Assembly: GCF_003207795.1 (NCBI RefSeq)
Contig: NZ_NIRT01000009.1
Coordinates: 62,001-126,000, forward strand
From: Komagataeibacter nataicola
Lineage (GTDB): Bacteria; Pseudomonadota; Alphaproteobacteria; Acetobacterales; Acetobacteraceae
Direction of reading: 5' to 3'
Length of the DNA: 64,000 nt
The translations under genes were made by a program, and so were the position numbers. Each line of letters begins with the position of its first letter. Positions within the stretch are counted from its first letter, which is position 1. The notes below the pieces were generated by a model. The model ran no database searches, was not told the origin of the DNA, and saw only the letters and a list, made by a program, of their open reading frames with translations. Shown here piece by piece: positions 1 through 64,000 of this stretch.

Positions 1-3000
1 ACGTCAAAGGCCGTGCTGAACTACACCGTGCATGATGACACGGACACCGTTGCCCGCCAGGCCGGCCCCGCCGAAGTGACCGTGACCGAGCGCAAGCCAG
101 CCCTGACCGAAACCATTACCGATGATACGAATGGCCAGGCGCTGTACAGTGGCCAGAAGGTGACCTATACCGTAACACTGAGCAATAACAGTGATGTTAC
201 GGCCTATGACATCGCACATGCCATTACGCTGCCCTCCGACCTCAGGGATGTCTCCATCACGGCCGCAGGCGTGACCGCCAGCGTTGCCGATGGTACGACA
301 TCCGTCAGCCTGCCCACGCTTGCCAGCTTAGGCCCCGCCGATGCATCCGTGACCTATACCATTACCGGCACGGTCGCATCGAACCTTCCGGCAGGCACCC
401 CGCTCAAGGTAACGGACAACTACACCTGGCACTCGGCCCCCCAGGCGGATGTGCTTGCTGATTCATCAGGCTCATCGTCCGGTTCGGGCAGGCCGGCGGA
501 TGTTCCCGAAGATTATACCGCCACGGTGAGCGATGCGCCGAAGGTCGGCACCTTCGCATCCGTGCTTGATATCGTGGGCGAACAGAACGGCACCACAAAT
601 GGCGTTTCCGCCACCTCGCCCGTCACCGCTGCCGATACCGTGCCCGGCGACCGGGTCACCCTGCAGGGTGCGGTCTCGATCCCCAAGGGGCAGAACCAGG
701 ATGTGGTGCTTACCCTTAAGGTGCCTGACAATGTGCAGCTTGATCCCGCATCGCTGTCCCTGCTGCTGGCCAGCCAGTCCGGACAGATCACGTCGTCCAC
801 CCTCGGGGATGCCCTGCAGTTCACGGAAGGCACGACACCGGCCCTGAGCATGCAGGCTGGCGGCAAGACCTTCACGCTCACGCAGGCGGCGCAGGATGCG
901 CTCAACAGTGCCGGTGCCGCCATAACCGGCACGACAACGGATGCCTCGGGCCAGACCGTTCTCACGATCAACCTTGGCACGGTAACCAATAACGATCCGT
1001 CATCCGTGCCCAACTACGCCATCATCGAGGTAGCGGGCACGGTGCTCAATACGGCGGCCAACAGGGATGGCAATCCCGCCCTGCGCGAAAGTCTGTCCGC
1101 CAGCACGTCGCAGATATCTACAACGGCTTCCACCGTGAGCGAAACGGTCAGGGAGCCCGGCGTCACGCTGGGCAAGGCGGTCACCGCGATCGACTACAAG
1201 GATGATACCGTCACCTTTACCGATACCCTGACCAATACCGGCGATGCCACGGCCTATGACGTCGCTCTTGATGATCCGCTTCTTACGCAGCAGGAATCCC
1301 TTGATGGCGCGATCACGGCAACGGGCGCGGGCACGGTGGACACCACGATCAATTCCAGCGGCAGCGTGGCGGCACAGAGCGGCGGTGCTATTGTCACCAA
1401 CGGCCTGACCCTGGGCGTGGGCGCGAGCGAGACCGTAACCTATACCGTCAAGCTGTCCGACCTGACACAGGGACTGGCGCAGACCACGACGGATGTGACC
1501 TGGGAATCACTCGGCAACGCCACCCCCGCGACTTCGGGCGGAACGGAGCAGAGCCGCGATGGCTCGGCTGGCCCCGATGGCGCGGCGCCGGGCGCCACCA
1601 ACAGCGCCGATACCTATGAGCGCTCCGTTACAATGGGGCTGGGCACGCTGTCGGGTCAGATATGGCAGGCGCTGGGCAACACGCCCGGCACGTATGACAG
1701 CGTTATTGACACGGCGCTCGATGGGGTGGGGGTTACAGTGACCGCGCGCGGGCAGGATGGCACCTATGCGACCGGCCTTGTGCAGTCGGGCATTGCCACC
1801 GATGGCAGCGGTGATTACGCGGCGCTGGTGCCCGTTTATGGCACGCCCACATCATCCATTGCGGAAATTACCGTGCCGACCCAGGGGGGCAAGGATGGCC
1901 TGCCAGCCAGCGAGACGGAAGTCTACAACCGTGATGGCGCGGCCACCGCTGCGACAACCGCCATCAACGCCGATGCGGACTCAACCACTGGCATGAGCGC
2001 AACCCATGCCGACCTGGCCTATGAACTCCCTGACACTGCTCCCGTCATTACAGGCTGGCAGGACACCACAGCCCCCCATGTCACCACCGCAGGCACCGCC
2101 ACGGCGATAGGCGATGGCACCGTGACGGTGGATGACCACGAACTGGACACGTTGACCACGAAGGAAAGTAGCACCTACACCTATGCTGGCACCATGCTGA
2201 CGGTGCAGCGTTATGTTGATGGCAAGGCCACTCCTTCGGCAACTGACAGCTTTGGCGCGCAGGCAGGCAGCGGCGTGACCATGGCAGATGGCCAAGTGAG
2301 CGTGAACGGCATCGCCATCGGCAGTTATACCGACAGGGGCGGAGTGCTGCAGGTCACTTTCAATGACGCCGCCACAAAGACCAGCATCGCCACGCTGGCG
2401 CAGGACCTGACCTATACCTGCACGCCCACGGCAACCAACCCGGCCACGCAGCTTGATGTCACGCTGGGGGCCACGTTCTCTGACGGCAACACCAGTCTTG
2501 CGGGCCAGCAGGTGGCTACCGGCGCGCAGGGTACGGGGGGCGTGCAAACAAGCGCGCCCATGTTCACGCGCGTAAGCGTGGGCGGTTCTTCTTTCGCCAC
2601 CACCTTTACCGAACCCAATGATACCCCGGCCGCAGCCGCTGCGACGGACCTTGGCTCCTATGTTTCGGTGGAGGATGCATCGGGCACGGGTAATGGTTCG
2701 ATCCAGAAAGTTACGATACAGATCAACGCCGCCATGGCGGAGGACGTGCTGGCCGCCACCACGGCTGGCGGCATTACCGCGAGCATGGACAGCGCAACCG
2801 GCACCCTTACGCTGACCGCAGGCACCGCCACCACGTTGCAGAACTGGCAGAGCACGCTGGCCAGCCTGAAATATTATGACAGTTCCGACACCCCCCTCGA
2901 GGGCGCGCGGAACGTGAGCATATCGGTCTTTGAAAATGGGGGCGCCGCTCCCATCGTGACAAACGGCACGATTACGGTGACAGCCGCCAATGACTCCCCG

Positions 3001-6000
3001 GTGCTCGATCCGTCCAAACCGGTTTCCCTCAATGATGCGCAGGAGGATTCCGGCCCGCCGCAGGGCGCGGTGGGTACGTCCGTTTCGCAACTGGCAGGCT
3101 ATGCGGGGGCGACGGATGGGGCCGGTAACGTGACTGACCCTGATGGCGCAGGCCTGACCGGCCAAAGCCCGGCGGGCAGTACATCGTTGCCCGGCATCGC
3201 CATTACGGGAGCCGATACCACGCACGGTATATGGTGGTACAGCACCGATAACGGCCGGACATGGGCCGAATTTGCCGGAAGCGGCGCAAGCACCGCCGTA
3301 GGCTCTGGCAATGCCCTGCACCTGATTGATAACGGACAGGCACGAATTTATTTCCAGTCCACCGACCCGAACTGGAATGGCGGGGTCAACAACGCGCTGA
3401 CCTTCCGTGCATGGGACCAGTTTGATGGCGCGGCCAATGGCAGCATTTCGGCGCTGCCTGCAACGGCAGGGCTGGGCACGGGCGCCAACACCGCCGGATC
3501 GGCCTATTCCGCCGCCGTGGACAGCGTCGCGCTGATGGATGACAACGTGAACGACGCCCCGAACGTGGTAGCTAACAACAGCGATCCTGGCGCAACGCCA
3601 GTAACGGGAAACCAGCCAGCCTCGTGGACAGTAGCGGAAGACACGCCGCAGGCAACGACCGTGCAGGGGCTGTTCGGCAGCTATTTCTCGGACCAGACCG
3701 ACCAGCAGAAGAGCGCCACCAACCCCGATGGCTCCATAGCCAACACCATGGCGGGCGTGGCCGTAATAGGCTACAAGCCCTCGGCTGCGGGCACATGGGC
3801 CTACTCCACCGACGGGGGCAAGACATGGACACAGCTTTCAGCTTCCGTTTCGACCACGAATGCGCTCGTGCTGTCCACGGATGCCCAGCTGCAGTTTACG
3901 CCTGCGGCCAACTATAACGGCCAGCCTTTAAGTGGCGATGACCTCAAGGTCGTGCTGATCGACAATTCGGGCGCCTCATCGGGTAGCCCGACCCTTGTGG
4001 GGACGAACGGGCAGGCCCTGACCACGGCGGATGGCACGCCGCTGACCGGTGCGGCGCTGGATTCCGGCACGATGGCGGTAGCAGGAGCCGATGTCTCGAC
4101 CCGTGGCGGGCAGACTGCGCTCAGCGTTGGCACGGTTGACCTGTCCACTGCGGTGACGCCGGTCAATGACCCGCCAACCATGGCATCAGGCCCCTACACG
4201 CTGCCTGATGTGACCTCCAACAGCGGCGATAGCGCCAATACGGGCACCACCATTGCCAGCCTGTACCCCAATGCCGTGCAGGACGGGGTCGATGCCCAGC
4301 AGAGTACGGCCGACCCGACCGGTTCCACCGCCGACCATCTGGCTGGCGTGGCCATTACCGGCAATACGGCCAACCCCGCAACCGAGGGTACATGGCAGTA
4401 TTCAACCGATGGTGGCAAGACATGGACGGACGTGCCCGCCAATGTCTCGGGCAGCAATGCCGTGGTGCTGGGCGATCAGGCCACGCTGCGCTTTGACCCC
4501 GTGCCGAATTTTACCGGCACGCCGGGTGGGCTGACCACGCAAGTTGTCGAGACCTCGAGCGACGTGCCGCTGACAGGCAGCAGCAACGGGGTTGCCACCA
4601 GCGTGACCGGGCAGGCGCTTGATGGCACCGCCACCGCCCTGACGGGCGTGGACATCACCCAGATGCAGAAGGACCATCCCAACGGGTCGGTCAGCACCAA
4701 CAGCCAGCCGCTTGATGTCACGGTTACACCGGACAGCCATGCGAATGTCAGCATTCCACCCGGCCAGGAAGACCAGCCCGGCACGAAGGAGACGGTCTCG
4801 CAACTGTTCACCACAACCGACCCGAATGGTGTGGGCGGCGTTGCCATTACTGGCAATGCCACTCCGGCCAACGAGGGCACGTGGATGTATTCCGTGCCCG
4901 GTGGCACGGCGCATGCGCTGCCAACCGATCTCACCACCACCAATGCGGTGGTGCTGCCCAAGGATGCGCAGATCTGGTTCCAGCCCGCACCCAATTTCAA
5001 TGGGGATCCATCCAACATCTCGCTTACGGCAACGGTGATCGATAATACGACGGCTACCGCCTTCACGGGGGCGGATGGCAGGGCTGTGGTGGGTGATGCC
5101 ATAACTGGTGCTACAACCGGGGTTGATGCCAGCAATACCGGCGGCGGCACGGCACTTGATGTGGTTCCGGTGCAGGTGAACACCAGTGTTGCACAGGTCA
5201 ATGACGCGCCGGTTGCAAGCGGCAGCGCCACGTTGCCCTCGGCTGATACCAACAGCCAGCAGGTCAGGGGAGATAGCGTTTCCAGCCTGTTCGGGCCGAC
5301 TTTCTCCGATCAGGCCGACCAGCAGCGTAGCGCCTCCAATCCTGGTGGTTCGGTGGCCGATCAGTTGCAGGGCATTGCCATTGTGGGCAATGCGGCCAAC
5401 CCGGCAACGCAGGGCACATGGCAGTATTCAACCGATGGTGGCGTGACGTGGCAGAATGTCAGCACGTCGGTTTCCGCCACGGCGGCGCTTGTGCTGCCTG
5501 CCAGCGCGGAGATGCATTTTGCCCCGGTAATCGGCTTTACCGGCACGCCAGGCGGCCTGTCCGCCGCATTGGTGGAGACCAACAGCACGCTGGCCACGGG
5601 CACGACGGCACAGGTGGCCGATGTCTCGGCAATGATGGCGGATGAGACCAGCCATGTCTCGCAGACCACCGTGGTATTGAATACAAACGTGACACAGCAG
5701 GAGGGCAATCCTGCCCTTTCGGGCTCGACCCTTAACAATGACCTCAGTTCATCCGATCTGCTCAAAACATCGGTAGAGGACGGGTTCGAGAACGAGTTCC
5801 AGCGTGGCTTTGGTGTTGCGCACCAGACATGGATACGCGGTACGACACTCTACCGGTTTGTGACAACCAACCAGCAATATGATGTTGATGTGCCTGCCGG
5901 CGCCTTTATCAGTTCAGATGGAACAGACCTCAACCTGACCATTACGGCACGGCAGGCAGGCGGCGCACCGCTGCCTGACTGGGTCTCGTTCGATGCGGAT

Positions 6001-6339
6001 CGCCGCTGTTTTTCCATGATCGCGCCGGATGACGCCACCGGTTCCATCGATCTGGCCCTTATCGGCCGTGACGAATATGGCCATGAGGCTGAAGTTGATG
6101 TGCATGTGGTGATCGGGCACGAACATCCCGCATGGCAGATGGCCGATGATCCATCCATTCCGCAGGCGGTGGAACGGGCGATACAGGTGGTGGAGCAGGA
6201 CATGAACTGGCTTGCCTTCAATCCCGATTTCCATCGGGGCTCCGAGCCAGCCCATGGCAAAAAGGGGCTACGTGCACAGATACGCCAGATCGGCCAGAGA
6301 GCCGCGTATGCGCGCAGCCATGATCTGACCAATCATTAG
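1..6339 (+). CDS. Giant repeat-rich surface/adhesin-like protein, 5' end outside window
   Basis: The reading frame is open from base 1, so the true start lies upstream; at least 2112 codons are visible. The N-terminal part has DUF11-like modules (YTVTLSNNSDVTAYDI near residue 55, FTDTLTNTGDATAYDV near 405) and an SdrD B-like segment near 550-640. From about residue 990 there are cadherin/VCBS-like modules separated by VND(A/P)P linkers, with a recurring TWxYSTDGGxTW core near residues 1071, 1261, 1460, 1623 (degenerate) and 1802. A final cadherin/Ig-like domain (about 1930-2040) precedes a basic tail. These repeat families are typical of very large secreted or surface proteins, so adhesion or biofilm structure is the likely role. 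No autotransporter barrel or cell-wall anchor is visible at the C-terminus, so type I secretion is possible but unproven. The protein is very rich in Thr, Ser, Gly and Ala and nearly lacks Cys. Confidence 0.85.
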   Translation, partial: TSKAVLNYTVHDDTDTVARQAGPAEVTVTERKPALTETITDDTNGQALYSGQKVTYTVTLSNNSDVTAYDIAHAITLPSDLRDVSITAAGVTASVADGTTSVSLPTLASLGPADASVTYTITGTVASNLPAGTPLKVTDNYTWHSAPQADVLADSSGSSSGSGRPADVPEDYTATVSDAPKVGTFASVLDIVGEQNGTTNGVSATSPVTAADTVPGDRVTLQGAVSIPKGQNQDVVLTLKVPDNVQLDPASLSLLLASQSGQITSSTLGDALQFTEGTTPALSMQAGGKTFTLTQAAQDALNSAGAAITGTTTDASGQTVLTINLGTVTNNDPSSVPNYAIIEVAGTVLNTAANRDGNPALRESLSASTSQISTTASTVSETVREPGVTLGKAVTAIDYKDDTVTFTDTLTNTGDATAYDVALDDPLLTQQESLDGAITATGAGTVDTTINSSGSVAAQSGGAIVTNGLTLGVGASETVTYTVKLSDLTQGLAQTTTDVTWESLGNATPATSGGTEQSRDGSAGPDGAAPGATNSADTYERSVTMGLGTLSGQIWQALGNTPGTYDSVIDTALDGVGVTVTARGQDGTYATGLVQSGIATDGSGDYAALVPVYGTPTSSIAEITVPTQGGKDGLPASETEVYNRDGAATAATTAINADADSTTGMSATHADLAYELPDTAPVITGWQDTTAPHVTTAGTATAIGDGTVTVDDHELDTLTTKESSTYTYAGTMLTVQRYVDGKATPSATDSFGAQAGSGVTMADGQVSVNGIAIGSYTDRGGVLQVTFNDAATKTSIATLAQDLTYTCTPTATNPATQLDVTLGATFSDGNTSLAGQQVATGAQGTGGVQTSAPMFTRVSVGGSSFATTFTEPNDTPAAAAATDLGSYVSVEDASGTGNGSIQKVTIQINAAMAEDVLAATTAGGITASMDSATGTLTLTAGTATTLQNWQSTLASLKYYDSSDTPLEGARNVSISVFENGGAAPIVTNGTITVTAANDSPVLDPSKPVSLNDAQEDSGPPQGAVGTSVSQLAGYAGATDGAGNVTDPDGAGLTGQSPAGSTSLPGIAITGADTTHGIWWYSTDNGRTWAEFAGSGASTAVGSGNALHLIDNGQARIYFQSTDPNWNGGVNNALTFRAWDQFDGAANGSISALPATAGLGTGANTAGSAYSAAVDSVALMDDNVNDAPNVVANNSDPGATPVTGNQPASWTVAEDTPQATTVQGLFGSYFSDQTDQQKSATNPDGSIANTMAGVAVIGYKPSAAGTWAYSTDGGKTWTQLSASVSTTNALVLSTDAQLQFTPAANYNGQPLSGDDLKVVLIDNSGASSGSPTLVGTNGQALTTADGTPLTGAALDSGTMAVAGADVSTRGGQTALSVGTVDLSTAVTPVNDPPTMASGPYTLPDVTSNSGDSANTGTTIASLYPNAVQDGVDAQQSTADPTGSTADHLAGVAITGNTANPATEGTWQYSTDGGKTWTDVPANVSGSNAVVLGDQATLRFDPVPNFTGTPGGLTTQVVETSSDVPLTGSSNGVATSVTGQALDGTATALTGVDITQMQKDHPNGSVSTNSQPLDVTVTPDSHANVSIPPGQEDQPGTKETVSQLFTTTDPNGVGGVAITGNATPANEGTWMYSVPGGTAHALPTDLTTTNAVVLPKDAQIWFQPAPNFNGDPSNISLTATVIDNTTATAFTGADGRAVVGDAITGATTGVDASNTGGGTALDVVPVQVNTSVAQVNDAPVASGSATLPSADTNSQQVRGDSVSSLFGPTFSDQADQQRSASNPGGSVADQLQGIAIVGNAANPATQGTWQYSTDGGVTWQNVSTSVSATAALVLPASAEMHFAPVIGFTGTPGGLSAALVETNSTLATGTTAQVADVSAMMADETSHVSQTTVVLNTNVTQQEGNPALSGSTLNNDLSSSDLLKTSVEDGFENEFQRGFGVAHQTWIRGTTLYRFVTTNQQYDVDVPAGAFISSDGTDLNLTITARQAGGAPLPDWVSFDADRRCFSMIAPDDATGSIDLALIGRDEYGHEAEVDVHVVIGHEHPAWQMADDPSIPQAVERAIQVVEQDMNWLAFNPDFHRGSEPAHGKKGLRAQIRQIGQRAAYARSHDLTNH

Positions 6340-6487
6340 GGCGTATCATCACTGGCACGCAGTCCAATGATGCCTGAGTGACAGCGAACGGCGGCGGATG
6401 AAGGATTTTCCTGCTGCCGTTCAACGCGCCGCAGCCACCAGCGGGATTAACTGACGGCCTGCTCTGGCGCCTGTAAAAAACGGGTAA

Positions 6488-7675
6488 TCAGCTGAACCTG
6501 CGGACCATCCAACTGAAGAAAGCGGCGTGCCAGAGTGTTTGGGCACCGAGCTGGCAGTGTTCTGCGCCACCCGAAAGGGTGTTAAAGGTAACGGTCTCGA
6601 CGGATCGCGCGGCAGTGCATGTTTTTCCGAAATCTTCGGCCTGAGATGCAGGGATGAAGTGGTCGTGTTCACCGACAAGGATCAGAACATCGGCAGTAAT
6701 TCTTCCAGCGACATCCCTGAGTGTATAGGGGCGCATGGCCGCGACCGCTTCGGGCAGGGTGCTGACGCCAAGGGTCCAGCAGGCATTGTCGAGGGCCCAG
6801 ACGAGATCGGGATTTTTCATGGCAGCGGGGTTCAGCGCGAGGGCGGCATAGCGATCGGCGATACTGCCCATGTCAAACAGGACATCATAGGCAACGACGC
6901 CGGTAATGCGGGTATCGAAAGCAGCGGCGCGGGGGGCAAGGTAACCGCCCATGCTCATGCCGACCAGGACGGTTTTTTCTGGCCGGAACCCGGTGGCCTC
7001 GAAATGATCCAGAATGGCGGAAGTGGGTTTTTCCCATTCCGGAGTGAACGTGAGGCCGTATTCGCGCAGGACACCACCCTGACCGGGGCCTTCATAGGTC
7101 AGAACGCCATAACCCCGGTCATGTGCGGCTTTGACAAGGACGAAATACAGTTCTTCAAGTGTGGAATCATAGCCGCCCACGAGCACGACAAGCGGTTTTT
7201 TCTGCCAGCCATCGGGACCAGGATAGAAAATGCCGCGGAGGCAGCCGGTTTCGTATGGAATGGTGAAACGTTCATGGACAATGCCAGTCAGTTTCAATCC
7301 GTTATCAAACGCAGCGATTTCCCGTGTCCAGGCGGTTTTGCGGCGCGTATCATCGGGGCGGAGAAGAAATTCGGCGGTGCGCCAGTAATTATGGGCGCGA
7401 AGCCAGGCATAACCCTTGCTGAGCGGGTCGGCACAGGCGGGAATACGGTCTTCGGTGCGTATGGCCAGCGCGGAAAAGGCATTGAACCAGGCATCCGTGT
7501 CGCCATCGGGGATGGTGCTGATCGCTGTCAGCACCTCGTTAAGGTCAGCACCGTTCGCAGCGATGTCATTCAGGGCACGGAGGGTCTGAAAATGGAAGGT
7601 CTGGTTACGGAAGAACCGGGAAAGACCGTGATCGACCGTCTCAGCGGCGGCCGGGCTATTGGAGACGTCTGTCAT
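6488..7675 (-). CDS. Alpha/beta hydrolase (FrsA/DUF1100-like, 395 aa)
   Basis: A cytoplasmic serine hydrolase with an extended N-terminal helical cap of about 150 residues, as in FrsA-like and dihydropseudooxynicotine-hydrolase-like enzymes. The nucleophile elbow GMSMGGY is near residue 240, the acid is probably the Asp in LVGEHDHFIP, and the His is in GGAEHCQ near the C-terminus. The family cleaves C-C or ester bonds in small organic molecules; the substrate here is unknown. It lies just downstream of, and in the same direction as, the remains of a flavin monooxygenase, with a divergent TetR regulator beyond. The pair probably once formed a small degradative or detoxification operon. No strong ribosome binding site is visible, so the exact start is less certain than the gene. 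Confidence 0.85.
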   Translation of the reverse strand: MTDVSNSPAAAETVDHGLSRFFRNQTFHFQTLRALNDIAANGADLNEVLTAISTIPDGDTDAWFNAFSALAIRTEDRIPACADPLSKGYAWLRAHNYWRTAEFLLRPDDTRRKTAWTREIAAFDNGLKLTGIVHERFTIPYETGCLRGIFYPGPDGWQKKPLVVLVGGYDSTLEELYFVLVKAAHDRGYGVLTYEGPGQGGVLREYGLTFTPEWEKPTSAILDHFEATGFRPEKTVLVGMSMGGYLAPRAAAFDTRITGVVAYDVLFDMGSIADRYAALALNPAAMKNPDLVWALDNACWTLGVSTLPEAVAAMRPYTLRDVAGRITADVLILVGEHDHFIPASQAEDFGKTCTAARSVETVTFNTLSGGAEHCQLGAQTLWHAAFFSWMVRRFS

Positions 7676-7737
7676 TGGTTGCAGAACTTTCTATATAATA
7701 ATATGAGGGTTTTTGCTTTATTTTTTATGTGGTAATG

Positions 7738-8191
7738 CTACTGCACGTAGCCATCCGGGCGAATTAATGCAGATGAAATGCAAGTAAAAGACGGGCTGTC
7801 ATGAATACAGTCCGCCGTTATGTGCTTCACGCCATGTGGGTCCAGCCATTCGGGCAATGCTGAAACGCCCTGCTTTTGTGATGCAGCCGCCAGATGCACC
7901 CATCCACCCTTTTCCATGCAGGCATAAAGTGTTGCCGGTTGTTTATCGATCACCAAATCAACATCCGGAACGCGTTTGTCGGGTGCCAGACGGGCCGGTA
8001 GATTTCTGGGAACAGCCATGTCGTATCCATATGCAATATCAAACCCGCAAATTTCCCCGGCGGGGCGACGATTTACATCAGGAAAAGGCAGAATCTCATT
8101 CATTGTATTGCGCAATGACAGATTTGGCGGCGTAAAGTCTGTTGCCAGCGCCATCTGCGCCACAGATCAGGACGTCATACGAAGTTTTCAT
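7738..8191 (-). pseudogene. Remnant of FAD-dependent aromatic monooxygenase with internal deletion
   Basis: On the minus strand an ATG at 8191 begins MKTSYDVLICGA, the start of a class A flavin monooxygenase (beta strand leading to the GxGxxG loop). Directly after the first glycines the frame is lost and runs to a stop near 8097. In a second frame the sequence continues as the C-terminal part of the same family: MNEILPFPDVNRRPAGEI, then a thioredoxin-like tail with RVPDVDLV and LIRPDGYV before the stop at 7738. More than 300 central residues, including the GD motif for FAD and the catalytic core, are missing. The simplest reading is an internal deletion of a PgaE/TetX-like hydroxylase. An open frame of 141 codons from 8163 exists but begins inside this fusion and is unlikely to be functional. 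Confidence 0.8.
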
Positions 8192-8209
8192 GGACGGCTC
8201 CTTTTCAAT

Positions 8210-8244
8210 CTAACATTGTTAGATTACGAGGCTAACGGCATTAG
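8210..8244. promoter_or_regulatory. Paired palindromes, candidate TetR operator
   Basis: Two similar imperfect palindromes, CTAACATTGTTAG (8210-8222) and CTAACGGCATTAG (8232-8244), lie between the divergent TetR gene and the monooxygenase remnant. Their centres are 22 bp apart, about two helical turns on the same face. This is the arrangement seen for tet-type operators. Assignment is by position and symmetry only. Confidence 0.6.
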
Positions 8245-8275
8245 ATTTGGTGGGCAAGGAGGAAATGGGAACGCC

Positions 8276-8893
8276 GTGAGTCGAAAAATTGTAAAGGAAC
8301 AGGTTGTCAGTTCAGCACTGCGCCTGCTGGACAGGCTGGGTATGGAAGGGCTGACAATGCGCAAGGTGGCGGATGCGCTGAATGTGCAGGTACCTTCGCT
8401 CTACTGGCATTTTGCCAATAAGGATGCATTGTTCGAAGCCGTGGCGGACAGATTGCTGGAACAGGTCGCCACGACTGCGGTTGCTGGTGAAAAGTGGCAG
8501 GATACGTTTTTTAGAATTTCCTGCGAGGTGAGGCAGGCATTGCTGGCTCACCGCGACGGGGCCCGCTTTCTGGCGCGGACCTATCCTCTTTCCGATAATG
8601 TGGCCCGGATCAGCTCACAAATGATTTCCAGCCTCAAGGCAGCCGGTGCAGATGATCGCACAGCCACCTGGGGCACTTTCTCCACCCTTTACTTTGTCAT
8701 TGGCTTTACGATCGAAGAACAGGCATTTGCCGAAAAACGGCCTGATGACATTCAAAGTCCTGATCTTCAGTCTCTTCTGCTACGTTATCCTGTGGCTGCC
8801 GTGGCGTGGCAGCGGATACTGGAGAGCGATGCGGATGAAGGTTTCCATTTCGGCCTGAATATGTCCCTCCAGGGGCTGGCGCACCGTCTTTAG
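8276..8893 (+). CDS. TetR-family transcriptional repressor (205 aa)
   Basis: The N-terminal helix-turn-helix is clear: LTMRKVADALNVQVPSLYWH followed by FANKDALFEAVADRL, the pattern of the tetracycline-repressor subgroup (TetR plus TetR_C ligand domain). The GTG at 8276 is chosen because it gives the normal N-terminus (MSRKIVKEQVVSSALRLL) and has AAGGAGG upstream at 8256-8262, somewhat far at 13 nt. A longer frame upstream runs through the opposite gene and is not believed. It is divergent from the monooxygenase remnant and hydrolase, so it most likely repressed them in response to a small aromatic or drug-like ligand. Two palindromes in the gap are the likely operators. With the monooxygenase deleted, the remaining target may be only the hydrolase and itself. 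Confidence 0.85.
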   Translation: MSRKIVKEQVVSSALRLLDRLGMEGLTMRKVADALNVQVPSLYWHFANKDALFEAVADRLLEQVATTAVAGEKWQDTFFRISCEVRQALLAHRDGARFLARTYPLSDNVARISSQMISSLKAAGADDRTATWGTFSTLYFVIGFTIEEQAFAEKRPDDIQSPDLQSLLLRYPVAAVAWQRILESDADEGFHFGLNMSLQGLAHRL

Positions 8894-9081
8894 CCGGTCT
8901 GTCGCGCAGTAACCTTCCACCGGGTTTCGGGGTACGGGTCAGGTGCCTGTTCGTCATTTTGAATAAATGACAATCACGCGGAAGGATGGACGGGCTGACT
9001 GTATCCGGAAGGGCGAATTCCTGTCATTCTCCGCAGATTCAGGGTCAATGCTCGAGAAACGATGCTGGCAATAGGTATTTC

Positions 9082-9813
9082 ATGACGCATGTTGAAATCT
9101 GCGTGGAAACTCCGCAGGGCATTGCCGCAGCCAATGCGGCCGGGGCTGACCGGATCGAATTGTGCGCCTCGCTTGGCGTCGGGGGGCTGACACCGAGCGC
9201 GGGGCTGATGCGTTGCGCCACACGGGGCCATATCCCGGCCCTGGCCATGATCCGCCCGCGTGCCGGGTCGTTCATATTTGACGGTGATGAGGCCGCCGTC
9301 ATGATCGATGATATTGATGCCGCGCGGGCAGCAGGCCTGAAAGGGGTGGTGCTTGGTGCGATCACGCCCGATGGGGTTCTTGATCGTGATCTTCTGCTGC
9401 GCCTGTCCGATCATTGCGCGGGCATGGAGCGGACCCTGCACCGTGTGTTCGATCTGGTGCGTGATCCGGCCGAGGCCCTGGAGTTTGCAATAGAGGCAGG
9501 ATTTACCCGCATCCTCACCTCGGGGCAGCGTCCCACCGCGCTCCAGGGGCAGGCGTGTCTGGCGCGCCTGAATGCACAGGCCGCAGGCCGCATTGTCATT
9601 CTGGCAGGCAGCGGCGTGAACGCAGGCAATGCCGAAGCATTGATCCAGGCTACAGGCGTGAGCGAAGTCCATGCCTCCTGTCGGCGGAGCGTACAGCCTT
9701 TGGCGGATGATGCCGGGTTTGGCTTTGGTCCGCTGCCTGGCCTGACCGACCCTGATGCCATCCGCGCCCTTGTGGCAGCCGCACGGAGGGCAGGCGCTGG
9801 CGGTTCCTGCTGA
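9082..9813 (+). CDS. cutC: CutC family protein (TIM barrel, 243 aa)
   Basis: Clear CutC family: VEICVETPQGIAAANAAGAD, RIELCASLGVGGLTPSAGLM and ILTSGQRPTALQG are characteristic. The ATG at 9082 gives the usual family N-terminus; the frame upstream is not needed. CutC was named for copper homeostasis, but the biochemical role is not firmly established. Here it lies tail to tail with anmK and beside genes for anhydroMurNAc and GlcNAc use, so a role in amino-sugar metabolism is at least as plausible as copper handling. That functional link is inference from context; no copper-binding motif or copper gene is visible nearby. Confidence 0.9.
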   Translation: MTHVEICVETPQGIAAANAAGADRIELCASLGVGGLTPSAGLMRCATRGHIPALAMIRPRAGSFIFDGDEAAVMIDDIDAARAAGLKGVVLGAITPDGVLDRDLLLRLSDHCAGMERTLHRVFDLVRDPAEALEFAIEAGFTRILTSGQRPTALQGQACLARLNAQAAGRIVILAGSGVNAGNAEALIQATGVSEVHASCRRSVQPLADDAGFGFGPLPGLTDPDAIRALVAAARRAGAGGSC

Positions 9814-9826
9814 TCGATGGGGCCGT

Positions 9827-10951
9827 TTACGCTGCCCCGGTTTTACGTATCCATGCGGGCACGGGCATCAGGCCCGCACAGGTCAGGCGGCCGCCTGACA
9901 GGTTATCCGGTCCGCCCGTAATCGTGGGCGCGGATATCGGCAGGCCGTGCACGCTGCGTGCGGCAAGAAAACCGAAGCATTGCGCCTCCAGCGCATCCCC
10001 GTTCCAGCCAAGGCGGTCTACAGGCTCGACCGGGGCGCCCAGCGCCGCCTGCATTGCGTGCATGAGAATGGGGTTATGCCGCCCGCCCCCACAGACATAC
10101 CAGCGTGCCGGCCGCGTGGGCAGGGGCGTGCGACGAATGGCTTCAACGGTAAAAGCGGCAAGCGTTGCCGCCCCATCCGCTGGCGTGCAGCCCGATACCC
10201 GGTCGAGTGCTGCGGCGAATGTCTGGCGGTCCAGCGATTTCGGGGCAGGGCGCGCAAAATAAGGGGCTGCCAGCAGGTCTTCCACAATTGTCTGGTTGAC
10301 CGTGCCCGTCGCCGCCAGTTTTCCATCCACGTCACATGCCGTGCCCGTATGGCGCAGGGCCCAGTCATCAAGAAGGGCGTTGCCCGGGCCGGTATCGCAG
10401 GCATGGATCGTGCCGTCCGCATCAACCAGCGTGATATTCGCGACCCCACCGATATTCAGTACCGCGACCGGTTTGGGGGCATCCTGCAGCAGGGCGGCGT
10501 GAAACCATGGCACCAGTGGTGCGCCTTCGCCACCGGCTGCAACATCGGCGCTGCGGAAATCATGGATTACGGCGAGCCCCGTTGCGCGTGACAACTGCTG
10601 CGCATCCCCGATCTGCCATGTGTGATGGCGGTCGGGGGCATGGAGAATGGTCTGGCCATGAAAGCCGATCAGATCGACATCAGGCACAAGGGCCTGCAAC
10701 TGTTGCACTGCGTCGATATGGTATCGGGTAATCTCGTGCTCCACGGCCATCAGTTCCGGGCTGTCCGGTGAGAGGGTGGCGGCCTCGTCCAGAATTTTTC
10801 GGGCACGCTGGCGCAGTGCTGCCGGGTAGGGCAGACTCAGATCCGGCCCGAATTCCGCGACCCGTTCACCATCCGTGCGGATGACAGCGGCATCCACCCC
10901 ATCAAGCGACGTGCCGCTCATAAGGCCGATGACAGTGAGCATGCGATTCAT
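9827..10951 (-). CDS. anmK: Anhydro-N-acetylmuramic acid kinase
   Basis: AnmK phosphorylates and hydrolyses 1,6-anhydroMurNAc to MurNAc-6-phosphate in the cytoplasm, a step of peptidoglycan recycling. The family signature GLMSGTSLDGVDAA is at residues 9-22, and the nucleotide and sugar site region shows GFHGQT (about 96-101), NIGGVAN (166-172) and ACDTGPGN (184-191) with the catalytic Asp at 186. Length (374) is normal. Its ATG overlaps the stop of the upstream gntR-type gene (ATGA), so the two are translationally coupled. The product is the substrate of MurQ encoded at 14732-15655. Confidence 0.96.
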   Translation of the reverse strand: MNRMLTVIGLMSGTSLDGVDAAVIRTDGERVAEFGPDLSLPYPAALRQRARKILDEAATLSPDSPELMAVEHEITRYHIDAVQQLQALVPDVDLIGFHGQTILHAPDRHHTWQIGDAQQLSRATGLAVIHDFRSADVAAGGEGAPLVPWFHAALLQDAPKPVAVLNIGGVANITLVDADGTIHACDTGPGNALLDDWALRHTGTACDVDGKLAATGTVNQTIVEDLLAAPYFARPAPKSLDRQTFAAALDRVSGCTPADGAATLAAFTVEAIRRTPLPTRPARWYVCGGGRHNPILMHAMQAALGAPVEPVDRLGWNGDALEAQCFGFLAARSVHGLPISAPTITGGPDNLSGGRLTCAGLMPVPAWIRKTGAA

Positions 10952-11703
10952 TCCTGTATTCCCGCAGTCCTGAGTTCCACCACGAAATCATAAAGATCGG
11001 CACGATAGGATGAGAACGTGACTTCAAGCACCCGGCCATCGGGCAGGAAGGAGCGTCTTTCGATATCCAGTATGGCGCTCGGGGTATCGAGATGCAGCAA
11101 TTCGGCCTCATGCGCGAAAGCCAGGCGCGAACGGATGCGTTGCAGCGCCCTGACCGGCAGCAGATCACGTTCCCTGAGGGCTGCGTAAAAGGAATTCCCC
11201 ACGCTGTCAGGGTCATCCAGGTAATGTGCTGAAATGACGGCTGTCTCTACCGCCATGGGCTGGCCATTGGCTGTCCGGATCCGTTTGAGGCGCAGGACAC
11301 GGGCAGTGGGGGCGATGCCCAGCGCCATGGCTTCATCTGGGCTTGTGCGCGCCACATGCTTGTCCAGCCAGATTGAGCCGGGTTCATACCCGCGCGCGCG
11401 CATATCTTCTGAAAAGCTCTGCAGAATGGAGAGGGGCTGTTCGATCCGGCCCGATACGAAAGTGCCCGCCCCGGGCTTCTGGCTCAGGATACCGGCGCCA
11501 ACCAGTTCCTCAAATGCCTTGCGGATGGTCACGCGTGATACCCCGATCCGGTCCGCCAGTTCGCGCTCGGGGGGCATGGCGTCACCGCGCTTGAGCGCGC
11601 CGCTGGCAATGATGTCACGCAGCCGGTCGCCCACCTGCAAATAAAGGGGCTTCCTGTCATGCGGGCTGGGGGTCAGCGCCGTAAAAAGCTGTTCCGGTGT
11701 CAT
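10948..11703 (-). CDS. GntR-family (HutC subfamily) regulator of amino-sugar genes
   Basis: An N-terminal winged helix (LYLQVGDRLRDIIASGALKR, PPERELADRIGVSRVTIRKA) is followed by a UTRA ligand domain (ILDIERRSFLPDGRVLEV). This is the layout of HutC-type regulators such as NagR/DasR, which sense GlcN-6-P or GlcNAc-6-P. The ATG at 11703 is preferred because TAAAGGG precedes it and it gives a normal 251-residue protein; a start at 11760 is possible but less typical. It is coupled to anmK by a 4-bp overlap and divergent from a TonB receptor gene. It is therefore a good candidate for the regulator of this half of the amino-sugar regulon; the ligand is inferred. Confidence 0.9.
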   Translation of the reverse strand: MTPEQLFTALTPSPHDRKPLYLQVGDRLRDIIASGALKRGDAMPPERELADRIGVSRVTIRKAFEELVGAGILSQKPGAGTFVSGRIEQPLSILQSFSEDMRARGYEPGSIWLDKHVARTSPDEAMALGIAPTARVLRLKRIRTANGQPMAVETAVISAHYLDDPDSVGNSFYAALRERDLLPVRALQRIRSRLAFAHEAELLHLDTPSAILDIERRSFLPDGRVLEVTFSSYRADLYDFVVELRTAGIQE

Positions 11704-12087
11704 GTTACCCTTTACGCGCTCCGTATTGCCGGTTGATGGCGGCAGGCAGCCCCGCGCCATGATGTGCAGCGGCGCATCCGCCCATTGTCGGCAGCACCCG
11801 GCATGCAGGCCATGTGTGCCGGGCCATGCCGTGGCGGATTCTGATGATTTTCCCCGTTCTCATGCTGCACCGTAATACCAAAAACATATCAACTCAATAC
11901 CTTGGTTGGTAGACGAATCTGGTGAAATTTATAAATATAACTATATTACAAATAGTTAGTTCAGGAACGTAAATTTTAACAAGATTCGAAAACGAAATGA
12001 CTTGCCGTTGCATTGTGTATTGGTATTTTATTGGACTTGTCGGGTCCGCGCAGGCGCCCACATTCACATCACGACGGGAGCAAAGAA
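11704..12087. promoter_or_regulatory. Divergent promoter region, gntR-anmK / TonB receptor
   Basis: A 384-bp AT-rich gap between divergent genes. It contains AATACCA at 11874-11880, AATACC at 11896-11901 followed by GGTA at 11908-11911 (TACC-N6-GGTA dyad), and TGGTATT at 12021-12027. The same half-site recurs in the divergent gap at 16886-17166, which makes it a candidate GntR-type operator element. No sure -10/-35 pair was assigned. Confidence 0.4.
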
Positions 12088-14517
12088 ATGGTACGCCGTC
12101 ATACATGTTGGGTATTGGCGTCAGGCTTTCTCATGGTCATCCATGCGCCAAAAGCAGGTGCCGCCGCCACTTCCGATCGCAAGGAGGGGAATACATCCCC
12201 CAGATCCACCATCACGCACAGCGCAAAACCAGCCAGGGTACAGCCCGCACCCGCGCAGTCCCCCACGGGCATGATGGCGCAGCAGGCATCGCCTGAGATC
12301 CTGCACGTGCATTCAACACTGCAGACCGCAACAGGCGTGACCGGCACGACGCCGGGTGGTGGTCTTATGCCGCCCCAGACGGCGGCAAAATCGCTTAGCG
12401 GGCTGACAAGGGATTTTATCGCCAAGCAAAGCCCGACCAGCAATCCAACCACCATGATTGCAAGCCTGCCGGGGGTTGTAACCGGTAGTGGTGACCCGCT
12501 CGGCACCAGTGACCAGCAGGTCAGCCTGTCGGTTCGTGGCCTGACCCAGTTCGAGCTCGGTTATACATATGAAGGCATACCGGCGGCGGACCCGCTGAAT
12601 TTTTTCATTTTTACCGGCACGACGGCTGATAACGAAAATATCCAGAACCTGGGTCTGGCACAGGGATCAGCCGATATTTCCGCTCCCCTGTACAATGCGG
12701 TCGGTGGTCAGTTGACTGAAACCCTGCGCAATCCGTCGCAGCATTTTGGTGCACTGGTCAATGTTGCCTATGGTTCATACAGCCTGAACCGTGAATTTGT
12801 CCGGCTCGATAGCGGGGAAATCGGGCATACCGGCATACGCAGCTTCGTATCCTTTTCTTACGAGGGGGCGGATAACTGGCGCGGGTCCGGGTACGGAACG
12901 CGATATCACGTCGATGCCAAGGCGGTTAAGGAATGGGGGAAGGATAACCGCGCATCCTTCGTCCTGTCCTATAACAGCCCGACCGGCTATTATCTCAAGA
13001 CCCCGTCAATGTCCCAATGGAACCAGCTGGGCACGAAAGCGAATTATGATTCGCAGTTTGGCAAGGGGGATGCATCCTATTACCGGCTGTATGGAAACCA
13101 GCGGAATTCGCTCATTCTGGGCGCGCCGGTACATTTCCATCTCACGCATTCACTCAGCGCGGATGTCACACCTTATTATACCTACTTCTGGGGCTATGGT
13201 AATGGTGGCACCACCCTGCCAACGGGCTACAGTTATGTGGGAAACCAGAATACTGGCGCGCTTGACGTAAACACCAGCGCCAGTTCCATCATAGCTGAGT
13301 CGGTTGATACTTTCTACGAACGCCATGGCGGGCTGAATACGGCCCTGCACTGGAAGACAAAACATAATACGCTCTCGATCGGTGACTGGTATTCCTACTA
13401 CACCCAGCAGGAACACTCACTGTTTGAGCAGACGGACGCCAATGGCCATGTCGCCTCCATGACAGGGCGCAACCCCATCTATACCCAGGCGGGCCTGGCG
13501 CTGTCGCGTTACGATATCAATTTCTTACAGCAGACAAATTCCATTTATATTGATGATGTATTTACTGCCTTCAACAGGCGGCTGACAATCGAGGCAGGTT
13601 TCAAGGAGGCCATGGTTTCACGCACGTCAACCCAGTCGGTTCCCGGTGCTCATTACATGACCACAGCCAATTATGCCGAACCGCTGCCGCAGTTTTCAGC
13701 CAGTTTCAAGATCACGCCGCATGACCAGATCTATGTCAACGGCACCACCGCCTTCCGTGCCCCATCCTCCATCCTGACAATGGCGGATTACTTCAGCACC
13801 ACCACCGGCACGCTTGCGCACAGCCGGGCGACCAATCTATCACCTGAATATTCAATCGGTGAAGAAATCGGATTCCGTCACTACGGCCTTGTCAGTATTT
13901 CTGCGGCCCTGTTTAACTATAACCTGACAAACCGGCAGCTAAGTTCGACCGTTTACCTCAATGGTGTTGCAACCACGGCTTCAATTAATGCAGGTGGCCA
14001 GACCTCACGGGGGGCGGAACTCGAAATCGGGCTGCGTCCGTGGCACCATTTCAGCCCTTACCTGTCAGGGCAGTATCTGCATGCTACAATTGACAATAAC
14101 CTGGCAGTAGGAAGCGATTATCTTCCCACGCGGGGCAAGATGGCCGTCAATACGCCAACCTTCTCGGGGGCCCTTGGTCTGGCTTATGACAATGGTTCCC
14201 TGTTCGGCAACTTTAACCTTAATTATGTTGGCGCGCAGTATTCGACATTTATGAATGACGAGAAAATTCCAGGCTACATGACAGCAAATGTAAGCATGGG
14301 TTACCGTTTCCGCAATGTGGGCTTTGTCAAGCATCCGCAGGTGCAGCTTAACCTGATCAACCTGGGCAATAGTGGTTATCTATCAGGTGCCTCCAGTCTG
14401 GTCGGCAACGCCAAGGCCACACGTGGCCTGCGCGGAACGACTATTGCGGCCCAGACACCGCTTTATTACGTAGGCGGTGGCTTTGCTGGCGTGGTCTCCG
14501 TTACCGCAGGGTTCTGA
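12088..14517 (+). CDS. TonB-dependent outer-membrane receptor (809 aa), paralogue 1
   Basis: A signal peptide (MVRRHTCWVLASGFLMVIHA, then AGAAA) is followed by a low-complexity linker. A plug domain follows (SNPTTMIASLPGVVTGSGDP, SVRGLTQFELGYTYEGIPAA), then a long beta-barrel ending in aromatic Phe (VVSVTAGF). It imports a bulky substrate across the outer membrane using TonB energy. Its surroundings (AnmK, MurQ, GH20, GlcNAc genes) point to amino-sugar oligomers or muropeptide sugars rather than iron. The ATG at 12088 is chosen because it begins the signal peptide; an upstream in-frame start at 12013 does not fit. The receptor at 23935 has exactly the same length and shares the pre-plug block GGGLMPPQTA and the barrel segment FKITPHDQI. 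Confidence 0.92.
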   Translation: MVRRHTCWVLASGFLMVIHAPKAGAAATSDRKEGNTSPRSTITHSAKPARVQPAPAQSPTGMMAQQASPEILHVHSTLQTATGVTGTTPGGGLMPPQTAAKSLSGLTRDFIAKQSPTSNPTTMIASLPGVVTGSGDPLGTSDQQVSLSVRGLTQFELGYTYEGIPAADPLNFFIFTGTTADNENIQNLGLAQGSADISAPLYNAVGGQLTETLRNPSQHFGALVNVAYGSYSLNREFVRLDSGEIGHTGIRSFVSFSYEGADNWRGSGYGTRYHVDAKAVKEWGKDNRASFVLSYNSPTGYYLKTPSMSQWNQLGTKANYDSQFGKGDASYYRLYGNQRNSLILGAPVHFHLTHSLSADVTPYYTYFWGYGNGGTTLPTGYSYVGNQNTGALDVNTSASSIIAESVDTFYERHGGLNTALHWKTKHNTLSIGDWYSYYTQQEHSLFEQTDANGHVASMTGRNPIYTQAGLALSRYDINFLQQTNSIYIDDVFTAFNRRLTIEAGFKEAMVSRTSTQSVPGAHYMTTANYAEPLPQFSASFKITPHDQIYVNGTTAFRAPSSILTMADYFSTTTGTLAHSRATNLSPEYSIGEEIGFRHYGLVSISAALFNYNLTNRQLSSTVYLNGVATTASINAGGQTSRGAELEIGLRPWHHFSPYLSGQYLHATIDNNLAVGSDYLPTRGKMAVNTPTFSGALGLAYDNGSLFGNFNLNYVGAQYSTFMNDEKIPGYMTANVSMGYRFRNVGFVKHPQVQLNLINLGNSGYLSGASSLVGNAKATRGLRGTTIAAQTPLYYVGGGFAGVVSVTAGF

Positions 14518-14552
14518 AGTTTTTCATGGCGGGCGATAGGCGGAACTGACAA

Positions 14553-14578
14553 CCGCCCGCTGCCGGAAGCGCGGGCGG
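14553..14578 (+). terminator. GC-rich hairpin after TonB receptor
   Basis: CCGCCCGC and GCGGGCGG form a perfect 8-bp stem around a 10-nt loop, 35 bases after the receptor stop and between convergent genes. There is no T-run, so intrinsic termination is uncertain. Confidence 0.4.
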
Positions 14579-14731
14579 CCAGCGTGTCAATGGCGGGTGG
14601 GGCAATCTGGCACGTGCGCCTGGCCCTTGATGGGCGCACTATCGGGGCCATCATCGGTTCCATGCGGAGCATGCCGGTAGGGCAGGGAGGTAGCGGCCAC
14701 ATTGCACAATGCAGGCCGCCTGGCTGGCAGC

Positions 14732-15655
14732 TTAATCTGGTGTATTCATCTGCCCAAGGATCGAACGCAGGTTGCCATCATGCGCCTTAAGCAGCGGTTC
14801 GATCTGGTCTGCGGGAATGCCGGAACAGATCATGACAGCGCGTTTGACATTGAACCGCGTGGTCTCGAGTGCGCTCAGGGCCTGCTGTTCGGTGCTGCCG
14901 CTCAGGTTGCAGACCATGCGGCAGGCCCGCTGGCGCAGCTTGGCGTTGACCACCCGCATATCCACCATCTGCCCACGATAGGCATGGCCCATACGGATCA
15001 TGAGCGTGGTGGAAATCAGATTGAGGGTTGCTTTCTGTGCCGTGCCGGCCTTGAGCCGGGTAGACCCGGAAATGACTTCCGGCCCCGTCACCACGGCAAT
15101 GCCCAGATCCGCAACACTCACGAGCCTGCTGTCACGATTGCAGGCGATGCCAATGGTCAGGCTGCCTGCCGTGCGCGCGGCCGCAACCGCCGCGCAGGTA
15201 TAGGGGGTAGAGCCGCTTGCAGCGATGCCCAGCACCACATCGTCCGGGCCGGGATGGTGGGAAAGGATGTCCGTCCGTGCCACGTCTTCCCGGTCTTCGG
15301 CCCCTTCCGCCGCCTGATAGACGGCGTCATTCCCGCCCGCCAGCAACAGCACCAGCCGTTCGGGCGCCCAGCCAAAGGTGGGGAGCAGTTCCACCCCATC
15401 CTGCATTCCGATCCGCCCCGATGTGCCTGCGCCGACATAGAACAGCCGCCCCCCCGCCAGCAGGCGCGGCAGGGCCGCGTTGACGGCGCGTTCAAGGTCC
15501 GGTGTCGCGGCCCGCACGGCGGCAATGGCGCTCATCTGTGATTCCACCAGCGCATCAAGCACGGAAGCAACGGGCCAGATATCCACATCCGCATAACGTG
15601 GGTCCTGTCCCTCTGTCGCGATGGGCAACACGGGAGCACTGCTGTTTGGGGTCAT
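14732..15655 (-). CDS. murQ: N-acetylmuramic acid 6-phosphate etherase
   Basis: MurQ removes the lactyl ether of MurNAc-6-P to give GlcNAc-6-P and D-lactate. The SIS fold is evident: YVGAGTSGRIGMQDG at 73-87 (phosphosugar loop) with Glu89 in DGVELLPTFG matching the catalytic Glu of the family, and GIAASGSTPYT further on. Length (307) is normal. It is the second gene of a minus-strand pair behind a beta-lactamase-fold lipoprotein gene, 39 bp apart. It takes the product of AnmK (9827-10951) and hands GlcNAc-6-P to NagA (30753-31856). Confidence 0.96.
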   Translation of the reverse strand: MTPNSSAPVLPIATEGQDPRYADVDIWPVASVLDALVESQMSAIAAVRAATPDLERAVNAALPRLLAGGRLFYVGAGTSGRIGMQDGVELLPTFGWAPERLVLLLAGGNDAVYQAAEGAEDREDVARTDILSHHPGPDDVVLGIAASGSTPYTCAAVAAARTAGSLTIGIACNRDSRLVSVADLGIAVVTGPEVISGSTRLKAGTAQKATLNLISTTLMIRMGHAYRGQMVDMRVVNAKLRQRACRMVCNLSGSTEQQALSALETTRFNVKRAVMICSGIPADQIEPLLKAHDGNLRSILGQMNTPD

Positions 15656-15694
15656 GTACCATAAACTCCGGGGGATGGGGGATAGGAAGGGGGT

Positions 15695-16879
15695 TCAGCC
15701 CTGCGGCGGAGTCAGGGCGAGGGCTGCCGCGGTGGCCACATCGTGGCGCAGGCGCACGACATTGCCGTGCCCCGCAGGGTGCAGGCGGCTGGTCAGGATC
15801 AGGACATAGCTGTCACTGCCGGGGTCAAGCCACAGCGACGTGCCGGTAAAGCCGGTATGACCGAAGGAGCCGAGGGGAAACCTGTCCCCCCGCACGGAGG
15901 AATAATGCGTGGAAATATCCCACCCCAGTCCCCGCAGGTCGGATTTTCCCTCCGGCTGCTGTGCGGTTGTCATGAGCATGACGGTGTTTGGTTGCAGCGG
16001 AAAGGCCGATGGCCTGCCCGCACGCCGGTCCAGCAGCGCCTGTGCATAGAGGCACATGTCATCTGCGTTGGAAAACAGGCCCGCATGCCCGGCTACGCCA
16101 CCCATGCGGCGGGAGGAGGGGTCATTGACCTGCCCGCGCAGCATGTGACCGTTTTCATCCGGCTCGGTGGGAGCAGTGCGAGGCAGCCATGTTTCAGGCG
16201 GCAGGAAACGCGACTGCCGCATGCCCAGCGGCGTAAGGATGAAGCGCGTGGCGTAGGCATCGAGCGTCATGCCCGAGAGTTTTTCAACCAGGAAACCCAG
16301 CGTGATGAAATTGATGTCGCTGTAGATAAAACCACTGCCTGGCGGTTGTGACGGTGCAACATTCATGGTCAGACGGAATGCGGCATCGCGCCCCTGCCAT
16401 GGATGCGTAAGGTCCAGATCGGGCGGCAGGCCGGAATAATGGGTCAGCAGGTGCCGGATGGTAATGGTGGATTTACCAGCCGCCGCGAATTGCGGCAGAT
16501 AACGCGAGACAGGATCATCAAGCCCGAACCGCCCCTGTTCCCATAACCGCATGACGCAGGGCGCGGTTATGACTGGCTTGGTCAGGGATGCCATGTCGAA
16601 TACCGTATCCCACGTCATGGGTTCGGCCATGGGGGTGACGGCGCGCCTGCCATATACGGCCCGATGCACGATCTGCCCGTCATGCCCGATGGCGCAGACA
16701 ACCCCCGGCGCCTCGCCCTCGGTCACGGCCTGCCGCAGCCTGCGGTCCACGCCGCGCATGTCGGGGCTGGCGTGGTGGGCGCCGCGCGCATGGGGCGCGC
16801 AGGCCGTAACCGTTGTGGCGCCTGCCAGCATCAGGACATGACGGCGCTTCAGCCGGGTGGCGGCCGGGAAAACATGCAT
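15695..16879 (-). CDS. Beta-lactamase-fold serine hydrolase, predicted lipoprotein
   Basis: A class C beta-lactamase/AmpH/EstB-type hydrolase. The active-site SLTK is at 98-101, HYSG supplies the YxN-like element near 175, and GHTGFTG near the C-terminus is the KTG-like box. The N-terminus KRRHVLMLAGATTVTAC has arginines, a short hydrophobic core and a lipobox with Cys27, so it is probably exported (perhaps by Tat) and anchored as a lipoprotein. Such proteins are often murein-active amidases or peptidases rather than antibiotic-degrading enzymes. Co-direction with murQ supports action on muropeptides in the periplasm. A TTG six bases upstream (16885) is an alternative start. Confidence 0.87.
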   Translation of the reverse strand: MHVFPAATRLKRRHVLMLAGATTVTACAPHARGAHHASPDMRGVDRRLRQAVTEGEAPGVVCAIGHDGQIVHRAVYGRRAVTPMAEPMTWDTVFDMASLTKPVITAPCVMRLWEQGRFGLDDPVSRYLPQFAAAGKSTITIRHLLTHYSGLPPDLDLTHPWQGRDAAFRLTMNVAPSQPPGSGFIYSDINFITLGFLVEKLSGMTLDAYATRFILTPLGMRQSRFLPPETWLPRTAPTEPDENGHMLRGQVNDPSSRRMGGVAGHAGLFSNADDMCLYAQALLDRRAGRPSAFPLQPNTVMLMTTAQQPEGKSDLRGLGWDISTHYSSVRGDRFPLGSFGHTGFTGTSLWLDPGSDSYVLILTSRLHPAGHGNVVRLRHDVATAAALALTPPQG

Positions 16880-16885
16880 GTGCAA

Positions 16886-17166
16886 AGAGTCCGTTAAAAG
16901 ACGGCATGCCAGATGCCTGATACAGAAATAATACCATTCTTGCCCTGCAATGACAACGATCTGTTTTTAATTCAGACCGGTATGGAGGCATATGCGGCAG
17001 CAGAGAAATGAAAAATATCTTTTAAATCCAACATGAAAGAAGTCCATATTATCGCAGGTCGGCTGCATTGACACGGAATTATGTTTCGATTCCAGATATT
17101 TTTTTTGGCTTTCATATGGTATTGATTCGGTCATATGATCTGCCTTTCTGACACGATGGAACCGGT
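16886..17166. promoter_or_regulatory. Divergent promoter region, murQ operon / SSS symporter
   Basis: This gap contains AATACCA at 16930-16936 and TGGTATT at 17117-17123, the same half-site as in the gntR gap. Two CATATG hexamers at 17113-17118 and 17132-17137 flank the second copy. Nothing else coding is supported here. Confidence 0.35.
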
Positions 17167-18630
17167 ATGTCCGCAATCGATATCTCGATTATCTGCATCT
17201 ATTGCCTGACCCTGCCATTCATTGCATTCGCCCTGTCGGGGCGGCAGGATTCCGTTTCCACCTATGTAGGTGGCGGCCATGATCTGCCATGGTGGGTTAT
17301 CTGCCTGTCCCTTGTCGCGACGGAAACCTCGACCCTTACCATCATCAGCATACCCGGCATCGCCTATGGTAGCGGCATGGTGTTCGTGGGGCTGGCGGTG
17401 GGTTATGTCACCGGTCGCGCGCTTGTTGCGTGGCTGTTTCTGCCCCGCTATTTTTCCGGGCAGGTCAGCAGCGTCTACCAGTATCTGGGCCATCGGTTCG
17501 GGCCAGCGATGGAGCGCACCGTATCTGCCACGTTCCTGATCATGCGCGTGCTGGCGGAAGGGATCAGGCTGTTTGCGGGCATGCTGCCGGTCGCGGCCAT
17601 CCTGACATCCATGAACTTTCCCCTGCCGCAGTGGGTAATCATGCTGGTCATTGCAGGTCTCACGCTGTTCTATACGATGTTTGGCGGCCTGCGGGCCGTG
17701 GTGTGGTCTGATGCAATACAGCTTGCTGTCTATGTAACGGGAACGGCGGCCTGCCTGGGGCTGCTGTACCATCATGCAACAGACATGCAGATTCATGCGC
17801 TGCGCCACTCCAACAGGTTCCACCTGTTTCACAAATCTTCCTACTATTTTCTTGACCCCTATACTCCCTGTGCTGCCATGATCGGGGGGGCGATCATGGC
17901 CATGGCATCGCATGGCACGGATCAGCTGATGGTCCAGCGCGTTCTGGCCGCCCGCAATCTGACGGATGCCAGAAAGGCGTTGATCGGCAGCGGGTTCATG
18001 GTGGGGTGTCTGTTTGCCATGCTGTCGCTCGTGGGCATGCTGCTCTGGGCGCGCAATGATGAAAAACCGCTGGCTGCAATGGGGCTGCAGACATCGGATG
18101 CGCTGTTCCCCGCCTTTATCGTGCATGACCTGCCCCAGGGGCTTGCCGGGTTGCTGATTGCAGGCCTGCTGAGTGCGACCATGGGCTCCCTGTCCGCCAC
18201 GCTCAATTCCATGACCAGCGCGACATTGCTGGATTTTGTCCTGCCCTGCCGGGCGCTGGCGCGTCGGGCTGGCCTGTCTGCGCTGGCCTTTGCCCGCGTG
18301 GTGACCATGCTTTGGGCTGTAGTGCTCGTGCTTGCCGCACTGGCCTTTGCCCACAGTCATGGGCCTGCGGTTGTCTTCGGCCTGTCGGTGGCGTCATGTT
18401 CATACGGGGCGATGCTGGGGGCTTTTGTGTTTGCCATGTTCAGTACGCGCGCGCGCACGCGGGAGATCCTGCCGTCTTTCGTCATGACCGTCGTTACGGT
18501 CTGCGGAGTCATGATGTTCTGGCGCCCTTATGGCGCGACGATCGCCTTTACATGGCTGGTTCCGCTGGGTGTCATCGTGATGTTTGTCTGTGGTCTGGGT
18601 TTGAGGGGCATTGGAAAGATCCGGCAATAA
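17167..18630 (+). CDS. Sodium:solute symporter, SSS family (487 aa)
   Basis: An integral membrane protein with about 13 hydrophobic helices. SSS family features include YVGGGHDLPWWVICLSLVAT, ETSTLTIISIPGIAYGSG and YFSGQVSSVYQYLGHRFGP, close to the sodium-site and substrate helices of the SLC5-like group. It sits between the murQ operon (divergent) and the hexosaminidase gene (same direction). This makes an amino sugar or anhydro-muropeptide sugar the likely substrate, but the sequence alone does not identify it. With no PTS gene in the window, this permease and the FucP-type permease at 26422 are the two inner-membrane entry routes for the regulon. Confidence 0.9.
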   Translation: MSAIDISIICIYCLTLPFIAFALSGRQDSVSTYVGGGHDLPWWVICLSLVATETSTLTIISIPGIAYGSGMVFVGLAVGYVTGRALVAWLFLPRYFSGQVSSVYQYLGHRFGPAMERTVSATFLIMRVLAEGIRLFAGMLPVAAILTSMNFPLPQWVIMLVIAGLTLFYTMFGGLRAVVWSDAIQLAVYVTGTAACLGLLYHHATDMQIHALRHSNRFHLFHKSSYYFLDPYTPCAAMIGGAIMAMASHGTDQLMVQRVLAARNLTDARKALIGSGFMVGCLFAMLSLVGMLLWARNDEKPLAAMGLQTSDALFPAFIVHDLPQGLAGLLIAGLLSATMGSLSATLNSMTSATLLDFVLPCRALARRAGLSALAFARVVTMLWAVVLVLAALAFAHSHGPAVVFGLSVASCSYGAMLGAFVFAMFSTRARTREILPSFVMTVVTVCGVMMFWRPYGATIAFTWLVPLGVIVMFVCGLGLRGIGKIRQ

Positions 18631-18897
18631 TGGCGCTGCACGCCATTTACGCGCCGGGTCTATGCGCCTGATGTAATGAAACGGTCCGTGCTTCATCCTT
18701 GCGGGGCTTTGGTCAGGCCATTTTGTCTTTCGATTTTCTATTATGTTTCAAAAGGCTGTCTGCAATATACAGCCCGGCATTCCGGTTTTTCAGAGTATTG
18801 AAAAAACACCGGTCGTTTATTTTTATTTCCGAACAAAACCGGGCATGCCAGAGAAAGGGATATCAGTTTTTACAATCCGATATTTCCTGGTGGATGT

Positions 18898-21135
18898 ATG
18901 CCAACCCTGAAAGAATTGAGCCCCATGGTTTCGATCGTGCATTGTGCTTTCCGCCTCGTCCGGAAATCATGCCCCGTGTTTGGTGTTCTGCTGGCATGTG
19001 TCACCCCTGCCATGGCTGGCCCGTCCACTCTTCCGCTGATGCCGCAGCCGCAGTCGGTCACGGTTATGGACCCTGCAACGCGGAGTATTGCGGGTGGCAT
19101 CCGCATTGACTGGACGCAGGCGCCTTCACCGCTGCTGCGCCGCGCCGAACAGCGCTTTGTGGCGCGTCTGCGCAACCTGGCAGGACGGGCTGCCGAAGGT
19201 GCCCCGCTGACCTTGCATATCACGACCGGGCATGACCCTGCTTACCTGAGTGTTGATGAGAAGGAGGGGTACACACTCTCCACGTCCGCGCCAGACGGGA
19301 TTTATCTCTCGGCTGCCGGGCCGGCAGGGGTTCTGCATGGTCTGGCAACGCTCCTGCAACTTGTCGAGCTTACGCCGCAGGGGGCGGTGCTCGGGCATGT
19401 CGACATACAGGATTCCCCCCGTTTTGCCTGGCGGGGGCTCATGATTGATGTGTCCCGGCATTTCATGTCGGTTGACACCATCCAGCGGCAGCTTGATGCG
19501 ATGGAACTGACCAAGCTGAACGTGCTGCACTGGCACCTGAGCGACGGTACGGGGTTCCGGGTGGAAAGCAGGCGTTTTCCGCGTCTGCAGCAAGTGGGCG
19601 GGCACAACCAGTATTACACGCAGGAACAGGTGCGCGGTATTGTGGCTTACGCTGCTGACCGCGGGATCCGTATCGTGCCGGAATTCGATGTGCCGGGCCA
19701 TACGCTTTCCATCCTGCAGGCCTATCCTGATCTTGCGGCGCAGCCCGTACCTACGGAGCAGGAAATACATCCCGTCTGCTCGATTACGGTAGATACGCAG
19801 AAGACCCAGACAAGCTGCAACAAGGTCTATAATCAGAACAATCCCGCCCTTGACCCGACCCAGCCGCAAACGCTGCGTTTTGCAACGGCGCTCTATGCCG
19901 AAATGGGCCGTCTTTTCCCCGACCGTTATTTCCACTCGGGCGGCGATGAAGTCGCGCCCCAGCAGTGGATGAACAATCCCGCCATTACACGGTATATGAA
20001 GGTGCATGGCTATCGTGATGCGCCAGCCCTCCAGGCCGCCTTTACCGCGCAGATCGAACAGGCGCTGGCCCGGCAGGGAAAAATCATGATGGGGTGGGAT
20101 GAGGTCAGCGAGGCCCCCATCCCGCGTGATGTGGTGGTTGAGGCATGGCGTGGATCAAAATGGATTGGCTCCGCCACCCGGGCGGGCCACCCGGTTGTGG
20201 TCTCATCGGGGTATTATCTGGACCTTCTCAATCCGTCCGCAACGCATTATCAGGTTGATCCCCTTGACCCGAAAGCGGTCGGCCTGTCCCCCGCCGAGGT
20301 TGAAAAGGCCCGTGTGAAGCAGGGGCCAATGATCGATGCCTTTGCGCTGGACCCCAACGCACCGGCGCTTGACGCAGCACAGAGCCGGCTGGTCCTTGGC
20401 GGGGAAGCGCCATTATGGAGCGAGATCGTCTCGGATGAGATGGTCGATGCACGGCTGTGGCCACGTTCCGCTGCTATTGCCGAACGGTTCTGGTCAGATG
20501 CATCCGTGCGTGACGTAACGGACATGGAACGCCGCCTGCCGGTCGTGCTGCATGAGCTGAATATGATGGGACTGCAGTCGGAAAATCACCAGAACGACAT
20601 GATTGCCCGCCTGGCTCCGCAGAACACGACGCCCCTGAAAGTCCTGACATCCGTCACCAGCCCGGTCAGAAACTATGCCATGAACCGCCTTGCCGCGCAT
20701 GGTGGGGATGCCATGCTGAGTGCTCCGGCCGCGATTGCAAGCCCCGACAGCTTTGCCGCCATGAAATTCAACACGCTGGCACAGCGCTACATAAAAGGGG
20801 ACCACGCACGCGCATCCGACCTGAAGGCAATGCTGGTGACCTATAAGGCCAATGATGCCGCCTATGCGCAGATTGCGACCACACCCGCGCTGCAGGAGGC
20901 AAGGGGCACTTCGCAAGAACTGGCAGAGGTGGCGCAAGTCGGGCTTGAAGCCATAAAAAGAAGAAGTCATGGCCGTCACTGGCATAAACGGGTCAATGCC
21001 ATTCTGGCCAGGCAGGATGCGGCTTTTGCAGCATGCGCCGATGCAGTGGCAGCCCATACCATGCCCTTGCCAGCATCAGGCCTGCTGATTGATATCCTGC
21101 CCGGGCTGCACCTGCTGGTTGATCGTGCCCATTAA
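18898..21135 (+). CDS. Beta-N-acetylhexosaminidase, GH20
   Basis: Releases terminal beta-linked GlcNAc/GalNAc from chitin oligomers or glycans. A secretion signal (LVRKSCPVFGVLLACV, cleaved near AMA-GPS) is followed by a GH20b-like domain. The TIM barrel has WRGLMIDVSRHFMSVDTIQR, LHWHLSDGTGFR, VPEFDVPGHT and the catalytic pair Asp350-Glu351 in HSGGDEV. Length (745) is normal for GH20 with a C-terminal helical region. Likely periplasmic or outer-membrane located, it would trim oligomers admitted by the TonB receptors. ATG 18898 is used; ATG 18925 would give a shorter, more typical signal peptide. Confidence 0.93.
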   Translation: MPTLKELSPMVSIVHCAFRLVRKSCPVFGVLLACVTPAMAGPSTLPLMPQPQSVTVMDPATRSIAGGIRIDWTQAPSPLLRRAEQRFVARLRNLAGRAAEGAPLTLHITTGHDPAYLSVDEKEGYTLSTSAPDGIYLSAAGPAGVLHGLATLLQLVELTPQGAVLGHVDIQDSPRFAWRGLMIDVSRHFMSVDTIQRQLDAMELTKLNVLHWHLSDGTGFRVESRRFPRLQQVGGHNQYYTQEQVRGIVAYAADRGIRIVPEFDVPGHTLSILQAYPDLAAQPVPTEQEIHPVCSITVDTQKTQTSCNKVYNQNNPALDPTQPQTLRFATALYAEMGRLFPDRYFHSGGDEVAPQQWMNNPAITRYMKVHGYRDAPALQAAFTAQIEQALARQGKIMMGWDEVSEAPIPRDVVVEAWRGSKWIGSATRAGHPVVVSSGYYLDLLNPSATHYQVDPLDPKAVGLSPAEVEKARVKQGPMIDAFALDPNAPALDAAQSRLVLGGEAPLWSEIVSDEMVDARLWPRSAAIAERFWSDASVRDVTDMERRLPVVLHELNMMGLQSENHQNDMIARLAPQNTTPLKVLTSVTSPVRNYAMNRLAAHGGDAMLSAPAAIASPDSFAAMKFNTLAQRYIKGDHARASDLKAMLVTYKANDAAYAQIATTPALQEARGTSQELAEVAQVGLEAIKRRSHGRHWHKRVNAILARQDAAFAACADAVAAHTMPLPASGLLIDILPGLHLLVDRAH

Positions 21136-21137
21136 CC

Positions 21138-21165
21138 CCCATCAGGATAACAGGCATCCTATGGG
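21138..21165 (+). terminator. Hairpin between convergent GH20 and nagC-like genes
   Basis: CCCAT-C-AGGAT pairs with ATCCT-ATGGG around a 7-nt loop, starting 3 bases after the GH20 stop. There is no long T-run. Confidence 0.45.
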
Positions 21166-21333
21166 CTGGATGACAGACCGGGCCGCCTGAACCGGGAGAG
21201 GCCAGACCCCTGCACTGGCGGGGGCTGGCCCGCATGCCTGCCACGTTAGCAGGGTCGTGGCAGGCGTGGTGTCATCAACCATGACGGGCATGCGGCACGG
21301 CAGCCTGCATGCCCGCAGGCGGGAAGAGAGCGT

Positions 21334-22473
21334 TCATTCACTAAACAGGAACTGCCGGGTGGCAATGCCCGCAGCGCCGGTTGCCCAGCCGGTATGAGGG
21401 GTTTCACGCAGGTCCAGTGTCGTTTCCCAGTCGGGGCGGGGCATGATGTGGGTCTCCATGGTCTGGCGCAGGACCGCCCCGAACACACCTTCGCGGAACG
21501 GCAGGTCCAGCAGCACGACAACCTGACTGGGATCAAACAGTTGCACAAGCTGTGCAACCGCCATCCCCATTGCGCCGCCTGCCGTATGGAGAATGTGGAG
21601 GGCATCCGCATCGCCCTCCCGCGCCCGACGTTCCAGTTCCAGTGGCGTGGTTGGCAGCCCCTTCTGCTGGGCCATGGAGCGTATGGCCCGCAGGGAGGAG
21701 ACCGTGTCCAGGCACCCACGCTTGCCGCAACTGCACGGGCGGTTGGTCTCGCGCTCATCTGGCCAGACGACTGTTGTATGGGATATTTCTCCTGCGCCCC
21801 CCTGGAAGCCACGGTGCAGTTTTCCATCAACGATATGCGCGCAGCCTATGCCGCCATCACCGACGATAATCATGCTGAAATCGGGACAGTCGCGCATGAT
21901 GCCAAACAGATGCTCCCCCTGTATGAGGGCATTGGCATCATTTTCAGCAAAAACCGGCACGGACAGACGTTTTTCCAGTGGCGTGACGATATCAACATTA
22001 CGCCATTCCAGCACGACCGACCGGTAGCACAGACGCCGGTCACGCGCGACAAAGCCGGGGAGGGCAATCCCCACCCCGCCGAGCGGGCCCGCCCGGTCGC
22101 CCGCCTGCGCCACCAGTTCCCGGATGCCGCGTTCGATATTTTCAATACATATTTCAGGATCGGATGCCCGCACGAACTCTTTCTGGGCAATGATTTCACC
22201 CAGCAGATCCGTCAGCAGAATGATGCTGGGGTCGGATTGCATGGATACACCGGCAAAACAGACTGAAACCGCATTCAGACCCAGCAGGATGGAGGGGCGC
22301 CCCTGCCCGAAAACCAGTTCGCGTTCACACAGGATATTACGATCCAGCAGTTCGCGGGTTAAGGCGGACATGGTTGCCTTGCTCAATCCCGTGATTTCCA
22401 CGAGCTGGGTTCTGCTGACGGGGCCTAACGTGCTGATCGTACGGAGTACCCGGTATTGCCCTGATGTGAACAT
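21334..22473 (-). CDS. ROK-family transcriptional repressor, NagC/Mlc-like
   Basis: The N-terminal winged helix (SRTQLVEITGLSKATMSALT) is followed by a ROK sugar-binding domain with the zinc motif CSCGKRGCLD. NagC-type repressors sense GlcNAc-6-P and control nag genes. The ATG at 22473 is chosen because GGAAAGGG precedes it and it places MFTSGQYRVLR at the N-terminus. The open frame extends to 22788 but would overlap the divergent kinase gene. It is divergent from the ROK GlcNAc kinase (22659), so the 185-bp gap probably carries its operator. It differs from ROK kinases by carrying the HTH domain. Together with the GntR protein at 10948 the regulon has two regulators of different families. 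Confidence 0.9.
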   Translation of the reverse strand: MFTSGQYRVLRTISTLGPVSRTQLVEITGLSKATMSALTRELLDRNILCERELVFGQGRPSILLGLNAVSVCFAGVSMQSDPSIILLTDLLGEIIAQKEFVRASDPEICIENIERGIRELVAQAGDRAGPLGGVGIALPGFVARDRRLCYRSVVLEWRNVDIVTPLEKRLSVPVFAENDANALIQGEHLFGIMRDCPDFSMIIVGDGGIGCAHIVDGKLHRGFQGGAGEISHTTVVWPDERETNRPCSCGKRGCLDTVSSLRAIRSMAQQKGLPTTPLELERRAREGDADALHILHTAGGAMGMAVAQLVQLFDPSQVVVLLDLPFREGVFGAVLRQTMETHIMPRPDWETTLDLRETPHTGWATGAAGIATRQFLFSE

Positions 22474-22658
22474 ACGCACCCTTTCCAATATGATAGGGAC
22501 TGTTAATTTTATTTGGTGAACAATATAAGCAAAGTTATTATGATTCTGGAACTTATTCAACGTTTTTAATGATTCTGGCTGGCTTTCCACGCCAGGCATG
22601 TAGCCATATACGGCTCTGGCAGGATCATATTCGTCGCGCGTGGGCATGAGGATGGCGT

Positions 22659-23549
22659 ATGGTAGTATTATGTGCGGATGTAGGGGGGTCTTACATTGAA
22701 TTTGCGCAATCCGATGCCTGTCACAGGCTGACACACCGGCGGCGCGTGCCGACACCCACGCAGGATCTGGATCTTTTTGTTGCCGCACTGGCCAGCATGG
22801 CGGATGGATATGACCGGGCCATTCCGCTGCATATCGCCATTGCCGGGGTATGCGCCCCCATGACCGGGCGGACGCGCGCGGCCAACATCCCCTGTATTTA
22901 TGATGTGCCGTTGCGGCAGATCCTTATGCAGCGCCTGAAGCGGGATGTGCTGGTTGCCAACGATGCCCACTGTTTTGCCCTGAATGAAGCAATGCAGGGC
23001 GCTGGCCAGGGGCATGACATCGTTTTTGGGGTTATTCTTGGCACAGGGGTGGGGGGCGGCCTGATTATTCATGGTCGGCCCGTTATCGGGTCAGGTGGTC
23101 TTGCAGGCGAGTGGGGGCATGGTCCCTTCATTACTGACAGCGCCCTGCCTGGCCGTGCGCCCGTGCTGCCATGCCAGTGCGGGCAGCTGGGCTGCCTTGA
23201 TACAATAGGCGGCGCGCGTGGCATTGAAAGACTGCACCTGTTCCTGCATGGGGAGGAACTGCCCGTCCGCCCGATCCTGACACATTGGGAAAACGGTGAG
23301 CCCCGGGCCATCGAGACAGTCAACGCATGGCTTGACCGTATGTCCGCTGGGTTGGCCATGGTGGTCAATGTAACCGGGGCTTCCATCATGCCGGTGGGCG
23401 GCGGTCTGGCCCATCAGGCCAGGCTGCTGCATGCGCTGGATGAGAACGTGCGCGGCCGCATCCTGCGGCATGATGCCTCGGCGCTGGTTGTGCCGGGGGC
23501 TTTGCCCGCAGAGTCCGGGCTTGCGGGGGCGTCGTGGCTGAAATCGTGA
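22659..23549 (+). CDS. nagK: ROK-family N-acetylglucosamine kinase
   Basis: A cytoplasmic kinase making GlcNAc-6-P from GlcNAc and ATP. ATP phosphate loop CADVGGSYIEF at 5-15, catalytic NDAHCF near 107, GTGVGGGL loop, and the zinc motif CQCGQLGCLD identify the ROK kinase class. There is no DNA-binding domain. It replaces the phosphorylation that PTS uptake would provide, and its product is the substrate of NagA. It is divergent from its probable repressor and is followed, after a 385-bp gap, by the second TonB receptor. Specificity for GlcNAc rather than another hexose is inferred from context and similarity to NagK. Confidence 0.88.
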   Translation: MVVLCADVGGSYIEFAQSDACHRLTHRRRVPTPTQDLDLFVAALASMADGYDRAIPLHIAIAGVCAPMTGRTRAANIPCIYDVPLRQILMQRLKRDVLVANDAHCFALNEAMQGAGQGHDIVFGVILGTGVGGGLIIHGRPVIGSGGLAGEWGHGPFITDSALPGRAPVLPCQCGQLGCLDTIGGARGIERLHLFLHGEELPVRPILTHWENGEPRAIETVNAWLDRMSAGLAMVVNVTGASIMPVGGGLAHQARLLHALDENVRGRILRHDASALVVPGALPAESGLAGASWLKS

Positions 23550-23934
23550 GGGTCGGGTCGCGATTTCGAACGATCATAAATGCCATCATTGCGATCAAAT
23601 AATAAAATGCCTGACTGGCCCTCCCAGTTCATCCTCCCATATGGCACTTTATATCTGTTGCCGAATTAACACGCTGCCTGAATGCCCCCGTAAGGGTAAA
23701 TGAATAATTCTCGTTCATGAAACCCTATGCTTTTCATTGAGAAAATTTTCCAGATGGCAAGAGATGAGGCCTAAATCGGGGCAGGGGAAATGACTGTATA
23801 CTTTGTTTTTATAATAAAACTATCATAGGACAGATTCTGAACTATTGCGCCGGCACAGGCTGATCTGCATTATACGTTAAGGAAGCAAAACGTTTGTTTC
23901 GCAGCTTTTACTCCAAATGCAGGGATTCACGCTC
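23550..23934. promoter_or_regulatory. Intergenic region upstream of second TonB receptor
   Basis: A 385-bp stretch, AT-rich between 23640 and 23900. No open frame with a recognisable product is present. It probably holds the promoter for the receptor-permease-nagBA gene series, but no clear operator repeat was found, and the TGGTATT half-site of the other promoters is absent. Confidence 0.35.
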
Positions 23935-26364
23935 ATGAAGGTTTCGTACCGTAATCTATCCCTCTGTTGTACTATCTGGGCGAGTCTGGTGATCGTTCCC
24001 GCGTATGGACAGGTTTCGGCTGCGACGCGTAACGGATCTGTAAATACTTCTGCGGCCAAGGCCCGTGCAAAACCTCCGGCGGCTGCGGCACGGACAGCGG
24101 CACCGCCCGCGCCCCAGGTTGAACATATCACTGTCAGCCGGCACATTCCGCCCACGGCCAATGGCGTGACCAACCTGACACCGGGCGGCGGACTGATGCC
24201 TCCCCAGACCGCACCACGCTCACAAAGTGGCCTGACGCGTGACTTTATTGCAAAACAGGCACCTACGGCCAATATTGCCGCCCTTGTGGCGGATCTGCCA
24301 GGCGTCAACTTTTCCAGTCAGGATCCGTTTGGCCTGACGGGAAACAACATGACCATGCGTGGCATGACACAGGCCCAGATCGGGTATCTGTTCGAAGGGG
24401 CGCCAATGGCGGATCCCATCAATTACCAGCCTTACAGCAGCATGATGGTCGATTCAGAAAACCTGGGATCGGTTACCGTTTCACAGGGGTCGCCTGACCT
24501 TGATGCGCCCCTGTACAACGCAGTGGGCGGGCAGATTACGGCCACCGAGATCAATCCGTCGCATAAACAGCGCGGATTTGTGGATCTGGCAGGCGGCACA
24601 CATAGCGCCAACAAGGAATTCATCCGTTACGAAACCGGAGATATCGGTAATACCGGTATTCGGGGCTTCGTGTCCTTTTCTCACACCAGTTATAATAACT
24701 GGCGTGGTCCGGGTGGACTATTCCGTTATCATGTCGATTCAAAATTTGTAAAAGAATGGGGCGATGGCAACAGCATTTCCGCCATCTTCTCCTATAACCG
24801 GCAGCAGCAGACCTCCTGGAGGTCGCCCACACTTTCCCAGTGGAACAAATATGGGGACAGCTTCAATTATTCAGGATCATTCACCCAGGGTGACCCGACA
24901 TATTACGGGTTGCAGGTTACAAACATGAATGCCGAGACGGTTATCCTGCCGTCCCATTTTACATTGACCAAACACCTGAAGTTGCATGTCACTCCTTACT
25001 TTGAACATCAGTTTGGTCCGTCCAACGCAGGGGAGAACATTCCCACGACCGGCGGTTACATGGGCACCCAGCGTTATGACAGCCTGGTCGGCATACCGAC
25101 CGGAAACGGATCGGTCCTGACCGAGGGCGTTGACCCGTGGGACCAGAAAAGCGGGTCGCTGAACATGTCGCTCGACTGGACAAGGGGCCATAACAAACTG
25201 TCAGTTGGATATTGGTACAACTATACATCCCATCAGGAACTTTCCACGTTCCGGCAGGTCTATGCCAATGGTTCGTATTCCAACAGCCCCATTATCGATG
25301 CCACGAACGGGCGCATCCTGACAGGCTATGACCTGAACTTCAAACAGCAGGTCAATACGCTTTTCATCGCCGATACCCTGAGCCTGCTGCACGACAGGTT
25401 GACCCTGAGCGCTGGCTTCCGGGCGGCAATGGTCAGCCGCACAGGCACGAACAACGTGCCGGGGGCGGATCCCTATTACAAGGCGGGCAATTACTTTGAG
25501 CCCCTGCCGCAGTTTTCCGCCAGTTTCAAGATCACGCCGCATGACCAGATTTTTGTCAACGGCACGACTGCCTTCCGTGCGCCAGCTTCGGTGGAGGCGT
25601 ACAGCCAGATCTTTGACCCCAATAATTCACACGCAGTGGAACAGCCCGGATCGCTCAAGCCTGAATATTCCATCGGGGAAGAAATCGGCTTTCGTCATTC
25701 CGGTTTTGTTAACGTGGCGGTGTCCCTGTTCAATCTGAACATGACCAACCACCAGGTTACATCCATGAATTACATTCCGGGCACAACGCAGCTGATTTCC
25801 GAACCCATCAATATTGGTGGGCAGACATCACGCGGCATCCAGGCTGAAATCGGCCTGCGGCGCTGGCATCATATCAGCCCGTATTTCTCCGGTCAGTACC
25901 TGCATGCAACGATGGATAACAACTATAATGCCGGTGGCGGGAATTATCTGCCAACGGCCGGAAAGATTGCTGTTGAATCACCCAAATTCACCGGTGCGAT
26001 CGGCCTGAATTATGATGACGGGCGCTTTTTCGGCAACTTTGCGCTGCGCTATGTTGACTCCCAGTACACGACGTTCATGGATGACGAAAAAATTCCGTCC
26101 TACATCACATCGGACATAACGCTGGGTTATCGTATGAAGAAGCTGGGTCCGGCAAAGGCGCCGCAGATACAGTTGAATATCATGAATATTGGCGATAACC
26201 ATTATCTCTCGGGTGGCTCCAGCTTTACCAGCAATGCCCATCCGGTCAACACCGTCGCGGGTGGCCTTTACAGAAGCAGCACGGGCGGGGCGAGCACATC
26301 CGCGCCCATCTATCTGGTAGGAGGCGCATTCGCTGCCATGGTTTCGGTATCGGCAGGGTTCTGA
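23935..26364 (+). CDS. TonB-dependent outer-membrane receptor (809 aa), paralogue 2
   Basis: A signal peptide (MKVSYRNLSLCCTIWASLVI, cleaved near AYG-QVS) leads to an Ala/Pro-rich linker. A plug follows (LVADLPGVNFSSQDPFGLTG, TMRGMTQAQIGYLFEGAPMA), then a barrel with terminal Phe (MVSVSAGF). Length equals that of the receptor at 12088, and long blocks match (for example GGGLMPPQTAP, SASFKITPHDQI, GQYLHATMDNN). ATG 23935 is preferred over 23917 because AGGGA lies 9 nt ahead and the signal peptide begins there. It is the first gene of a series leading into a FucP-type permease and nagB/nagA, so GlcNAc oligomers are the likely substrate. Confidence 0.92.
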   Translation: MKVSYRNLSLCCTIWASLVIVPAYGQVSAATRNGSVNTSAAKARAKPPAAAARTAAPPAPQVEHITVSRHIPPTANGVTNLTPGGGLMPPQTAPRSQSGLTRDFIAKQAPTANIAALVADLPGVNFSSQDPFGLTGNNMTMRGMTQAQIGYLFEGAPMADPINYQPYSSMMVDSENLGSVTVSQGSPDLDAPLYNAVGGQITATEINPSHKQRGFVDLAGGTHSANKEFIRYETGDIGNTGIRGFVSFSHTSYNNWRGPGGLFRYHVDSKFVKEWGDGNSISAIFSYNRQQQTSWRSPTLSQWNKYGDSFNYSGSFTQGDPTYYGLQVTNMNAETVILPSHFTLTKHLKLHVTPYFEHQFGPSNAGENIPTTGGYMGTQRYDSLVGIPTGNGSVLTEGVDPWDQKSGSLNMSLDWTRGHNKLSVGYWYNYTSHQELSTFRQVYANGSYSNSPIIDATNGRILTGYDLNFKQQVNTLFIADTLSLLHDRLTLSAGFRAAMVSRTGTNNVPGADPYYKAGNYFEPLPQFSASFKITPHDQIFVNGTTAFRAPASVEAYSQIFDPNNSHAVEQPGSLKPEYSIGEEIGFRHSGFVNVAVSLFNLNMTNHQVTSMNYIPGTTQLISEPINIGGQTSRGIQAEIGLRRWHHISPYFSGQYLHATMDNNYNAGGGNYLPTAGKIAVESPKFTGAIGLNYDDGRFFGNFALRYVDSQYTTFMDDEKIPSYITSDITLGYRMKKLGPAKAPQIQLNIMNIGDNHYLSGGSSFTSNAHPVNTVAGGLYRSSTGGASTSAPIYLVGGAFAAMVSVSAGF

Positions 26365-26376
26365 GCAGAACCCTGC
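26353..26376 (+). terminator. Strong hairpin across the TonB receptor stop codon
   Basis: GCAGGGTTCT and AGAACCCTGC form a perfect 10-bp stem with a 4-nt loop (GAGC); the stop codon sits at the top of the stem. No T-run follows. It could be a partial terminator or an RNA end-stabilising hairpin separating the abundant receptor from the catabolic genes. Confidence 0.5.
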
Positions 26377-26421
26377 GGGCTGGGAAAGCGGTTTTACCAT
26401 CGGTAAAGAGAGGAGGGGCTA

Positions 26422-27729
26422 TTGCCCAGGTTATACCCACAAAGCCCTGCGGGACAGTATGGCTGGCGGCCCATCGTCATTATCGCCTGCCTGTTTTTCA
26501 TCATCGGCTTTGTAACATGGCTCAATGGCCCCCTTATCACTTTTGTGCAGGTTGCCTTTAACCTGAGCACGATCAGCGCTTTTCTCGTGCCGATGTGCTT
26601 CTATCTGTCCTACCTGTTTTTTCCTTTGCCCGCGACGTTGCTGACCCGATGGACCGGCCTGAAAGGAGGACTGGTTGTTGCACTTGTCGTTCTTTCGGCC
26701 GGGGTCGCCATTTTTGGTGAATGTGTCAGTATACGTGTGTATCCTGGGGCGCTGAGCGGGCTGTTTGTCATGGGGGCGGGTCTGTCGTTACTGCAGATCA
26801 CCATAAATCCATATGTAACGCTGCTCGGACCGACGGAAAAAGCGGCCCAGCGCATTGCTATCATGGGTGTGGCCAACAAGATTGCGGGGATTGCGGCCCC
26901 CGTTGTCCTTGCTCTGCTAGTCATGCGGAATCTTGGCGATATTGCGGGGCAGGTCAGGGCCGCACCGGATATGGCGGCACGCAACCATATCCTGGATCAG
27001 TTTGCTCATGCCGTACAGATTCCGTATTTCATTATGGCGGCCGTGCTGCTGGCCCTGGCCATCGGGCTGGCGCGTTCGTCCCTCCCGCCTATCGATATTG
27101 CCGGCACATCCCGCCCGGATGCGCCTGCGCCGGAAACATCACGCCGGTCCAGATCATTCCGTCTGGGCTTCGGGGTGCTGTGCATGTTTGTTTACGTCGG
27201 CACGGAAGTCATGGCGGGGGATGCCATTGGCGTATATGGCGGCAGCCTCGGTATTCCGCTTGACCAGACCAAGTTCTTTACATCCCTGACCCTGACGGCA
27301 ATGATGGGGGGATATGTGGTGGGCATGCTGCTGGTGCCACGTGTCTTTTCGCAGGAGCGCTATCTGGGCCTGTCTGCGGTGGCTGGCGTCATATTATGTG
27401 TACTGAGCTGGCTGACACATGGCTATGCTTCGGTTCTGTGCGTGGCGCTATGTGGTTTTGCGAATGCCATGATCTTACCTTCCCTGTTCCCCATTGTTAT
27501 TTCTGATGTGGAAGATCGTGGGGCACAGGCGACCGCCCTGCTGGTCATGGCGTTTTCAGGCGGTTCGGTCATTCCGCAGGTCTTTGTCCAGATTGCGCCC
27601 GCCATAGGCGTGCAGGCTGCCTTTGTGGGGCTGGCGGTTCCATCCTATCTGTTAATCATATTATATAACATTCTCATGCAGCGCCATAAGCGGGCGCGTG
27701 TCGTGCCGGTCATGATGGTCGAGTCATGA
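26422..27729 (+). CDS. MFS sugar permease, FucP/NagP-type
   Basis: A twelve-helix MFS protein of the fucose:proton symporter group. IACLFFIIGFVTWLNGPL at helix 1, FLVPMCFYLSYLFFPLPA and the LLQITINPYVTLLG segment match FucP/GluP/NagP permeases. The start is TTG at 26422, supported by a strong GAGGAGG 6 nt upstream. Its stop overlaps the next gene's start (ATGA at 27726-27729). Position in front of nagB and nagA makes GlcNAc the probable substrate, as for NagP of other proteobacteria; this is inference. Confidence 0.9.
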   Translation: MPRLYPQSPAGQYGWRPIVIIACLFFIIGFVTWLNGPLITFVQVAFNLSTISAFLVPMCFYLSYLFFPLPATLLTRWTGLKGGLVVALVVLSAGVAIFGECVSIRVYPGALSGLFVMGAGLSLLQITINPYVTLLGPTEKAAQRIAIMGVANKIAGIAAPVVLALLVMRNLGDIAGQVRAAPDMAARNHILDQFAHAVQIPYFIMAAVLLALAIGLARSSLPPIDIAGTSRPDAPAPETSRRSRSFRLGFGVLCMFVYVGTEVMAGDAIGVYGGSLGIPLDQTKFFTSLTLTAMMGGYVVGMLLVPRVFSQERYLGLSAVAGVILCVLSWLTHGYASVLCVALCGFANAMILPSLFPIVISDVEDRGAQATALLVMAFSGGSVIPQVFVQIAPAIGVQAAFVGLAVPSYLLIILYNILMQRHKRARVVPVMMVES

Positions 27730-28922
27730 TACCCTATCGCGGGTTGTATATTTATCCGTGGGATATTCTGGACCAGGATGATCTGGCCAGCTTCGCGGTG
27801 CGCATGCGTAACATGGGCATCAATACGCTATGCGTTGCTGCAACTTACCATGCCGGGAAATTCCTGCGCCCCCATGGCCGGAGCCAGAAAGTATTCTTCC
27901 CGCAGGATGGCGCCACATATCTTCCCGTCCAGCCATGGGGGAGCGGTATCAGCCCCATCATCGCAACACAAGGGCTGAGAATGGAGGCGCTGCAGGGCCT
28001 GCACGCGCAGGGCCTGAAAGTGGCGGCATGGACCGTGCTGCTGCACAATACGGCGCTGGGTACGCAGTATCCGCAATTCACCTGCCATAATGCGTTTGGG
28101 GATAGCTATCCTTACAGCCTGTGCCCCTCTCACGAAGCCGTGCGGGAATATGGCGTCAATCTGTGCCGGGAAATGGGCGCGAACCCCTATATCAGCCAGA
28201 TCATATGCGAAACCCCGGGCTGGCAGCCGTTCCGGCATGGCTTTCACCATGAAATGAGCTTTCTTGCGCCCCATATGGGGGCCGATACCCTGCTGGGATT
28301 ATGTTTTTGCAGTGCCTGCATGTCACGGGCGGCGAAAGATGGGGTCAATGTTACGGCGTTGCGGCAGCGTGTGGCGGCATATCTGTCGCGTTACATGGAC
28401 CGCCCCGATGACAGCCCGGCTGCCGATGACGCCGGGCGGCTGATGCAGATGCTGGTCTGTGATGATGACCTGCGTGATTTCCTGCGCTGGCGTTGTGGGC
28501 AGGTTACGTCCTTTGTGGCGCAGATACGCGCGGCAGTCCGTCAGCCCGTAGGGGTATATGTAATCCCGTCCGTGATGGAAAATCCGGTTCTGTCATGGGT
28601 GGAAGGCAGTGACCTCCATGCATTGTCGCGCGTGTGCGATGGGCTGGAAGTCTGCCTGTATGGCGGTAATACGCGCGCAGCCCTGTCCCGGCTGGCCGAT
28701 ATTCGGGACATTATTGGCATTCAGGGCAAGCTCCGCACCGTTTTGCGACCTGCATCATGTGATTTCGACACTGCCGCGGCCTTTGTGGCTCATGTCCAGG
28801 CCTTGGGCAGTAGGGGCGTGGAGGAGTTCGGTTTTTATAATTTTGGTCATCTGCGTCGGGAAAACCTGCACTGGATCGATCAGGCAGTTCACGCCGTGCA
28901 GGCACAGGTACTGCCGTTGTGA
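27726..28922 (+). CDS. Unknown 398-aa protein, TIM-barrel glycosidase-like
   Basis: No family is recognised with confidence. Alternating strand/helix segments suggest a TIM barrel. The start MIPYRGLYIYPWDILDQDDL, then FAVRMRNMGINTLCVAATYH, GLKVAAWTVLLHN, ISQIICETPGW, the triple-Cys element CFCSACMSRA and a C-terminal GVEEFGFYNFGHL resemble glycoside-hydrolase-like barrels that carry a CxCxxC element after the fourth strand. Possible acids are the Glu of CETPGW and the Glu pair of GVEEFG. There is no signal peptide, so it acts in the cytoplasm. It is translationally coupled to the GlcNAc-type permease (4-bp overlap) and 19 bp ahead of nagB, so a cytoplasmic step on an imported amino-sugar conjugate is likely. 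What bond it acts on is unknown. Confidence 0.8.
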   Translation: MIPYRGLYIYPWDILDQDDLASFAVRMRNMGINTLCVAATYHAGKFLRPHGRSQKVFFPQDGATYLPVQPWGSGISPIIATQGLRMEALQGLHAQGLKVAAWTVLLHNTALGTQYPQFTCHNAFGDSYPYSLCPSHEAVREYGVNLCREMGANPYISQIICETPGWQPFRHGFHHEMSFLAPHMGADTLLGLCFCSACMSRAAKDGVNVTALRQRVAAYLSRYMDRPDDSPAADDAGRLMQMLVCDDDLRDFLRWRCGQVTSFVAQIRAAVRQPVGVYVIPSVMENPVLSWVEGSDLHALSRVCDGLEVCLYGGNTRAALSRLADIRDIIGIQGKLRTVLRPASCDFDTAAAFVAHVQALGSRGVEEFGFYNFGHLRRENLHWIDQAVHAVQAQVLPL

Positions 28923-28941
28923 ATACTGGATGGAGACTATA

Positions 28942-29733
28942 ATGAAGATTGTCATTTGCCCCAATGTTGAACAGGCGACGTTGCTGGCGGCCCGGGTCAT
29001 GGAAGATGCCCTTCGCCAGACGCCAGACATCACGCTCGGTCTTGCCACCGGCCGCACGATGGAAAAGGTCTATGCCGCCCTTGTGCAGGCACACCGCGAC
29101 AGGGGGCTGGATTTTTCACACTGCCAGTCATTCAATCTGGATGAGTATGTCGGCATATCCCCTTCATCCACGCAGTCTTACCGCGCCTATATGCATACGC
29201 ATCTGTTTTCACGGGTGAACATCGCCCTGTCCGCCACGCATGTTCCTGATGGCATGGCAACGGATCTCGCGGCACGATGCGCCGGATATGAAAAGGCCCT
29301 GCATGCCTGCGGCGGCGTGGGGCTCCAGCTTCTGGGGCTGGGCGAAAATGGCCATATCGGTTTTAACGAACCATTTTCCGCGTTTACGTCACGCACCCGT
29401 GTCGTAACGCTGGACCCCGCCACGCGCGAACAGAACCGGAGCATGTTCGATGATGACCTTGCCCAGGTGCCCTATCATGCCGTGACAATGGGGGTGGGGA
29501 CCATCCTTGATGCAAGGCGCATCGTGGTGCTCGCAACGGGCGCGGCCAAGGCGCGTGTTGTGGCGGATATGATCGAAGGCCCGCTTACGGCCAGCATCAG
29601 CGCGACAGCCCTGCAGATGCATGCCAACTGCCTGGTCATTACCGATGAAGCCGCGGCCACGGCACTCACCCGTCGGGCCTTTATTGACCATCTGATGCAA
29701 CACGACGCGGAATTGCAGGGCCTTCTGTCCTGA
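28942..29733 (+). CDS. nagB: Glucosamine-6-phosphate deaminase
   Basis: NagB converts GlcN-6-P to fructose-6-P and ammonia. Visible are TLGLATGRTMEKVY (phosphate loop, about 31-44), FNLDEYVG with Asp67 as the ring-opening base, and GENGHIGFNEP with His138. Length is 263. The ATG at 28942 has GGAG about 7 nt ahead; the much longer open frame upstream lies inside the preceding gene and is not used. It is the last step of the GlcNAc route, fed by NagA (30753-31856) and perhaps by the BadF-type kinase next door if that acts on glucosamine. Confidence 0.95.
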   Translation: MKIVICPNVEQATLLAARVMEDALRQTPDITLGLATGRTMEKVYAALVQAHRDRGLDFSHCQSFNLDEYVGISPSSTQSYRAYMHTHLFSRVNIALSATHVPDGMATDLAARCAGYEKALHACGGVGLQLLGLGENGHIGFNEPFSAFTSRTRVVTLDPATREQNRSMFDDDLAQVPYHAVTMGVGTILDARRIVVLATGAAKARVVADMIEGPLTASISATALQMHANCLVITDEAAATALTRRAFIDHLMQHDAELQGLLS

Positions 29734-29750
29734 ATGGAGGAAAGCTTTGC

Positions 29751-29792
29751 ATGACTGGCTATTTTTTCAGGATGATGACGACTGATGGATGA
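29751..29792 (+). CDS. Possible 13-codon leader ORF ahead of the BadF-type kinase
   Basis: ATG at 29751 is preceded by GGAGGAAAG, the best ribosome binding site in this gap, and encodes MTGYFFRMMTTDG. Its stop (29790-29792) lies just inside the kinase gene, whose own ATG at 29785 has no good binding site. Translation of the mini-ORF could deliver ribosomes to the kinase start. It may be only a coupling device. Confidence 0.4.
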   Translation: MTGYFFRMMTTDG

Positions 29793-30738
29793 TGCAGTTC
29801 TGGCTGTTGATGGTGGGGGCACGCGAACGCGCGCCGTTATCGTCGGGTCTGACGGGCATGTGCTCGAACATCGCCTTTCCGGTGGCAGTAACGCCTACGA
29901 TAAAGCCGATTGGGCGGAGACCCTGACGGGGCTGCTGCAGCGGGTGGACAGATACCGCCTGCGTGCGGCAACCATAGGCCTTGCGGGTTATTGTGCCGAA
30001 CGCCCCTCATCGCACATGCAGGAAAAGGTCATCCTTGATGCCCTTGGGCCGGATGTGCGCATTGGCATGTGTTCGGATGTGGAAATCGCCTGTGTCGGCG
30101 CCTTTCTGGGCGGGCCGGGCATCCTTGCGCTTGCGGGTACGGGGTCGGTCATATGGGCGGATGACCACCGCCATGCGCCATTACGTATCGGCGGGTGGGG
30201 ATACATGCTCGGTGATGAAGGCAGCGGCTACTGGATTGGCTGCATGGCCATGCGCAGGGTCGTGCAGTATATTGATACGCGCCATGCGCCGGATGCCGAT
30301 TTCGCCACGCGACTGCTGCAGGCCCTGGACCTGCCGACCGACCCGGACCGGGCGGGCGAGGCGTTGCTGGAGTGGCAGAGGGTGCAGCCCCACCCACGCT
30401 CCGCCATTGCCGCACTGGCCCATGTGCTGGACCGGCTGGCCAATGATGGCAGTGCCGATGCCCGGTCCATTCTTGTCGATGCGGCGCAATACCTGTCCGC
30501 GCAGGTCCGGGTGGCGCGTGATCGCCTGCAAGTGGTCCTGCCATGGAGCTACGGGGGCAGCGTCTTTCACAGCCGGATTGTCATGGACCAGATGACGCAG
30601 CTCCTTGGTGAACGGCCGCATATTCCACAGTTGCCCCCCATTGGTGGCGGGATCATACGCGCTGCCGCGCGTGCGGGCTGGAACATGGACGCGGCATGGC
30701 TGAACCGGCTGGACGCCGATCTGGCGCATAAATACTGA
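29785..30738 (+). CDS. BadF/BadG-family amino-sugar kinase
   Basis: An actin-fold kinase of the BadF/BadG/BcrA/BcrD ATPase family, the group that includes animal-type GlcNAc kinase and bacterial glucosamine kinases. The phosphate loops are LAVDGGGTRTRAV (6-18) and ALAGTGSVIW (about 115-124), with GGWGYMLGDEGSGYWIG after them. Length (317) is normal. Between nagB and nagA it must act on an amino sugar, either GlcNAc or glucosamine. Because a ROK-type GlcNAc kinase is already encoded at 22659, glucosamine or a modified sugar is a reasonable alternative substrate. Translation may depend on the leader ORF at 29751. Confidence 0.88.
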   Translation: MDDAVLAVDGGGTRTRAVIVGSDGHVLEHRLSGGSNAYDKADWAETLTGLLQRVDRYRLRAATIGLAGYCAERPSSHMQEKVILDALGPDVRIGMCSDVEIACVGAFLGGPGILALAGTGSVIWADDHRHAPLRIGGWGYMLGDEGSGYWIGCMAMRRVVQYIDTRHAPDADFATRLLQALDLPTDPDRAGEALLEWQRVQPHPRSAIAALAHVLDRLANDGSADARSILVDAAQYLSAQVRVARDRLQVVLPWSYGGSVFHSRIVMDQMTQLLGERPHIPQLPPIGGGIIRAAARAGWNMDAAWLNRLDADLAHKY

Positions 30739-30752
30739 AAGCGGAAAAAACC

Positions 30753-31856
30753 ATGAACATCAGTGGACAGCTGGTCTGTGCCGATCAGATCCTGCCCGGC
30801 ACGATATCCTTTGACACGTTGATCGGGGATATATCAGCACGGCCCGATGCCCCGCAGCGCTATATCCTGCCCGGTTTTATCGACGGGCATGTCCACGGAG
30901 GTGACGGGGCGGATACCATGGACGGGGTCGATGCGATCCGGCGCATGTCCCGCTTTCATCTATCCCATGGCACCACGACCATCCTGCCCACCACCATTAC
31001 GCGGCCCTGGTCCGATGTCATGGATGCGCTCCGGGCGGTGGTGGAAGTGCGGCGCACGGGCAACCCCAATGGTCCCTGTATCCATGGGGCGCATCTGGAA
31101 GGGCCGTTTGTCAGCCCGCATCGTCTTGGTGCGCAGCCGCCTTTTGCAATAACGCCGGACCCGGAGCATGTAACGCAGGCCCTGTCGCTGGATATCGTGC
31201 GTGTCGTAACGCTTGCGCCAGAACTGGAACACGCGGATACCGCTATCGATGCCTTTGCCAGGGCCGGGGTCCGGATCAGCCTGGGGCATAGCGTGGCGGA
31301 TTATGAAGGTGCACGGCAGGCAATCTGCCGCATCTGCACCGCAGGCGGTGTAACGGGTGCAACGCATCTGTTCAATGCGATGAACCCCATAGAGGGCCGC
31401 CGCCCCGGGCCGGTAACCGCCCTGATGTGTAGTGATGCCACATACGCCGAAATGATTTACGACACGCATCATGTCCATCCTGCCTCCTTTCATCTGGCAC
31501 GGCAGATGATGGGGTCAAGGCTGCTGTTCGTAACCGATGCCATGCGGGGAGCGGGCATGGGCGAGGGGCAAAGCCAGCTTGGCGGCCAGACGGTTCATAT
31601 TGCCAACGGCACGGCCCGGCTCGAGAATGGCACGCTGGCGGGCAGTATCCTCACGCTTGATGTTGCGCTGCGTAACGCGGTGCAGGCAGGCGCATCCCTG
31701 CCGCAAGCCGCCGGTCTGGTCAGCGGGAATGCCGCGCGCTACCTCGGCCTGTCAGACCGGGGGGAGCTTACCGTCGGGCGGCGGGCCGATTTTGTCGTGC
31801 TGGACCGTGATCTGCACATCGAGGAGGTCTGGGTGGCGGGGCAACGCCTGCACTGA
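30753..31856 (+). CDS. nagA: N-acetylglucosamine-6-phosphate deacetylase
   Basis: NagA removes acetate from GlcNAc-6-P. The amidohydrolase barrel is clear: GFIDGHVHGGDG (42-53, metal His46 and His48), HLEGPFV with the metal Glu, ISLGHSVADY, GATHLFNAMNPI and LFVTDAMRGAG with the catalytic Asp. Length is 367. It is the last gene of the receptor-permease-unknown-nagB-kinase-nagA series and receives GlcNAc-6-P from NagK and MurQ, joining the chitin and peptidoglycan arms. Confidence 0.95.
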   Translation: MNISGQLVCADQILPGTISFDTLIGDISARPDAPQRYILPGFIDGHVHGGDGADTMDGVDAIRRMSRFHLSHGTTTILPTTITRPWSDVMDALRAVVEVRRTGNPNGPCIHGAHLEGPFVSPHRLGAQPPFAITPDPEHVTQALSLDIVRVVTLAPELEHADTAIDAFARAGVRISLGHSVADYEGARQAICRICTAGGVTGATHLFNAMNPIEGRRPGPVTALMCSDATYAEMIYDTHHVHPASFHLARQMMGSRLLFVTDAMRGAGMGEGQSQLGGQTVHIANGTARLENGTLAGSILTLDVALRNAVQAGASLPQAAGLVSGNAARYLGLSDRGELTVGRRADFVVLDRDLHIEEVWVAGQRLH

Positions 31857-32391
31857 TTGGGGTATGACCGCACCTGCCCGGCAGGCCGTGCGGAAAAGGG
31901 AAAGATCCCTCAGCGCACGGCCCTGGGCCCATTGCTGCATGGAGCGTGTCGGGCGCCGTTCCGGGCGGATTATGCCTTTTCTCGTATTTCGCAGCATATC
32001 CTGTCCCTGTTGCGTAATGAAATGGCTGTTGACCTGACAACGCGGCCAGCCTGAAGGGCAGTTGCCACAAAACGCAGCTATACTGTCCGGGCGATGCAGT
32101 ATTTTTATTCAGAACAGGCATGGGCATTTCAAGAATGCGCGCTCATGTGATTTTTACATTATTTTACATGTTCGAAAATTAGCAAGCCGGGATGAACCTT
32201 TCCCCAGGTCCATTCATTTAAATGGTGAAGATGGGCAAAGTTGCCTTGTGCTGGAGGAATGGGGCTACCCTGAAATTATCTTGTAAGACCATGGTGGTGA
32301 CGGCCAGGTATAGAACAATGTACGATATTGACAGGACCAGAAGGGCGCATGCTGTCACCCTGCACCCGCGAAAAATAGACCAGGGATAATC
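31857..32391. other. 535-bp intergenic region after nagA
   Basis: No convincing gene. It begins with a GC-rich hairpin (31868-31893) and becomes AT-rich toward the MscS gene. A TTGACA at 32328-32333 lacks a good matching -10. Small open frames on both strands have no recognisable features. Confidence 0.5.
31868..31893 (+). terminator. Hairpin 11 bases after nagA
   Basis: CCGCAC and GTGCGG pair, with an inner CTGC/GCAG stem and a 3-base bulge. It is followed by AAAAGGG, not a T-run. A plausible end of the nag transcript. Confidence 0.45.
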
Positions 32392-33204
32392 ATGGAAAAG
32401 CAGATTCATTCAATTTTAGAGCAGTTGGACGGATTACTTCCTCTCATACTGGAGTATGCAAGTCAGTTTCTGCTGGCTCTGATCGTTCTCTTTGTGGGCT
32501 GGAAGCTTGTCAACGCCGTAACGCGGGCCATGGGCCGGATGATGGAGGCCAGCCATATAGAGCCCACATTGCGCGGATTTCTGCTGAGCGTGGTCGGGCT
32601 GTTTCTCAAGGCCCTGCTGCTGATCAGTGTGGCATCCATGGTCGGCATTGCAACAACATCGTTCGTGGCCGTTCTGGGCGCTGCGGGTCTGGCGGTTGGC
32701 ATGGCGCTGCAGGGCAGCCTCGCCAACTTTGCCGGTGGCGTGCTGATCCTGCTGTTCCGTCCATTCAAGGTAGGGGATTCAATTACGGCAGGTGGCAGTT
32801 CAGGAACGGTTACATCAATCGAGATGTTCCGTACCGTGCTGCTCGATGCCAATCACGAGATTATTTATGTGCCCAATGGTACATTATCAAACAATATCGT
32901 GATTAACAGTTCAGAGTCAGACCGGCTTGCGGGCTCGGTCAGCCTGCTGATTGATTACAATGATGATCTGGACAAGGCGCGCGCCCTGCTGCTTGGCCTT
33001 ACGGAGAATGACGCGCAGGTGCTCAAGAACCCCGCGCCTTCTGTTTCCTTCCTGCCAAAACCTGCAAACATTCAGGTCACGCTGGGGTTCTGGTGCGCGC
33101 CGGGCAACGTGTCAGGACTGGTTGCGAAATATTCCGAAGCCTCGATCAAGGTGCTTCAGAAGGAAGGATACCGTCTTGGGGTCACGGCGCGTAGCGCTGC
33201 ATGA
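32392..33204 (+). CDS. Small-conductance mechanosensitive channel, MscS family
   Basis: A minimal MscS channel of 270 residues. Transmembrane segments lie at about 20-40, 62-85 and 92-115. The pore helix is Gly/Ala-rich (GAAGLAVGMALQGSLANFAGG), followed by FRPFKVGDSI and the beta domain with YVPNGTLSNNIV. It opens under membrane tension to release solutes during osmotic downshock. It stands alone, with no operon partner. Confidence 0.94.
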   Translation: MEKQIHSILEQLDGLLPLILEYASQFLLALIVLFVGWKLVNAVTRAMGRMMEASHIEPTLRGFLLSVVGLFLKALLLISVASMVGIATTSFVAVLGAAGLAVGMALQGSLANFAGGVLILLFRPFKVGDSITAGGSSGTVTSIEMFRTVLLDANHEIIYVPNGTLSNNIVINSSESDRLAGSVSLLIDYNDDLDKARALLLGLTENDAQVLKNPAPSVSFLPKPANIQVTLGFWCAPGNVSGLVAKYSEASIKVLQKEGYRLGVTARSAA

Positions 33205-33348
33205 CCAGCGACAGGGGCCTGTGTTTAAAATCAGAATGCAAATCTGCTGAAAACCGGGCAGTTCAATTTGCTGTCAGGGTTACTGTCGCTCCGTGCAACG
33301 GCTCTTTATGATCGCCCCTCTTTGCAAGAGAAATGGAGAGTTCTCCTC

Positions 33349-34293
33349 ATGACTACCCTTGGTTTGGTCGATATGGAGCAGCGCGGCAAGGTGGCTTTGT
33401 TTCCATCCTTCGGTCCCGGGCGGGGCGATCTGATGGAATTCCGCCGCGATCTGGTCAAGGGAACGACGGCGCTCCTGAAGTCCGGATCGGTCGATTATGA
33501 GGCGCGACTGGTTCCGGGGCCGGACGGGGCGCCCGATGTGCGTGTCATCATGTTCCGACCATCAGAAGTCAAGGGAGCCATGCCAGCCATCCTCTATGTC
33601 CATGGCGGTGGCATGATTGCCGGCACACCCGACATGCAGGCCGGTATGCTGGAGCGACTGGCATCACAGACAGGCGCCCTTATCGTCTCGGTTGATTATC
33701 GGCTTGCGCCCGAGACGCCTTTTCCCGGTGGTCTGGAAGATGTCCATGCCGCACTGGTGTGGCTGCATGACTGTGCGGGCGCACTGGGTGTCGATCCCGA
33801 TCGCATCATGGTCATGGGCGATAGCGGAGGGGGGTGCCTGGCAGCTGCCACGGCCCTTCTGGCACGTGACCGTGGCAAGGTGAAATTGCGCGCACAGGTT
33901 CTGATCTACCCAATGCTGGACCTGCGCACGGGTGGAGCGGACGCGCCTTCCGATGATCCCATGACTGGGGAATTTGTATGGACACGCACCCAGAACCAGT
34001 ATGCATGGTCTGCCGTGCGGGGAGACCTGGCGGCTGATGATCCAGGATTTGGCTATCTCTCGCCCGCTTTCATGCTCGACCTGTCGGGGCTGCCGCCAAC
34101 ATTCATTGTTACTGGTGCGCTGGACCTGTTTCGTGATGAGGATGTGACCTTCGCCCGCCGCCTGTGGCAGGCAGCCGTACCGACCGACCTGATTGTTTAT
34201 GCAAACGCAGTGCACGGCTTCGACCTGCTGCCTTCTTCCCTTGCCGAGCGTGTCCGTCATGACGTGGTGAAAAATGTGCGTCGGCTGCTGTAA
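33349..34293 (+). CDS. Alpha/beta hydrolase, HSL-type esterase (314 aa)
   Basis: A member of the hormone-sensitive-lipase esterase family. The oxyanion motif VHGGGM, nucleophile MGDSGGGCLAAA, and the late Asp (GALDLFRDED) and His (NAVHGFDLL) complete the triad. The ATG at 33349 with GGAG at 33335-33338 is preferred over a TTG at 33268. It probably hydrolyses short acyl esters in the cytoplasm; the substrate is unknown. Confidence 0.88.
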   Translation: MTTLGLVDMEQRGKVALFPSFGPGRGDLMEFRRDLVKGTTALLKSGSVDYEARLVPGPDGAPDVRVIMFRPSEVKGAMPAILYVHGGGMIAGTPDMQAGMLERLASQTGALIVSVDYRLAPETPFPGGLEDVHAALVWLHDCAGALGVDPDRIMVMGDSGGGCLAAATALLARDRGKVKLRAQVLIYPMLDLRTGGADAPSDDPMTGEFVWTRTQNQYAWSAVRGDLAADDPGFGYLSPAFMLDLSGLPPTFIVTGALDLFRDEDVTFARRLWQAAVPTDLIVYANAVHGFDLLPSSLAERVRHDVVKNVRRLL

Positions 34294-34369
34294 CACGCAT
34301 GTTTCTGGCGGGTTGATTTCAGGAAGAACAACGTGCCGGTGCCGTCGGGCATCATGAAAAGAGACGAGT

Positions 34370-34847
34370 GTGGAAGCTGTTATCGTCAGGCCCTTGCGCC
34401 CAGAAGATGGCAGGAGCGCAGGAGAAATATTTTTTTTGATGCCGTTCACCATGGCACTGTAAGATACCATATGCCCGAACAGCGAAGAGCCTGGGCCTGG
34501 GTTTCCTCCGATCCGTCCGGGTGGAGTGAAAGGCTTCTCGGTGTTGACGGGTTTATGGCAGAGCTGAACGGAGTGCCCGTAGGTTTCATGACGATTGACC
34601 CATCTGGCTACATTGATCTTGCTTTTGTTGGTTCAGGCGTATTGGGCATGGGCGTGGGAGGTAATGATATCAGGCTGTCGAGGGGTGCGCCGTAGGGCTT
34701 GCCATCGTCCGCCTGACCACAGAGGCAGGCAGAAAGGCCAGGCTATTTTTCGAGGCACAGGGCTGGACCGTAGAGCGGGAGCAGGTGGTTTTTGGGCACG
34801 ATGTGCCACTTACGAACGTCAAAATGGCAAAACGGCTGAGAGATTGA
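34370..34847 (+). pseudogene. GNAT acetyltransferase, two frameshifts
   Basis: From GTG 34370 the frame reads VEAVIVRPLRPEDGRSAGEI and is lost at an 8-T run (34430-34437). It continues in a second frame with FFDAVHHGTVRYHMPEQRRA, GWSERLLGVDGFMAELNG and YIDLAFVGSGVLGMGVG, breaks again near 34667, and resumes as YQAVEGCAVGLAIVRLTTEA to GHDVPLTNVKMAKRLRD and a stop at 34845-34847. All three pieces fit one GNAT N-acetyltransferase of about 155 residues. Two separate shifts argue for real decay, though the 8-T run could also be a sequencing or slippage site. Confidence 0.75.
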
Positions 34848-35068
34848 ACATGGCGGCTGCCTTTTGTGACCAGAACGCTGCCATGCCGATGGAGTTAACG
34901 CCCTATAGCATGAACCATACGCTGCCGCAGGTGCATCAGAGGTGGCAAGCGTCATACCGTCACGGTTTCATGTTTATGCTTGAAAATGCCGCAATACATC
35001 CGCATCAGGTCGTGCCGTAAAGCGGGTTATGGTAACCTGTTCTGGCTTTTATGGGAAAGGATGGGGGC

Positions 35069-35813
35069 ATGTCCATTCGTATCGGCATCGCGGGCTGGTC
35101 GACCTTTTCCTCAGTGGCTAAAGTCTTGCAGTTGCCCGTTACTGGTTCGCAACTTGAACAGTATGCCGCCTATTTTACGTCTGTCGAGATTAATTCCAGT
35201 TTCTATCGTCCCCATCGGCGCACGACCTACGTGCGCTGGGCCGCAAGCGTGCCGCCCGGGTTCCGCTTCTCCGTTAAACTGCCCCGCACCATCACGCATG
35301 AACGCCGTCTGGTCGACTGTCAGGCGCTGATCGAGCGATTTGCCGAGGAAACGGATGGCCTTGGTGAAAAATGCGGCCCTATCCTGGTTCAGTTTCCCCC
35401 CCAGTTTTGCCTATCCCGGTGATATCGCCGTGCGTTTCTTTCATGATCTACGGGCCAGGTTTGCCGGGGCCATCGTTGTGGAGCCCAGACATGAAAGCTG
35501 GTTTCGCCCAGCGATAGACCATATGCTGGCAGGGTTGCAGATAGCACGCGTGGCAGCGGATCCCGCCCGCCCGGCTTTTGCTGCACAGCCGGGCGGGTGG
35601 CGTGGGCTTGCCTATTTCCGGCTGCATGGCTTCCCGGACATCTATAAGTCACGTTACACACGGGAAGCTGTTGAGGCCCATGCAAAAGTCGTTACAGCCC
35701 TTGCCGCACGCGGCACCGAGGTCTGGACGATCTATGACAACACCACGTATGGGGCTGCCGTGCATAACGGGTTCGAACTTATGGCAGCCTGCGCTGGCGG
35801 TGCTGGAGAATAA
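35069..35813 (+). pseudogene. DUF72 family protein, frameshifted at a 7-C run
   Basis: ATG 35069 opens MSIRIGIAGWSTFSSVAKVL, and the frame runs through EINSSFYRPHRRTTYVRWA to CGPILVQFPP. A run of seven C (35396-35402) adds one base compared with the family's expected frame. The original frame then stops near 35420 while the second frame continues from SFAYPGDIAVRFFHDLRARF through VEPRHESW and YFRLHGFPDIYKSRY to GTEVWTIYDNTTYGAAVHNG and a stop at 35813. The two parts together make a normal DUF72 barrel of about 245 residues (YecE-like, function unknown). A single homopolymer indel could be decay, phase variation or a sequencing error. Confidence 0.8.
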
Positions 35814-36264
35814 TGCATTTTACCTTTTGCCATGAAGTGTGGAGATGAGATTCAGGGTTTGCCTGGATTGTTCCTGAGGCCTCTGGTGATTTGTCAAGTT
35901 GTTATCGCTCATAATATAATTTTAGAATAGCATATTGCTGCCCCGGTAGATGAACTCAAGGCCTGACAGGCACTGGTTCCTTGCCATGAAGCAGAAACTG
36001 GAAACCACAAAAGCCGGAGACCCTTGCAGATTGCGTAAACAGATTGTCGTGCCGGTCTCTGGAATGGTCAGAAACAGCATGGGTTTCAGGTATTGCCATC
36101 TGCGCAGCCTCGCAAAATTTACGATTGAATGGCCCCTCGTCGCACGTGTCTGTAACTGCCAAAGAGCGGCACGGCGGCATGATCTCCAAAATGCTTAATC
36201 CGACAGTGAAATCAACACTTTTGACTGGCGCAATAACACCTGCAGCACAAAGCCAGTCATATGA
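35814..36264. other. Region without recognisable gene
   Basis: A 451-bp stretch between the DUF72 and Hint remnants. Short open frames on both strands have no family features. Given the remnants around it, this is probably degraded sequence. Confidence 0.5.
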
Positions 36265-37107
36265 GCCGGGAAGAAAAAAGTATCTGTTCGACCCGGACTG
36301 CCCGATGATGAAGCCGGTTATCCTGTCCGCATGCTGGTCAATGGGCGGTCCATTTTTTACGACAGGTCAATCCTGTCCTACAATTATTATCATATCGAGA
36401 CTGAAAGACATTCTGTCATCGTCGCTGATGGCATGCTGACCGAAAGCTATCTTGACACCGGAAACCGTCGCGCTTTCCAGCAGGCAGGCAATGTGATCAG
36501 AATTGGACACAAGCCCCGGAATTGGCAGGATGATGCTGCTGCTCCACTGGGCGTCAGTCGTGATTTTGTCGAACCCATTTTCCGCCAGATCGAGGAACAC
36601 GCAGTAGAGGCAGGGCAGGCAATTAAGTCTGACGCGCCAGTCCTTGATGAAGATCCCGACCTGTACCTGATTACGGAAACGGGTGGCATCATCCGCAAGA
36701 TGCGCGATGCAAACGGATATGCTTTTTTCATGATCCCCGCCGGGGTCGAAAACGTAAAAATCATGTCACGCACCAGCAGACCGTCTGACATGATCGGACC
36801 TTATGTCGATGACCGTCGCCAGCTAGGGGTACTTATCAAGGATATCAAGTTGTTTGAAGGGAATACGGCACGCCCCATTTCCACCCATCTTGCCAGTGAC
36901 GCACCCGAGGGGTGGTATGATGGCTGGTATGCACCCCGCAACGTTCCCTGTCGCTGGACGGACGGCCAGGCCAGCCTTCATCTGGGGCAGCGTCACCCGA
37001 CGCTGATGGGGCTGCTCTGTCTCGAAATTGTTGCAGGCGGGCCGTATATCATCAAGAACAGGGATGTGTCTGCATCCATTTCCATTCCTCTGTCCCTCAC
37101 AGCCTGA
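36265..37107 (+). pseudogene. Hint-domain protein, 5'-truncated remnant
   Basis: The frame is open from 36265, with a first ATG at 36331. MLVNGRSIFYDRSILSYNYY and ETERHSVIVADGMLTESYLD match the second half of Hint_2 domains found in many Acetobacteraceae exoproteins. A C-terminal region follows (VKIMSRTSRPSDMIGPYVDD, RQLGVLIKDI, CRWTDGQASL) that usually accompanies them. The N-terminal half of the Hint fold, with the catalytic Cys and the TxxH-like element, is absent. A product from 36331 (258 aa) is possible but could not self-splice or self-cleave. Confidence 0.7.
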
Positions 37108-37159
37108 AAACCTTATCCCTGCATCTGATCAGGGTGCAGGAACCGGTTTCAAGGCATGG

Positions 37160-37398
37160 ATAATACAGTGTTTACCCTGAAATCCGACCAGAATATGGCC
37201 CGCAAACCCAACGTTTCCAGTGGTTGTAAGGCGTCCTGTGCAGGCTCATGCCCCGTGGCGCATCATGGCGGCGCACACCATTGTGGTTTATTAAAATGAT
37301 CCTGCCCGGCGCGCGATGATCGCCCGCTCGGCAGTGGCCATGGCTTTTTGGAAGAAGCGGTCGCATATCGGCCATCTGCGTCAGTAGAGGTCACTCAT
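37160..37398 (-). mobile_element. IS5-family (IS427-like) transposase remnant
   Basis: On the minus strand MSDLY begins at 37398 and shifts frame into MADMRPLLPKSHG, then RIILINHNGVRRHDAP, HRTPYNHWKRW. These are recognisable, in order, as the N-terminus of IS427/IS1031-type transposases (usual form: SDLFWLTDAQM, PKSHGKPRVDDRRVLSG, IIFINRNGLRWRDAP, KTLYNRWKRW). After KRW the frame shifts again to GFAGHILVGF. At least three disruptions and no DDE catalytic region, so it is a dead fragment. No terminal inverted repeats were found. Confidence 0.7.
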
Positions 37399-37447
37399 CG
37401 TCAGTCTCATCACGAAGCCTGAATCAAAATTTCAATGGGTCCTGCGT

Positions 37448-38281
37448 TCAGGGCCTATTATGGGACTGGCAGATTTCGAGTGGTATCCCGGCGGCTTTCA
37501 GTTTTTCATGCATGGCGGGTCCAATCCGGGCATCCGTCAGCACATGATCGAATGCATCAAGACCGGCCAGTCGGTAGAGGCCACCCTTGCGGAATTTTGA
37601 ACTGTCCACCAGCAGGACCCTCTGATCACAGATTTCCATGAGGATACGCTTGATCTTGATGATGTCCGGGTTGTTCTGGAAGGCGGTACCGTCGTGGATG
37701 ACGGACGTGGACAGGAACATTGTATTGGCATGCAGGCCCTGTGCCGCCTGTTCGCATATCAACCCGAAAAAGGCATTGCGGGGCCGGTTGTAATCGCCCC
37801 CCAGGCAGATCAGGCGCAGGTCAGGGTAGGGGGCCAGTGCCTGGATCACGCCCATGGCGTTTGTGATGATGGTCAGGGGAGCAAGCGCAGGCAGCAGGGG
37901 CAGCATCTCGGCTACGGTGGTTGAATCATCCAGCACAAGGATCTGTTCAGGCCGGATCAGCGATATGGCGCGGGCAATGATGGCCTGTTTGCCCTCTCTG
38001 GCAAGGGCCGTGCGGTAGCTTACGGTCTTCTGCGTGGCGGTGCGGTTGCGCAGGGCAAGGCCGCCATGCAGCTTTTCCACCAGTCCCTGTTGGGCCAGGG
38101 CGTTGGCATCACGGTGAATGGTCATGCGGCTGACGTCAAAATGTGCGGCCAGCGCATCAATGGTGGCGTTACCCGTTTCAAGCAGCAGCTCAAGGATGCG
38201 TTGCTGGCGTGCCATGTTGTCGCCCCGCCGGGCGGGGCGGGTAGACGCCAGGGAATGTGACAGGCCCGTGTTATCGGTCAT
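37448..38281 (-). CDS. DeoR-family repressor of the tetritol locus, copy 1
   Basis: The N-terminal winged helix ([40 protein letters not shown]) is followed by a DeoR sugar-phosphate sensor domain (LVLDDSTTVAEML, NAFFGLICEQAAQGL, DSSKFRKGGLYRLAGLDAFD). The usual effector is a phosphorylated sugar intermediate. Divergent from the eryA-like kinase; the 234-bp gap contains AT-rich palindromes that are its probable operators. A start at 38215 (MARQQRIL) is possible. It is clearly paralogous to the regulator at 43777: both share LDDSTT, FFGL-CEQA and DSTKF/DSSKF blocks. Confidence 0.9.
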   Translation of the reverse strand: MTDNTGLSHSLASTRPARRGDNMARQQRILELLLETGNATIDALAAHFDVSRMTIHRDANALAQQGLVEKLHGGLALRNRTATQKTVSYRTALAREGKQAIIARAISLIRPEQILVLDDSTTVAEMLPLLPALAPLTIITNAMGVIQALAPYPDLRLICLGGDYNRPRNAFFGLICEQAAQGLHANTMFLSTSVIHDGTAFQNNPDIIKIKRILMEICDQRVLLVDSSKFRKGGLYRLAGLDAFDHVLTDARIGPAMHEKLKAAGIPLEICQSHNRP

Positions 38282-38438
38282 ACTGGAAATCGATCTTCAT
38301 CCGCAGGTCAACAGGAAGGCGCGTAGCGTAAGGAATACCTGTTACGGTGTCACATTCAATGTGGCTTTCGCAATAACTGCCCTTTCTTTTGAGCGCAATC
38401 CGATCCGGTTCCCGATATCCGGGATCACATAAATATGC

Positions 38439-38473
38439 GTTATACATAACATTATATATGTTATATATAACAT
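38439..38473. promoter_or_regulatory. AT-rich palindromes upstream of eryA-like gene
   Basis: GTTATACATAAC (38439-38450) and the perfect 16-bp palindrome ATGTTATATATAACAT (38458-38473) lie 21 bp apart. Between them AACAT-N5-ATGTT forms a further dyad. Spacing of two helical turns and position 43 bp upstream of the start fit a DeoR-type operator. A similar pair occurs at 42956-42987. Confidence 0.6.
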
Positions 38474-38515
38474 AGTGAATCCATCACCCTTTTGCTGGAT
38501 ATCGGGAGGTCAGGG

Positions 38516-40117
38516 ATGCGCCGGGACTTCATCATCGGAATAGACTGTGGTTCGACCACGACCAAGGCGGTCATTTTCACCCCTCAGGGCCTGATCGTGG
38601 GAACGGGGCGCAGCCGCGTGGCACAGCATATGGAGCGCCCGCACCATGTCGAACGCGACATGGGCGAGGTATGGCAGGGCGTGGCCGGGACCATCCGCAT
38701 GGCGCTGGATGATGCGGGGCTGGATGGTCAGGCCATTGCCGCGGTGGGCGTAACGGCGCATGGCGATGGGGTGTTCCTGCTGGACCGCATGGGCAACCCG
38801 CTGGGGCGCGGGATCATGTCGCTCGACAGTCGCGCAACGGGCCTGCATGACAGGTGGCGCGAGCGCGGGGTGCTGGACCAGCTTGTGCCGCTGGCGGGGC
38901 AACGGCCTTATGCCTATTCCGCCAATACCCTGCTGGCATGGATCCGTGCACATGAGCCCGAGCGTTATCATGCCATCGGGGCCATCCTGTTTGCCAAGGA
39001 CTGGATCCGGCTGTGCCTGACGGGGGAGGTCGCAACAGACATAACCGAGGCCAGCACGGCCTTTACCGATCTGCATACGCAGCAGTACAGCACCGCCATT
39101 CTGGATATCCTGGGGCTGGAAGGCATGCATGACTGCCTGCCGACCATGCTGGATTCCTGCGCACGCGCGGGGACGGTTACGGCCAGTGCCGCTGCGGCAA
39201 CGGGCCTGCTTGCGGGCACGCCGGTTTCAGCCGGGTTGCATGACGTAACGGCCGCCGCCGTTGGCATGGGCCATACACAGCCGGGCGACATGTCGCTTAC
39301 AGCGGGCACATTTTCCATAAACGAGGTTTTCCGCGACAGGCCTGTCACCGGAGAGGGGTGGGCCTGCCGCGCAGGTTACCGTCGGGGATTGTGGAACTGC
39401 ATGGCGATCTCGCCCGCGTCGTCCAGCAATCTGGAATGGATGGCGCGTCTGCTCCTGCCCGGCAACGGGGATGCCACGACGACACTGATGCATGAGGTAG
39501 AGGAACGCCTGACCGCCGTCCGTCAGGCGCGAACGGTCCCTCTTTTCCATCCTTTCCTGTTCGGCTCCCCTTATGCGGCGCCTGCCAGCGCATCGTTTTT
39601 TGGCGTACAGTCCTGGCATGACCGGACCGATCTGCTGCAGGCGATGGTGGAAGGCATGGTGTTCAACCATCGCATGCATGTCAGCGCCCTGTGCCAGACG
39701 GGACCGGTGGCGCGCGTGGGCATATCCGGTGGCGGCAGCGGCCAGCCTGCAATCGCGCAACTGTTTGCGGATGTGCTGGACAGGCCGGTTGATGTCTCCT
39801 CCGTGCGGGAGGCAGGCGCACTGGGCGCCGCCCTGACCGGGGCGGTGGCGGTTGGCATGCAGCCGGATCTTGAACGGGCGGTGGCGGGGCTGAACGTATT
39901 GCTGCGGACCTATGACCCGCAACCGGCGCAGGTAGCGGCGTATGACGGCATATATCACCGTTACGTGGAGCTGGCGCAGGCCATGTGCCCGTTCTGGCGT
40001 GCACTGTATGATACGTCACCCCCGGCACCATCACACCCGGAGGCTGTATCCGGGGCGCATCCCGCCCTGCATCTGCGTGCTCATCATGCGACAGCCATGG
40101 GTGGGATTCCCTCATGA
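38516..40117 (+). CDS. eryA: FGGY-family kinase, erythritol kinase-like
   Basis: A two-domain FGGY sugar kinase: phosphate loop FIIGIDCGSTTTKAV at 5-19, acceptor-site GVTAHGDGVFLLD, LDSRA, the catalytic-Asp region GLHDVTAAAVG, and C-terminal GISGGGSGQPAIAQLFADVL. ATG 38516 has GGGAGG 6 nt upstream. Length is 533. With an EryB-like dehydrogenase, EryH/EryI isomerases and a polyol-type importer nearby, the best assignment is phosphorylation of erythritol (or a related tetritol) to L-erythritol-4-phosphate. Xylulose or other polyol kinase activity cannot be excluded from sequence. Its stop overlaps the next start by 4 bp. Confidence 0.82.
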   Translation: MRRDFIIGIDCGSTTTKAVIFTPQGLIVGTGRSRVAQHMERPHHVERDMGEVWQGVAGTIRMALDDAGLDGQAIAAVGVTAHGDGVFLLDRMGNPLGRGIMSLDSRATGLHDRWRERGVLDQLVPLAGQRPYAYSANTLLAWIRAHEPERYHAIGAILFAKDWIRLCLTGEVATDITEASTAFTDLHTQQYSTAILDILGLEGMHDCLPTMLDSCARAGTVTASAAAATGLLAGTPVSAGLHDVTAAAVGMGHTQPGDMSLTAGTFSINEVFRDRPVTGEGWACRAGYRRGLWNCMAISPASSSNLEWMARLLLPGNGDATTTLMHEVEERLTAVRQARTVPLFHPFLFGSPYAAPASASFFGVQSWHDRTDLLQAMVEGMVFNHRMHVSALCQTGPVARVGISGGGSGQPAIAQLFADVLDRPVDVSSVREAGALGAALTGAVAVGMQPDLERAVAGLNVLLRTYDPQPAQVAAYDGIYHRYVELAQAMCPFWRALYDTSPPAPSHPEAVSGAHPALHLRAHHATAMGGIPS

Positions 40118-41820
40118 ATACCGCCCAGTCGCCCGTGCAAGACTATGATGTCATCATCATCGGCGCCGGGATCAATGGCGTGGGGCTGATGCGTGAACTG
40201 GCCGTGCAGGGCGCGCGTGTGCTGCTGGTGGACCGGGCGGATATCTGCAGTGGTACCTCCAGCGCCCCATCGCGCCTGATCCATGGCGGACTCAAATACC
40301 TTGAAACCGGGGAGTTCCGCCTGGTCGCGCAATCCACGCTGGAGCGTAACCTGCTGCTGCGCAATGCGCCGCATGTTGTCCATCCATTACCCACCACCGT
40401 GCCGGTCCGGTCATGGTTTGGCGGGATCGTGCCTTCCGTGCGGCGCTTCCTGCGGCTGGGCGGAAAAATGACCGACCGGGGCGCGCTTGTGCTTGAACTT
40501 GGCCTGCAGATCTATGATTTTCTTGGTCGGCATGCCCGCGTCATGCCCCGGCACCGCCTGTTTTCAGGGGCGCGGACCCGTGCGCGCTGGCCACATATGA
40601 GCCGCACCGTCATGGCCTGCGCGCAGTATTATGACGCGGCGATCAGCCAGCCTGAACGGCTGGGCTATGAATGCGTGCATGATGCATTGCGCGCACAGGA
40701 GGGATGTCGTGTCGCGACCTATACCCGCGTTGAATCCTTTCACGATGGCATCGTGGCGCTGCATGACCTGTCACGCGGGCAGTCATGGCAGGCACGGGCT
40801 CCCGTCGTGGTCAATGCGGGCGGTGCATGGATCGATCAGGTCAATGCTGCCCTTGGCGTGTCCACCCGTTATATCGGCGGCACAAAGGGGGCGCACCTGG
40901 TGCTGCGCCATGACGGGCTTTTGCATGAACTCGATGGGAACATGGTGTATTTCGGCACGCCAGATGGGCGTATCTGCCTGGCCTATCCCTTTCTGGGCCA
41001 TGTGCTGGTAGGGTCAACCGATATTCCTGTCTCCGATCCCGACGCGGCCGTCTGCACCGATGCGGAACAGTCCTACATGCTCGATATGCTGGGCGCCCTG
41101 TTCCCCGGTTTCCTGTTTGATGCATCCGATGTGATCTACCGGTACAGTGGCGTGCGGCCCCTGCCAGCCAGTAACGCGTCTGACCCCGGCGCGATCAGCC
41201 GTGACCATATCGTGCATGAAGACCGGTTGGGACCGGTCGCGCTGTTTTCCCTGGTGGGTGGGAAATGGACAACGTTTCGCGGCCTGGCGGAGGAAGTGGC
41301 GGATACCATCCTGCCCCGTCTGGGCCGGGTGCGGCAGGTTTCCACCCGGTTACTGCCAATCGGGGGAGGACGCGGTTATCCCCGCCCCACGGATCTGGAT
41401 GCCCATATTGACCGTTTTGCCGCAACCAGCACCATTCCGCGTGAACGCGCGCGCGTGCTGTTTGACCGGTACGGCACGCTGGCGGTGGAAATCGCGCGGT
41501 TCTGCGCTCTTGGGCCTGATGCACCCCTGAATTGCCTGCCGTCCTATACCCGCCGGGAAATCATGTTCATCGCACGCAATGAACAGGTCCGGCATGTCGC
41601 GGATATTCTCTATCGCCGCACCACCATTGCCATGTCCGGCGCGTTAACGCCTGACGTCACGCACGAAGTGGCGGGCATCACGGGCGAAACCCTTGGGTGG
41701 GATGCCGACAAAATCCAGCGTCAGGCCCGTGATGCCTGGCAGGAAGCCGAGACCCGACATCATCTCGCCGCCCGCGAGAATGCCCCCAGATTCATGCAGC
41801 CCGAACCGATCGGAGCCTGA
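40114..41820 (+). CDS. eryB: FAD-dependent erythritol-4-phosphate dehydrogenase-like (GlpD family)
   Basis: Of the GlpD glycerol-3-phosphate dehydrogenase family. The FAD fold YDVIIIGAGINGVGLMRELA is at 10-29, followed by SGTSSAPSRLIHGGLKYLET, VNAGGAWIDQV and the late VGGKWTTFRGLA. Length (568) matches EryB. It would oxidise L-erythritol-4-P to L-3-tetrulose-4-P and pass electrons to the membrane quinone pool. The first gene (eryA) and the next (41824) are separated by -4 and +3 bp, so these three form a tight operon. GlpD itself is an alternative, but the neighbouring TpiA2 and RpiB homologues favour EryB. Confidence 0.82.
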   Translation: MNTAQSPVQDYDVIIIGAGINGVGLMRELAVQGARVLLVDRADICSGTSSAPSRLIHGGLKYLETGEFRLVAQSTLERNLLLRNAPHVVHPLPTTVPVRSWFGGIVPSVRRFLRLGGKMTDRGALVLELGLQIYDFLGRHARVMPRHRLFSGARTRARWPHMSRTVMACAQYYDAAISQPERLGYECVHDALRAQEGCRVATYTRVESFHDGIVALHDLSRGQSWQARAPVVVNAGGAWIDQVNAALGVSTRYIGGTKGAHLVLRHDGLLHELDGNMVYFGTPDGRICLAYPFLGHVLVGSTDIPVSDPDAAVCTDAEQSYMLDMLGALFPGFLFDASDVIYRYSGVRPLPASNASDPGAISRDHIVHEDRLGPVALFSLVGGKWTTFRGLAEEVADTILPRLGRVRQVSTRLLPIGGGRGYPRPTDLDAHIDRFAATSTIPRERARVLFDRYGTLAVEIARFCALGPDAPLNCLPSYTRREIMFIARNEQVRHVADILYRRTTIAMSGALTPDVTHEVAGITGETLGWDADKIQRQARDAWQEAETRHHLAARENAPRFMQPEPIGA

Positions 41821-41823
41821 ACA

Positions 41824-42822
41824 ATGAACCGCTATGAAACCAAGATTGCCCGCATGGCCGCCGGGACCGACACGCGCGCCGACTTTATCCTGGCCGATGC
41901 GAAGGATGCCGACATGGCGGCAGGCATCAGCGCCATGGGGCGCAACCGCACCATGGGCGGCCTGTCGCCCTATCGCGGCCGGGATGAATATCTGGATGAT
42001 ATCCGCGCGATGCTGGAACTCGATGTGGTCGATATCATGCTGGTCTCAGCCTCCACCCTGGAAACGCTGGTGCACGAAGGCGCTTTTAACAACAGCCGCG
42101 TGCAGCCCGCGATCCGTGCCAATGATACCACCGACCTGTGGCGCGGGCGGGGCAGCCCCTATACCACCCAGCGCTCCGTGCCTTTTCGCAGCGCATCACT
42201 GGCCGGTGCGCAGACCAGGCTCGGCCTGTATTCCATGACCTTCAATGGCAATGCGGAACACGATGCCCATGCGCTGGAATGCTTCCGCCGTTTTCGCGAG
42301 GATGCGCGGGAGCATGGTTTTTCCTATTTCCTTGAAGTATTCAACCCCAATGAAGGGCGAATTGCGCAACCGGACCGCGGTGTCTTCCTCAATGACATGA
42401 TTATCCGCGCCCTTGCTGGCCTGCGGCAGGCGGAGCGGCCGGAATTCCTGAAAATTCCCTTTAATGGCGCGACCGCGCTGACCGAACTGTGTGCATTCGA
42501 TCCACGCATGGTGGTGGGGATCATGGGGGGCGGCAGCGGCACGACGCGCGACTGTCTTGAACTGCTGCACCAGGCCCAGAGCTGTGGGGCGCGGGCGGCC
42601 CTGTTCGGGCGCAAGATTGTCGATGCCGATGACCCGCTGCTGCTGGTGCAGGCCATGCGGCATGTGACGGATGGCAACCTTCCGCCAGATGAAGCCACCT
42701 GTTTCTATCATGATGCCCTGGCCCGCAAGGGACGGCGTGCCGAACGCCCGCTGGGCGCTGACCGCTGCATTACCGATGGCGTGCTGCTCGATGGTCCGGT
42801 CAGCATGGGCATCATGGGCTGA
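41824..42822 (+). CDS. Unknown aldolase-like TIM-barrel protein in tetritol operon
   Basis: Not recognised as EryC: it lacks the xylose-isomerase-superfamily character of that racemase. Segments instead resemble class I aldolases (DeoC/FbaB/LacD type). DVVDIMLVSASTLETLVHEG is strand/helix, EFLKIPFNGA has a Lys on a strand where the Schiff-base Lys of that group sits (compare VKVPY), and VVGIMGGGSGTTRDC followed by AALFGRKI resembles the phosphate-binding end of those barrels. Length is 332. It follows eryB by 3 bp and ends the first transcription unit. It could be a replacement tetrulose-phosphate racemase/epimerase or an aldolase splitting the tetrulose-phosphate; neither is shown. Confidence 0.8.
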   Translation: MNRYETKIARMAAGTDTRADFILADAKDADMAAGISAMGRNRTMGGLSPYRGRDEYLDDIRAMLELDVVDIMLVSASTLETLVHEGAFNNSRVQPAIRANDTTDLWRGRGSPYTTQRSVPFRSASLAGAQTRLGLYSMTFNGNAEHDAHALECFRRFREDAREHGFSYFLEVFNPNEGRIAQPDRGVFLNDMIIRALAGLRQAERPEFLKIPFNGATALTELCAFDPRMVVGIMGGGSGTTRDCLELLHQAQSCGARAALFGRKIVDADDPLLLVQAMRHVTDGNLPPDEATCFYHDALARKGRRAERPLGADRCITDGVLLDGPVSMGIMG

Positions 42823-42832
42823 CAGCGACATT

Positions 42833-42879
42833 TACCCTATACTTTATGTTCTTGAATTTTATTTTGGAACGATAGGGTA
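42833..42879 (+). terminator. Hairpin after the first tetritol operon
   Basis: TACCCTAT (42833-42840) and ATAGGGTA (42872-42879) form an 8-bp stem with a partial inner GTTC/GAAC pairing; the 3' side runs into TTATTTC. It begins 10 bases after the stop codon at 42822. Confidence 0.5.
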
Positions 42880-42955
42880 TTATTTCATATATTTCTTCTG
42901 ATCATGAGAACGTGAACACTCCTGTGCAGGCGGCGGCGCAACAATAACGCCACCA

Positions 42956-42987
42956 ATGATATATATATCATGTAAACTGTTATGTAT
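42956..42987. promoter_or_regulatory. AT-rich palindrome upstream of eryH operon
   Basis: A perfect 16-bp palindrome ATGATATATATATCAT (42956-42971) is followed by GTTATGTAT (42979-42987). The second element matches the reverse complement of the upstream box before eryA (GTTATGTATAAC). The region likely holds the promoter of the second operon and operators for the DeoR proteins. Confidence 0.55.
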
Positions 42988-43016
42988 GTGCATCCTGCCA
43001 GATATGGAGACCCGTG

Positions 43017-43799
43017 ATGCATTCCAGGCCGTTATGGATTGGTACCAGCTGGAAAATGAACAAGGGGCCAGCCGCCGCTATCGAGGCCGCGCGCGCCCTG
43101 GCCGCCTTTCATCCGCCTGCGGGGGTGCAACCTTTTGTCATCCCGCCCTTTACATCGCTGAAAGATGTCTGCGCCATTCTGGATGGCACATCCGTACTTG
43201 TGGGGGCGCAGAACACCCATTGGGAGGATGAAGGGGCATGGACGGGAGAAATCTCGCCCGTCATGCTGGCTGAATGTGGTGCAGCCCTGGTGGAAATCGG
43301 CCATTCCGAACGCCGCGCCCATTTTGGTGAAACGGACTGGACCATCAACCTGAAGGTCCATGCCGTCTTGCGCCACGGCATGCGCCCGCTGGTGTGTATC
43401 GGGGATACGGCGCAGGAACATGCGTTTGGCGTGACGGATGATGTGCTGGCCCGTCAACTGCGCATTGCATTGCACGGCGTTCCGCCCGCCCGTCTGGCGC
43501 AGGTACTGGTGGCGTATGAACCGGTCTGGGCCATCGGGGCAGGGGGGCATGCGGCGGATGCCGCGTTTGTGGCCAGTGCCCATGCGCGGCTGCGCGCAGT
43601 GCTGGTACAGATCGCGGGGGAGGAAATCGGGCACGAAATACCGCTGCTGTATGGCGGCAGCGTTACACGCGCCAATGCCTCCGGCTACGTGCGGCTTGCC
43701 AATGTAGATGGTGTCTTTATTGGTCGCGCGGCATGGAGTGTTGCTGATTTCAGGCAGATTATCGGGAGTGTGGCACATGAACATGTTGCATCTGGCTGA
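43017..43799 (+). CDS. eryH: Triosephosphate isomerase homologue, tetrulose-4-phosphate isomerase type
   Basis: The TIM fold with complete catalytic set: IGTSWKMNK (Lys13), EIGHSERR (electrophile His) and YEPVWAIGAG (Glu base), plus LLYGGSVTRANA at the phosphate end. In Brucella the TpiA2/EryH homologue isomerises D-3-tetrulose-4-P during erythritol breakdown. The location between tetritol genes makes this role more likely than housekeeping TpiA. ATG 43017 has GGAG 7 nt ahead; an adjacent GTG (43014) is also possible. Its last 23 bp overlap the DeoR gene. Confidence 0.82.
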   Translation: MHSRPLWIGTSWKMNKGPAAAIEAARALAAFHPPAGVQPFVIPPFTSLKDVCAILDGTSVLVGAQNTHWEDEGAWTGEISPVMLAECGAALVEIGHSERRAHFGETDWTINLKVHAVLRHGMRPLVCIGDTAQEHAFGVTDDVLARQLRIALHGVPPARLAQVLVAYEPVWAIGAGGHAADAAFVASAHARLRAVLVQIAGEEIGHEIPLLYGGSVTRANASGYVRLANVDGVFIGRAAWSVADFRQIIGSVAHEHVASG

Positions 43800-44595
43800 A
43801 ACCGGCGCCGTCGCCACGCGCAGGCGCGCCATGGTCGATTATGTCATGAACCGTGGCAATGTGGAGATTGATGAACTGGTCACGCGGTTTGCAACCAGCC
43901 GCATGACCATCCATCGTGACCTGCAGGCGCTGTCGGCACAGGGGTTGCTGCGCCGGGTGCATGGCGGGGTGACAGCCCTGCCCAACGGCATTGCCGAGAG
44001 CAGCATGCTGTACCGCAGGCGCCGCGCCATGCGTGAAAAGAAGGCCATGGCGGCCATGGCTGCCAGTATGATCGTGCCTGGTGATGTCATCGCGCTGGAT
44101 GATTCGACCACCGCGTGTTGCATGGTGGATCATCTGGCCACGATGGGCGGGGTGACGGTGGTGACCAACAGCCTTGGCATTGCTTCCACCCTGGCGGGCA
44201 TGCCCTCTATCAGCCTTATGGCGCTGGGGGGACGTTACCATCCCATCTTCGATGCGTTTTTCGGGCTGATGTGCGAACAGGCGATCGGGGCATTGCGGGT
44301 GAATACCCTGTTTATGTCCGTATCCGCCGTTCATGGCGTGAACGCCTATCACCAGGAGCAGGAAATCGTAAAAGCCAAGCACGCGCTCATGCGTAGCGCG
44401 GACCGGCGTGTGCTGATGGCTGACAGCACGAAGTTTGGCAGCAATGCACTGAACCGACTGGCGGACCTGTCCGAATTCGATGTGGTGATAACCGATGATG
44501 GTCTTGATCCCGCAATACGTGACAGCCTGCTGGATCATGGCGTTACACTGCAGATGGCATGTCTATGTGCCAGTAATGCCGTAACGCCTGAATAA
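43777..44595 (+). CDS. DeoR-family regulator of the tetritol locus, copy 2
   Basis: A winged helix ([39 protein letters not shown]) and a DeoR sensor domain ([50 protein letters not shown]). The ATG at 43777 with GGGAG at 43763-43767 is preferred; a longer frame lies inside eryH. Paralogous to the protein at 37448, so one regulator may control each of the two operons, or they may bind together. Brucella and rhizobial ery loci use EryD of a different regulator family, so this is a distinct control arrangement. Confidence 0.9.
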
Positions 44596-44629
44596 AAACA
44601 TACTCCATTACCCAAATGGGAGAAAAACG

Positions 44630-45112
44630 ATGCGTATAGCCATTGGTGGCGATAGCGCCGGTAACGGTATGGCGGGCATGCTTGCGCAGTACCTCAGGGA
44701 CCGTGGAGAGCACGACGTGTGCGACATGTCCGCCCCCCCCGGCGGTGGCAGCGAACTGTATGCCAGCCTGAGCGAGCGGGTGGGGCAGGCCATCATGTCA
44801 GGGGAGTTCGACCGGGGCATCCTGTGCTGCGGCACCGGGATCGGGGTATGCATTTCGGCCAACAAGATACCCGGCATCCGCGCGGCCCTGACCCATGACA
44901 CCTATTCCGCCGAACGGGCGGCCCTGTCCAACAACGCCCACATCATTACCATGGGTGCGCGTGTCATCGGGCCGGAGGTCGCCAAGAGCATCGTGAATGC
45001 GTGGCTGGCCTGTTCGTTTGACCCGCAGGGGCCTTCGGCGCGCAATGTGGCGGGTATCGATGCGCTGGGCGAGAAATATGCCCACGCGGAGCCAGCCGTT
45101 ACGACCTGCTGA
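44630..45112 (+). CDS. eryI: RpiB/LacAB-type isomerase, erythrose-4-phosphate isomerase type
   Basis: A 160-residue Rpi[16 protein letters not shown] at the N-terminus, [20 protein letters not shown] (substrate loop with the catalytic Cys), [17 protein letters not shown] and [10 protein letters not shown]. In Brucella RpiB2/EryI makes D-erythrose-4-P from the product of EryH. Here it follows eryH and deoR and precedes an ABC importer, consistent with that role. It delivers the carbon to the pentose phosphate pathway. Ribose-5-P isomerase activity is also possible for the family. Confidence 0.87.
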
Positions 45113-45164
45113 ATGCTGGCTGCAGGTGCAGCCGGATGAGCGGTAAAGCGAAAGAACAATAAAA

Positions 45165-46085
45165 ATGAAAACAGCTTTTCTTCTTGCCACAGCACTGGCG
45201 CTTGCGCCCATGGCGGCGCGGGCGGCAGATGATCACGCACCGCTGCGTTTCGTGCTGATTCCCAAGACGGTTCACCCATGGTTTGACAAGGTGAATACCG
45301 GCGCCCAGGCGGCGGCAGACCTGCTGGGAAAAACGACGGGGCGCAAGGTGGAAATTGAATACCGCGCGCCTGAAACCGCCGATGTATCCTCACAGAACGA
45401 TATCATCGAACGCGCGATCGCAACCCATCCCGACGGGCTGATCCTCGACATGCTGGATGAAAAGGGCAACCACGCCACCATGCTCGAGGCCGTGGATGAA
45501 AAGGTGCCCATGACGGTGTTTGACTCCCTTCCGCCCGAAGGGATGGACATCACGGCAGTGGGGGCCGATTTCTGTGAACAGGGCACGATCGCGGCCCAGC
45601 GCCTTGCAGGGCTGATCGGGGAAAAGGGGGAGGTCGCGATCATGATCGGCGTGCCGACCGCCCCCAACCATACCCGGCGCGCGGAATGCGAACGCGCGGC
45701 GTTTGCCAGGTATCCGCAGATCAGGGTGGTCGCGACCGGTATTGATAACGACAGTATCGAAACCGCGCAGAAACAGGCTTCCGCCATCATGCAGGCCCAT
45801 CCCGATCTTGCCGGATGGGTGGCGTGCGATGCAGCCGGCCCGGTCGGCATCGGTCAGGCCATCCGTGAAAGCGGGCGCACGGGCAAGGTCAAGGAAGTGG
45901 GCCTGGATAACCTGAACGACATGATCCAGCTCATCCGTGACGGGGTGGCGGATTCATCGGCCTCCAGCCGCCCCGAAATGCAGGGCTACTGGGCGGTCAT
46001 CGCCGCATGGCAGCGCGCACTGGGCCAGAAGACGCCCAAATACATAGATACCGGCATAGATGTCCTGACCAAGAAGAACATCTGA
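45165..46085 (+). CDS. Periplasmic sugar/polyol-binding protein of ABC importer
   Basis: An RbsB-like type I binding protein. The signal peptide MKTAFLLATALALAPMAARA is cleaved before ADDH; two alternating alpha/beta lobes follow (FVLIPKTVHPWFDKVNTGAQ, IERAIATHPDGLILDMLDEK, EVAIMIGVPTAPNHTRRAEC, EVGLDNLNDMIQLIRDG). It delivers substrate to the permease encoded at 47610. A tetritol such as erythritol or threitol, or erythrulose, is inferred from the operon; the binding residues do not reveal it. Confidence 0.9.
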   Translation: MKTAFLLATALALAPMAARAADDHAPLRFVLIPKTVHPWFDKVNTGAQAAADLLGKTTGRKVEIEYRAPETADVSSQNDIIERAIATHPDGLILDMLDEKGNHATMLEAVDEKVPMTVFDSLPPEGMDITAVGADFCEQGTIAAQRLAGLIGEKGEVAIMIGVPTAPNHTRRAECERAAFARYPQIRVVATGIDNDSIETAQKQASAIMQAHPDLAGWVACDAAGPVGIGQAIRESGRTGKVKEVGLDNLNDMIQLIRDGVADSSASSRPEMQGYWAVIAAWQRALGQKTPKYIDTGIDVLTKKNI

Positions 46086-46114
46086 TTTTTCCGGATAGTG
46101 ATGGAGTAACGACC

Positions 46115-47620
46115 ATGACGGTTCTCCACGTTTCATCCCTGCGCAAGACCTATCCCGGCGTTGTGGCGCTGGACCATGTTGACCTGACGCTGGAAGCGGG
46201 GAAGGTCCATATCCTCGCCGGGGAAAATGGCGCGGGAAAATCCACGCTGATCAAGGTGCTGACCGGCCTCGTGAGCCCCGATGCGGGCAGCGTGGAAATA
46301 GAGGGCCATGACGCGCTGGCCGATCGCGCCCTGTTTGCCCGCGTGGCGTATGTGCCGCAGGAACTCAGCCTGTTCCCCACCATGACGGTTGCGGAAAACA
46401 TGTTCATGCCCTTCGCCAAATCCGGTTTCGGGCGCATGACCGTATCACGCACGGCAATGGAAGCGGCAGCGCAGAAGCTCATGACCCGCTTTGGCATGCA
46501 TGCCCGGCCGGGGCAGAAGGTGGGCCATATCAGCGTGCCCGACCAGCAGCTCCTGCAGATTGCACGTGCGGCCAGCGCCGAGGATTTCCGGGTGCTGATC
46601 CTTGATGAACCCACGTCCTCGCTCACATCGAGCGAGACGGAACACCTGTTTTCCATCCTGCGCACGCTGCGCGATGAAGGCTGCGCGATCGTGTTCGTCT
46701 CGCACCGGATGGAGGAGATTTTCGCGCTGGGGGATACGGTAACCGTGCTGCGCAACGGGCGCAGCGTGGGCACCTGCCCCATGGCGGAACTCGATGAAGG
46801 CGAACTGATCCGCCTCATGTCCGGCAATAGCGTGCAGCTTGATGAAAGCTTCCAGCCCGGCGTCGCGTCGGGCACACAGGATGTCATCGTCGATGTGGCG
46901 CATCTGTCCGGTCCCGGCTTTACCGATGCCTCCTTTACCCTGCGCCGGGGCGAAATTCTCGGCTTTGCCGGGCTGGTGGGGGCGGGGCGATCCGAACTCA
47001 TGCAGACCATGTTTGGCTATCACCGCGCAACGGCAGGCCGGTGCGTGCTGGATGGGCATGAGATCCCGCGCGGCAGGCCGGACAGGGCCGTGGCGATGGG
47101 CATGCTCTACCTGCCTGAGGAGAGGCGGCACCATGGCATTTTTCCGCTGCTGAGCGTGCGCGAGAATATTGCCGTGTCCGTCATGGACCAGATCATGGGC
47201 GGTGGCGTCATTTCATCCGGCCGGGAACGGCGTGTGGTGGCCGATGCCATCGAGCGCTTCGATGTGCGCACGTCATCGGCGGAAAAAAAGATCATGTATC
47301 TGTCGGGTGGCAACCAGCAAAAGGCGATCATCGGCCGCGCCATGGCGCGCAGGCCGCGTGTGCTGATCTTTGATGAGCCGACCAAGGGCATCGACATCGG
47401 CACAAAGTTCCAGATCTACCGCATCATGCAGCAACTGGCGGAAGAGGGGGTGGGAATCATCCTCGTCTCCTCCGAAATGGCGGAGCTGCAACGCTGCGCC
47501 ACCCGCATCATCACCATGCATGCCGGGCGGATCACCGGTTCGTTCGACCAGGCCACGACCGACATCAATACACTTGTGGGCGCGATTATCGGCGCGCCGG
47601 AGGTTCGTCATGTCGCTTGA
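46115..47620 (+). CDS. Sugar ABC importer ATPase, two nucleotide-binding domains
   Basis: A tandem ATPase of the RbsA/MglA type (501 aa). First domain: Walker A GENGAGKST (36-44) and LILDEPTSSLTSSE; the usual signature is altered to ISVPDQQ. Second domain: a degenerate Walker A (GLVGAGRSELM), LSGGNQQKAIIGRA signature and LIFDEPTKGIDIG. The asymmetry between halves is normal for the family. The ATG at 46115 has GGAG 9 nt ahead. It energises the permease at 47610, whose start overlaps this stop by 11 bp. Confidence 0.94.
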   Translation: MTVLHVSSLRKTYPGVVALDHVDLTLEAGKVHILAGENGAGKSTLIKVLTGLVSPDAGSVEIEGHDALADRALFARVAYVPQELSLFPTMTVAENMFMPFAKSGFGRMTVSRTAMEAAAQKLMTRFGMHARPGQKVGHISVPDQQLLQIARAASAEDFRVLILDEPTSSLTSSETEHLFSILRTLRDEGCAIVFVSHRMEEIFALGDTVTVLRNGRSVGTCPMAELDEGELIRLMSGNSVQLDESFQPGVASGTQDVIVDVAHLSGPGFTDASFTLRRGEILGFAGLVGAGRSELMQTMFGYHRATAGRCVLDGHEIPRGRPDRAVAMGMLYLPEERRHHGIFPLLSVRENIAVSVMDQIMGGGVISSGRERRVVADAIERFDVRTSSAEKKIMYLSGGNQQKAIIGRAMARRPRVLIFDEPTKGIDIGTKFQIYRIMQQLAEEGVGIILVSSEMAELQRCATRIITMHAGRITGSFDQATTDINTLVGAIIGAPEVRHVA

Positions 47621-48626
47621 AACCACATTCCCCACCACACCGCCCACCCCGCCGCGCCTGCCGCCCCTGCGCAGGCTGGCCGCACGCTGCATGAGCAGCC
47701 CGCTCGGTGGCGTCATTGCGGCCCTTGTCCTGATCTTTGGCGCGTCATGCCTGCTGTCGCCGCATTTCCTGACCGGCTTCAACATGATGATTATGGCCCG
47801 CGCGCTGGCCTTTATCGGGCTGGTCACGATCGGGCAGTCGATCCTCATGATCCTTGGAGAACTCGACCTGTCGGTCGGGGCGATTGGCGGGCTGGCCGGT
47901 ATTACGGGCGGCATGCTGATGGTGCAGGCGGGGCTGAACCCGTGGCTGTCGCTGGTACTGTGCCTGCTGCTCGGAACTGTCTGCGGCATGTTCAATGGCG
48001 TGCTGATTACCCAGTTGCGGCTGCATTCGCTGGTGCTGACCATCGGTATGGCTGGCGTGTACGGCGGCGCGATCCTGGTGGCGACCAAGGGGGTGGCCAT
48101 TACCGGCGTGCCCGTTGACATTTCCTTCCTGGGCCGTGGGCTGGTTTATGGCGTGCCGGTGCCTTTCCTCATCCTGCTCGCCTGCCTTGGGGTGGTGGCC
48201 TTTGTCATGGTGCGCACGCCGGTCGGGCGGTACGTCTATGCCATTGGCAGCAATCCTGAAGCCGCCCGCATGCTCGGCCTGCGGGTGGACGCCATCCGTA
48301 TCGCCGCTTTCGCCACGGCGGGCTTCCTGTCAGCCCTTGCGGGGATTCTTATGGTGGCGCGGCTGGGCACGGCGCAGCCCTCCATTGGCGATACATGGGT
48401 GCTGGCCCCCATCGCGGCTGCCGTCATTGGCGGTGTTGCGACCACGGGGGGGCTGGGCAGCCCGGTGGGGGCGGTTCTGGGTGCCGTCATCATCGGCATG
48501 ATCGAGAACATCATCGTGCTGTTTGGCATCTCGCCTTACTGGCAGTCGGTGGTCAGCGGCGGAATTGTGGTGCTGGCCATCTCCTTTGATTCCCTGGCGC
48601 GTCGCTACCTGCACCGTGAGGCATGA
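47610..48626 (+). CDS. Sugar ABC importer permease (RbsC-like)
   Basis: A 338-residue inner-membrane protein with about nine or ten helices. IGQSILMILGELDLSVGAI is the classic permease motif, and VRTPVGRYVYAIGSNPEAAR is the loop that contacts the ATPase. The ATG at 47610, with GGAGG at 47599-47603, lies inside the end of the ATPase gene, indicating coupling. A longer upstream frame lies wholly within the ATPase gene and is not used. It probably works as a homodimer. Confidence 0.94.
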   Translation: MSLETTFPTTPPTPPRLPPLRRLAARCMSSPLGGVIAALVLIFGASCLLSPHFLTGFNMMIMARALAFIGLVTIGQSILMILGELDLSVGAIGGLAGITGGMLMVQAGLNPWLSLVLCLLLGTVCGMFNGVLITQLRLHSLVLTIGMAGVYGGAILVATKGVAITGVPVDISFLGRGLVYGVPVPFLILLACLGVVAFVMVRTPVGRYVYAIGSNPEAARMLGLRVDAIRIAAFATAGFLSALAGILMVARLGTAQPSIGDTWVLAPIAAAVIGGVATTGGLGSPVGAVLGAVIIGMIENIIVLFGISPYWQSVVSGGIVVLAISFDSLARRYLHREA

Positions 48627-48664
48627 AGGCGCGGTTGCGACGTTTTCCCGTTAGCTGAGGATAT

Positions 48665-50461
48665 ATGCAAATGACCAGAATTTGCGGCAATGCATCCGAA
48701 TTCGCCCACTCCGCCCTGCATGGCTACAGTCTTGTTTACCGTGACATCGTGCGCATGGTGCGCGGCGGGGTCGTACGCGCAAAGGCAGGCCGGGCGGGCA
48801 AGGTGGCGGTGGTTGTGGGGGGTGGTTCAGGCCATTACCCTGCCTTTAACGGCTATGTCGGCACCGGCTTTGCCGATGCGGCGGTGGCGGGGGATATCTT
48901 TGCCTCGCCATCCACGCAGGCCATCTATTCCGTGGCGCGCAGGGCCGAGCGGGGCGGCGGCGTGATCCTGGGTTTCGGAAACTATGCGGGCGACGTGCTG
49001 AACTTCGGCATCGCGGCGGAGCGCCTGCGCCGTGAAGGGATCGATACCCGCCTGCTGGCCACGACCGATGACGTGGCCAGCGCCGAGGTGGGCGACATGG
49101 CGCGCAGGCGCGGCATTGCAGGCGACATGACCGTGTTCCGGATTGTGGGGGCTGCGGCCGAAGAAGGGCTGGACCTTGATGCGGTCGAGGAAGTGGGGCG
49201 GCGCGCCAATAGCCAGACCCGCACCTTTGGCGTGGCGTTTGAAGGCTGCACCCTGCCCGGGGAGGCCGACCTGCTGTTCCATGTGCCCAGAAACCGCATG
49301 GCGCTTGGGCTTGGCGTGCATGGTGAACCGGGCATAGATGAACAGGACATTCCGCCACCCGCGCAACTGGCGCATGTGCTGTTTGACCGTATTCTGGCGG
49401 AACTGCCCGATGGCGCGCCCCGGCGGGTTGCGATCGTGCTCAACGGGCTGGGCAGCACCAAGCATGAGGAACTGTTTGTGCTGTGGGAGGCGCTCGCCCC
49501 CCTGCTGGCGCAGGCGGGCCTGACCGTCATTGCCCCGCTGGTGGGGGAATATGTGACCAGTCTTGATATGGCAGGCTGTTCCCTGACCATGACGTGGCTG
49601 GATGAGGAACTGGAGCGCTACTGGCGTGCGCCGGTCGAGACGGCAGCCCTGCGCCATGCGGGCATTATGGGTGAACCTGACACCACCGGCAGCGTGATGG
49701 AGGAAGCCCCCCCTGTGGTTCATGCCCCGGCCGGAACCCCGGCTGGCCGACGTGGTGGCCTGTGCGTGGCGGAAACCATGACGCGGCTGGCGCAGGCGCT
49801 GGCCGGGGCGGAGGGTGAACTGGGCCGTATTGATGCCGTGGCCGGGGATGGCGATCACGGGCAGGGCATGGCCCGCGGGTCGGCGGCCGCCCGTCAGGCC
49901 GCCCGTCAGGCCGCGCAGGCCCGTGCCGGGGCCGCGACCGTGCTGGCGGCGGCGGCAGATGCATGGGCCGACCGTGCGGGTGGCACATCAGGCGCATTGT
50001 GGGGTGAGGGCCTGCGTGCCTTCAGCACGGCGCTGGATGATGTATCCGTGCCTGATGCGCGGCAACTGGTTCACGGCGCCCGGTGCGCCATGGAACGTGT
50101 CATGCAACTGGGGCGGGCGCAGGTTGGCGACAAGACGCTCATGGACGCGCTGGTTCCCTTTGTTGAAACGCTGGAACGTGAGTGCGACCATGGGTGCGCC
50201 CTGTCCGGCGCGTGGCAGGTGGCGGCGGATGCGGCGCAGAAGGCTGCGGACGCCACGCGTGACTTGCTGCCGCGCATGGGGCGCGCCCGCACCCATGGCA
50301 CGCGCAGCCTGGGCCACCCTGATGCCGGGGCCCTGTCGCTGGCGCTGTGCCTGCGCGTGGTGGGGGAAGGGCTACCCCTGATCGAGCCGGCATCTGTATC
50401 GATGCTGCCCATGGAGCATATGAGCGGGGAAAAACCGGTTCTGGACGAATTTCGTTCCTGA
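48665..50461 (+). CDS. Dihydroxyacetone-kinase family (DhaK-DhaL fusion), probable erythrulose kinase
   Basis: One chain holds a DhaK substrate domain (about 1-335) and a DhaL ATP domain (about 365-575). DhaK shows VVVGGGSGHYPAFNGYVGTG and LGVHGEPGI, with His219 in the position that binds the ketose covalently. DhaL shows AVAGDGDHGQGMARG with the Mg-binding Asp residues and DRAGGTSGALWGEG. The ATP-using fusion form occurs in DHA kinases and in the D- and L-erythrulose kinases DerK/LerK. As last gene of the tetritol operon it more likely phosphorylates erythrulose than dihydroxyacetone, giving the locus a second entry route. Confidence 0.88.
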   Translation: MQMTRICGNASEFAHSALHGYSLVYRDIVRMVRGGVVRAKAGRAGKVAVVVGGGSGHYPAFNGYVGTGFADAAVAGDIFASPSTQAIYSVARRAERGGGVILGFGNYAGDVLNFGIAAERLRREGIDTRLLATTDDVASAEVGDMARRRGIAGDMTVFRIVGAAAEEGLDLDAVEEVGRRANSQTRTFGVAFEGCTLPGEADLLFHVPRNRMALGLGVHGEPGIDEQDIPPPAQLAHVLFDRILAELPDGAPRRVAIVLNGLGSTKHEELFVLWEALAPLLAQAGLTVIAPLVGEYVTSLDMAGCSLTMTWLDEELERYWRAPVETAALRHAGIMGEPDTTGSVMEEAPPVVHAPAGTPAGRRGGLCVAETMTRLAQALAGAEGELGRIDAVAGDGDHGQGMARGSAAARQAARQAAQARAGAATVLAAAADAWADRAGGTSGALWGEGLRAFSTALDDVSVPDARQLVHGARCAMERVMQLGRAQVGDKTLMDALVPFVETLERECDHGCALSGAWQVAADAAQKAADATRDLLPRMGRARTHGTRSLGHPDAGALSLALCLRVVGEGLPLIEPASVSMLPMEHMSGEKPVLDEFRS

Positions 50462-50464
50462 CCC

Positions 50465-50504
50465 CCTGCCTGCCCTTGTGCATCCATGCATTGGGGCAGG
50501 CAGG
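50465..50504 (+). terminator. Hairpin ending the tetritol operon
   Basis: CCTGCCTGCCC (50465-50475) and GGGCAGGCAGG (50494-50504) form a perfect 11-bp stem, beginning 4 bases after the kinase stop. No T-run follows, so it may also act as an RNA end-stabiliser. Confidence 0.6.
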
Positions 50505-50582
50505 CACAGTCAGGGTATGGCTGGCGTTAACGGGGGCATCTGTCTGTATGGCGGGACAGCTTTCTTCCTTCGGATAAAAACC

Positions 50583-52052
50583 ATGTCGAAGCCCGTTCTC
50601 GTTATCGGTGCGGGGCCTGTCGGCCTGACCATGGCCGCCGAACTGGCCCGGTATGGTACGTCTGTCAGAATTATCGACAGGCTGCCGACCCGCACTACCG
50701 AGTCCCGTGCCCTGGCCATCTGGCCCCGGACACTGGAACTGCTTGACGCAGCGGGTTGCGCGGATGCGTTTATGGCCACCGGGCTCCGTGCAAACGCTGT
50801 CAGCATTCACGCTGGCAACAGGGTAATTGCCCGGATTCCGTTCGGGGCGATCGCTTCTCCCTTCAGTTACCTGCTGATGATTCCGCAATCGGAAACCGAG
50901 CGGTTGCTAGAAGAACATCTCAAAACTTCAGGTCATACTGTCGAGCGCGAGACCGAACTGACGGACTTTGTTGACAGGGATGACGGAGTTTCATGCACGC
51001 TCATGCATGCGGGCGGCAGGATCGAGACGCTGGAAGCCGCGTGGCTTGTCGGGTGCGATGGTGCGCATTCCTTTGTTCGCGGCAGACTGGGCCTGGCATT
51101 CGAGGGAGACACGCTGCCCATGGGCTTTGTCATCGCTGACGTGCATGTGACAGGCCTTGCGATCCCGCCTGACGAACCGGCGATTTTCTGGCACCCGGAC
51201 GGCGCTGTCATGTTCTTTCCGATAGCGCGGGGCCATTACCGTATCATCGCTGATCTGGGTCCGGTTCCATTGCATATGCCGGACCTTGGAGAAATGCAGG
51301 CCATTGTGGACCGGCGGGGGCCGGGCGGGGTCATCCTGTCCGATCCGGTTTGGCTGTCGGATTTCGGGGTCAACGAACGCAAGGTTCGGGATTACCGCAG
51401 GGGGCGCGTGTTTCTGGCTGGCGATGCGGCCCATATCCATAGCCCTGCCGGTGGCCAGGGCATGAACATGGGCATGCAGGATGCCTTCAATCTCGCCTGG
51501 AAGCTGGCGCTTGTGGAGCGGCAGGAAGCAGGACCATGCCTGCTGAACAGCTACAGTATCGAACGCAGCGGTGTTGCGCTGCAGATCTTGTCGGATTCCA
51601 GCCGTATGACCAGAATTGTCCTGCTCGGAAGCCATCTTGCACAGAGGGTGCGCAACTTTATTGTAAAGCAGGGTTTTCGCATTCCGTTGATGCGCCGTGC
51701 CATTGCCAGTCGGCTTTCCGGAATCCTGATCGACTACCCTGACAGCCCTCTCAACATGGGTTCAGCCCGGGGGCTGCATGGTCCCGGGCCGGGGCAGCGA
51801 CTGATTGCACGGCAAGGTTCCGGGCAAGGTAATATGCCTCGCTTTATCCTTGCCGCCCGGGATAGTGCCGAAGCGCGGGCCATAATGGCGCGTCATGCAT
51901 CCTTGCTGACGCCCGAAATGTGCCTGCCACCGGATGAAAACGGTATCTGGCTGGTGCGACCCGATGGCTATGTTGCGGCTGTTGCAAAAAGTAAGAACTG
52001 GACGGTCATCGATATGGCCCTGAACAGAATGGCGCCGAAACATCGATGCTGA
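50583..52052 (+). CDS. FAD-dependent class A monooxygenase (489 aa)
   Basis: An aromatic-hydroxylase-type flavoprotein. The FAD loop VLVIGAGPVGLTMAAELA is at 5-22, the DG motif is AWLVGCDGAHSFVRG near 153-167, and GRVFLAGDAAHIHSPAGGQG has the GD motif. The C-terminal thioredoxin-like tail ends WLVRPDGYVAAVAK. It uses NAD(P)H and oxygen to hydroxylate a ring or similar substrate; which is unknown. The upstream frame before ATG 50583 overlaps a hairpin and is not used. The same family as the deleted monooxygenase at 7738-8191. It is convergent with the hydrolase gene at 52352. Confidence 0.9.
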   Translation: MSKPVLVIGAGPVGLTMAAELARYGTSVRIIDRLPTRTTESRALAIWPRTLELLDAAGCADAFMATGLRANAVSIHAGNRVIARIPFGAIASPFSYLLMIPQSETERLLEEHLKTSGHTVERETELTDFVDRDDGVSCTLMHAGGRIETLEAAWLVGCDGAHSFVRGRLGLAFEGDTLPMGFVIADVHVTGLAIPPDEPAIFWHPDGAVMFFPIARGHYRIIADLGPVPLHMPDLGEMQAIVDRRGPGGVILSDPVWLSDFGVNERKVRDYRRGRVFLAGDAAHIHSPAGGQGMNMGMQDAFNLAWKLALVERQEAGPCLLNSYSIERSGVALQILSDSSRMTRIVLLGSHLAQRVRNFIVKQGFRIPLMRRAIASRLSGILIDYPDSPLNMGSARGLHGPGPGQRLIARQGSGQGNMPRFILAARDSAEARAIMARHASLLTPEMCLPPDENGIWLVRPDGYVAAVAKSKNWTVIDMALNRMAPKHRC

Positions 52053-52351
52053 CGATGAAATTGAAATAAATTGATGGTAGCCGGCCATGATGCGAAACGG
52101 CCGGATCAGATTAAATTATGCCCGGAAAAAGAGCGGTGGCTGGCAGGCCCCCGAGACTGTTGACATTATTGGCCTACCATAGATCGAGCCGGTTGATTGT
52201 TCGATGACGGTGCGTTGCATTGGCCTTAAAAAGCAGATTCGGATGAACTTCTTCGATCAAAGGCACCCAGACGGAGCCGTCAGTATCAGAAAAGACAGAC
52301 TGCACCATGCTTATGACAAATAACTGTGCACTTCGTTCGGTCGTTCATGGT

Positions 52352-53047
52352 TTAACAGGCCCCGGTTCCGGGCGGCAGGTTATCAGCAAATTGCGTCAAG
52401 GCTGACAGACCCGCACGCCACATGCCAACATTCGCAACGTTGCCAATATGTCCGAGTGTTCCTGCATTTACCAATTCTGCGTTCCACTGAGTGGCAAGGA
52501 AATGCGCCCTGAATAAAGATAACCACTCATCATTCTCACTGGCCATGATGAGAGCGGGAAAAGGCAGCGGTTTACCGGGCAGGGGGCCGAATGCATTTAT
52601 GCGCGCGATGGCAGGGCCTTCATGCTGCTCGATATCAGCCGGTGCGACCAGAAAAGCCCCTGCAACTCCAGGCAGCCCTTCTTCAGCGGCTACACGTGCC
52701 ACGAGTACGGCACCCAGACTGTGTGCAATAAGAATGGCACGCCGATGAACCTGCCGCATTGCAGATAATAAGCCCTGCTTCCATGCGGGGTAAAATGGGT
52801 GCATCCAGTCATCTTGCTGGACCCGATGCACGGATGCTCCGTGCTGCTGTAACAATATTTCCCAGCGGGACTGCCAGTGCCAGGAATTTGATCCATCCAG
52901 ACCCGGTACGATGACGATATCATAATCGCCAAGTGCAGCCGCTGCTTTTCCACATAAGTCGATATCCTCGACTGACGTTTTCAAAAAACCGCATGTCGTC
53001 ATGGGATCAGTTCTTGTACCGTATTGCGACATATTTGAAGAGGACAT
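52352..53047 (-). CDS. RBBP9/YdeN-family serine hydrolase
   Basis: A small alpha/beta hydrolase of the RBBP9 family: IVIVPGLDGSNSWHWQSRWE near the N-terminus (the PGxxGSxxxHWQ signature), nucleophile LIAHSLGAVLVAR, Asp in ASENDEWLS and His in GHIGN. ATG 53047 is preceded by AGGAA at a good distance; starts at 53089 and 53029 are possible. Substrates of the family are mostly unknown. It is convergent with the flavin monooxygenase and shares no obvious operon. Confidence 0.87.
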   Translation of the reverse strand: MSSSNMSQYGTRTDPMTTCGFLKTSVEDIDLCGKAAAALGDYDIVIVPGLDGSNSWHWQSRWEILLQQHGASVHRVQQDDWMHPFYPAWKQGLLSAMRQVHRRAILIAHSLGAVLVARVAAEEGLPGVAGAFLVAPADIEQHEGPAIARINAFGPLPGKPLPFPALIMASENDEWLSLFRAHFLATQWNAELVNAGTLGHIGNVANVGMWRAGLSALTQFADNLPPGTGAC

Positions 53048-53514
53048 GGCATTTCCTGACGTATCAAGCGATGATGTTCTGGTTCCCATATAACGAAATA
53101 AGATAGTGGAATAAGATGCCGATAGATCAGCATCGACAATCCGACAAACGCCGCTTTCGATAGAAAATTTATTTCATAACAGATTGTTAGGATATCATCT
53201 TATACGATAATGGCGATCAGATCTCATAAAAACTAAAAAATATGTATTTTAATTATATAACTATGAAAAATTATATATAAGTTGACATACGATAGGAATC
53301 GTGTATGGTGTTGCACGTTCTCCCCTCAACCCATGACTAGAGTTCGGGATTAAGATTAGATGGTCCATGCCGTTGAACGAATGTGCCGCATGTGTCGATG
53401 TAGCATCGCATCCGCCACACAATCCGTGCTGGCAATCACCAGATAGAATGGTCGGCAGAATGACTGTCGGCCTTGGAACACGCATGAAAGCGTGCAGATA
53501 GGGACAGGATTTCT
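53048..53514. promoter_or_regulatory. AT-rich intergenic region with promoter-like element
   Basis: The stretch 53160-53280 is very AT-rich. TTGACA (53282-53287) and TATGGT (53304-53309) are 16 bp apart, and an inverted repeat ACGAT-N4-ATCGT (53289-53302) fills the spacer, as an operator would. The probable target is the small ORF at 53515, leaving a leader of about 200 nt without a recognised motif. Confidence 0.45.
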
Positions 53515-53718
53515 ATGCTTGAGTCTCAGATTGTAGAAATTGACGGCACATTTCTTGGTGCCCTCATTTTGGAAGCGGACCGTAAAACCCGGCGCTTCTA
53601 TGCCGCGCATGATAGTGTGCGCGATTTTCATAACTATACCGTCAGTGCAGCAGGTGACTTGATGAATCAGGTCGTCCGTCATTATCGTTGCGCACGAGCA
53701 TATGCTGCGATCGGTTAG
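53515..53718 (+). CDS. Small protein of unknown function (67 aa)
   Basis: The frame reads MLESQIVEIDGTFLGALILE then ADRKTRRFYAAHDSVRDFHN and a helical end. A GGACAGGA box sits about 8 nt upstream of the ATG. The composition is that of a folded soluble protein and resembles short hypothetical proteins of acetic acid bacteria with an IDGxFLGA start. No known domain is recognised. It follows a promoter-like element at 53282-53309. Confidence 0.55.
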   Translation: MLESQIVEIDGTFLGALILEADRKTRRFYAAHDSVRDFHNYTVSAAGDLMNQVVRHYRCARAYAAIG

Positions 53719-53855
53719 TCGTTGTGTAATAAGTCATATTTAAAAAGTAAATTTCGTTTATTTTTTATTATAAAAATGACTTTCTATCAGAAATTTTAAA
53801 TTTTTCACTGTCATTCATGTAGTATAAATAACCTCTGCAGGTTAGGAAAAAAGCA

Positions 53856-54033
53856 ATAGCGCACCAGACGCCATCCATAGACTTTTTCCATATTGATATT
53901 GCCGAAGTCCAGATGGTCGAAGAAAAGTTTTATCTTTTCGTTGCCATAAACCGGACAGGTGTCCTTGCGATGACGCAACTAACAGAAGAACGGCCTGCTA
54001 TAATGTGGGGAGCTGGGCCGGGGCAGCCGCTTT
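53856..54033 (+). mobile_element. IS481-family transposase remnant
   Basis: The frame reads PSIDFFHIDIAEVQMVEEKF then YLFVAINRTGVLAMTQLTEE before a divergent end and stop at 54033. This is the central segment of IS481-type transposases (usual FHIDIAEVxTxxGKLYLFVAIDRTSK), including the first catalytic Asp. The regions before and after are missing and no terminal repeats were found. Confidence 0.7.
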
Positions 54034-54088
54034 AAGCCAGATTATGGATCGCGCCAAACTTGCTTTGCTACGATAACTGAAGCAACCG

Positions 54089-54130
54089 GGACCGCATGCG
54101 TTCGTCATAAACGACATGCGGTCCATTTTT
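54089..54130 (+). terminator. Rho-independent terminator
   Basis: GGACCGCATG (54089-54098) and CATGCGGTCC (54115-54124) form a perfect 10-bp stem followed by ATTTTTTG. It ends the transcript crossing the IS481 remnant, or could act as an attenuator in the leader of the exporter gene that starts 20 bp further on. Confidence 0.75.
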
Positions 54131-54150
54131 TGTTATCACAGGATTCTTTC

Positions 54151-55677
54151 GTGCAGTTATCTTCCGTGCCAGAAATGGCATCTGCCTATAGCCCTTCGAC
54201 ACGCCGGCGTGTTTTCATCGGCCTTATCCTGACCATGATTATGGGCGCGCTCGACCAGAGCATCGTCTCGACCGCGTTACCCACCATCGTCAGCGACCTT
54301 GGTGGTCTTGCGCATATGTCCTGGGTCGTTACGGCGTTCATGCTGACCTCCACAATCGCCACACCAATCTATGGCAAACTCTCTGACATGTTCGGAAGGC
54401 GGCCATTGCTGGCGTTCAGCATCGGTTCGTTTCTCGGCGCCTCGCTCCTGTGTGGAATCGCGCAGGGCATGTGGGAACTGATTCTGTTCCGCGGTCTTCA
54501 GGGCGTGGGGGCAGGGGGGCTCATGACGCTGTCGCAGACGGTGATCGGTGATATGGTGCCGCCCCAGCAACGCGGCCGCTATCAGGGGCTGTTCACCGGA
54601 GCGTTTGCAGTCAGCAGTGTAACGGGACCGTTTCTGGGTGGTGTGCTGACAGGCGCGCTGTCCTGGCGATGGGTCTTTCTCGTCAATCTGCCAATCGGGC
54701 TTCTCGCATTCGGGCTGATCCTGCTGAGCCTGCCGGTTGGCCGGGCCGAGGCAAGGCCCAGCATCGACTATCCCGGCGCGGCTCTGCTGAGCGTTGCCAC
54801 GGCGGGCTTCCTGCTGCTGTTCAACGCCGTTGGCACCACCCTGGCATGGACATCGCCGCTCACATTTCTCCTTCTCGGGGGCACCATGCTCCTGTTCGTG
54901 CTGTTCATCCGGCAGGAGCGACGTGCGCCGGAGCCGCTCATCAGTCTGGACCTGCTGCGTATCCCCACTTTTTCCGTATGCGTTGCAGCAACCGGGATCA
55001 TGTCTTTCGCCATGCTGGGGTCGATGATTTTCCTGCCGCTTTATTATCAGCTCGTTCTCGGCGAGACGCCAGCGGCCTCTGGCCTGATGATGCTGCCACA
55101 GGTGGGCACGATGATGATCAGTTCGGTAATAGGCGGATACGTTTCGTCCAGAACGCAACGCTATGCGCTTTTGCTCTCCATCGGCGTTGGTATTGAATTC
55201 ATGGCACTCACCCTCATCGCGGTCTGTGCTCATCATGGGGCGCCTGCTGTGTTTTTCCTGCTCAGCCTGGGGTGCCTCGGCGTGGGCATGGGAATTGGCA
55301 TGCCCAATGCGACGGTCATGATCCAGAACGCCGTGCCAACGGGTTCACTCGGTATCGCCACGGCCATGATGTCCTTCATCCGCTCGCTCGGCGGCTCGCT
55401 TGGCGTGGCCCTCTCGGGCGGCGTGATGGCGCTGACCTTGCAGAACCGGCTTCAGGTGCTGCCAGAGAAGATCGACGTGTCCGAATTCCTGGAAAAAGGC
55501 ATGGCCGCGATCCAGGCGCTTTCTCCTGCCACGCAGGAAGACGTAACGCAGGCCTATAAAGGCGCGATCAGCGCCAGCCTGAGCGTGAGCAGCAGCTTCA
55601 TGTTCCTCGCGTTCGTGCTGATCGTCGGTCTGATGGTGCGTCAGGCCGTTTTGGGAAACAGGGCGGAAAACGAATAG
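54151..55677 (+). CDS. MFS drug exporter, DHA2 family (EmrB/QacA-like)
   Basis: A 14-helix drug:proton antiporter. MGALDQSIVSTALPTIVSDL is motif D1, YGKLSDMFGRRPLL is motif A, LFRGLQGVGAGGLMTLSQTV is motif B, and GPFLGGVLTGALSWRWVFLV is motif C. GTG 54151 has AGGA 8 nt ahead; TTG 54130 or ATG 54175 are alternatives. Substrates are probably lipophilic compounds. It stands alone just after a strong terminator and is convergent with the LysR gene, so its regulator is not evident. Confidence 0.92.
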   Translation: MQLSSVPEMASAYSPSTRRRVFIGLILTMIMGALDQSIVSTALPTIVSDLGGLAHMSWVVTAFMLTSTIATPIYGKLSDMFGRRPLLAFSIGSFLGASLLCGIAQGMWELILFRGLQGVGAGGLMTLSQTVIGDMVPPQQRGRYQGLFTGAFAVSSVTGPFLGGVLTGALSWRWVFLVNLPIGLLAFGLILLSLPVGRAEARPSIDYPGAALLSVATAGFLLLFNAVGTTLAWTSPLTFLLLGGTMLLFVLFIRQERRAPEPLISLDLLRIPTFSVCVAATGIMSFAMLGSMIFLPLYYQLVLGETPAASGLMMLPQVGTMMISSVIGGYVSSRTQRYALLLSIGVGIEFMALTLIAVCAHHGAPAVFFLLSLGCLGVGMGIGMPNATVMIQNAVPTGSLGIATAMMSFIRSLGGSLGVALSGGVMALTLQNRLQVLPEKIDVSEFLEKGMAAIQALSPATQEDVTQAYKGAISASLSVSSSFMFLAFVLIVGLMVRQAVLGNRAENE

Positions 55678-55771
55678 GCACGGAAGCTGGCGTGGCTGTT
55701 ATTGCCAATCAGCGGAGATGCATGTCTGCATTGGTCATCTCTGGTTGCAACACGTTGCTCAGTCCCTGCGG

Positions 55772-56746
55772 CTAGGATAGTACCGTCATGGATTGCGCAA
55801 ATGCAGCAAAGCGCTGGTGCAGGACCGTACGGGTGTAATCTTGCAGCGATGTCCGCAACATCTGGGCAAAATCGAGCGGCAGGCGGCCAAATTCCCGTCG
55901 GCGCGCCACCAGGGTCAGGCGCCGTTTGATCCCCCCGGCCGGAAGGGGGTGGACGCAAAGGCCCTGGTCCGGCATGTAGCCCGCTTCGTGCAGGCAGAGC
56001 GGTGTTGAAATGGCAATGCCGCCATTGTGGCATCCGGCGAGCAGGCCGATGGGCAGGTCGTATTCCTGTCCCAGTGGCACATCAATCTGCATTCGGCGCA
56101 GGTAACGCTCGATCTCGGTGCCTGACCGGGATCGAAGCGTAAAGCGCACGAATGGATGTTGGGAACAGATCTCCCTCAGTTCTTCACGCGAGGAGGGAGG
56201 GGCGATGTCCGCGTTGCAGACAAGGAGGTAGGGTTCCTCAAAAAGCGGCCAGCGTTCCAGACCGGGCACGTCTTCAAGATCATCGACACCGACAATAAAA
56301 TCGATCTGACGTGTCAGCAGGGCCTCGGCGTGGGATTCGGTCAGCCCGGCCAGAACAATCAGATGTTCCGCGCGTGTCTGCATGAAACGGGAAATATTCA
56401 CCAGCAGCGCACGCGAGAGTGAATCGACCACGCCAATCCTGAGTTGCGAGACCCGGCCTGTCTGCATCTCACGCAGGCGCATGGCGATATGATGCATGTC
56501 AGAGACGAGGTTTGATGCGTACTGCCGCAGTACGGTGCCGGTGGCTGTCAGGGCCAGCGGGCGTACGCGCCGGTCAAACAGCATGGTGGCCGTTCTTGCT
56601 TCAAGGTCGGCAATGGTCTGCGATACTGCGGGCTGGGTTATGCCAAGACTGCGTGCGGCGGAGGCCATGCTGCCATTTTCACAAACCGCCAGGAACACGT
56701 TCAGTGCGGACATGTCGAATGGAAAGCTTGCAGGGGGCATGGGCAC
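55772..56746 (-). CDS. LysR-family regulator, probable activator of sox operon
   Basis: The N-terminal helix-turn-helix (NVFLAVCENGSMASAARSLG, ITQPAVSQTIADLE) is followed by a periplasmic-binding-like effector domain (LRIGVVDSLSRALLVNISRF and onward). Length is 324. It diverges from soxB with a 76-bp gap carrying a T-N11-A dyad. A classical LysR arrangement, so sarcosine, betaine or a related methylated amine is the probable co-inducer. ATGs at 56740 and 56713 are alternative starts. Confidence 0.9.
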   Translation of the reverse strand: MPMPPASFPFDMSALNVFLAVCENGSMASAARSLGITQPAVSQTIADLEARTATMLFDRRVRPLALTATGTVLRQYASNLVSDMHHIAMRLREMQTGRVSQLRIGVVDSLSRALLVNISRFMQTRAEHLIVLAGLTESHAEALLTRQIDFIVGVDDLEDVPGLERWPLFEEPYLLVCNADIAPPSSREELREICSQHPFVRFTLRSRSGTEIERYLRRMQIDVPLGQEYDLPIGLLAGCHNGGIAISTPLCLHEAGYMPDQGLCVHPLPAGGIKRRLTLVARRREFGRLPLDFAQMLRTSLQDYTRTVLHQRFAAFAQSMTVLS

Positions 56747-56762
56747 ACCATAAGGAAAAATT

Positions 56763-56777
56763 ATAATATCGCATTAT
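56763..56777. promoter_or_regulatory. LysR-box dyad between lysR and soxB
   Basis: ATAAT-ATCGC-ATTAT is a perfect 5-bp inverted repeat with T-N11-A spacing, located in the divergent gap. This is the standard form of a LysR recognition site. Confidence 0.6.
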
Positions 56778-56822
56778 TACGACAGCGCTACGTTCTCTCC
56801 ATTAACGAGAAACGGAGATCGT

Positions 56823-58082
56823 ATGTCCAGCGATCGTTATTCTTTTTTATCTGTTCTGCGCGAAGCGCTGCGTGGCCAGACCGGGTGGAAGCCCGCATGG
56901 CGTAAGGCGGACCCACAGGAGAGTTATGATGTCGTTATCGTTGGTGGTGGCGGCCATGGGCTTGCAACGGCGTATTACCTGGCCAGGCGCTACGGGATCA
57001 GGCGGGTTGCCGTTGTGGAAAAGTCATGGCTGGGCAATGGAAACATCGGGCGCAATACGACAATAGTACGGTCCAATTACCTGCTTGCAGGCAATGTACC
57101 TTTCTATGAATGTTCCATGAAGTTGTGGGAAGGTCTTGAACAGGATATCAACTACAACGCCATGGTCAGCCAGCGTGGCGTGCTGAACCTGTTCCATAAC
57201 GACGGGCAGCGCAATGCCTATACCCGGCGTGGCAATGCCATGCGCCTGCACGGCGTGGATGCCCAACTGCTTGATGCAGCAGCCGTGCGCAGGAAACTGC
57301 CATTCCTTGATTTTGACAACGCGCGCTTCCCCATTCAGGGCGGGTTGCTGCAGCAGCGTGGCGGCACCGTGCGCCATGATGCCGTGGCATGGGGGTACGC
57401 ACGCGCGGCGGACAGGCTGGGCGTGGATATTATTGAAAACTGCGAAGTAACCGGCATGCGCATCACGGATGGCCGTGTGGAGGGGGTCGAGACGACGCGT
57501 GGCTTCATCGGTGCGAAAAAGGTGGGGCTTGCCTGTGCGGGCAACTCATCGCGCGTTGCGGCGCTGGCCGGGCTGCGCCTGCCTATCGAGAGCCATGTAT
57601 TGCAGGCTTTTGTCACCGAGGGGCTGAAGCCCTTTATCGATTGCGTTGTCACCTTCGGGGCCGGGCATTTCTATATCAGCCAGTCCGACAAGGGCGGGCT
57701 GGTTTTCGGAGGGGATATCGACGGCTACAACTCATACGCCCAGCGCGGCAACATGCCGGTTGTCGAGGACGTGTGCGAGGGAGGAATGGCCCTCATGCCC
57801 CGTATCGGCCGTGTCCGTATGTTGCGGCAGTGGGGGGGGCTTATGGACATGTCCATGGATGGAAGCCCGATCATTGACCGTACGCCGGTCGATCAACTCT
57901 ATCTGAATGCGGGATGGTGTTACGGTGGCTTCAAGGCAACGCCGGCCTCGGGGCTGTGCTTTGCGCATCTTCTTGCACGCGATGAACCCCATCCGGTCGC
58001 CACGGCATACCGCCTCGACCGCTTTGCGCGGGGTGCTGTGATTGATGAAAAAGGCATGGGCGCACAACCCAATCTGCATTGA
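56823..58082 (+). CDS. soxB: Sarcosine oxidase beta subunit
   Basis: SoxB carries the amine-oxidising flavin site. The FAD fold DVVIVGGGGHGLATAYYLA is at about 36-54, GNGNIGRNTTIVRSNYL follows, and the C-terminal half has GGLMDMSMDGSPIIDRTPVD and LYLNAGWCYGGFKATPASG. Length is 419, normal for the heterotetramer. It heads the operon soxB-soxD-soxA-soxG-purU-folD. The enzyme oxidises sarcosine to glycine, and the methyl group goes to tetrahydrofolate. Confidence 0.95.
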   Translation: MSSDRYSFLSVLREALRGQTGWKPAWRKADPQESYDVVIVGGGGHGLATAYYLARRYGIRRVAVVEKSWLGNGNIGRNTTIVRSNYLLAGNVPFYECSMKLWEGLEQDINYNAMVSQRGVLNLFHNDGQRNAYTRRGNAMRLHGVDAQLLDAAAVRRKLPFLDFDNARFPIQGGLLQQRGGTVRHDAVAWGYARAADRLGVDIIENCEVTGMRITDGRVEGVETTRGFIGAKKVGLACAGNSSRVAALAGLRLPIESHVLQAFVTEGLKPFIDCVVTFGAGHFYISQSDKGGLVFGGDIDGYNSYAQRGNMPVVEDVCEGGMALMPRIGRVRMLRQWGGLMDMSMDGSPIIDRTPVDQLYLNAGWCYGGFKATPASGLCFAHLLARDEPHPVATAYRLDRFARGAVIDEKGMGAQPNLH

Positions 58083-58089
58083 GGTAATC

Positions 58090-58353
58090 ATGCGTATTCA
58101 TTGCCCCTACTGCGGCACACGCGGTGTGGAAGAATTCACTTATCTTGGAGATGCCACCGTGCGCCGGCCCGATCCGGATGCACCGGAGGCGGCATGGGTG
58201 GATTACGTGTACCTGCGTGACAACCCCGCTGGGCCGCACCCGGAATACTGGTATCACGCCGCGGGCTGTCATGGCTGGCTGGTGGTCGTGCGTGACACGC
58301 GCACGCACGAAATCTTCAGTGTCCGGACAGCTTCAGGGGGTGCAGAGGCATGA
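58090..58353 (+). CDS. soxD: Sarcosine oxidase delta subunit
   Basis: A small 87-residue subunit: MRIHCPYCGTRGVEEFTYLG with CxxC, later YWYHAAGCHGWLVV providing the remaining zinc ligands. The start ATG at 58090 lies 7 bp after the soxB stop; the longer frame upstream overlaps soxB. Its stop overlaps the soxA start by 4 bp (58350). It stabilises the heterotetramer. Confidence 0.95.
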   Translation: MRIHCPYCGTRGVEEFTYLGDATVRRPDPDAPEAAWVDYVYLRDNPAGPHPEYWYHAAGCHGWLVVVRDTRTHEIFSVRTASGGAEA

Positions 58354-61300
58354 ATGATCTTTCCACATCGCCGATGTCCAGAACCGGTCACGCGGGGAAA
58401 ACCCAACCCATGCGCCTGGCGCGGGGGAACGGTATCAATGGCGACACGACCATCCGTTTCACGTTTGATGGCCGTGTGCTCGAAGCGCATCCGGGCGATA
58501 CGCTGGCCTCTGCGCTGCTTGCGAACGGCGTGCGCCTGGTCGGGCGCTCCTTCAAGTATCATCGCCCACGCGGTATTCTGTCTGCCGGGCCGGAAGAGCC
58601 GAACGCGCTGGTGGAACTGCGCGATGGCGCGCGGCGGGAACCCAATTCACGCGCCACGGTTACGGAAGTCTTCGATGGACTGGCCGCGACAAGCCAGAAT
58701 CGCTGGCCCGGCCTGAAACATGACCTGCTTGGCGCCAACAGCCTTCTGGCGCCGGTGTTCAGTGCGGGGTTCTATTATAAAACCTTCATGTGGCCTGCAT
58801 CCTTCTGGGAAAAGGTATACGAGCCTATCATCCGCCGTGCGGCAGGGCTGGGGCGTGCGGCGGATGACGCCGATCCGGATAGTTATGAAAAAGCCACCGC
58901 ATTCTGCGATGTCCTTGTCGTGGGCAGTGGCCCTGCCGGTCTGGCGGCGGCGCGTGCGGCGGCAGGCACGGGCGCACGGGTCATTCTATGCGAGCAGGAC
59001 AGCCTGACCGGCGGCAGGCTGCGGGCCGAGCAGACAGTGCTCGATGGCCGCCCCGGCTGGGAATGGGCGCAGGAGACCGAGCAGTATCTGCGTGCGCAGC
59101 CCGAAGTCCGCATCATGACCCGTACATGCGTTTTCGGGCGCTATGACGGCGGATGTTACGGTGCGCTCGAGCGTGTGGCTGACCATGTGGCGGTGCCGCA
59201 GGCCGGGCAGCCCCGCCAGCGGCTGTGGCGCATCGTGGCCGGGCAGTGCATTCTTGCCACGGGTGGCATCGAGCGCCCCATTGTCTTCCCCGACAATGAT
59301 CGACCGGGCATCATGCTTGCCGGGGCGGTGCGCGCCTATGTCAACCGATTCGGGGTCGTGCCGGGGCATCAGGCGGTCATCTATGCCAATAATGACGATG
59401 GCCTGCGTACGGCAGTGGATCTGCATGATGCTGGCGCCAGCATTGCCGCCATTATTGATTCCCGCCTGCCATCTTCCACCGCAGCGCAGGTAACGGCCCG
59501 GCGGGTCGGCGCGCCCCTGTTTGCGGGCGGGGCCATTGTCAAGACATCCGGCCATACCGGCCTGAAAGCCGTGCAGGTTCGCGACAGCGCCGGGCAGACC
59601 CATCGGCTTGCCTGTGACCTGCTTGCGGTATCCGGAGGGTGGAACCCCGATATCGCCCTCGCCACCCACCACCGCATGCATCCTGTATATGATGAGGTGC
59701 TGAATGCATTCGTCGTCTCCAGCGTGCCGGCGGGGCTGCATATCGCTGGTTTCGCGGCGGGCAGCCTGACAACGGATGCGGCGCTGGCGCAGGGTGATGC
59801 GCTCGGGCGCACGGCAGCGCAGGCCGCAGGCTTTGATGCCGCTATCGGCCCCGCTCCGGCGCTGCCCCGTGCCGGGCAGGAGGAAGGTTATGCCATCGCG
59901 CCATTGTGGCATGCGCTTGACCGGGGGGCGGCGAAGCAGGCTGGCAGGGCGTTCATCGACTTCCAGAATGATGTCACGGCCAAGGATGTCAGCCTCGCCG
60001 CGCGTGAGGGGTTCTGGGCGGTCGAGCACCTCAAACGCTACACGACACTGGGCATGGCGACCGACCAGGGCAAGACGGCCAATGTGAATGCCCTGGCAAT
60101 GATGGCATGGGAAAGGGGGCGCACCATTGCGCAGACCGGCACGACCATCGTGCGCCCGCCCGTGCAGCCATGTGCGATCGGGGCGCTGGCAGGCACGCAT
60201 CGTGGGCGTCATTTCAAGCCGCACCGCCTGCCGCCCACGCATGACTGGGCAGTGGAGACGGGCTGTGTCCTGACATCCAACGGAATATGGCAGCGCGCGC
60301 AGTGGTATCCCCGTCCGGGTGAAACATCATGGCAGGAGACCGTCAACCGTGAGGTCAGGTCAGTACGCTCGAGCGTAGGGTTCTGTGATGTTACGACGTT
60401 GGGCAAGATCGATATCCAGGGTATCGACGCCGCAACGCTGCTTGAGCGTGTTTACGTCAATGCATGGCGCAAGCTGCCGGTGGGGCGGGCACGGTACGGG
60501 CTCATGCTCCGTGAGGATGGTTTTGCCTTTGACGATGGCACGACGGCCCGTCTGGGCGAAAACCATTATGTCATGACCACGACCACGGCAAATGCGGGCG
60601 CGGTGATGCGGCATCTGGAATTCTGCCATCAGTGCCTGTGGCCTGAACTCGATGTGCAGTTCATTTCCGTAACCGATGCATGGGCCCAGATTGCCGTGGC
60701 CGGGCCGCGTTCACGCGATGTGCTGCGTGAAATCATTGATGACTCCTTTGACCTTTCCAATGAAGCCTTCGGTTATATGGGGGCTGCGCATGTCCGGCTG
60801 CGTGGCGGCGTGGCCGGCCGACTGTTCCGGCTGTCCTTTTCGGGCGAACTGGCATACGAGATCGCGGTTCCCGCCCGGTATGGCGATGCGCTCGCGCGCC
60901 TGCTCATGCGGGTCGGGGCCCCTTATGGCATTACGCCTTATGGCACGGAAGCGCTTGGTGTGATGCGCATCGAAAAAGGGCATCCCGCCGGGCCCGAGCT
61001 GAATGGCCAGACAACCGCCCATGACCTGGGAATGGGGCGGATGCTTTCTGGCAGAAAGGACTTCATCGGGCGGGTCATGGCGCAGCGCGCCGCGCTGAGC
61101 GATGCCGCCCGGCCCACGCTGGTGGGGCTGAAGCCGGTCAATGCCGGTGATGCCCTTGTTGCAGGCGCTCACCTGCTGCCACGTGGCGCGCCGGCGAGTG
61201 CGGCGTCCGATCAGGGATGGATTTCCTCATCCGCGTGGTCGCCTACGGTTGAATCATGGATTGGCCTCGGTTTCCTGTGCCATGGCGCGCAGCGGCATGG

Positions 61301-61403
61301 GGAGATCATTGCCGTTCACAATCCGCTGGCAGGCACCGTGACCGAGGCGAGGGTGGTGCCGCCCGTCTTTGTCGATCCCGAAGGGAGCCGCCTGCATGCC
61401 TGA
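58350..61403 (+). CDS. soxA: Sarcosine oxidase alpha subunit
   Basis: A 1017-residue multi-domain subunit. The N-terminal ferredoxin-like fold without cysteines (VLEAHPGDTLASALLANG, FKYHRPRGILSAGPEEPNAL) is followed by an NAD-binding fold with DVLVVGSGPAGLAAARAAAG near 186-205. A second dinucleotide region follows, then a C-terminal GcvT-like tetrahydrofolate domain (about 620-1000; GFCDVTTLGKIDIQGIDA, LSFSGELAYEIAVP, GTEALGVMRIEKGHP). The GcvT domain captures the methylene group as 5,10-methylene-THF, so formaldehyde need not be released. Confidence 0.96.
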   Translation: MNDLSTSPMSRTGHAGKTQPMRLARGNGINGDTTIRFTFDGRVLEAHPGDTLASALLANGVRLVGRSFKYHRPRGILSAGPEEPNALVELRDGARREPNSRATVTEVFDGLAATSQNRWPGLKHDLLGANSLLAPVFSAGFYYKTFMWPASFWEKVYEPIIRRAAGLGRAADDADPDSYEKATAFCDVLVVGSGPAGLAAARAAAGTGARVILCEQDSLTGGRLRAEQTVLDGRPGWEWAQETEQYLRAQPEVRIMTRTCVFGRYDGGCYGALERVADHVAVPQAGQPRQRLWRIVAGQCILATGGIERPIVFPDNDRPGIMLAGAVRAYVNRFGVVPGHQAVIYANNDDGLRTAVDLHDAGASIAAIIDSRLPSSTAAQVTARRVGAPLFAGGAIVKTSGHTGLKAVQVRDSAGQTHRLACDLLAVSGGWNPDIALATHHRMHPVYDEVLNAFVVSSVPAGLHIAGFAAGSLTTDAALAQGDALGRTAAQAAGFDAAIGPAPALPRAGQEEGYAIAPLWHALDRGAAKQAGRAFIDFQNDVTAKDVSLAAREGFWAVEHLKRYTTLGMATDQGKTANVNALAMMAWERGRTIAQTGTTIVRPPVQPCAIGALAGTHRGRHFKPHRLPPTHDWAVETGCVLTSNGIWQRAQWYPRPGETSWQETVNREVRSVRSSVGFCDVTTLGKIDIQGIDAATLLERVYVNAWRKLPVGRARYGLMLREDGFAFDDGTTARLGENHYVMTTTTANAGAVMRHLEFCHQCLWPELDVQFISVTDAWAQIAVAGPRSRDVLREIIDDSFDLSNEAFGYMGAAHVRLRGGVAGRLFRLSFSGELAYEIAVPARYGDALARLLMRVGAPYGITPYGTEALGVMRIEKGHPAGPELNGQTTAHDLGMGRMLSGRKDFIGRVMAQRAALSDAARPTLVGLKPVNAGDALVAGAHLLPRGAPASAASDQGWISSSAWSPTVESWIGLGFLCHGAQRHGEIIAVHNPLAGTVTEARVVPPVFVDPEGSRLHA

Positions 61404-61977
61404 TATCCTTTCGCCCTGTTCCCCCATCTCGACAGAGCCTTGCCGGGTCGGGGGGCTGACGCTTGCCCTCGCGCCGCCCGATGAGACGGTCAGCATCGGC
61501 GGGTTCAGGAATTCCCTGCCAGCCCTGCACGAAGCGGCCCTGCAGGCACTGGGCGCCAGCCTGCCGCAAACGCCCGGCACCGCCACCAGGGCGCAGGATC
61601 TTTCCATCCTGTGGGCCGGTCCGAACCAGTGGCTGGCCAGCGCACCATCGGGATCTGGGCTGATGGAAAAGCTGCAGGCTGCCTTCGGGGCGCATGCGGC
61701 CCTGACCGACCAGACCGACAGCCGCGTGACACTGACACTCTCGGGGCCATATGCGCATGTGATTGCAGCCAAGCTGGTCCCGATCGACCTGCATCCACGC
61801 TGTTTCGGGCTATCGAGCGTGGCGCTGACACTTGCGGGTCATATTCCGGTCATTGTGGTGCAGCGCGATCTGGAACCTTCTTACAACTTCATCGTCTTCC
61901 GCAGTCTGGTCCGCAGCCTGCATCATGACATTCTTGCCGCCATGCAGGGCGGCATTCCGAAATCGGAACAAAACTGA
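61396..61977 (+). CDS. soxG: Sarcosine oxidase gamma subunit
   Basis: A 193-residue GcvT-like small subunit: [49 protein letters not shown] and [15 protein letters not shown]. It completes the sarcosine oxidase heterotetramer. ATG 61396 lies 8 bp inside the soxA end, with GGGAG about 9 nt upstream. It overlaps nothing downstream and is 1 bp from purU. Confidence 0.93.
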
Positions 61978-61978
61978 C

Positions 61979-62857
61979 ATGATCTGTCCTTCTTCCACAC
62001 GCGCTTTTTTTGCCGTGACCTTCAGTTGCCATAACCGGCCAGGCATTGTGGCCGCGGTCAGTACCCGTCTGTTTGACCTGGGCGCGAATATTATCGAGGC
62101 ACAGCAGTTTGACGAAACCGCGAGTACGCAGTTTTTCATGCGTATCGTATTCGACATTGCGGATGCTCCGGCCGTGCAGGAGCAGGTCAGGACCGCGCTT
62201 GAGAGCCTGTCGGAAATATTCGGGCTGCGCTGGTCTCTCGTCGATCTGCGCAAGCGGCCGAAGGTCCTGTTTCTGGTGTCGCGTTTTGACCATTGCCTGG
62301 TTGATCTTCTTTACCGCTGGCGGATTGATGAACTGCCCATCGACCCGGTCGGCATCATTTCAAACCATCCGGCCGAAACCTATGCAAACATAGATTTTCA
62401 TGGAATTCCGTTCCATTATTTCCCTGTTACCAAAGATACGAAGGCGGAACAGGAACGCAAGATCCGTGATGTCATGGTTGCAACCGGCACGCAGCTTGTC
62501 GTGCTGGCGCGGTACATGCAGATCCTGTCGAATGAGATGGCAGCCTACCTTTCGGGTAACTGCATCAACATACACCACTCCTTCCTGCCCGGTTTCAAGG
62601 GAGCGCGCCCCTACCATCAGGCTTTCGAGCGTGGCGTGAAGCTGATCGGGGCCACGGCCCATTATGTGACAAGCGACCTTGATGAAGGGCCTATCATTGA
62701 ACAGGATGTCGAGCGGATTTCACATATCGATACGCCCGATGACCTGATCCGTAAGGGCCGGGACATAGAGCGCCGTGTTCTGGCCCGCGCGGTGAGATAT
62801 CATATTGAGCACCGCACCGTCATGAACGGCAATAAAACGATCGTATTTGTATCCTGA
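61979..62857 (+). CDS. purU: Formyltetrahydrofolate deformylase
   Basis: PurU hydrolyses 10-formyl-THF to formate and THF. An N-terminal ACT domain ([32 protein letters not shown]) is followed by the formyltransferase-fold domain with [20 protein letters not shown] and [13 protein letters not shown], the catalytic His/Asp region. Length is 292. It recycles THF charged by sarcosine oxidase and folD. Its stop TGA and the folD start share one base (TGATG). Confidence 0.94.
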
Positions 62858-63771
62858 TGCATAATAATTCCAGTTCCCACCGCGCAACCCTGATTGATGG
62901 CAGGGCGGAAGCCGCCGTGCTGAAGGGGCTTGTCGCGCACGAGGTGACACGCCTGCAGGCGCGGGGGATCACACCATCCCTCGCGGTCGTGCTGGTGGGG
63001 GAAGATCCTGCCAGCCATATTTATGTGCGCAACAAGATCCGGGCCGTCGAGGCAGTGGGCATGCGCTCCATTTCCTACCGTCTGCCAGCGCATACGCCAC
63101 AGGCGGAACTGCTTGAACTGGTTTCATCACTCAATACGGATGCTGCCGTTCATGGAATTCTGGTCCAGTTGCCATTGCCCGCGCACATCGATCGCGACGT
63201 GGTGACTGACGCCATTACGCCCGCAAAGGATGTTGATGGCTTTCATATAGATAATGCAGGCAAACTTGCGGTCGGGCGGGAAGATGGCATGATCCCGTGC
63301 ACGGCGGTGGGCTGTCGCCTGCTGTTAAGGCGTGTCCTGCCCGACCTGGCGGGGCTGCATGCCGTTATTATCGGGTGTTCAAATATTGTTGGCCGCCCCA
63401 CCGCGCGCCTGCTGCTCAATGAAGGCTGCACCGTGGTCATGACGCATCTGCAATCACGTGATGTGGCCGCCGAGGCGCGGCGTGCTGACATACTGGTTGT
63501 TGCGGCAGGCCATGCAGGGCTGGTGCGTGGCGACTGGATCAAGCCCGGTGCCGTTGTGATTGATGTCGGTATCAATCGCGTGGAGCAGCATGACGGAGCA
63601 CGCATTGTGGGGGATGTGGAATTTGATGAAGCCGTTCTGAAGGCCGCCGCCATTACACCCGTGCCCGGCGGGGTTGGCCCCATGACAATCGCCTGTCTGC
63701 TCTGGAATACGCTATGTGCCGCGCAGGGCAGAGGAACAGGACAACTGCCCCGGACTGAAAGCGCAGGGTAG
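62857..63771 (+). CDS. folD: Methylene-THF dehydrogenase/cyclohydrolase
   Basis: The bifunctional FolD converts methylene-THF to 10-formyl-THF. Signatures: [20 protein letters not shown] (with the catalytic Lys), [23 protein letters not shown], and the NADP site [17 protein letters not shown], where Cys replaces the more usual Arg of GRSxx[13 protein letters not shown] is present near the end. Length is 304. As the last gene of the sox operon it is probably a catabolic copy rather than the housekeeping one. Confidence 0.94.
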
Positions 63772-63795
63772 CGCCTGAGCCGCAGAAAAAGCGTA

Positions 63796-63826
63796 ATGGC
63801 GCACCCGTCCATGCCGGGCGCGCCAT
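63796..63826. terminator. Hairpin between convergent folD and gntR genes
   Basis: ATGGCGC (63796-63802) pairs with GCGCCAT (63820-63826), with a possible inner CCCG/CGGG pair. It sits between two convergent stops and could serve both strands; T-runs are absent. Confidence 0.4.
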
Positions 63827-63840
63827 CACTACTTTCCGGC

Positions 63841-64000
63841 TTACAGCATCATGTCGTTCAGCAATTCCGCCGGGCCGAGCAACTGCTCGCTCAGCCATGA
63901 CCGGAACAGGGAGATGTGGGCTGTCGCCAGCGCGTCGGTGCGGTCCGCATCCCCGTCTTCAATGGCCTGTGCTATGGCCTGATGCTCCGTTATGATCGTT
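63841..64000 (-). CDS. GntR-family (FCD) regulator, C-terminal fragment at window edge
   Basis: The minus-strand frame read from the window end gives TIITEHQAIAQAIEDGDADR, then TDALATAHISLFRSWL, then EQLLGPAELLNDMML and a stop at 63841. EHxAIxxAIExGDAD with the following AH-SLF is the typical last helix pair of FCD-domain GntR regulators. The HTH and most of the ligand domain lie outside the window. Confidence 0.75.
   Translation of the reverse strand, partial: TIITEHQAIAQAIEDGDADRTDALATAHISLFRSWLSEQLLGPAELLNDMML

Follow-up and report, generated by a model that had tools for sequence, protein, structure and literature searches.

What is the task of a protein of 398 residues whose gene is wedged between a permease gene and nagB in an amino-sugar locus of Komagataeibacter nataicola? 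The question was analysed in a stretch of 64,000 nucleotides (contig NZ_NIRT01000009.1, positions 62,001 to 126,000; hereafter the window), and FAM is used as a working name for the protein, which is encoded at window positions 27726-28922 on the forward strand. Its frame opens with an ATG at 27726, runs for 398 codons and closes with a TGA at 28920-28922. It overlaps the permease frame (26422-27729) by 4 bp, with the permease TGA inside ATGA, and its stop is separated from the nagB ATG (28942) by a gap of 19 bp; the frame coordinates thus bear out the length, overlap and spacing given in a preliminary description of this DNA. The features of the surrounding island are as follows.

9827-10951, reverse strand: anmK, anhydro-N-acetylmuramic acid kinase (472.6 bits, cut-off 352)
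10948-11760, reverse strand: GntR-family regulator (model match)
12013-14517, forward strand: second TonB-dependent receptor of the island (TIGR01785, E 2.6e-13, under the cut-off)
14732-15655, reverse strand: murQ, N-acetylmuramic acid 6-phosphate etherase (model match)
15695-16885, reverse strand: serine hydrolase resembling PBP4B (under the PBP4B model cut-off)
17167-18630, forward strand: sodium/solute symporter (model matches)
18898-21135, forward strand: GH20 beta-hexosaminidase (model match)
21334-22788, reverse strand: ROK-family regulator, Mlc/NagC-like (the listed frame may begin upstream of the true start)
22659-23549, forward strand: ROK-family sugar kinase (nearest to GlcNAc kinase models, under their cut-offs)
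23917-26364, forward strand: TonB-dependent receptor (model match)
26422-27729, forward strand: NagP/GluP-type MFS permease (model matches; overlaps FAM by 4 bp)
27726-28922, forward strand: FAM, glycosidase-like TIM barrel of 398 residues (frame and AlphaFold2 fold; no Pfam or NCBIfam match)
28122-28124, forward strand: codon of Cys133, predicted fourth ligand of a putative structural metal site (conserved in 94/96 family members)
28209-28211, forward strand: codon of Glu162, candidate catalytic carboxylate at the end of beta4 (invariant, 96/96)
28302-28319, forward strand: CFCSAC, the CxCxxC element with Cys193, Cys195 and Cys198 (sequence and family alignment)
28942-29733, forward strand: nagB, glucosamine-6-phosphate deaminase (model matches)
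29785-30738, forward strand: BadF-type kinase resembling NagK_SO3507 (under the NagK_SO3507 cut-off)
30753-31856, forward strand: nagA, GlcNAc-6-phosphate deacetylase (model matches)

The FAM frame was 87% identical in the nearest genome and 60-62% identical in four others and, because it is conserved across these five genomes without internal stops, we regard FAM as a real gene. The order NagP-FAM-NagB was found in five loci of the genome_contigs set, four of which (L050, L052, L053 and L054) show the same 4-bp overlap between permease and FAM; in the fifth (L051) the distance is 0, with starts chosen mechanically. The permease of the window scored above the cut-off of the GluP model TIGR01272 (263.3 against 202.55 bits), yet stayed under the cut-off of the NagP_SO3503 model despite an E-value of 6.5e-75. 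As described before, FAM appears to lack a signal peptide: its first 40 residues contain no strongly hydrophobic stretch, and residues 5-9 already form the first barrel strand in the AlphaFold2 model.

Neither Pfam, searched up to E 10, nor NCBIfam, searched up to E 0.1, gave a match for FAM. Relatives were encoded in 353/367 candidate stretches of the genome_contigs set, and 152 plasmid records matched as well, mainly from Rhizobium; relatives on haloarchaeal plasmids are about 24-28% identical. Overall, the range covers Proteobacteria, metagenome-assembled genomes of Actinobacteria and Acidobacteria, and haloarchaea, and a search of E. coli genomes with the FAM DNA gave no match. In the annotated records seen, the relatives are mostly labelled hypothetical, the nearest named record being from Komagataeibacter xylinus (L050), and our literature search found no published description. 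This family is real, conserved and widespread, and it is unnamed in the Pfam and NCBIfam copies searched, neither of which holds a model for it; the novelty lies in an uncharacterised family of glycosidase-like enzymes and not in the type of system.

In a draw of 397 Acetobacteraceae genomes, 20 showed a FAM match, 18 of which were credible; the partial matches in G018 (22 bits) and G328 (20.7 bits) were not counted as such. By comparison, nagB was present in 73/397 genomes, most of them without FAM. A role in plain GlcNAc catabolism was therefore dropped, and the earlier statement that FAM is no known step of this pathway stands, with FAM dispensable for it in relatives.

The nag genes of the window are part of a larger island together with anmK, murQ and the PBP4B-like hydrolase, a set suggestive of cell-wall amino sugars, judging from what AnmK and MurQ are known to do. 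In the window's genome, no NagZ was found with NF003740, no AmpG-type importer with TIGR00901 and no match to NamZ. The sole GH3 is a two-domain-sized frame of 769 residues with a signal-like stretch near its start, and two GH20 enzymes are present. NamZ occurs in the loci of three relatives (L051, L052, L054); with no match in the window's genome, it was dropped as a part of the window locus. One explanation for FAM would be a cytoplasmic GlcNAc-anhydroMurNAc hydrolase that replaces NagZ in these acetic acid bacteria. This is consistent with AnmK and MurQ in the island and with a genome that lacks NagZ and offers just the large GH3 with its signal-like start. Within the draw, 8/8 FAM genomes of the window's clade lacked NagZ and carried AnmK, and the ten other credible FAM genomes all have NagZ. 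However, the pattern is confounded by descent, as NagZ was found in 0/14 same-genus genomes of the draw. AnmK occurred in 9/14 of these and credible FAM in just 2/14; where AnmK is kept without NagZ or FAM, the gap is thus filled another way. The missing AmpG-type importer (by TIGR00901) and the two GH20 enzymes likewise argue against such a replacement. Since the absence of NagZ is common to the whole same-genus sample, we demoted this explanation from main reading to rival and consider it rather unlikely.

In order to place FAM among known enzymes, its structure was modelled with AlphaFold2 using 81 sequences. The model is a TIM barrel (pLDDT 92.7, pTM 0.92) and, together with its neighbours in Foldseek and VIA-align, bears out the glycosidase-like barrel that had been proposed from the sequence. 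The best fold match was the catalytic domain of Cwp19 from Clostridioides difficile, a GHL10 enzyme (Z 26.3, rmsd 2.9, 288 aligned residues; 13-14% identity), followed by the C-terminal domain of PgaB, GH153 (Z 25.7, rmsd 3.0, 315 aligned residues; range of Z 23.6-25.7; 12-13% identity). Further neighbours included an alpha-L-fucosidase and enzymes of GH42 and GH35; altogether, the neighbours listed comprise glycosidases, glycosyltransferase-like barrels and beta-amylases, and no sugar isomerases.

At the sequence level, these relationships are faint. A search of solved structures with the single FAM protein returned one chance-level match, and a profile search just weak GHL10, GH18 and unrelated matches. 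Using hhalign, FAM aligned to E. coli DigH with a probability of 91.6% (residues 89-162) and to PgaB with 2.5% (E 0.019), in the latter case with strands beta1 to beta4 in order; the controls, one member each, reached 0.3% for GH3/NagZ (a haloarchaeal NagZ) and 0.1% for GH20 (the enzyme of the window), and gave no sign of membership in either family. The GHL10 model PF02638 matched 38/96 family members at E up to 0.1 (best 6.3e-5) and, among ten members searched singly, four with 12.4-14.2 bits, under the Pfam gathering cut-off of 27.9 bits; FAM itself had no match up to E 10. As far as sequence scores go, the family is not GHL10 by this cut-off wherever a score was shown. The comparison with GHL families suggested in the preliminary description therefore held for the Cwp19-like (GHL10) fold but not for the sequence score.

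These neighbours also differ from FAM in setting. In the available text on Cwp19, the enzyme is a secreted lytic transglycosylase acting on peptidoglycan (PMC6016235), and the accessible part of a report on DigH places that enzyme in the divisome, with denuded strands of peptidoglycan as its substrate (PMC12288456). FAM, by contrast, has no signal-like start and sits in catabolic loci. DigH (YddW) is an E. coli protein that we take to be a GHL10 member. PgaB acts in the periplasm on partly deacetylated poly-beta-1,6-GlcNAc, unlike the cytoplasmic action envisaged here for FAM. GH42 beta-galactosidases share the barrel fold (1kwg, Z 22.3) and carry a CxCxxC zinc site; they have a two-glutamate catalytic pair, after beta4 and beta7, extra domains and no amino-sugar link.

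Next, we considered residue conservation in 96 family members. W12, H42, H107, E162, H175, R256, G294, Y312 and Y371 are invariant (96/96), and further invariant columns exist. The CxCxxC element noted earlier was confirmed as C193, C195 and C198 and extended by a fourth cysteine, C133, and all four are present in 88/96 members. All four are missing from two members (L105, L113); another six retain C133 and C193 and lack C195, some of them together with C198. Because the cysteines are lost jointly and the invariant residues are kept, this site is probably structural rather than catalytic, and analogy with GH42 suggests that it binds a structural metal; Cwp19, in this respect, is set apart from FAM. 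A GH42-type catalytic glutamate after beta7, as clan GH-A enzymes have it, is absent in the 96 members: strand beta7 (336-340) is followed at residue 341 by Arg in 90, Leu in four and Asp in two members, and residue 342 is mostly Pro (R341-P342 in FAM).

Glu162 ends strand beta4 (158-162) and aligns with an Asp of Cwp19 and DigH. As far as the available text of PMC5765458 describes it, Cwp19 is, like FAM, a TIM barrel without a glutamate at the end of beta7, and its conserved W127/R132 on beta3 would correspond to the conserved W102/H107 of FAM, likewise five residues apart, with the equivalence counted on the alignment. In the same partial text, Cwp19 combines an Asp-Asp pair at the end of beta4 with the beta3 Arg; both are absent in FAM, where position 163 is Thr, Ser, Ala or Leu and where H107 takes the place of the GHL10 Arg. 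The Asp aligned with Glu162 may be the buried first of the Cwp19 pair and not the catalytic second, and for this reason the catalytic role of Glu162 is put forward as a proposal. One carboxylate with an internal nucleophile would be a reasonable mechanism for FAM, by analogy, since Cwp19 has no beta7 glutamate and PgaB has been proposed, in the portion of PMC5933820 available, to use one catalytic acid. A metal enzyme would likewise be compatible with the many invariant histidines.

We then surveyed the neighbourhoods of 80 of the 353 genome_contigs relatives (loci L050-L129), where neighbour counts are lower bounds, some contigs being short; loci L031-L036, L038 and L039 stem from the same genomes as L050-L055, L059 and L104 and stand outside the count. 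In 6/80 loci, FAM occurs with a ROK kinase. NagP, NagB, NagK and NagA are all encoded in five of these kinase-type GlcNAc loci; in the sixth, the kinase is accompanied by a NagX-like gene. Within 8 kb, none of the six showed an SDR, OngC-type, AmidoB-type, AmidoD-type or RidA gene. The other 74 loci have neither a GlcNAc kinase nor nagB. An SDR gene lies directly downstream of FAM in 55/74, in 25 of these 55 with the same 4-bp overlap. Within 8 kb of FAM in the 74 loci, we found a Gfo/Idh/MocA oxidoreductase (38), an OngC-type PLP enzyme (27), a MurR/RpiR regulator (27), RidA (26), an AmidoD-type amidohydrolase (23), an AmidoB-type amidohydrolase (PRK09061; 15) and a NagP-type permease (4), with KDG-kinase-type genes in a subset. 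At least one of SDR, OngC, AmidoB, AmidoD and RidA was found in 69/74 loci and none in 5/74.

The permease link emphasised in the preliminary description holds for the window's clade and some Undibacterium loci, where the set comprises DgoK, RidA, FAM, SDR, NagP and OngC-type and AmidoB-type genes, but not for the family at large. The counter-evidence named in the preliminary description, homologues widespread outside amino-sugar loci, is partly borne out, as 74/80 lack the kinase and nagB. Of the 74, 42 encode an enzyme of the kind seen in oxidised-GlcNAc catabolism, either of D-serine-dehydratase type or an amidohydrolase/deacetylase; amino-sugar metabolism is not proven by SDR and RidA on their own. 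The OngC-type (D-serine-dehydratase-type) genes in 27/74 loci compare with about 0.2 genes expected in 1.06 Mb from the PF14031 background (50 matches across 96 genomes of the same class, 269.9 Mb in total), a contrast that is no true probability, the loci being related, some of them from other classes, and the background being scored by family model and the loci by protein probes. FAM is found in amino-sugar catabolic settings across a good part of its range. The barrel, the lack of a signal peptide and the non-canonical step assumed at the outset thus stood, while the permease link and the amino-sugar context proved not to be general.

The frequent SDR neighbour, which shares the 4-bp overlap in many loci, could also mean that FAM is a lactonase opening the lactone formed by this dehydrogenase in an oxidative amino-sugar route, with downstream genes of types that consume sugar acids; in the window, it would act on a lactone or acid imported or made elsewhere. 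However, FAM had no SDR neighbour that we could find in the six kinase-type loci, in Chitiniphilus (L121, L129) or in Rugamonas (L103), and the nearest folds are glycosidases, which makes a lactonase unlikely; FAM as a strict partner of the SDR was dropped for its presence in loci without one. An amino-sugar isomerase, epimerase or mutarotase serving both downstream routes appears improbable to us: several invariant histidines and one glutamate in the barrel would suit it, and epimerisation could be a step common to the kinase and dehydrogenase routes, but the fold neighbours listed include no sugar isomerase, although absence from that list excludes nothing. If FAM attacked a non-glycosidic bond such as an amide in an amino-sugar conjugate, for instance as a deacylase, the common deacetylase-type neighbours would match. 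As the AmidoB- and AmidoD-type neighbours already provide such enzymes, the window already has nagA, and the fold neighbours are glycosidases, we hold this to be very unlikely.

We favour, at a probability of roughly 45%, a role of FAM as a glycosidase of the cytoplasm acting on an imported conjugate, from which it would set free GlcNAc or a close derivative. A step that serves both the kinase and the oxidative route would be expected before the stage of free GlcNAc or its acid. The (beta/alpha)8-barrel would cut a glycosidic bond in a small conjugate imported whole and release GlcNAc, a related amino sugar or an amino-sugar acid. Glu162 would be the single catalytic carboxylate, and the acetamido group or another internal nucleophile would replace the missing beta7 glutamate. 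In the window, the feed is likely a peptidoglycan-derived disaccharide or other GlcNAc glycoside; freed GlcNAc would pass to the kinase, NagA and NagB, and an (anhydro)muramic acid partner, if any, to AnmK and MurQ. The route in relatives would lead from the freed sugar to ketodeoxygluconate by way of SDR, deacetylase, PLP deaminase and RidA. This glycosidase reading is favoured by AnmK and MurQ in the window and by the persistence of FAM in loci where no SDR was detected, and the neighbours of FAM agree with the earlier idea that an amino-sugar conjugate is imported; against it, most nag loci of the same bacterial family lack FAM. The fullest version, a new intracellular GH family with one beta4 carboxylate and an acetamido nucleophile, acting as shared entry enzyme for both routes and cutting an imported peptidoglycan disaccharide in NagZ-less acetic acid bacteria, is unlikely as a whole.

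If FAM is a cytoplasmic amino-sugar glycosidase, it would account for the first reaction, so far missing, in many oxidative amino-sugar loci that are uncharacterised. It may also help to fill a gap that acetic acid bacteria show in the salvage of cell-wall sugars, where in our sample AnmK is often kept and NagZ is absent.

The gene set of the relatives resembles the published pathway for oxidised GlcNAc, as far as it is described in the available part of PMC9537276. There, the ong cluster shares with the relatives' loci a D-aminoacylase-type amidohydrolase, a D-amino-acid-deaminase-type PLP enzyme, RidA, a KDG kinase and a MurR/RpiR regulator, our labels denoting gene types (PF14031, PRK09061-type and RidA-type matches) and not a comparison with the published Ong proteins. 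No FAM-like enzyme is among the eight annotated gene types given in that part, and the disaccharide is cut by the periplasmic GH20 OngA (Jiang et al. 2022, PMC9537276). The window locus has the kinase route in place of the oxidative one: the ong-type set (OngC-type deaminase, deacylase, RidA) is absent from the locus, and PF14031 has no match in the whole genome. Our literature search found no SDR-type oxidative GlcNAc cluster and no paper on a glucosaminate dehydratase.

In a quick-method tree, from which L040, L043, L045, L047 and L130 were left out, a branch with support 100 separates the eight kinase-type FAM sequences from the others. The adjoining set adds Martelella and Acidisphaera sequences from oxidative-type or SDR loci. 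Most simply, FAM moved once into a kinase-type GlcNAc locus, in acetic acid bacteria, a direction that depends on where the root, not inferred here, is placed. Because FAM survives this change of route, its job would lie upstream of the downstream route, at amino-sugar release.

Outside the window's clade, AnmK or NagZ was found beside FAM just in two haloarchaeal loci, which encode FAM with anmK, DUF1343 (NamZ) and nagZ and sit on a very long branch; the placement of the haloarchaeal sequences is unsure owing to such long branches. Our literature search found no paper on haloarchaea with anhydro-N-acetylmuramic acid. Other haloarchaeal loci hold a sugar ABC transporter, a creatininase, an MR/MLE enzyme and an SDR, often with RidA, and one has sialidase- and GH38-type genes instead.

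In the window, a set of genes situated 5' of the nag genes, at 9827-16885, comprises anmK, a GntR regulator, a TonB receptor, murQ and a PBP4B-like serine hydrolase, making this region, together with the nag genes, a probable salvage island for cell-wall amino sugars. The gene beside anmK is CutC-like (8986-9813). Among the 14 genomes of the same genus within our draw of Acetobacteraceae genomes, NagZ was found in none (0/14) and AnmK in nine (9/14).

Relatives of FAM, the glycosidase-like TIM-barrel protein encoded next to nagB, also occur on the haloarchaeal plasmid loci L025 and L027. Both loci carry anmK, DUF1343/NamZ, nagZ and GH18 genes, and one additionally encodes a peptidoglycan recognition protein, which suggests that these haloarchaea use the bacterial cell wall as a food source.

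In the FAM family, four cysteines (C133, C193, C195 and C198) form the predicted metal site; the members at L105 and L113 have lost the whole set together.

Fifteen loci share a conserved frame, roughly 113-116 residues long, near FAM, a short-chain dehydrogenase-type (SDR) gene and an oxidoreductase gene; it showed no matches in Pfam or NCBIfam. Two examples are:

L069, 12969-13310, small conserved frame
L095, 12966-13316, small conserved frame

Follow-up and report, generated by a model that had tools for sequence, protein, structure and literature searches.

The window analysed here is a 64,000-nucleotide stretch of the Komagataeibacter nataicola genome (contig NZ_NIRT01000009.1, positions 62,001 to 126,000), and we number positions from its first nucleotide. 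The gene under study, which we call ALD, lies at 41824-42822 on the + strand; it is an ORF of 332 codons that starts with ATG. ALD begins just 3 nt past the stop codon of the upstream dehydrogenase gene, and a gap of 191 bp separates it from the downstream gene, a triose-phosphate isomerase (TIM) homologue.

ALD is part of an operon on the + strand. A DeoR-family regulator (37448..38281, - strand) is divergent from it; this is not EryD, which is a SorC-type regulator. The operon begins with an FGGY-family polyol kinase (38516..40117; the listed ORF starts at 38492) and, as judged by sequence comparison, an FAD-dependent polyol-phosphate dehydrogenase that resembles glycerol-3-phosphate dehydrogenase (GlpD-like; 40114..41820). 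After ALD come the EryH/LerI-type TIM homologue (43014..43799), a second DeoR-family regulator (43777..44595), an EryI/DerI-type RpiB homologue (44630..45112), the periplasmic sugar-binding protein of an ABC transporter (45165..46085), a sugar ABC transporter ATP-binding protein (46106..47620) and permease (47607..48626), and a DhaK-DhaL fusion kinase (DhaKL; 48665..50461), which is probably a LerK-type erythrulose kinase. The ATP-binding protein and the permease are conserved operon members in related genomes, and their families were assigned from their sequences. This gene order is retained in five other genomes (G060, G135, G222, G189, and G022), and ALD keeps its place in the operon in other Komagataeibacter. 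In three further genomes (G079, G025, and G048), DhaKL accompanies RpiB and the transporter without ALD.

A preliminary description of the locus placed it in a tetrose-phosphate context, with EryH- and EryI-like proteins, and this holds up. The TIM and RpiB homologues are closest to the TpiB and RpiB of ery loci (49% and 62% to the Rhizobium johnstonii proteins, respectively), RpiB scores above the curated threshold of NF051858, the NCBIfam model for D-erythrulose-4-phosphate isomerase, and the DhaKL kinase fits the same context. The operon's TIM is not the sole triose-phosphate isomerase of the genome, as a separate housekeeping TIM is encoded on contig C102. The set of DhaKL, TIM, and RpiB resembles the L-erythrulose route of Mycobacterium smegmatis (LerK, LerI, and DerI), but the operon goes beyond that route by including the FGGY kinase, the GlpD-like dehydrogenase, and ALD.

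Upstream of the operon, a DUF72-like gene (35051-35813) is apparently split into overlapping frames at 35051-35422 and 35340-35813, by a frameshift or a sequencing error.

ALD belongs to a family of class I aldolase-type proteins

The closest matches to ALD among its relatives are from K. xylinus (90-93%), and we found at least 574 loci with relatives of ALD. When ALD is compared to its congeners, third codon positions dominate the substitutions (for example, 14/8/43 and 16/13/78 at positions 1/2/3), and therefore ALD is a coding gene under purifying selection.

Searches of Pfam, NCBIfam, and PDB sequences with the single ALD protein gave no confident family; the single-sequence searches returned a weak C-terminal match to LsrF and nothing more. 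Pfam had no matches to ALD, the aldolase models of Pfam did not match any of 49 ALD relatives, and the NCBIfam aldolase models (for LsrF, FBP aldolase, and ADH synthase) gave 23.1 bits where the cut-off is 297. Profile and fold searches did identify a family. The AlphaFold model of ALD (pLDDT 91.2, pTM 0.90) is a (beta/alpha)8 TIM barrel, and all 50 of the matches listed from the PDB fold search are class I Schiff-base aldolases or synthases that act on sugar phosphates. The top matches were LsrF (1.4e-9), the ADH synthase MJ0400, an archaeal FBP aldolase (TM to target up to 0.78), and LacD. A profile of the ALD family also found LsrF (4e-4) and MJ0400 (0.013). Thus the barrel that the preliminary description had proposed from motifs is borne out, with known class I aldolases as its nearest relatives in fold.

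In ALD, the motif FLKIPFNGA begins at residue 208 and the motif MGGGSGTT at residue 234. The lysine of the first motif, Lys210, is invariant in 86/86 ALD homologues and is the predicted Schiff-base lysine, in strand 6 (residues 209-211). In the alignment of the ALD family to LsrF from hhalign (E = 2e-5), Lys210 is paired with Lys203 of LsrF, which we take to be its catalytic lysine, and a GRK loop is paired with GRN; the placement of Lys210 as the catalytic residue is read from this alignment. The predicted phosphate-binding loops, Gly235-236 and Gly262-Arg263, follow strands 7 and 8. All of these residues, along with Asp25 and Glu171, are invariant or nearly so across the family.

LsrF (3-hydroxy-5-phosphonooxypentane-2,4-dione thiolase) from E. 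coli is the best match to ALD by both fold and profile and shares the aligned lysine and the GG and GR phosphate loops. However, it is only about 16% identical to ALD in the fold alignment, and it has another genomic context and another substrate, as it is a thiolase that acts on a product of AI-2. Similarly, the archaeal-type class I FBP aldolases and ADH synthases (1ojx and 1w8s from Thermoproteus tenax; MJ0400) and LacD share the fold, the lysine in strand 6, and the phosphate loops, but they are just 14-16% identical to ALD, ALD is below the cut-offs of their Pfam and NCBIfam models, and ALD has an extra, invariant motif, ADAKDADM. Members of the family occur in Proteobacteria, Verrucomicrobiota, Planctomycetota, Actinomycetota, and other phyla, and are annotated as "hypothetical protein". 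It is a large sequence family of the class I (Schiff-base) aldolase type that had not been described, whose fold is known and whose chemistry is probably known. Taken by themselves, the fold and the lysine do not distinguish an aldolase from an epimerase, a transaldolase, or a thiolase such as LsrF.

The kinase and dehydrogenase are not EryA and EryB

ALD lies after a polyol-phosphate dehydrogenase gene and before EryH- and EryI-type genes, as does EryC (D-erythrulose-1-phosphate 3-epimerase) in ery operons. However, EryC belongs to the xylose-isomerase superfamily, while ALD has no match to PF01261 in Pfam and, in the fold search, no xylose-isomerase-superfamily fold; also, some operons dispense with both proteins (see below).

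Moreover, the genes upstream of ALD, which had been described as EryA- and EryB-like, do not encode EryA and EryB. We compared them to plasmid pRL12 of R. johnstonii. There, the true ery operon (eryA, eryB, eryC, the SorC-type eryD, a DeoR regulator, tpiB, and rpiB) adjoins an eryEFG-type transporter, and a second DeoR-FGGY-GlpD set lies on the far side of that transporter. The FGGY kinase from the window is 26% identical to the true EryA but 44% to this second kinase, and the dehydrogenase is 28.5% identical to the true EryB but 49% to the dehydrogenase of the second pair. (The best NCBIfam score of the kinase is for a xylulokinase model, and it is under the cut-off.) Because the pair upstream of ALD had been misassigned, the claim that ALD sits where EryC is expected is unsound.

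By sequence, the pair resembles a second set of kinase and dehydrogenase for tetritols, which would correct the pathway. Such pairs occupy the equivalent place in Shinella and Paracoccus, and two genomes of acetic acid bacteria (G079 and G048) have the pair inside a true ery operon. Across rhizobia, Paracoccus, and acetic acid bacteria, we noted a second FGGY/GlpD-like pair beside the erythritol transporter at six loci. This is likely a threitol pair, with no assigned function so far. On stereochemical grounds, if L-threitol is phosphorylated and then oxidised beside the phosphate, the product would be L-erythrulose-1-phosphate, which is the substrate of EryH/LerI, so that EryC would not be needed; erythritol via EryA and EryB would instead yield D-erythrulose-1-phosphate, and EryC would be needed. 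(We use the enzyme names EryA, EryB, EryC, EryH, and LerI as in PMC10733421.)

Distribution of ALD and EryC in acetic acid bacteria

The preliminary description was correct that the genome lacks EryC: we found no homologue of EryC and no protein at all with a match to PF01261. As a positive control, the same EryC query identified EryC in 5 of 249 Acetobacteraceae genomes.

To compare the distributions of ALD and EryC, we considered the 17 Acetobacteraceae genomes that contain an FGGY kinase of the operon's type. Nine of them have ALD in the operon (G000, which is the window's genome, the five with the same gene order, G218, G009, and G149). In another two (G048 and G079), the pair is embedded in a true ery operon, where EryC is present and ALD is not. 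The remaining six (G008, G012, G041, G085, G192, and G228) have the pair with neither ALD nor EryC at that locus. So, ALD is not present wherever the kinase, the dehydrogenase, and EryH- and EryI-type isomerases occur without EryC. In particular, the operon of G008 is colinear with the window's operon except that ALD is missing between the dehydrogenase and the TIM, and this genome has no ALD or EryC; G041 has a tightly packed FGGY-GlpD-TpiB-RpiB cluster without ALD or EryC; and G012 has the pair, a TIM, and a weaker RpiB (49%), with neither ALD nor EryC. Nor are ALD and EryC mutually exclusive, as G022 contains both a full operon of the window's type, including ALD, and a true eryABC operon.

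ALD is not required by the main path of the operon, and its occurrence is not simply anti-correlated with that of EryC. Since some operons have the TIM and RpiB homologues but neither ALD nor EryC, a racemase step is not implied.

Two candidate features from this survey were rejected. In the gap between the dehydrogenase and TIM genes of G228, from Asaia, a decayed copy of ALD was suggested by a weak translated match, which had no DNA-level support. Near the operon of G218, the EryB-like match that might have indicated a true ery locus looks like an ordinary glycerol-3-phosphate dehydrogenase.

ALD relatives are found near sugar kinases and isomerases

We used Pfam to identify the genes within 3 kb of ALD relatives at 80 loci. 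PfkB kinases were found at 30 loci, D-lyxose/mannose isomerase at 17, "prokaryotic ketohexokinase" (Khk) at 13, FGGY kinases at 11, and DhaK at 6. Beyond 5 kb, we found no PfkB, Khk, or lyxose isomerase at any of the 80 loci. Rhizobial plasmids have an ABC-ALD-PfkB arrangement, and in Agrobacterium and Martelella the order is dehydrogenase-FGGY kinase-ABC-ALD-SorC, and neither TIM nor RpiB is annotated in the vicinity. The company of PfkB, Khk, and the isomerase is the context of a ketose-1-phosphate aldolase.

The ALD proteins from acetic acid bacteria come from two types of loci, and they form one clade with support of 100/100. In most members of this clade, Asn142 is replaced by Gly and Asn266 by Val or Leu; these positions adjoin the barrel loops, and the catalytic set is kept in nearly all of the proteins. 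As read from the alignment, these changes fit with an altered substrate.

In the second type of locus, a second copy of ALD from Asaia and Ameyamaea (five loci, including L008 6891-14596) is accompanied by DhaKL and by a D-erythronate dehydrogenase that carries a fused xylose-isomerase-like domain. The Asaia version adds an SDR similar to L-rhamnose-1-dehydrogenase and a lactonase-like amidohydrolase. The known tetronate route ends with OtnC, which decarboxylates 3-oxo-4-phosphotetronate to DHAP (PMC12540250). We found no OtnK- or OtnC-type genes among the ORFs that we scanned, which cover part of the Asaia locus, so the ALD copy there may act as the C-C lyase in a pathway for C4 acids. The Asaia/Ameyamaea locus could possibly encode a new tetrose or tetronate pathway whose kinase is of the DhaKL type and whose lyase belongs to class I.

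At eight Verrucomicrobia-type loci, an ALD-like gene ends an operon of the bacterial microcompartment type, with a PduL-type PTAC, shell-like proteins of ~93-108 amino acids, an aldehyde dehydrogenase, and a class II aldolase. This context hints at a link between ALD relatives and ketose-1-phosphates or aldehydes. One of these loci (L067) is from a metagenome-assembled contig that is labelled Klebsiella pneumoniae, but it has the Verrucomicrobia-type operon and clusters with Verrucomicrobia in the tree, so the bin is probably mislabelled.

ALD as a candidate ketose-1-phosphate lyase

We propose that ALD represents a new family of class I ketose-1-phosphate lyases and that the branch from acetic acid bacteria has probably been adapted to C4 substrates, erythrulose-1-phosphate being one candidate (probability of roughly 0.6 overall). 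Given the fold and the gene neighborhoods, aldolase chemistry is likely. A C4 substrate is an even bet, and the choice of erythrulose-1-phosphate in particular is tentative.

In the proposed mechanism, Lys210 would form an imine with the C2 ketone of a ketose-1-phosphate whose phosphate would be bound by the loops that follow strands 7 and 8. Cleavage would occur between C3 and C4, and the enamine would then release DHAP. Elsewhere in the family, the substrates would probably be fructose-1-phosphate or pentulose-1-phosphate made by the adjoining PfkB or ketohexokinase-type kinases. In acetic acid bacteria, where ALD is found in C4 loci with DhaKL, the substrate would probably be a C4 ketone phosphate. 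The ALD from the window would convert erythrulose-1-phosphate, perhaps the D-enantiomer, which the EryH-EryI branch could not use, to DHAP and formaldehyde. ALD would supply an accessory route within a tetritol/erythrulose operon. The main path would run, without a racemase, from the kinase and dehydrogenase or from DhaKL to L-erythrulose-1-phosphate, and then via the EryH-type TIM and the EryI-type RpiB to erythrose-4-phosphate.

Ketose-1-phosphate cleavage by ketohexokinase and aldolase B is well known in animals. To our knowledge, it is little described in bacteria. Our literature search for a bacterial fructose-1-phosphate aldolase of the ALD type, or for its ketohexokinase partner, found only the ketohexokinase pathway of haloarchaea, which uses a different aldolase. 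The ALD family is a widespread class I aldolase-type family of hypothetical proteins without a Pfam model, and the genes found with it (for ketohexokinase, PfkB, lyxose/mannose isomerase, polyol kinase with dehydrogenase, and DhaKL) suggest that it cleaves ketose-1-phosphates.

The reaction that we propose for ALD is EC 4.1.2.2 (erythrulose-1-phosphate formaldehyde-lyase or ketotetrose-phosphate aldolase), which is also the EPS reaction of the EuMP cycle (PMC10733421); LerI- and DerI-type isomerases are encoded in the ALD operon. The known catalysts of this reaction are promiscuous FBP aldolases, FucA, and RhaD, and the ALD family is not among them. Both class I and class II DHAP aldolases can make or cleave erythrulose-1-phosphate; this is a side activity of several of these enzymes, and a role in erythritol breakdown was suggested in Propionibacterium and Sinorhizobium meliloti (PMC10733421). 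An aldolase that would be new for tetritol breakdown, as the preliminary description put it, is therefore not wholly new in kind, but the sequence family had not been assigned to any reaction. In acetic acid bacteria, ALD would be a candidate gene for erythrulose-1-phosphate cleavage alongside both isomerases of the EuMP route, a co-occurrence that was called for in PMC10733421.

A stronger claim is that ALD is a dedicated erythrulose-1-phosphate lyase or synthase, that is, that it encodes EC 4.1.2.2 and shares its operon with LerI- and DerI-type isomerases and an erythrulose kinase. If so, Komagataeibacter would have, in natural form, the EuMP connection of C4 sugar phosphates with DHAP and formaldehyde, which so far is known only from an engineered cycle that relies on promiscuous aldolases. 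We consider this doubtful. Formaldehyde is a costly product and we found no formaldehyde gene within the operon, which counts against cleavage of erythrulose-1-phosphate. The genome does encode three proteins of the class III formaldehyde dehydrogenase type that score above the cut-off, all on other contigs, so judging by its genes it could in principle oxidise formaldehyde; class III formaldehyde dehydrogenases are common.

Alternatively, ALD might be a non-orthologous replacement for EryC, as was suggested initially: it would racemise D-erythrulose-1-phosphate (L-3-tetrulose-4-phosphate) to L-erythrulose-1-phosphate, which would feed EryH and EryI, and it may do so by proton exchange at C3 of the Lys210 imine or by retro-aldol and aldol steps. 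The absence of EryC and of any PF01261 protein from the genome, the direct coupling of ALD to the dehydrogenase gene and its place ahead of EryH/EryI-type genes in the majority of the nine genomes, and the displacement-like pattern in G079 and G048, which have the pair and EryC but no ALD, all favor this idea. On the other hand, three genomes manage with the pair, a TIM, and an RpiB homologue but neither ALD nor EryC (G008, G012, and G041), G022 holds ALD as well as the full eryABC operon, ALD retains the residues that are conserved across a family with an aldolase context, and the upstream pair is not EryA and EryB. We therefore consider the replacement of EryC unlikely. An aldolase that gives a different route, which was the second option in the preliminary description, fits the evidence better.

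ALD could also be a lyase for other substrates that arise from side activities of the FGGY kinase, the dehydrogenase, or DhaKL: it might cleave a pentulose- or hexulose-1-phosphate, or decarboxylate 3-oxotetronate-4-phosphate. The neighbors of the wider family (ketohexokinase, PfkB, and lyxose/mannose isomerase), the D-erythronate dehydrogenase and DhaKL beside the Asaia/Ameyamaea paralogs, and the sub-threshold xylulokinase hit of the FGGY kinase would all suit such a role. But the isomerases of the window's operon are of the C4 type, neither a tetronate dehydrogenase nor a pentose isomerase is encoded there, and the clade from acetic acid bacteria has altered residues that are conserved in the members with a C5/C6 context, so we judge these substrates to be rather improbable. 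Finally, LacD.1 and some other aldolases have turned regulatory, and ALD is dispensable in that several colinear operons lack it. That ALD is a regulatory or catalytically unrelated protein with an aldolase fold is nevertheless very improbable, because its putative active-site set is invariant across phyla and its context of kinases and isomerases is consistent.

Within the clade from acetic acid bacteria, the ALD of the G149 operon (Asaia; L142 9254-10147) stands apart. It has substitutions at two invariant positions (Lys27 to Arg and Gly215 to Thr) and lies on a long branch. This copy may differ in function or may be decaying.
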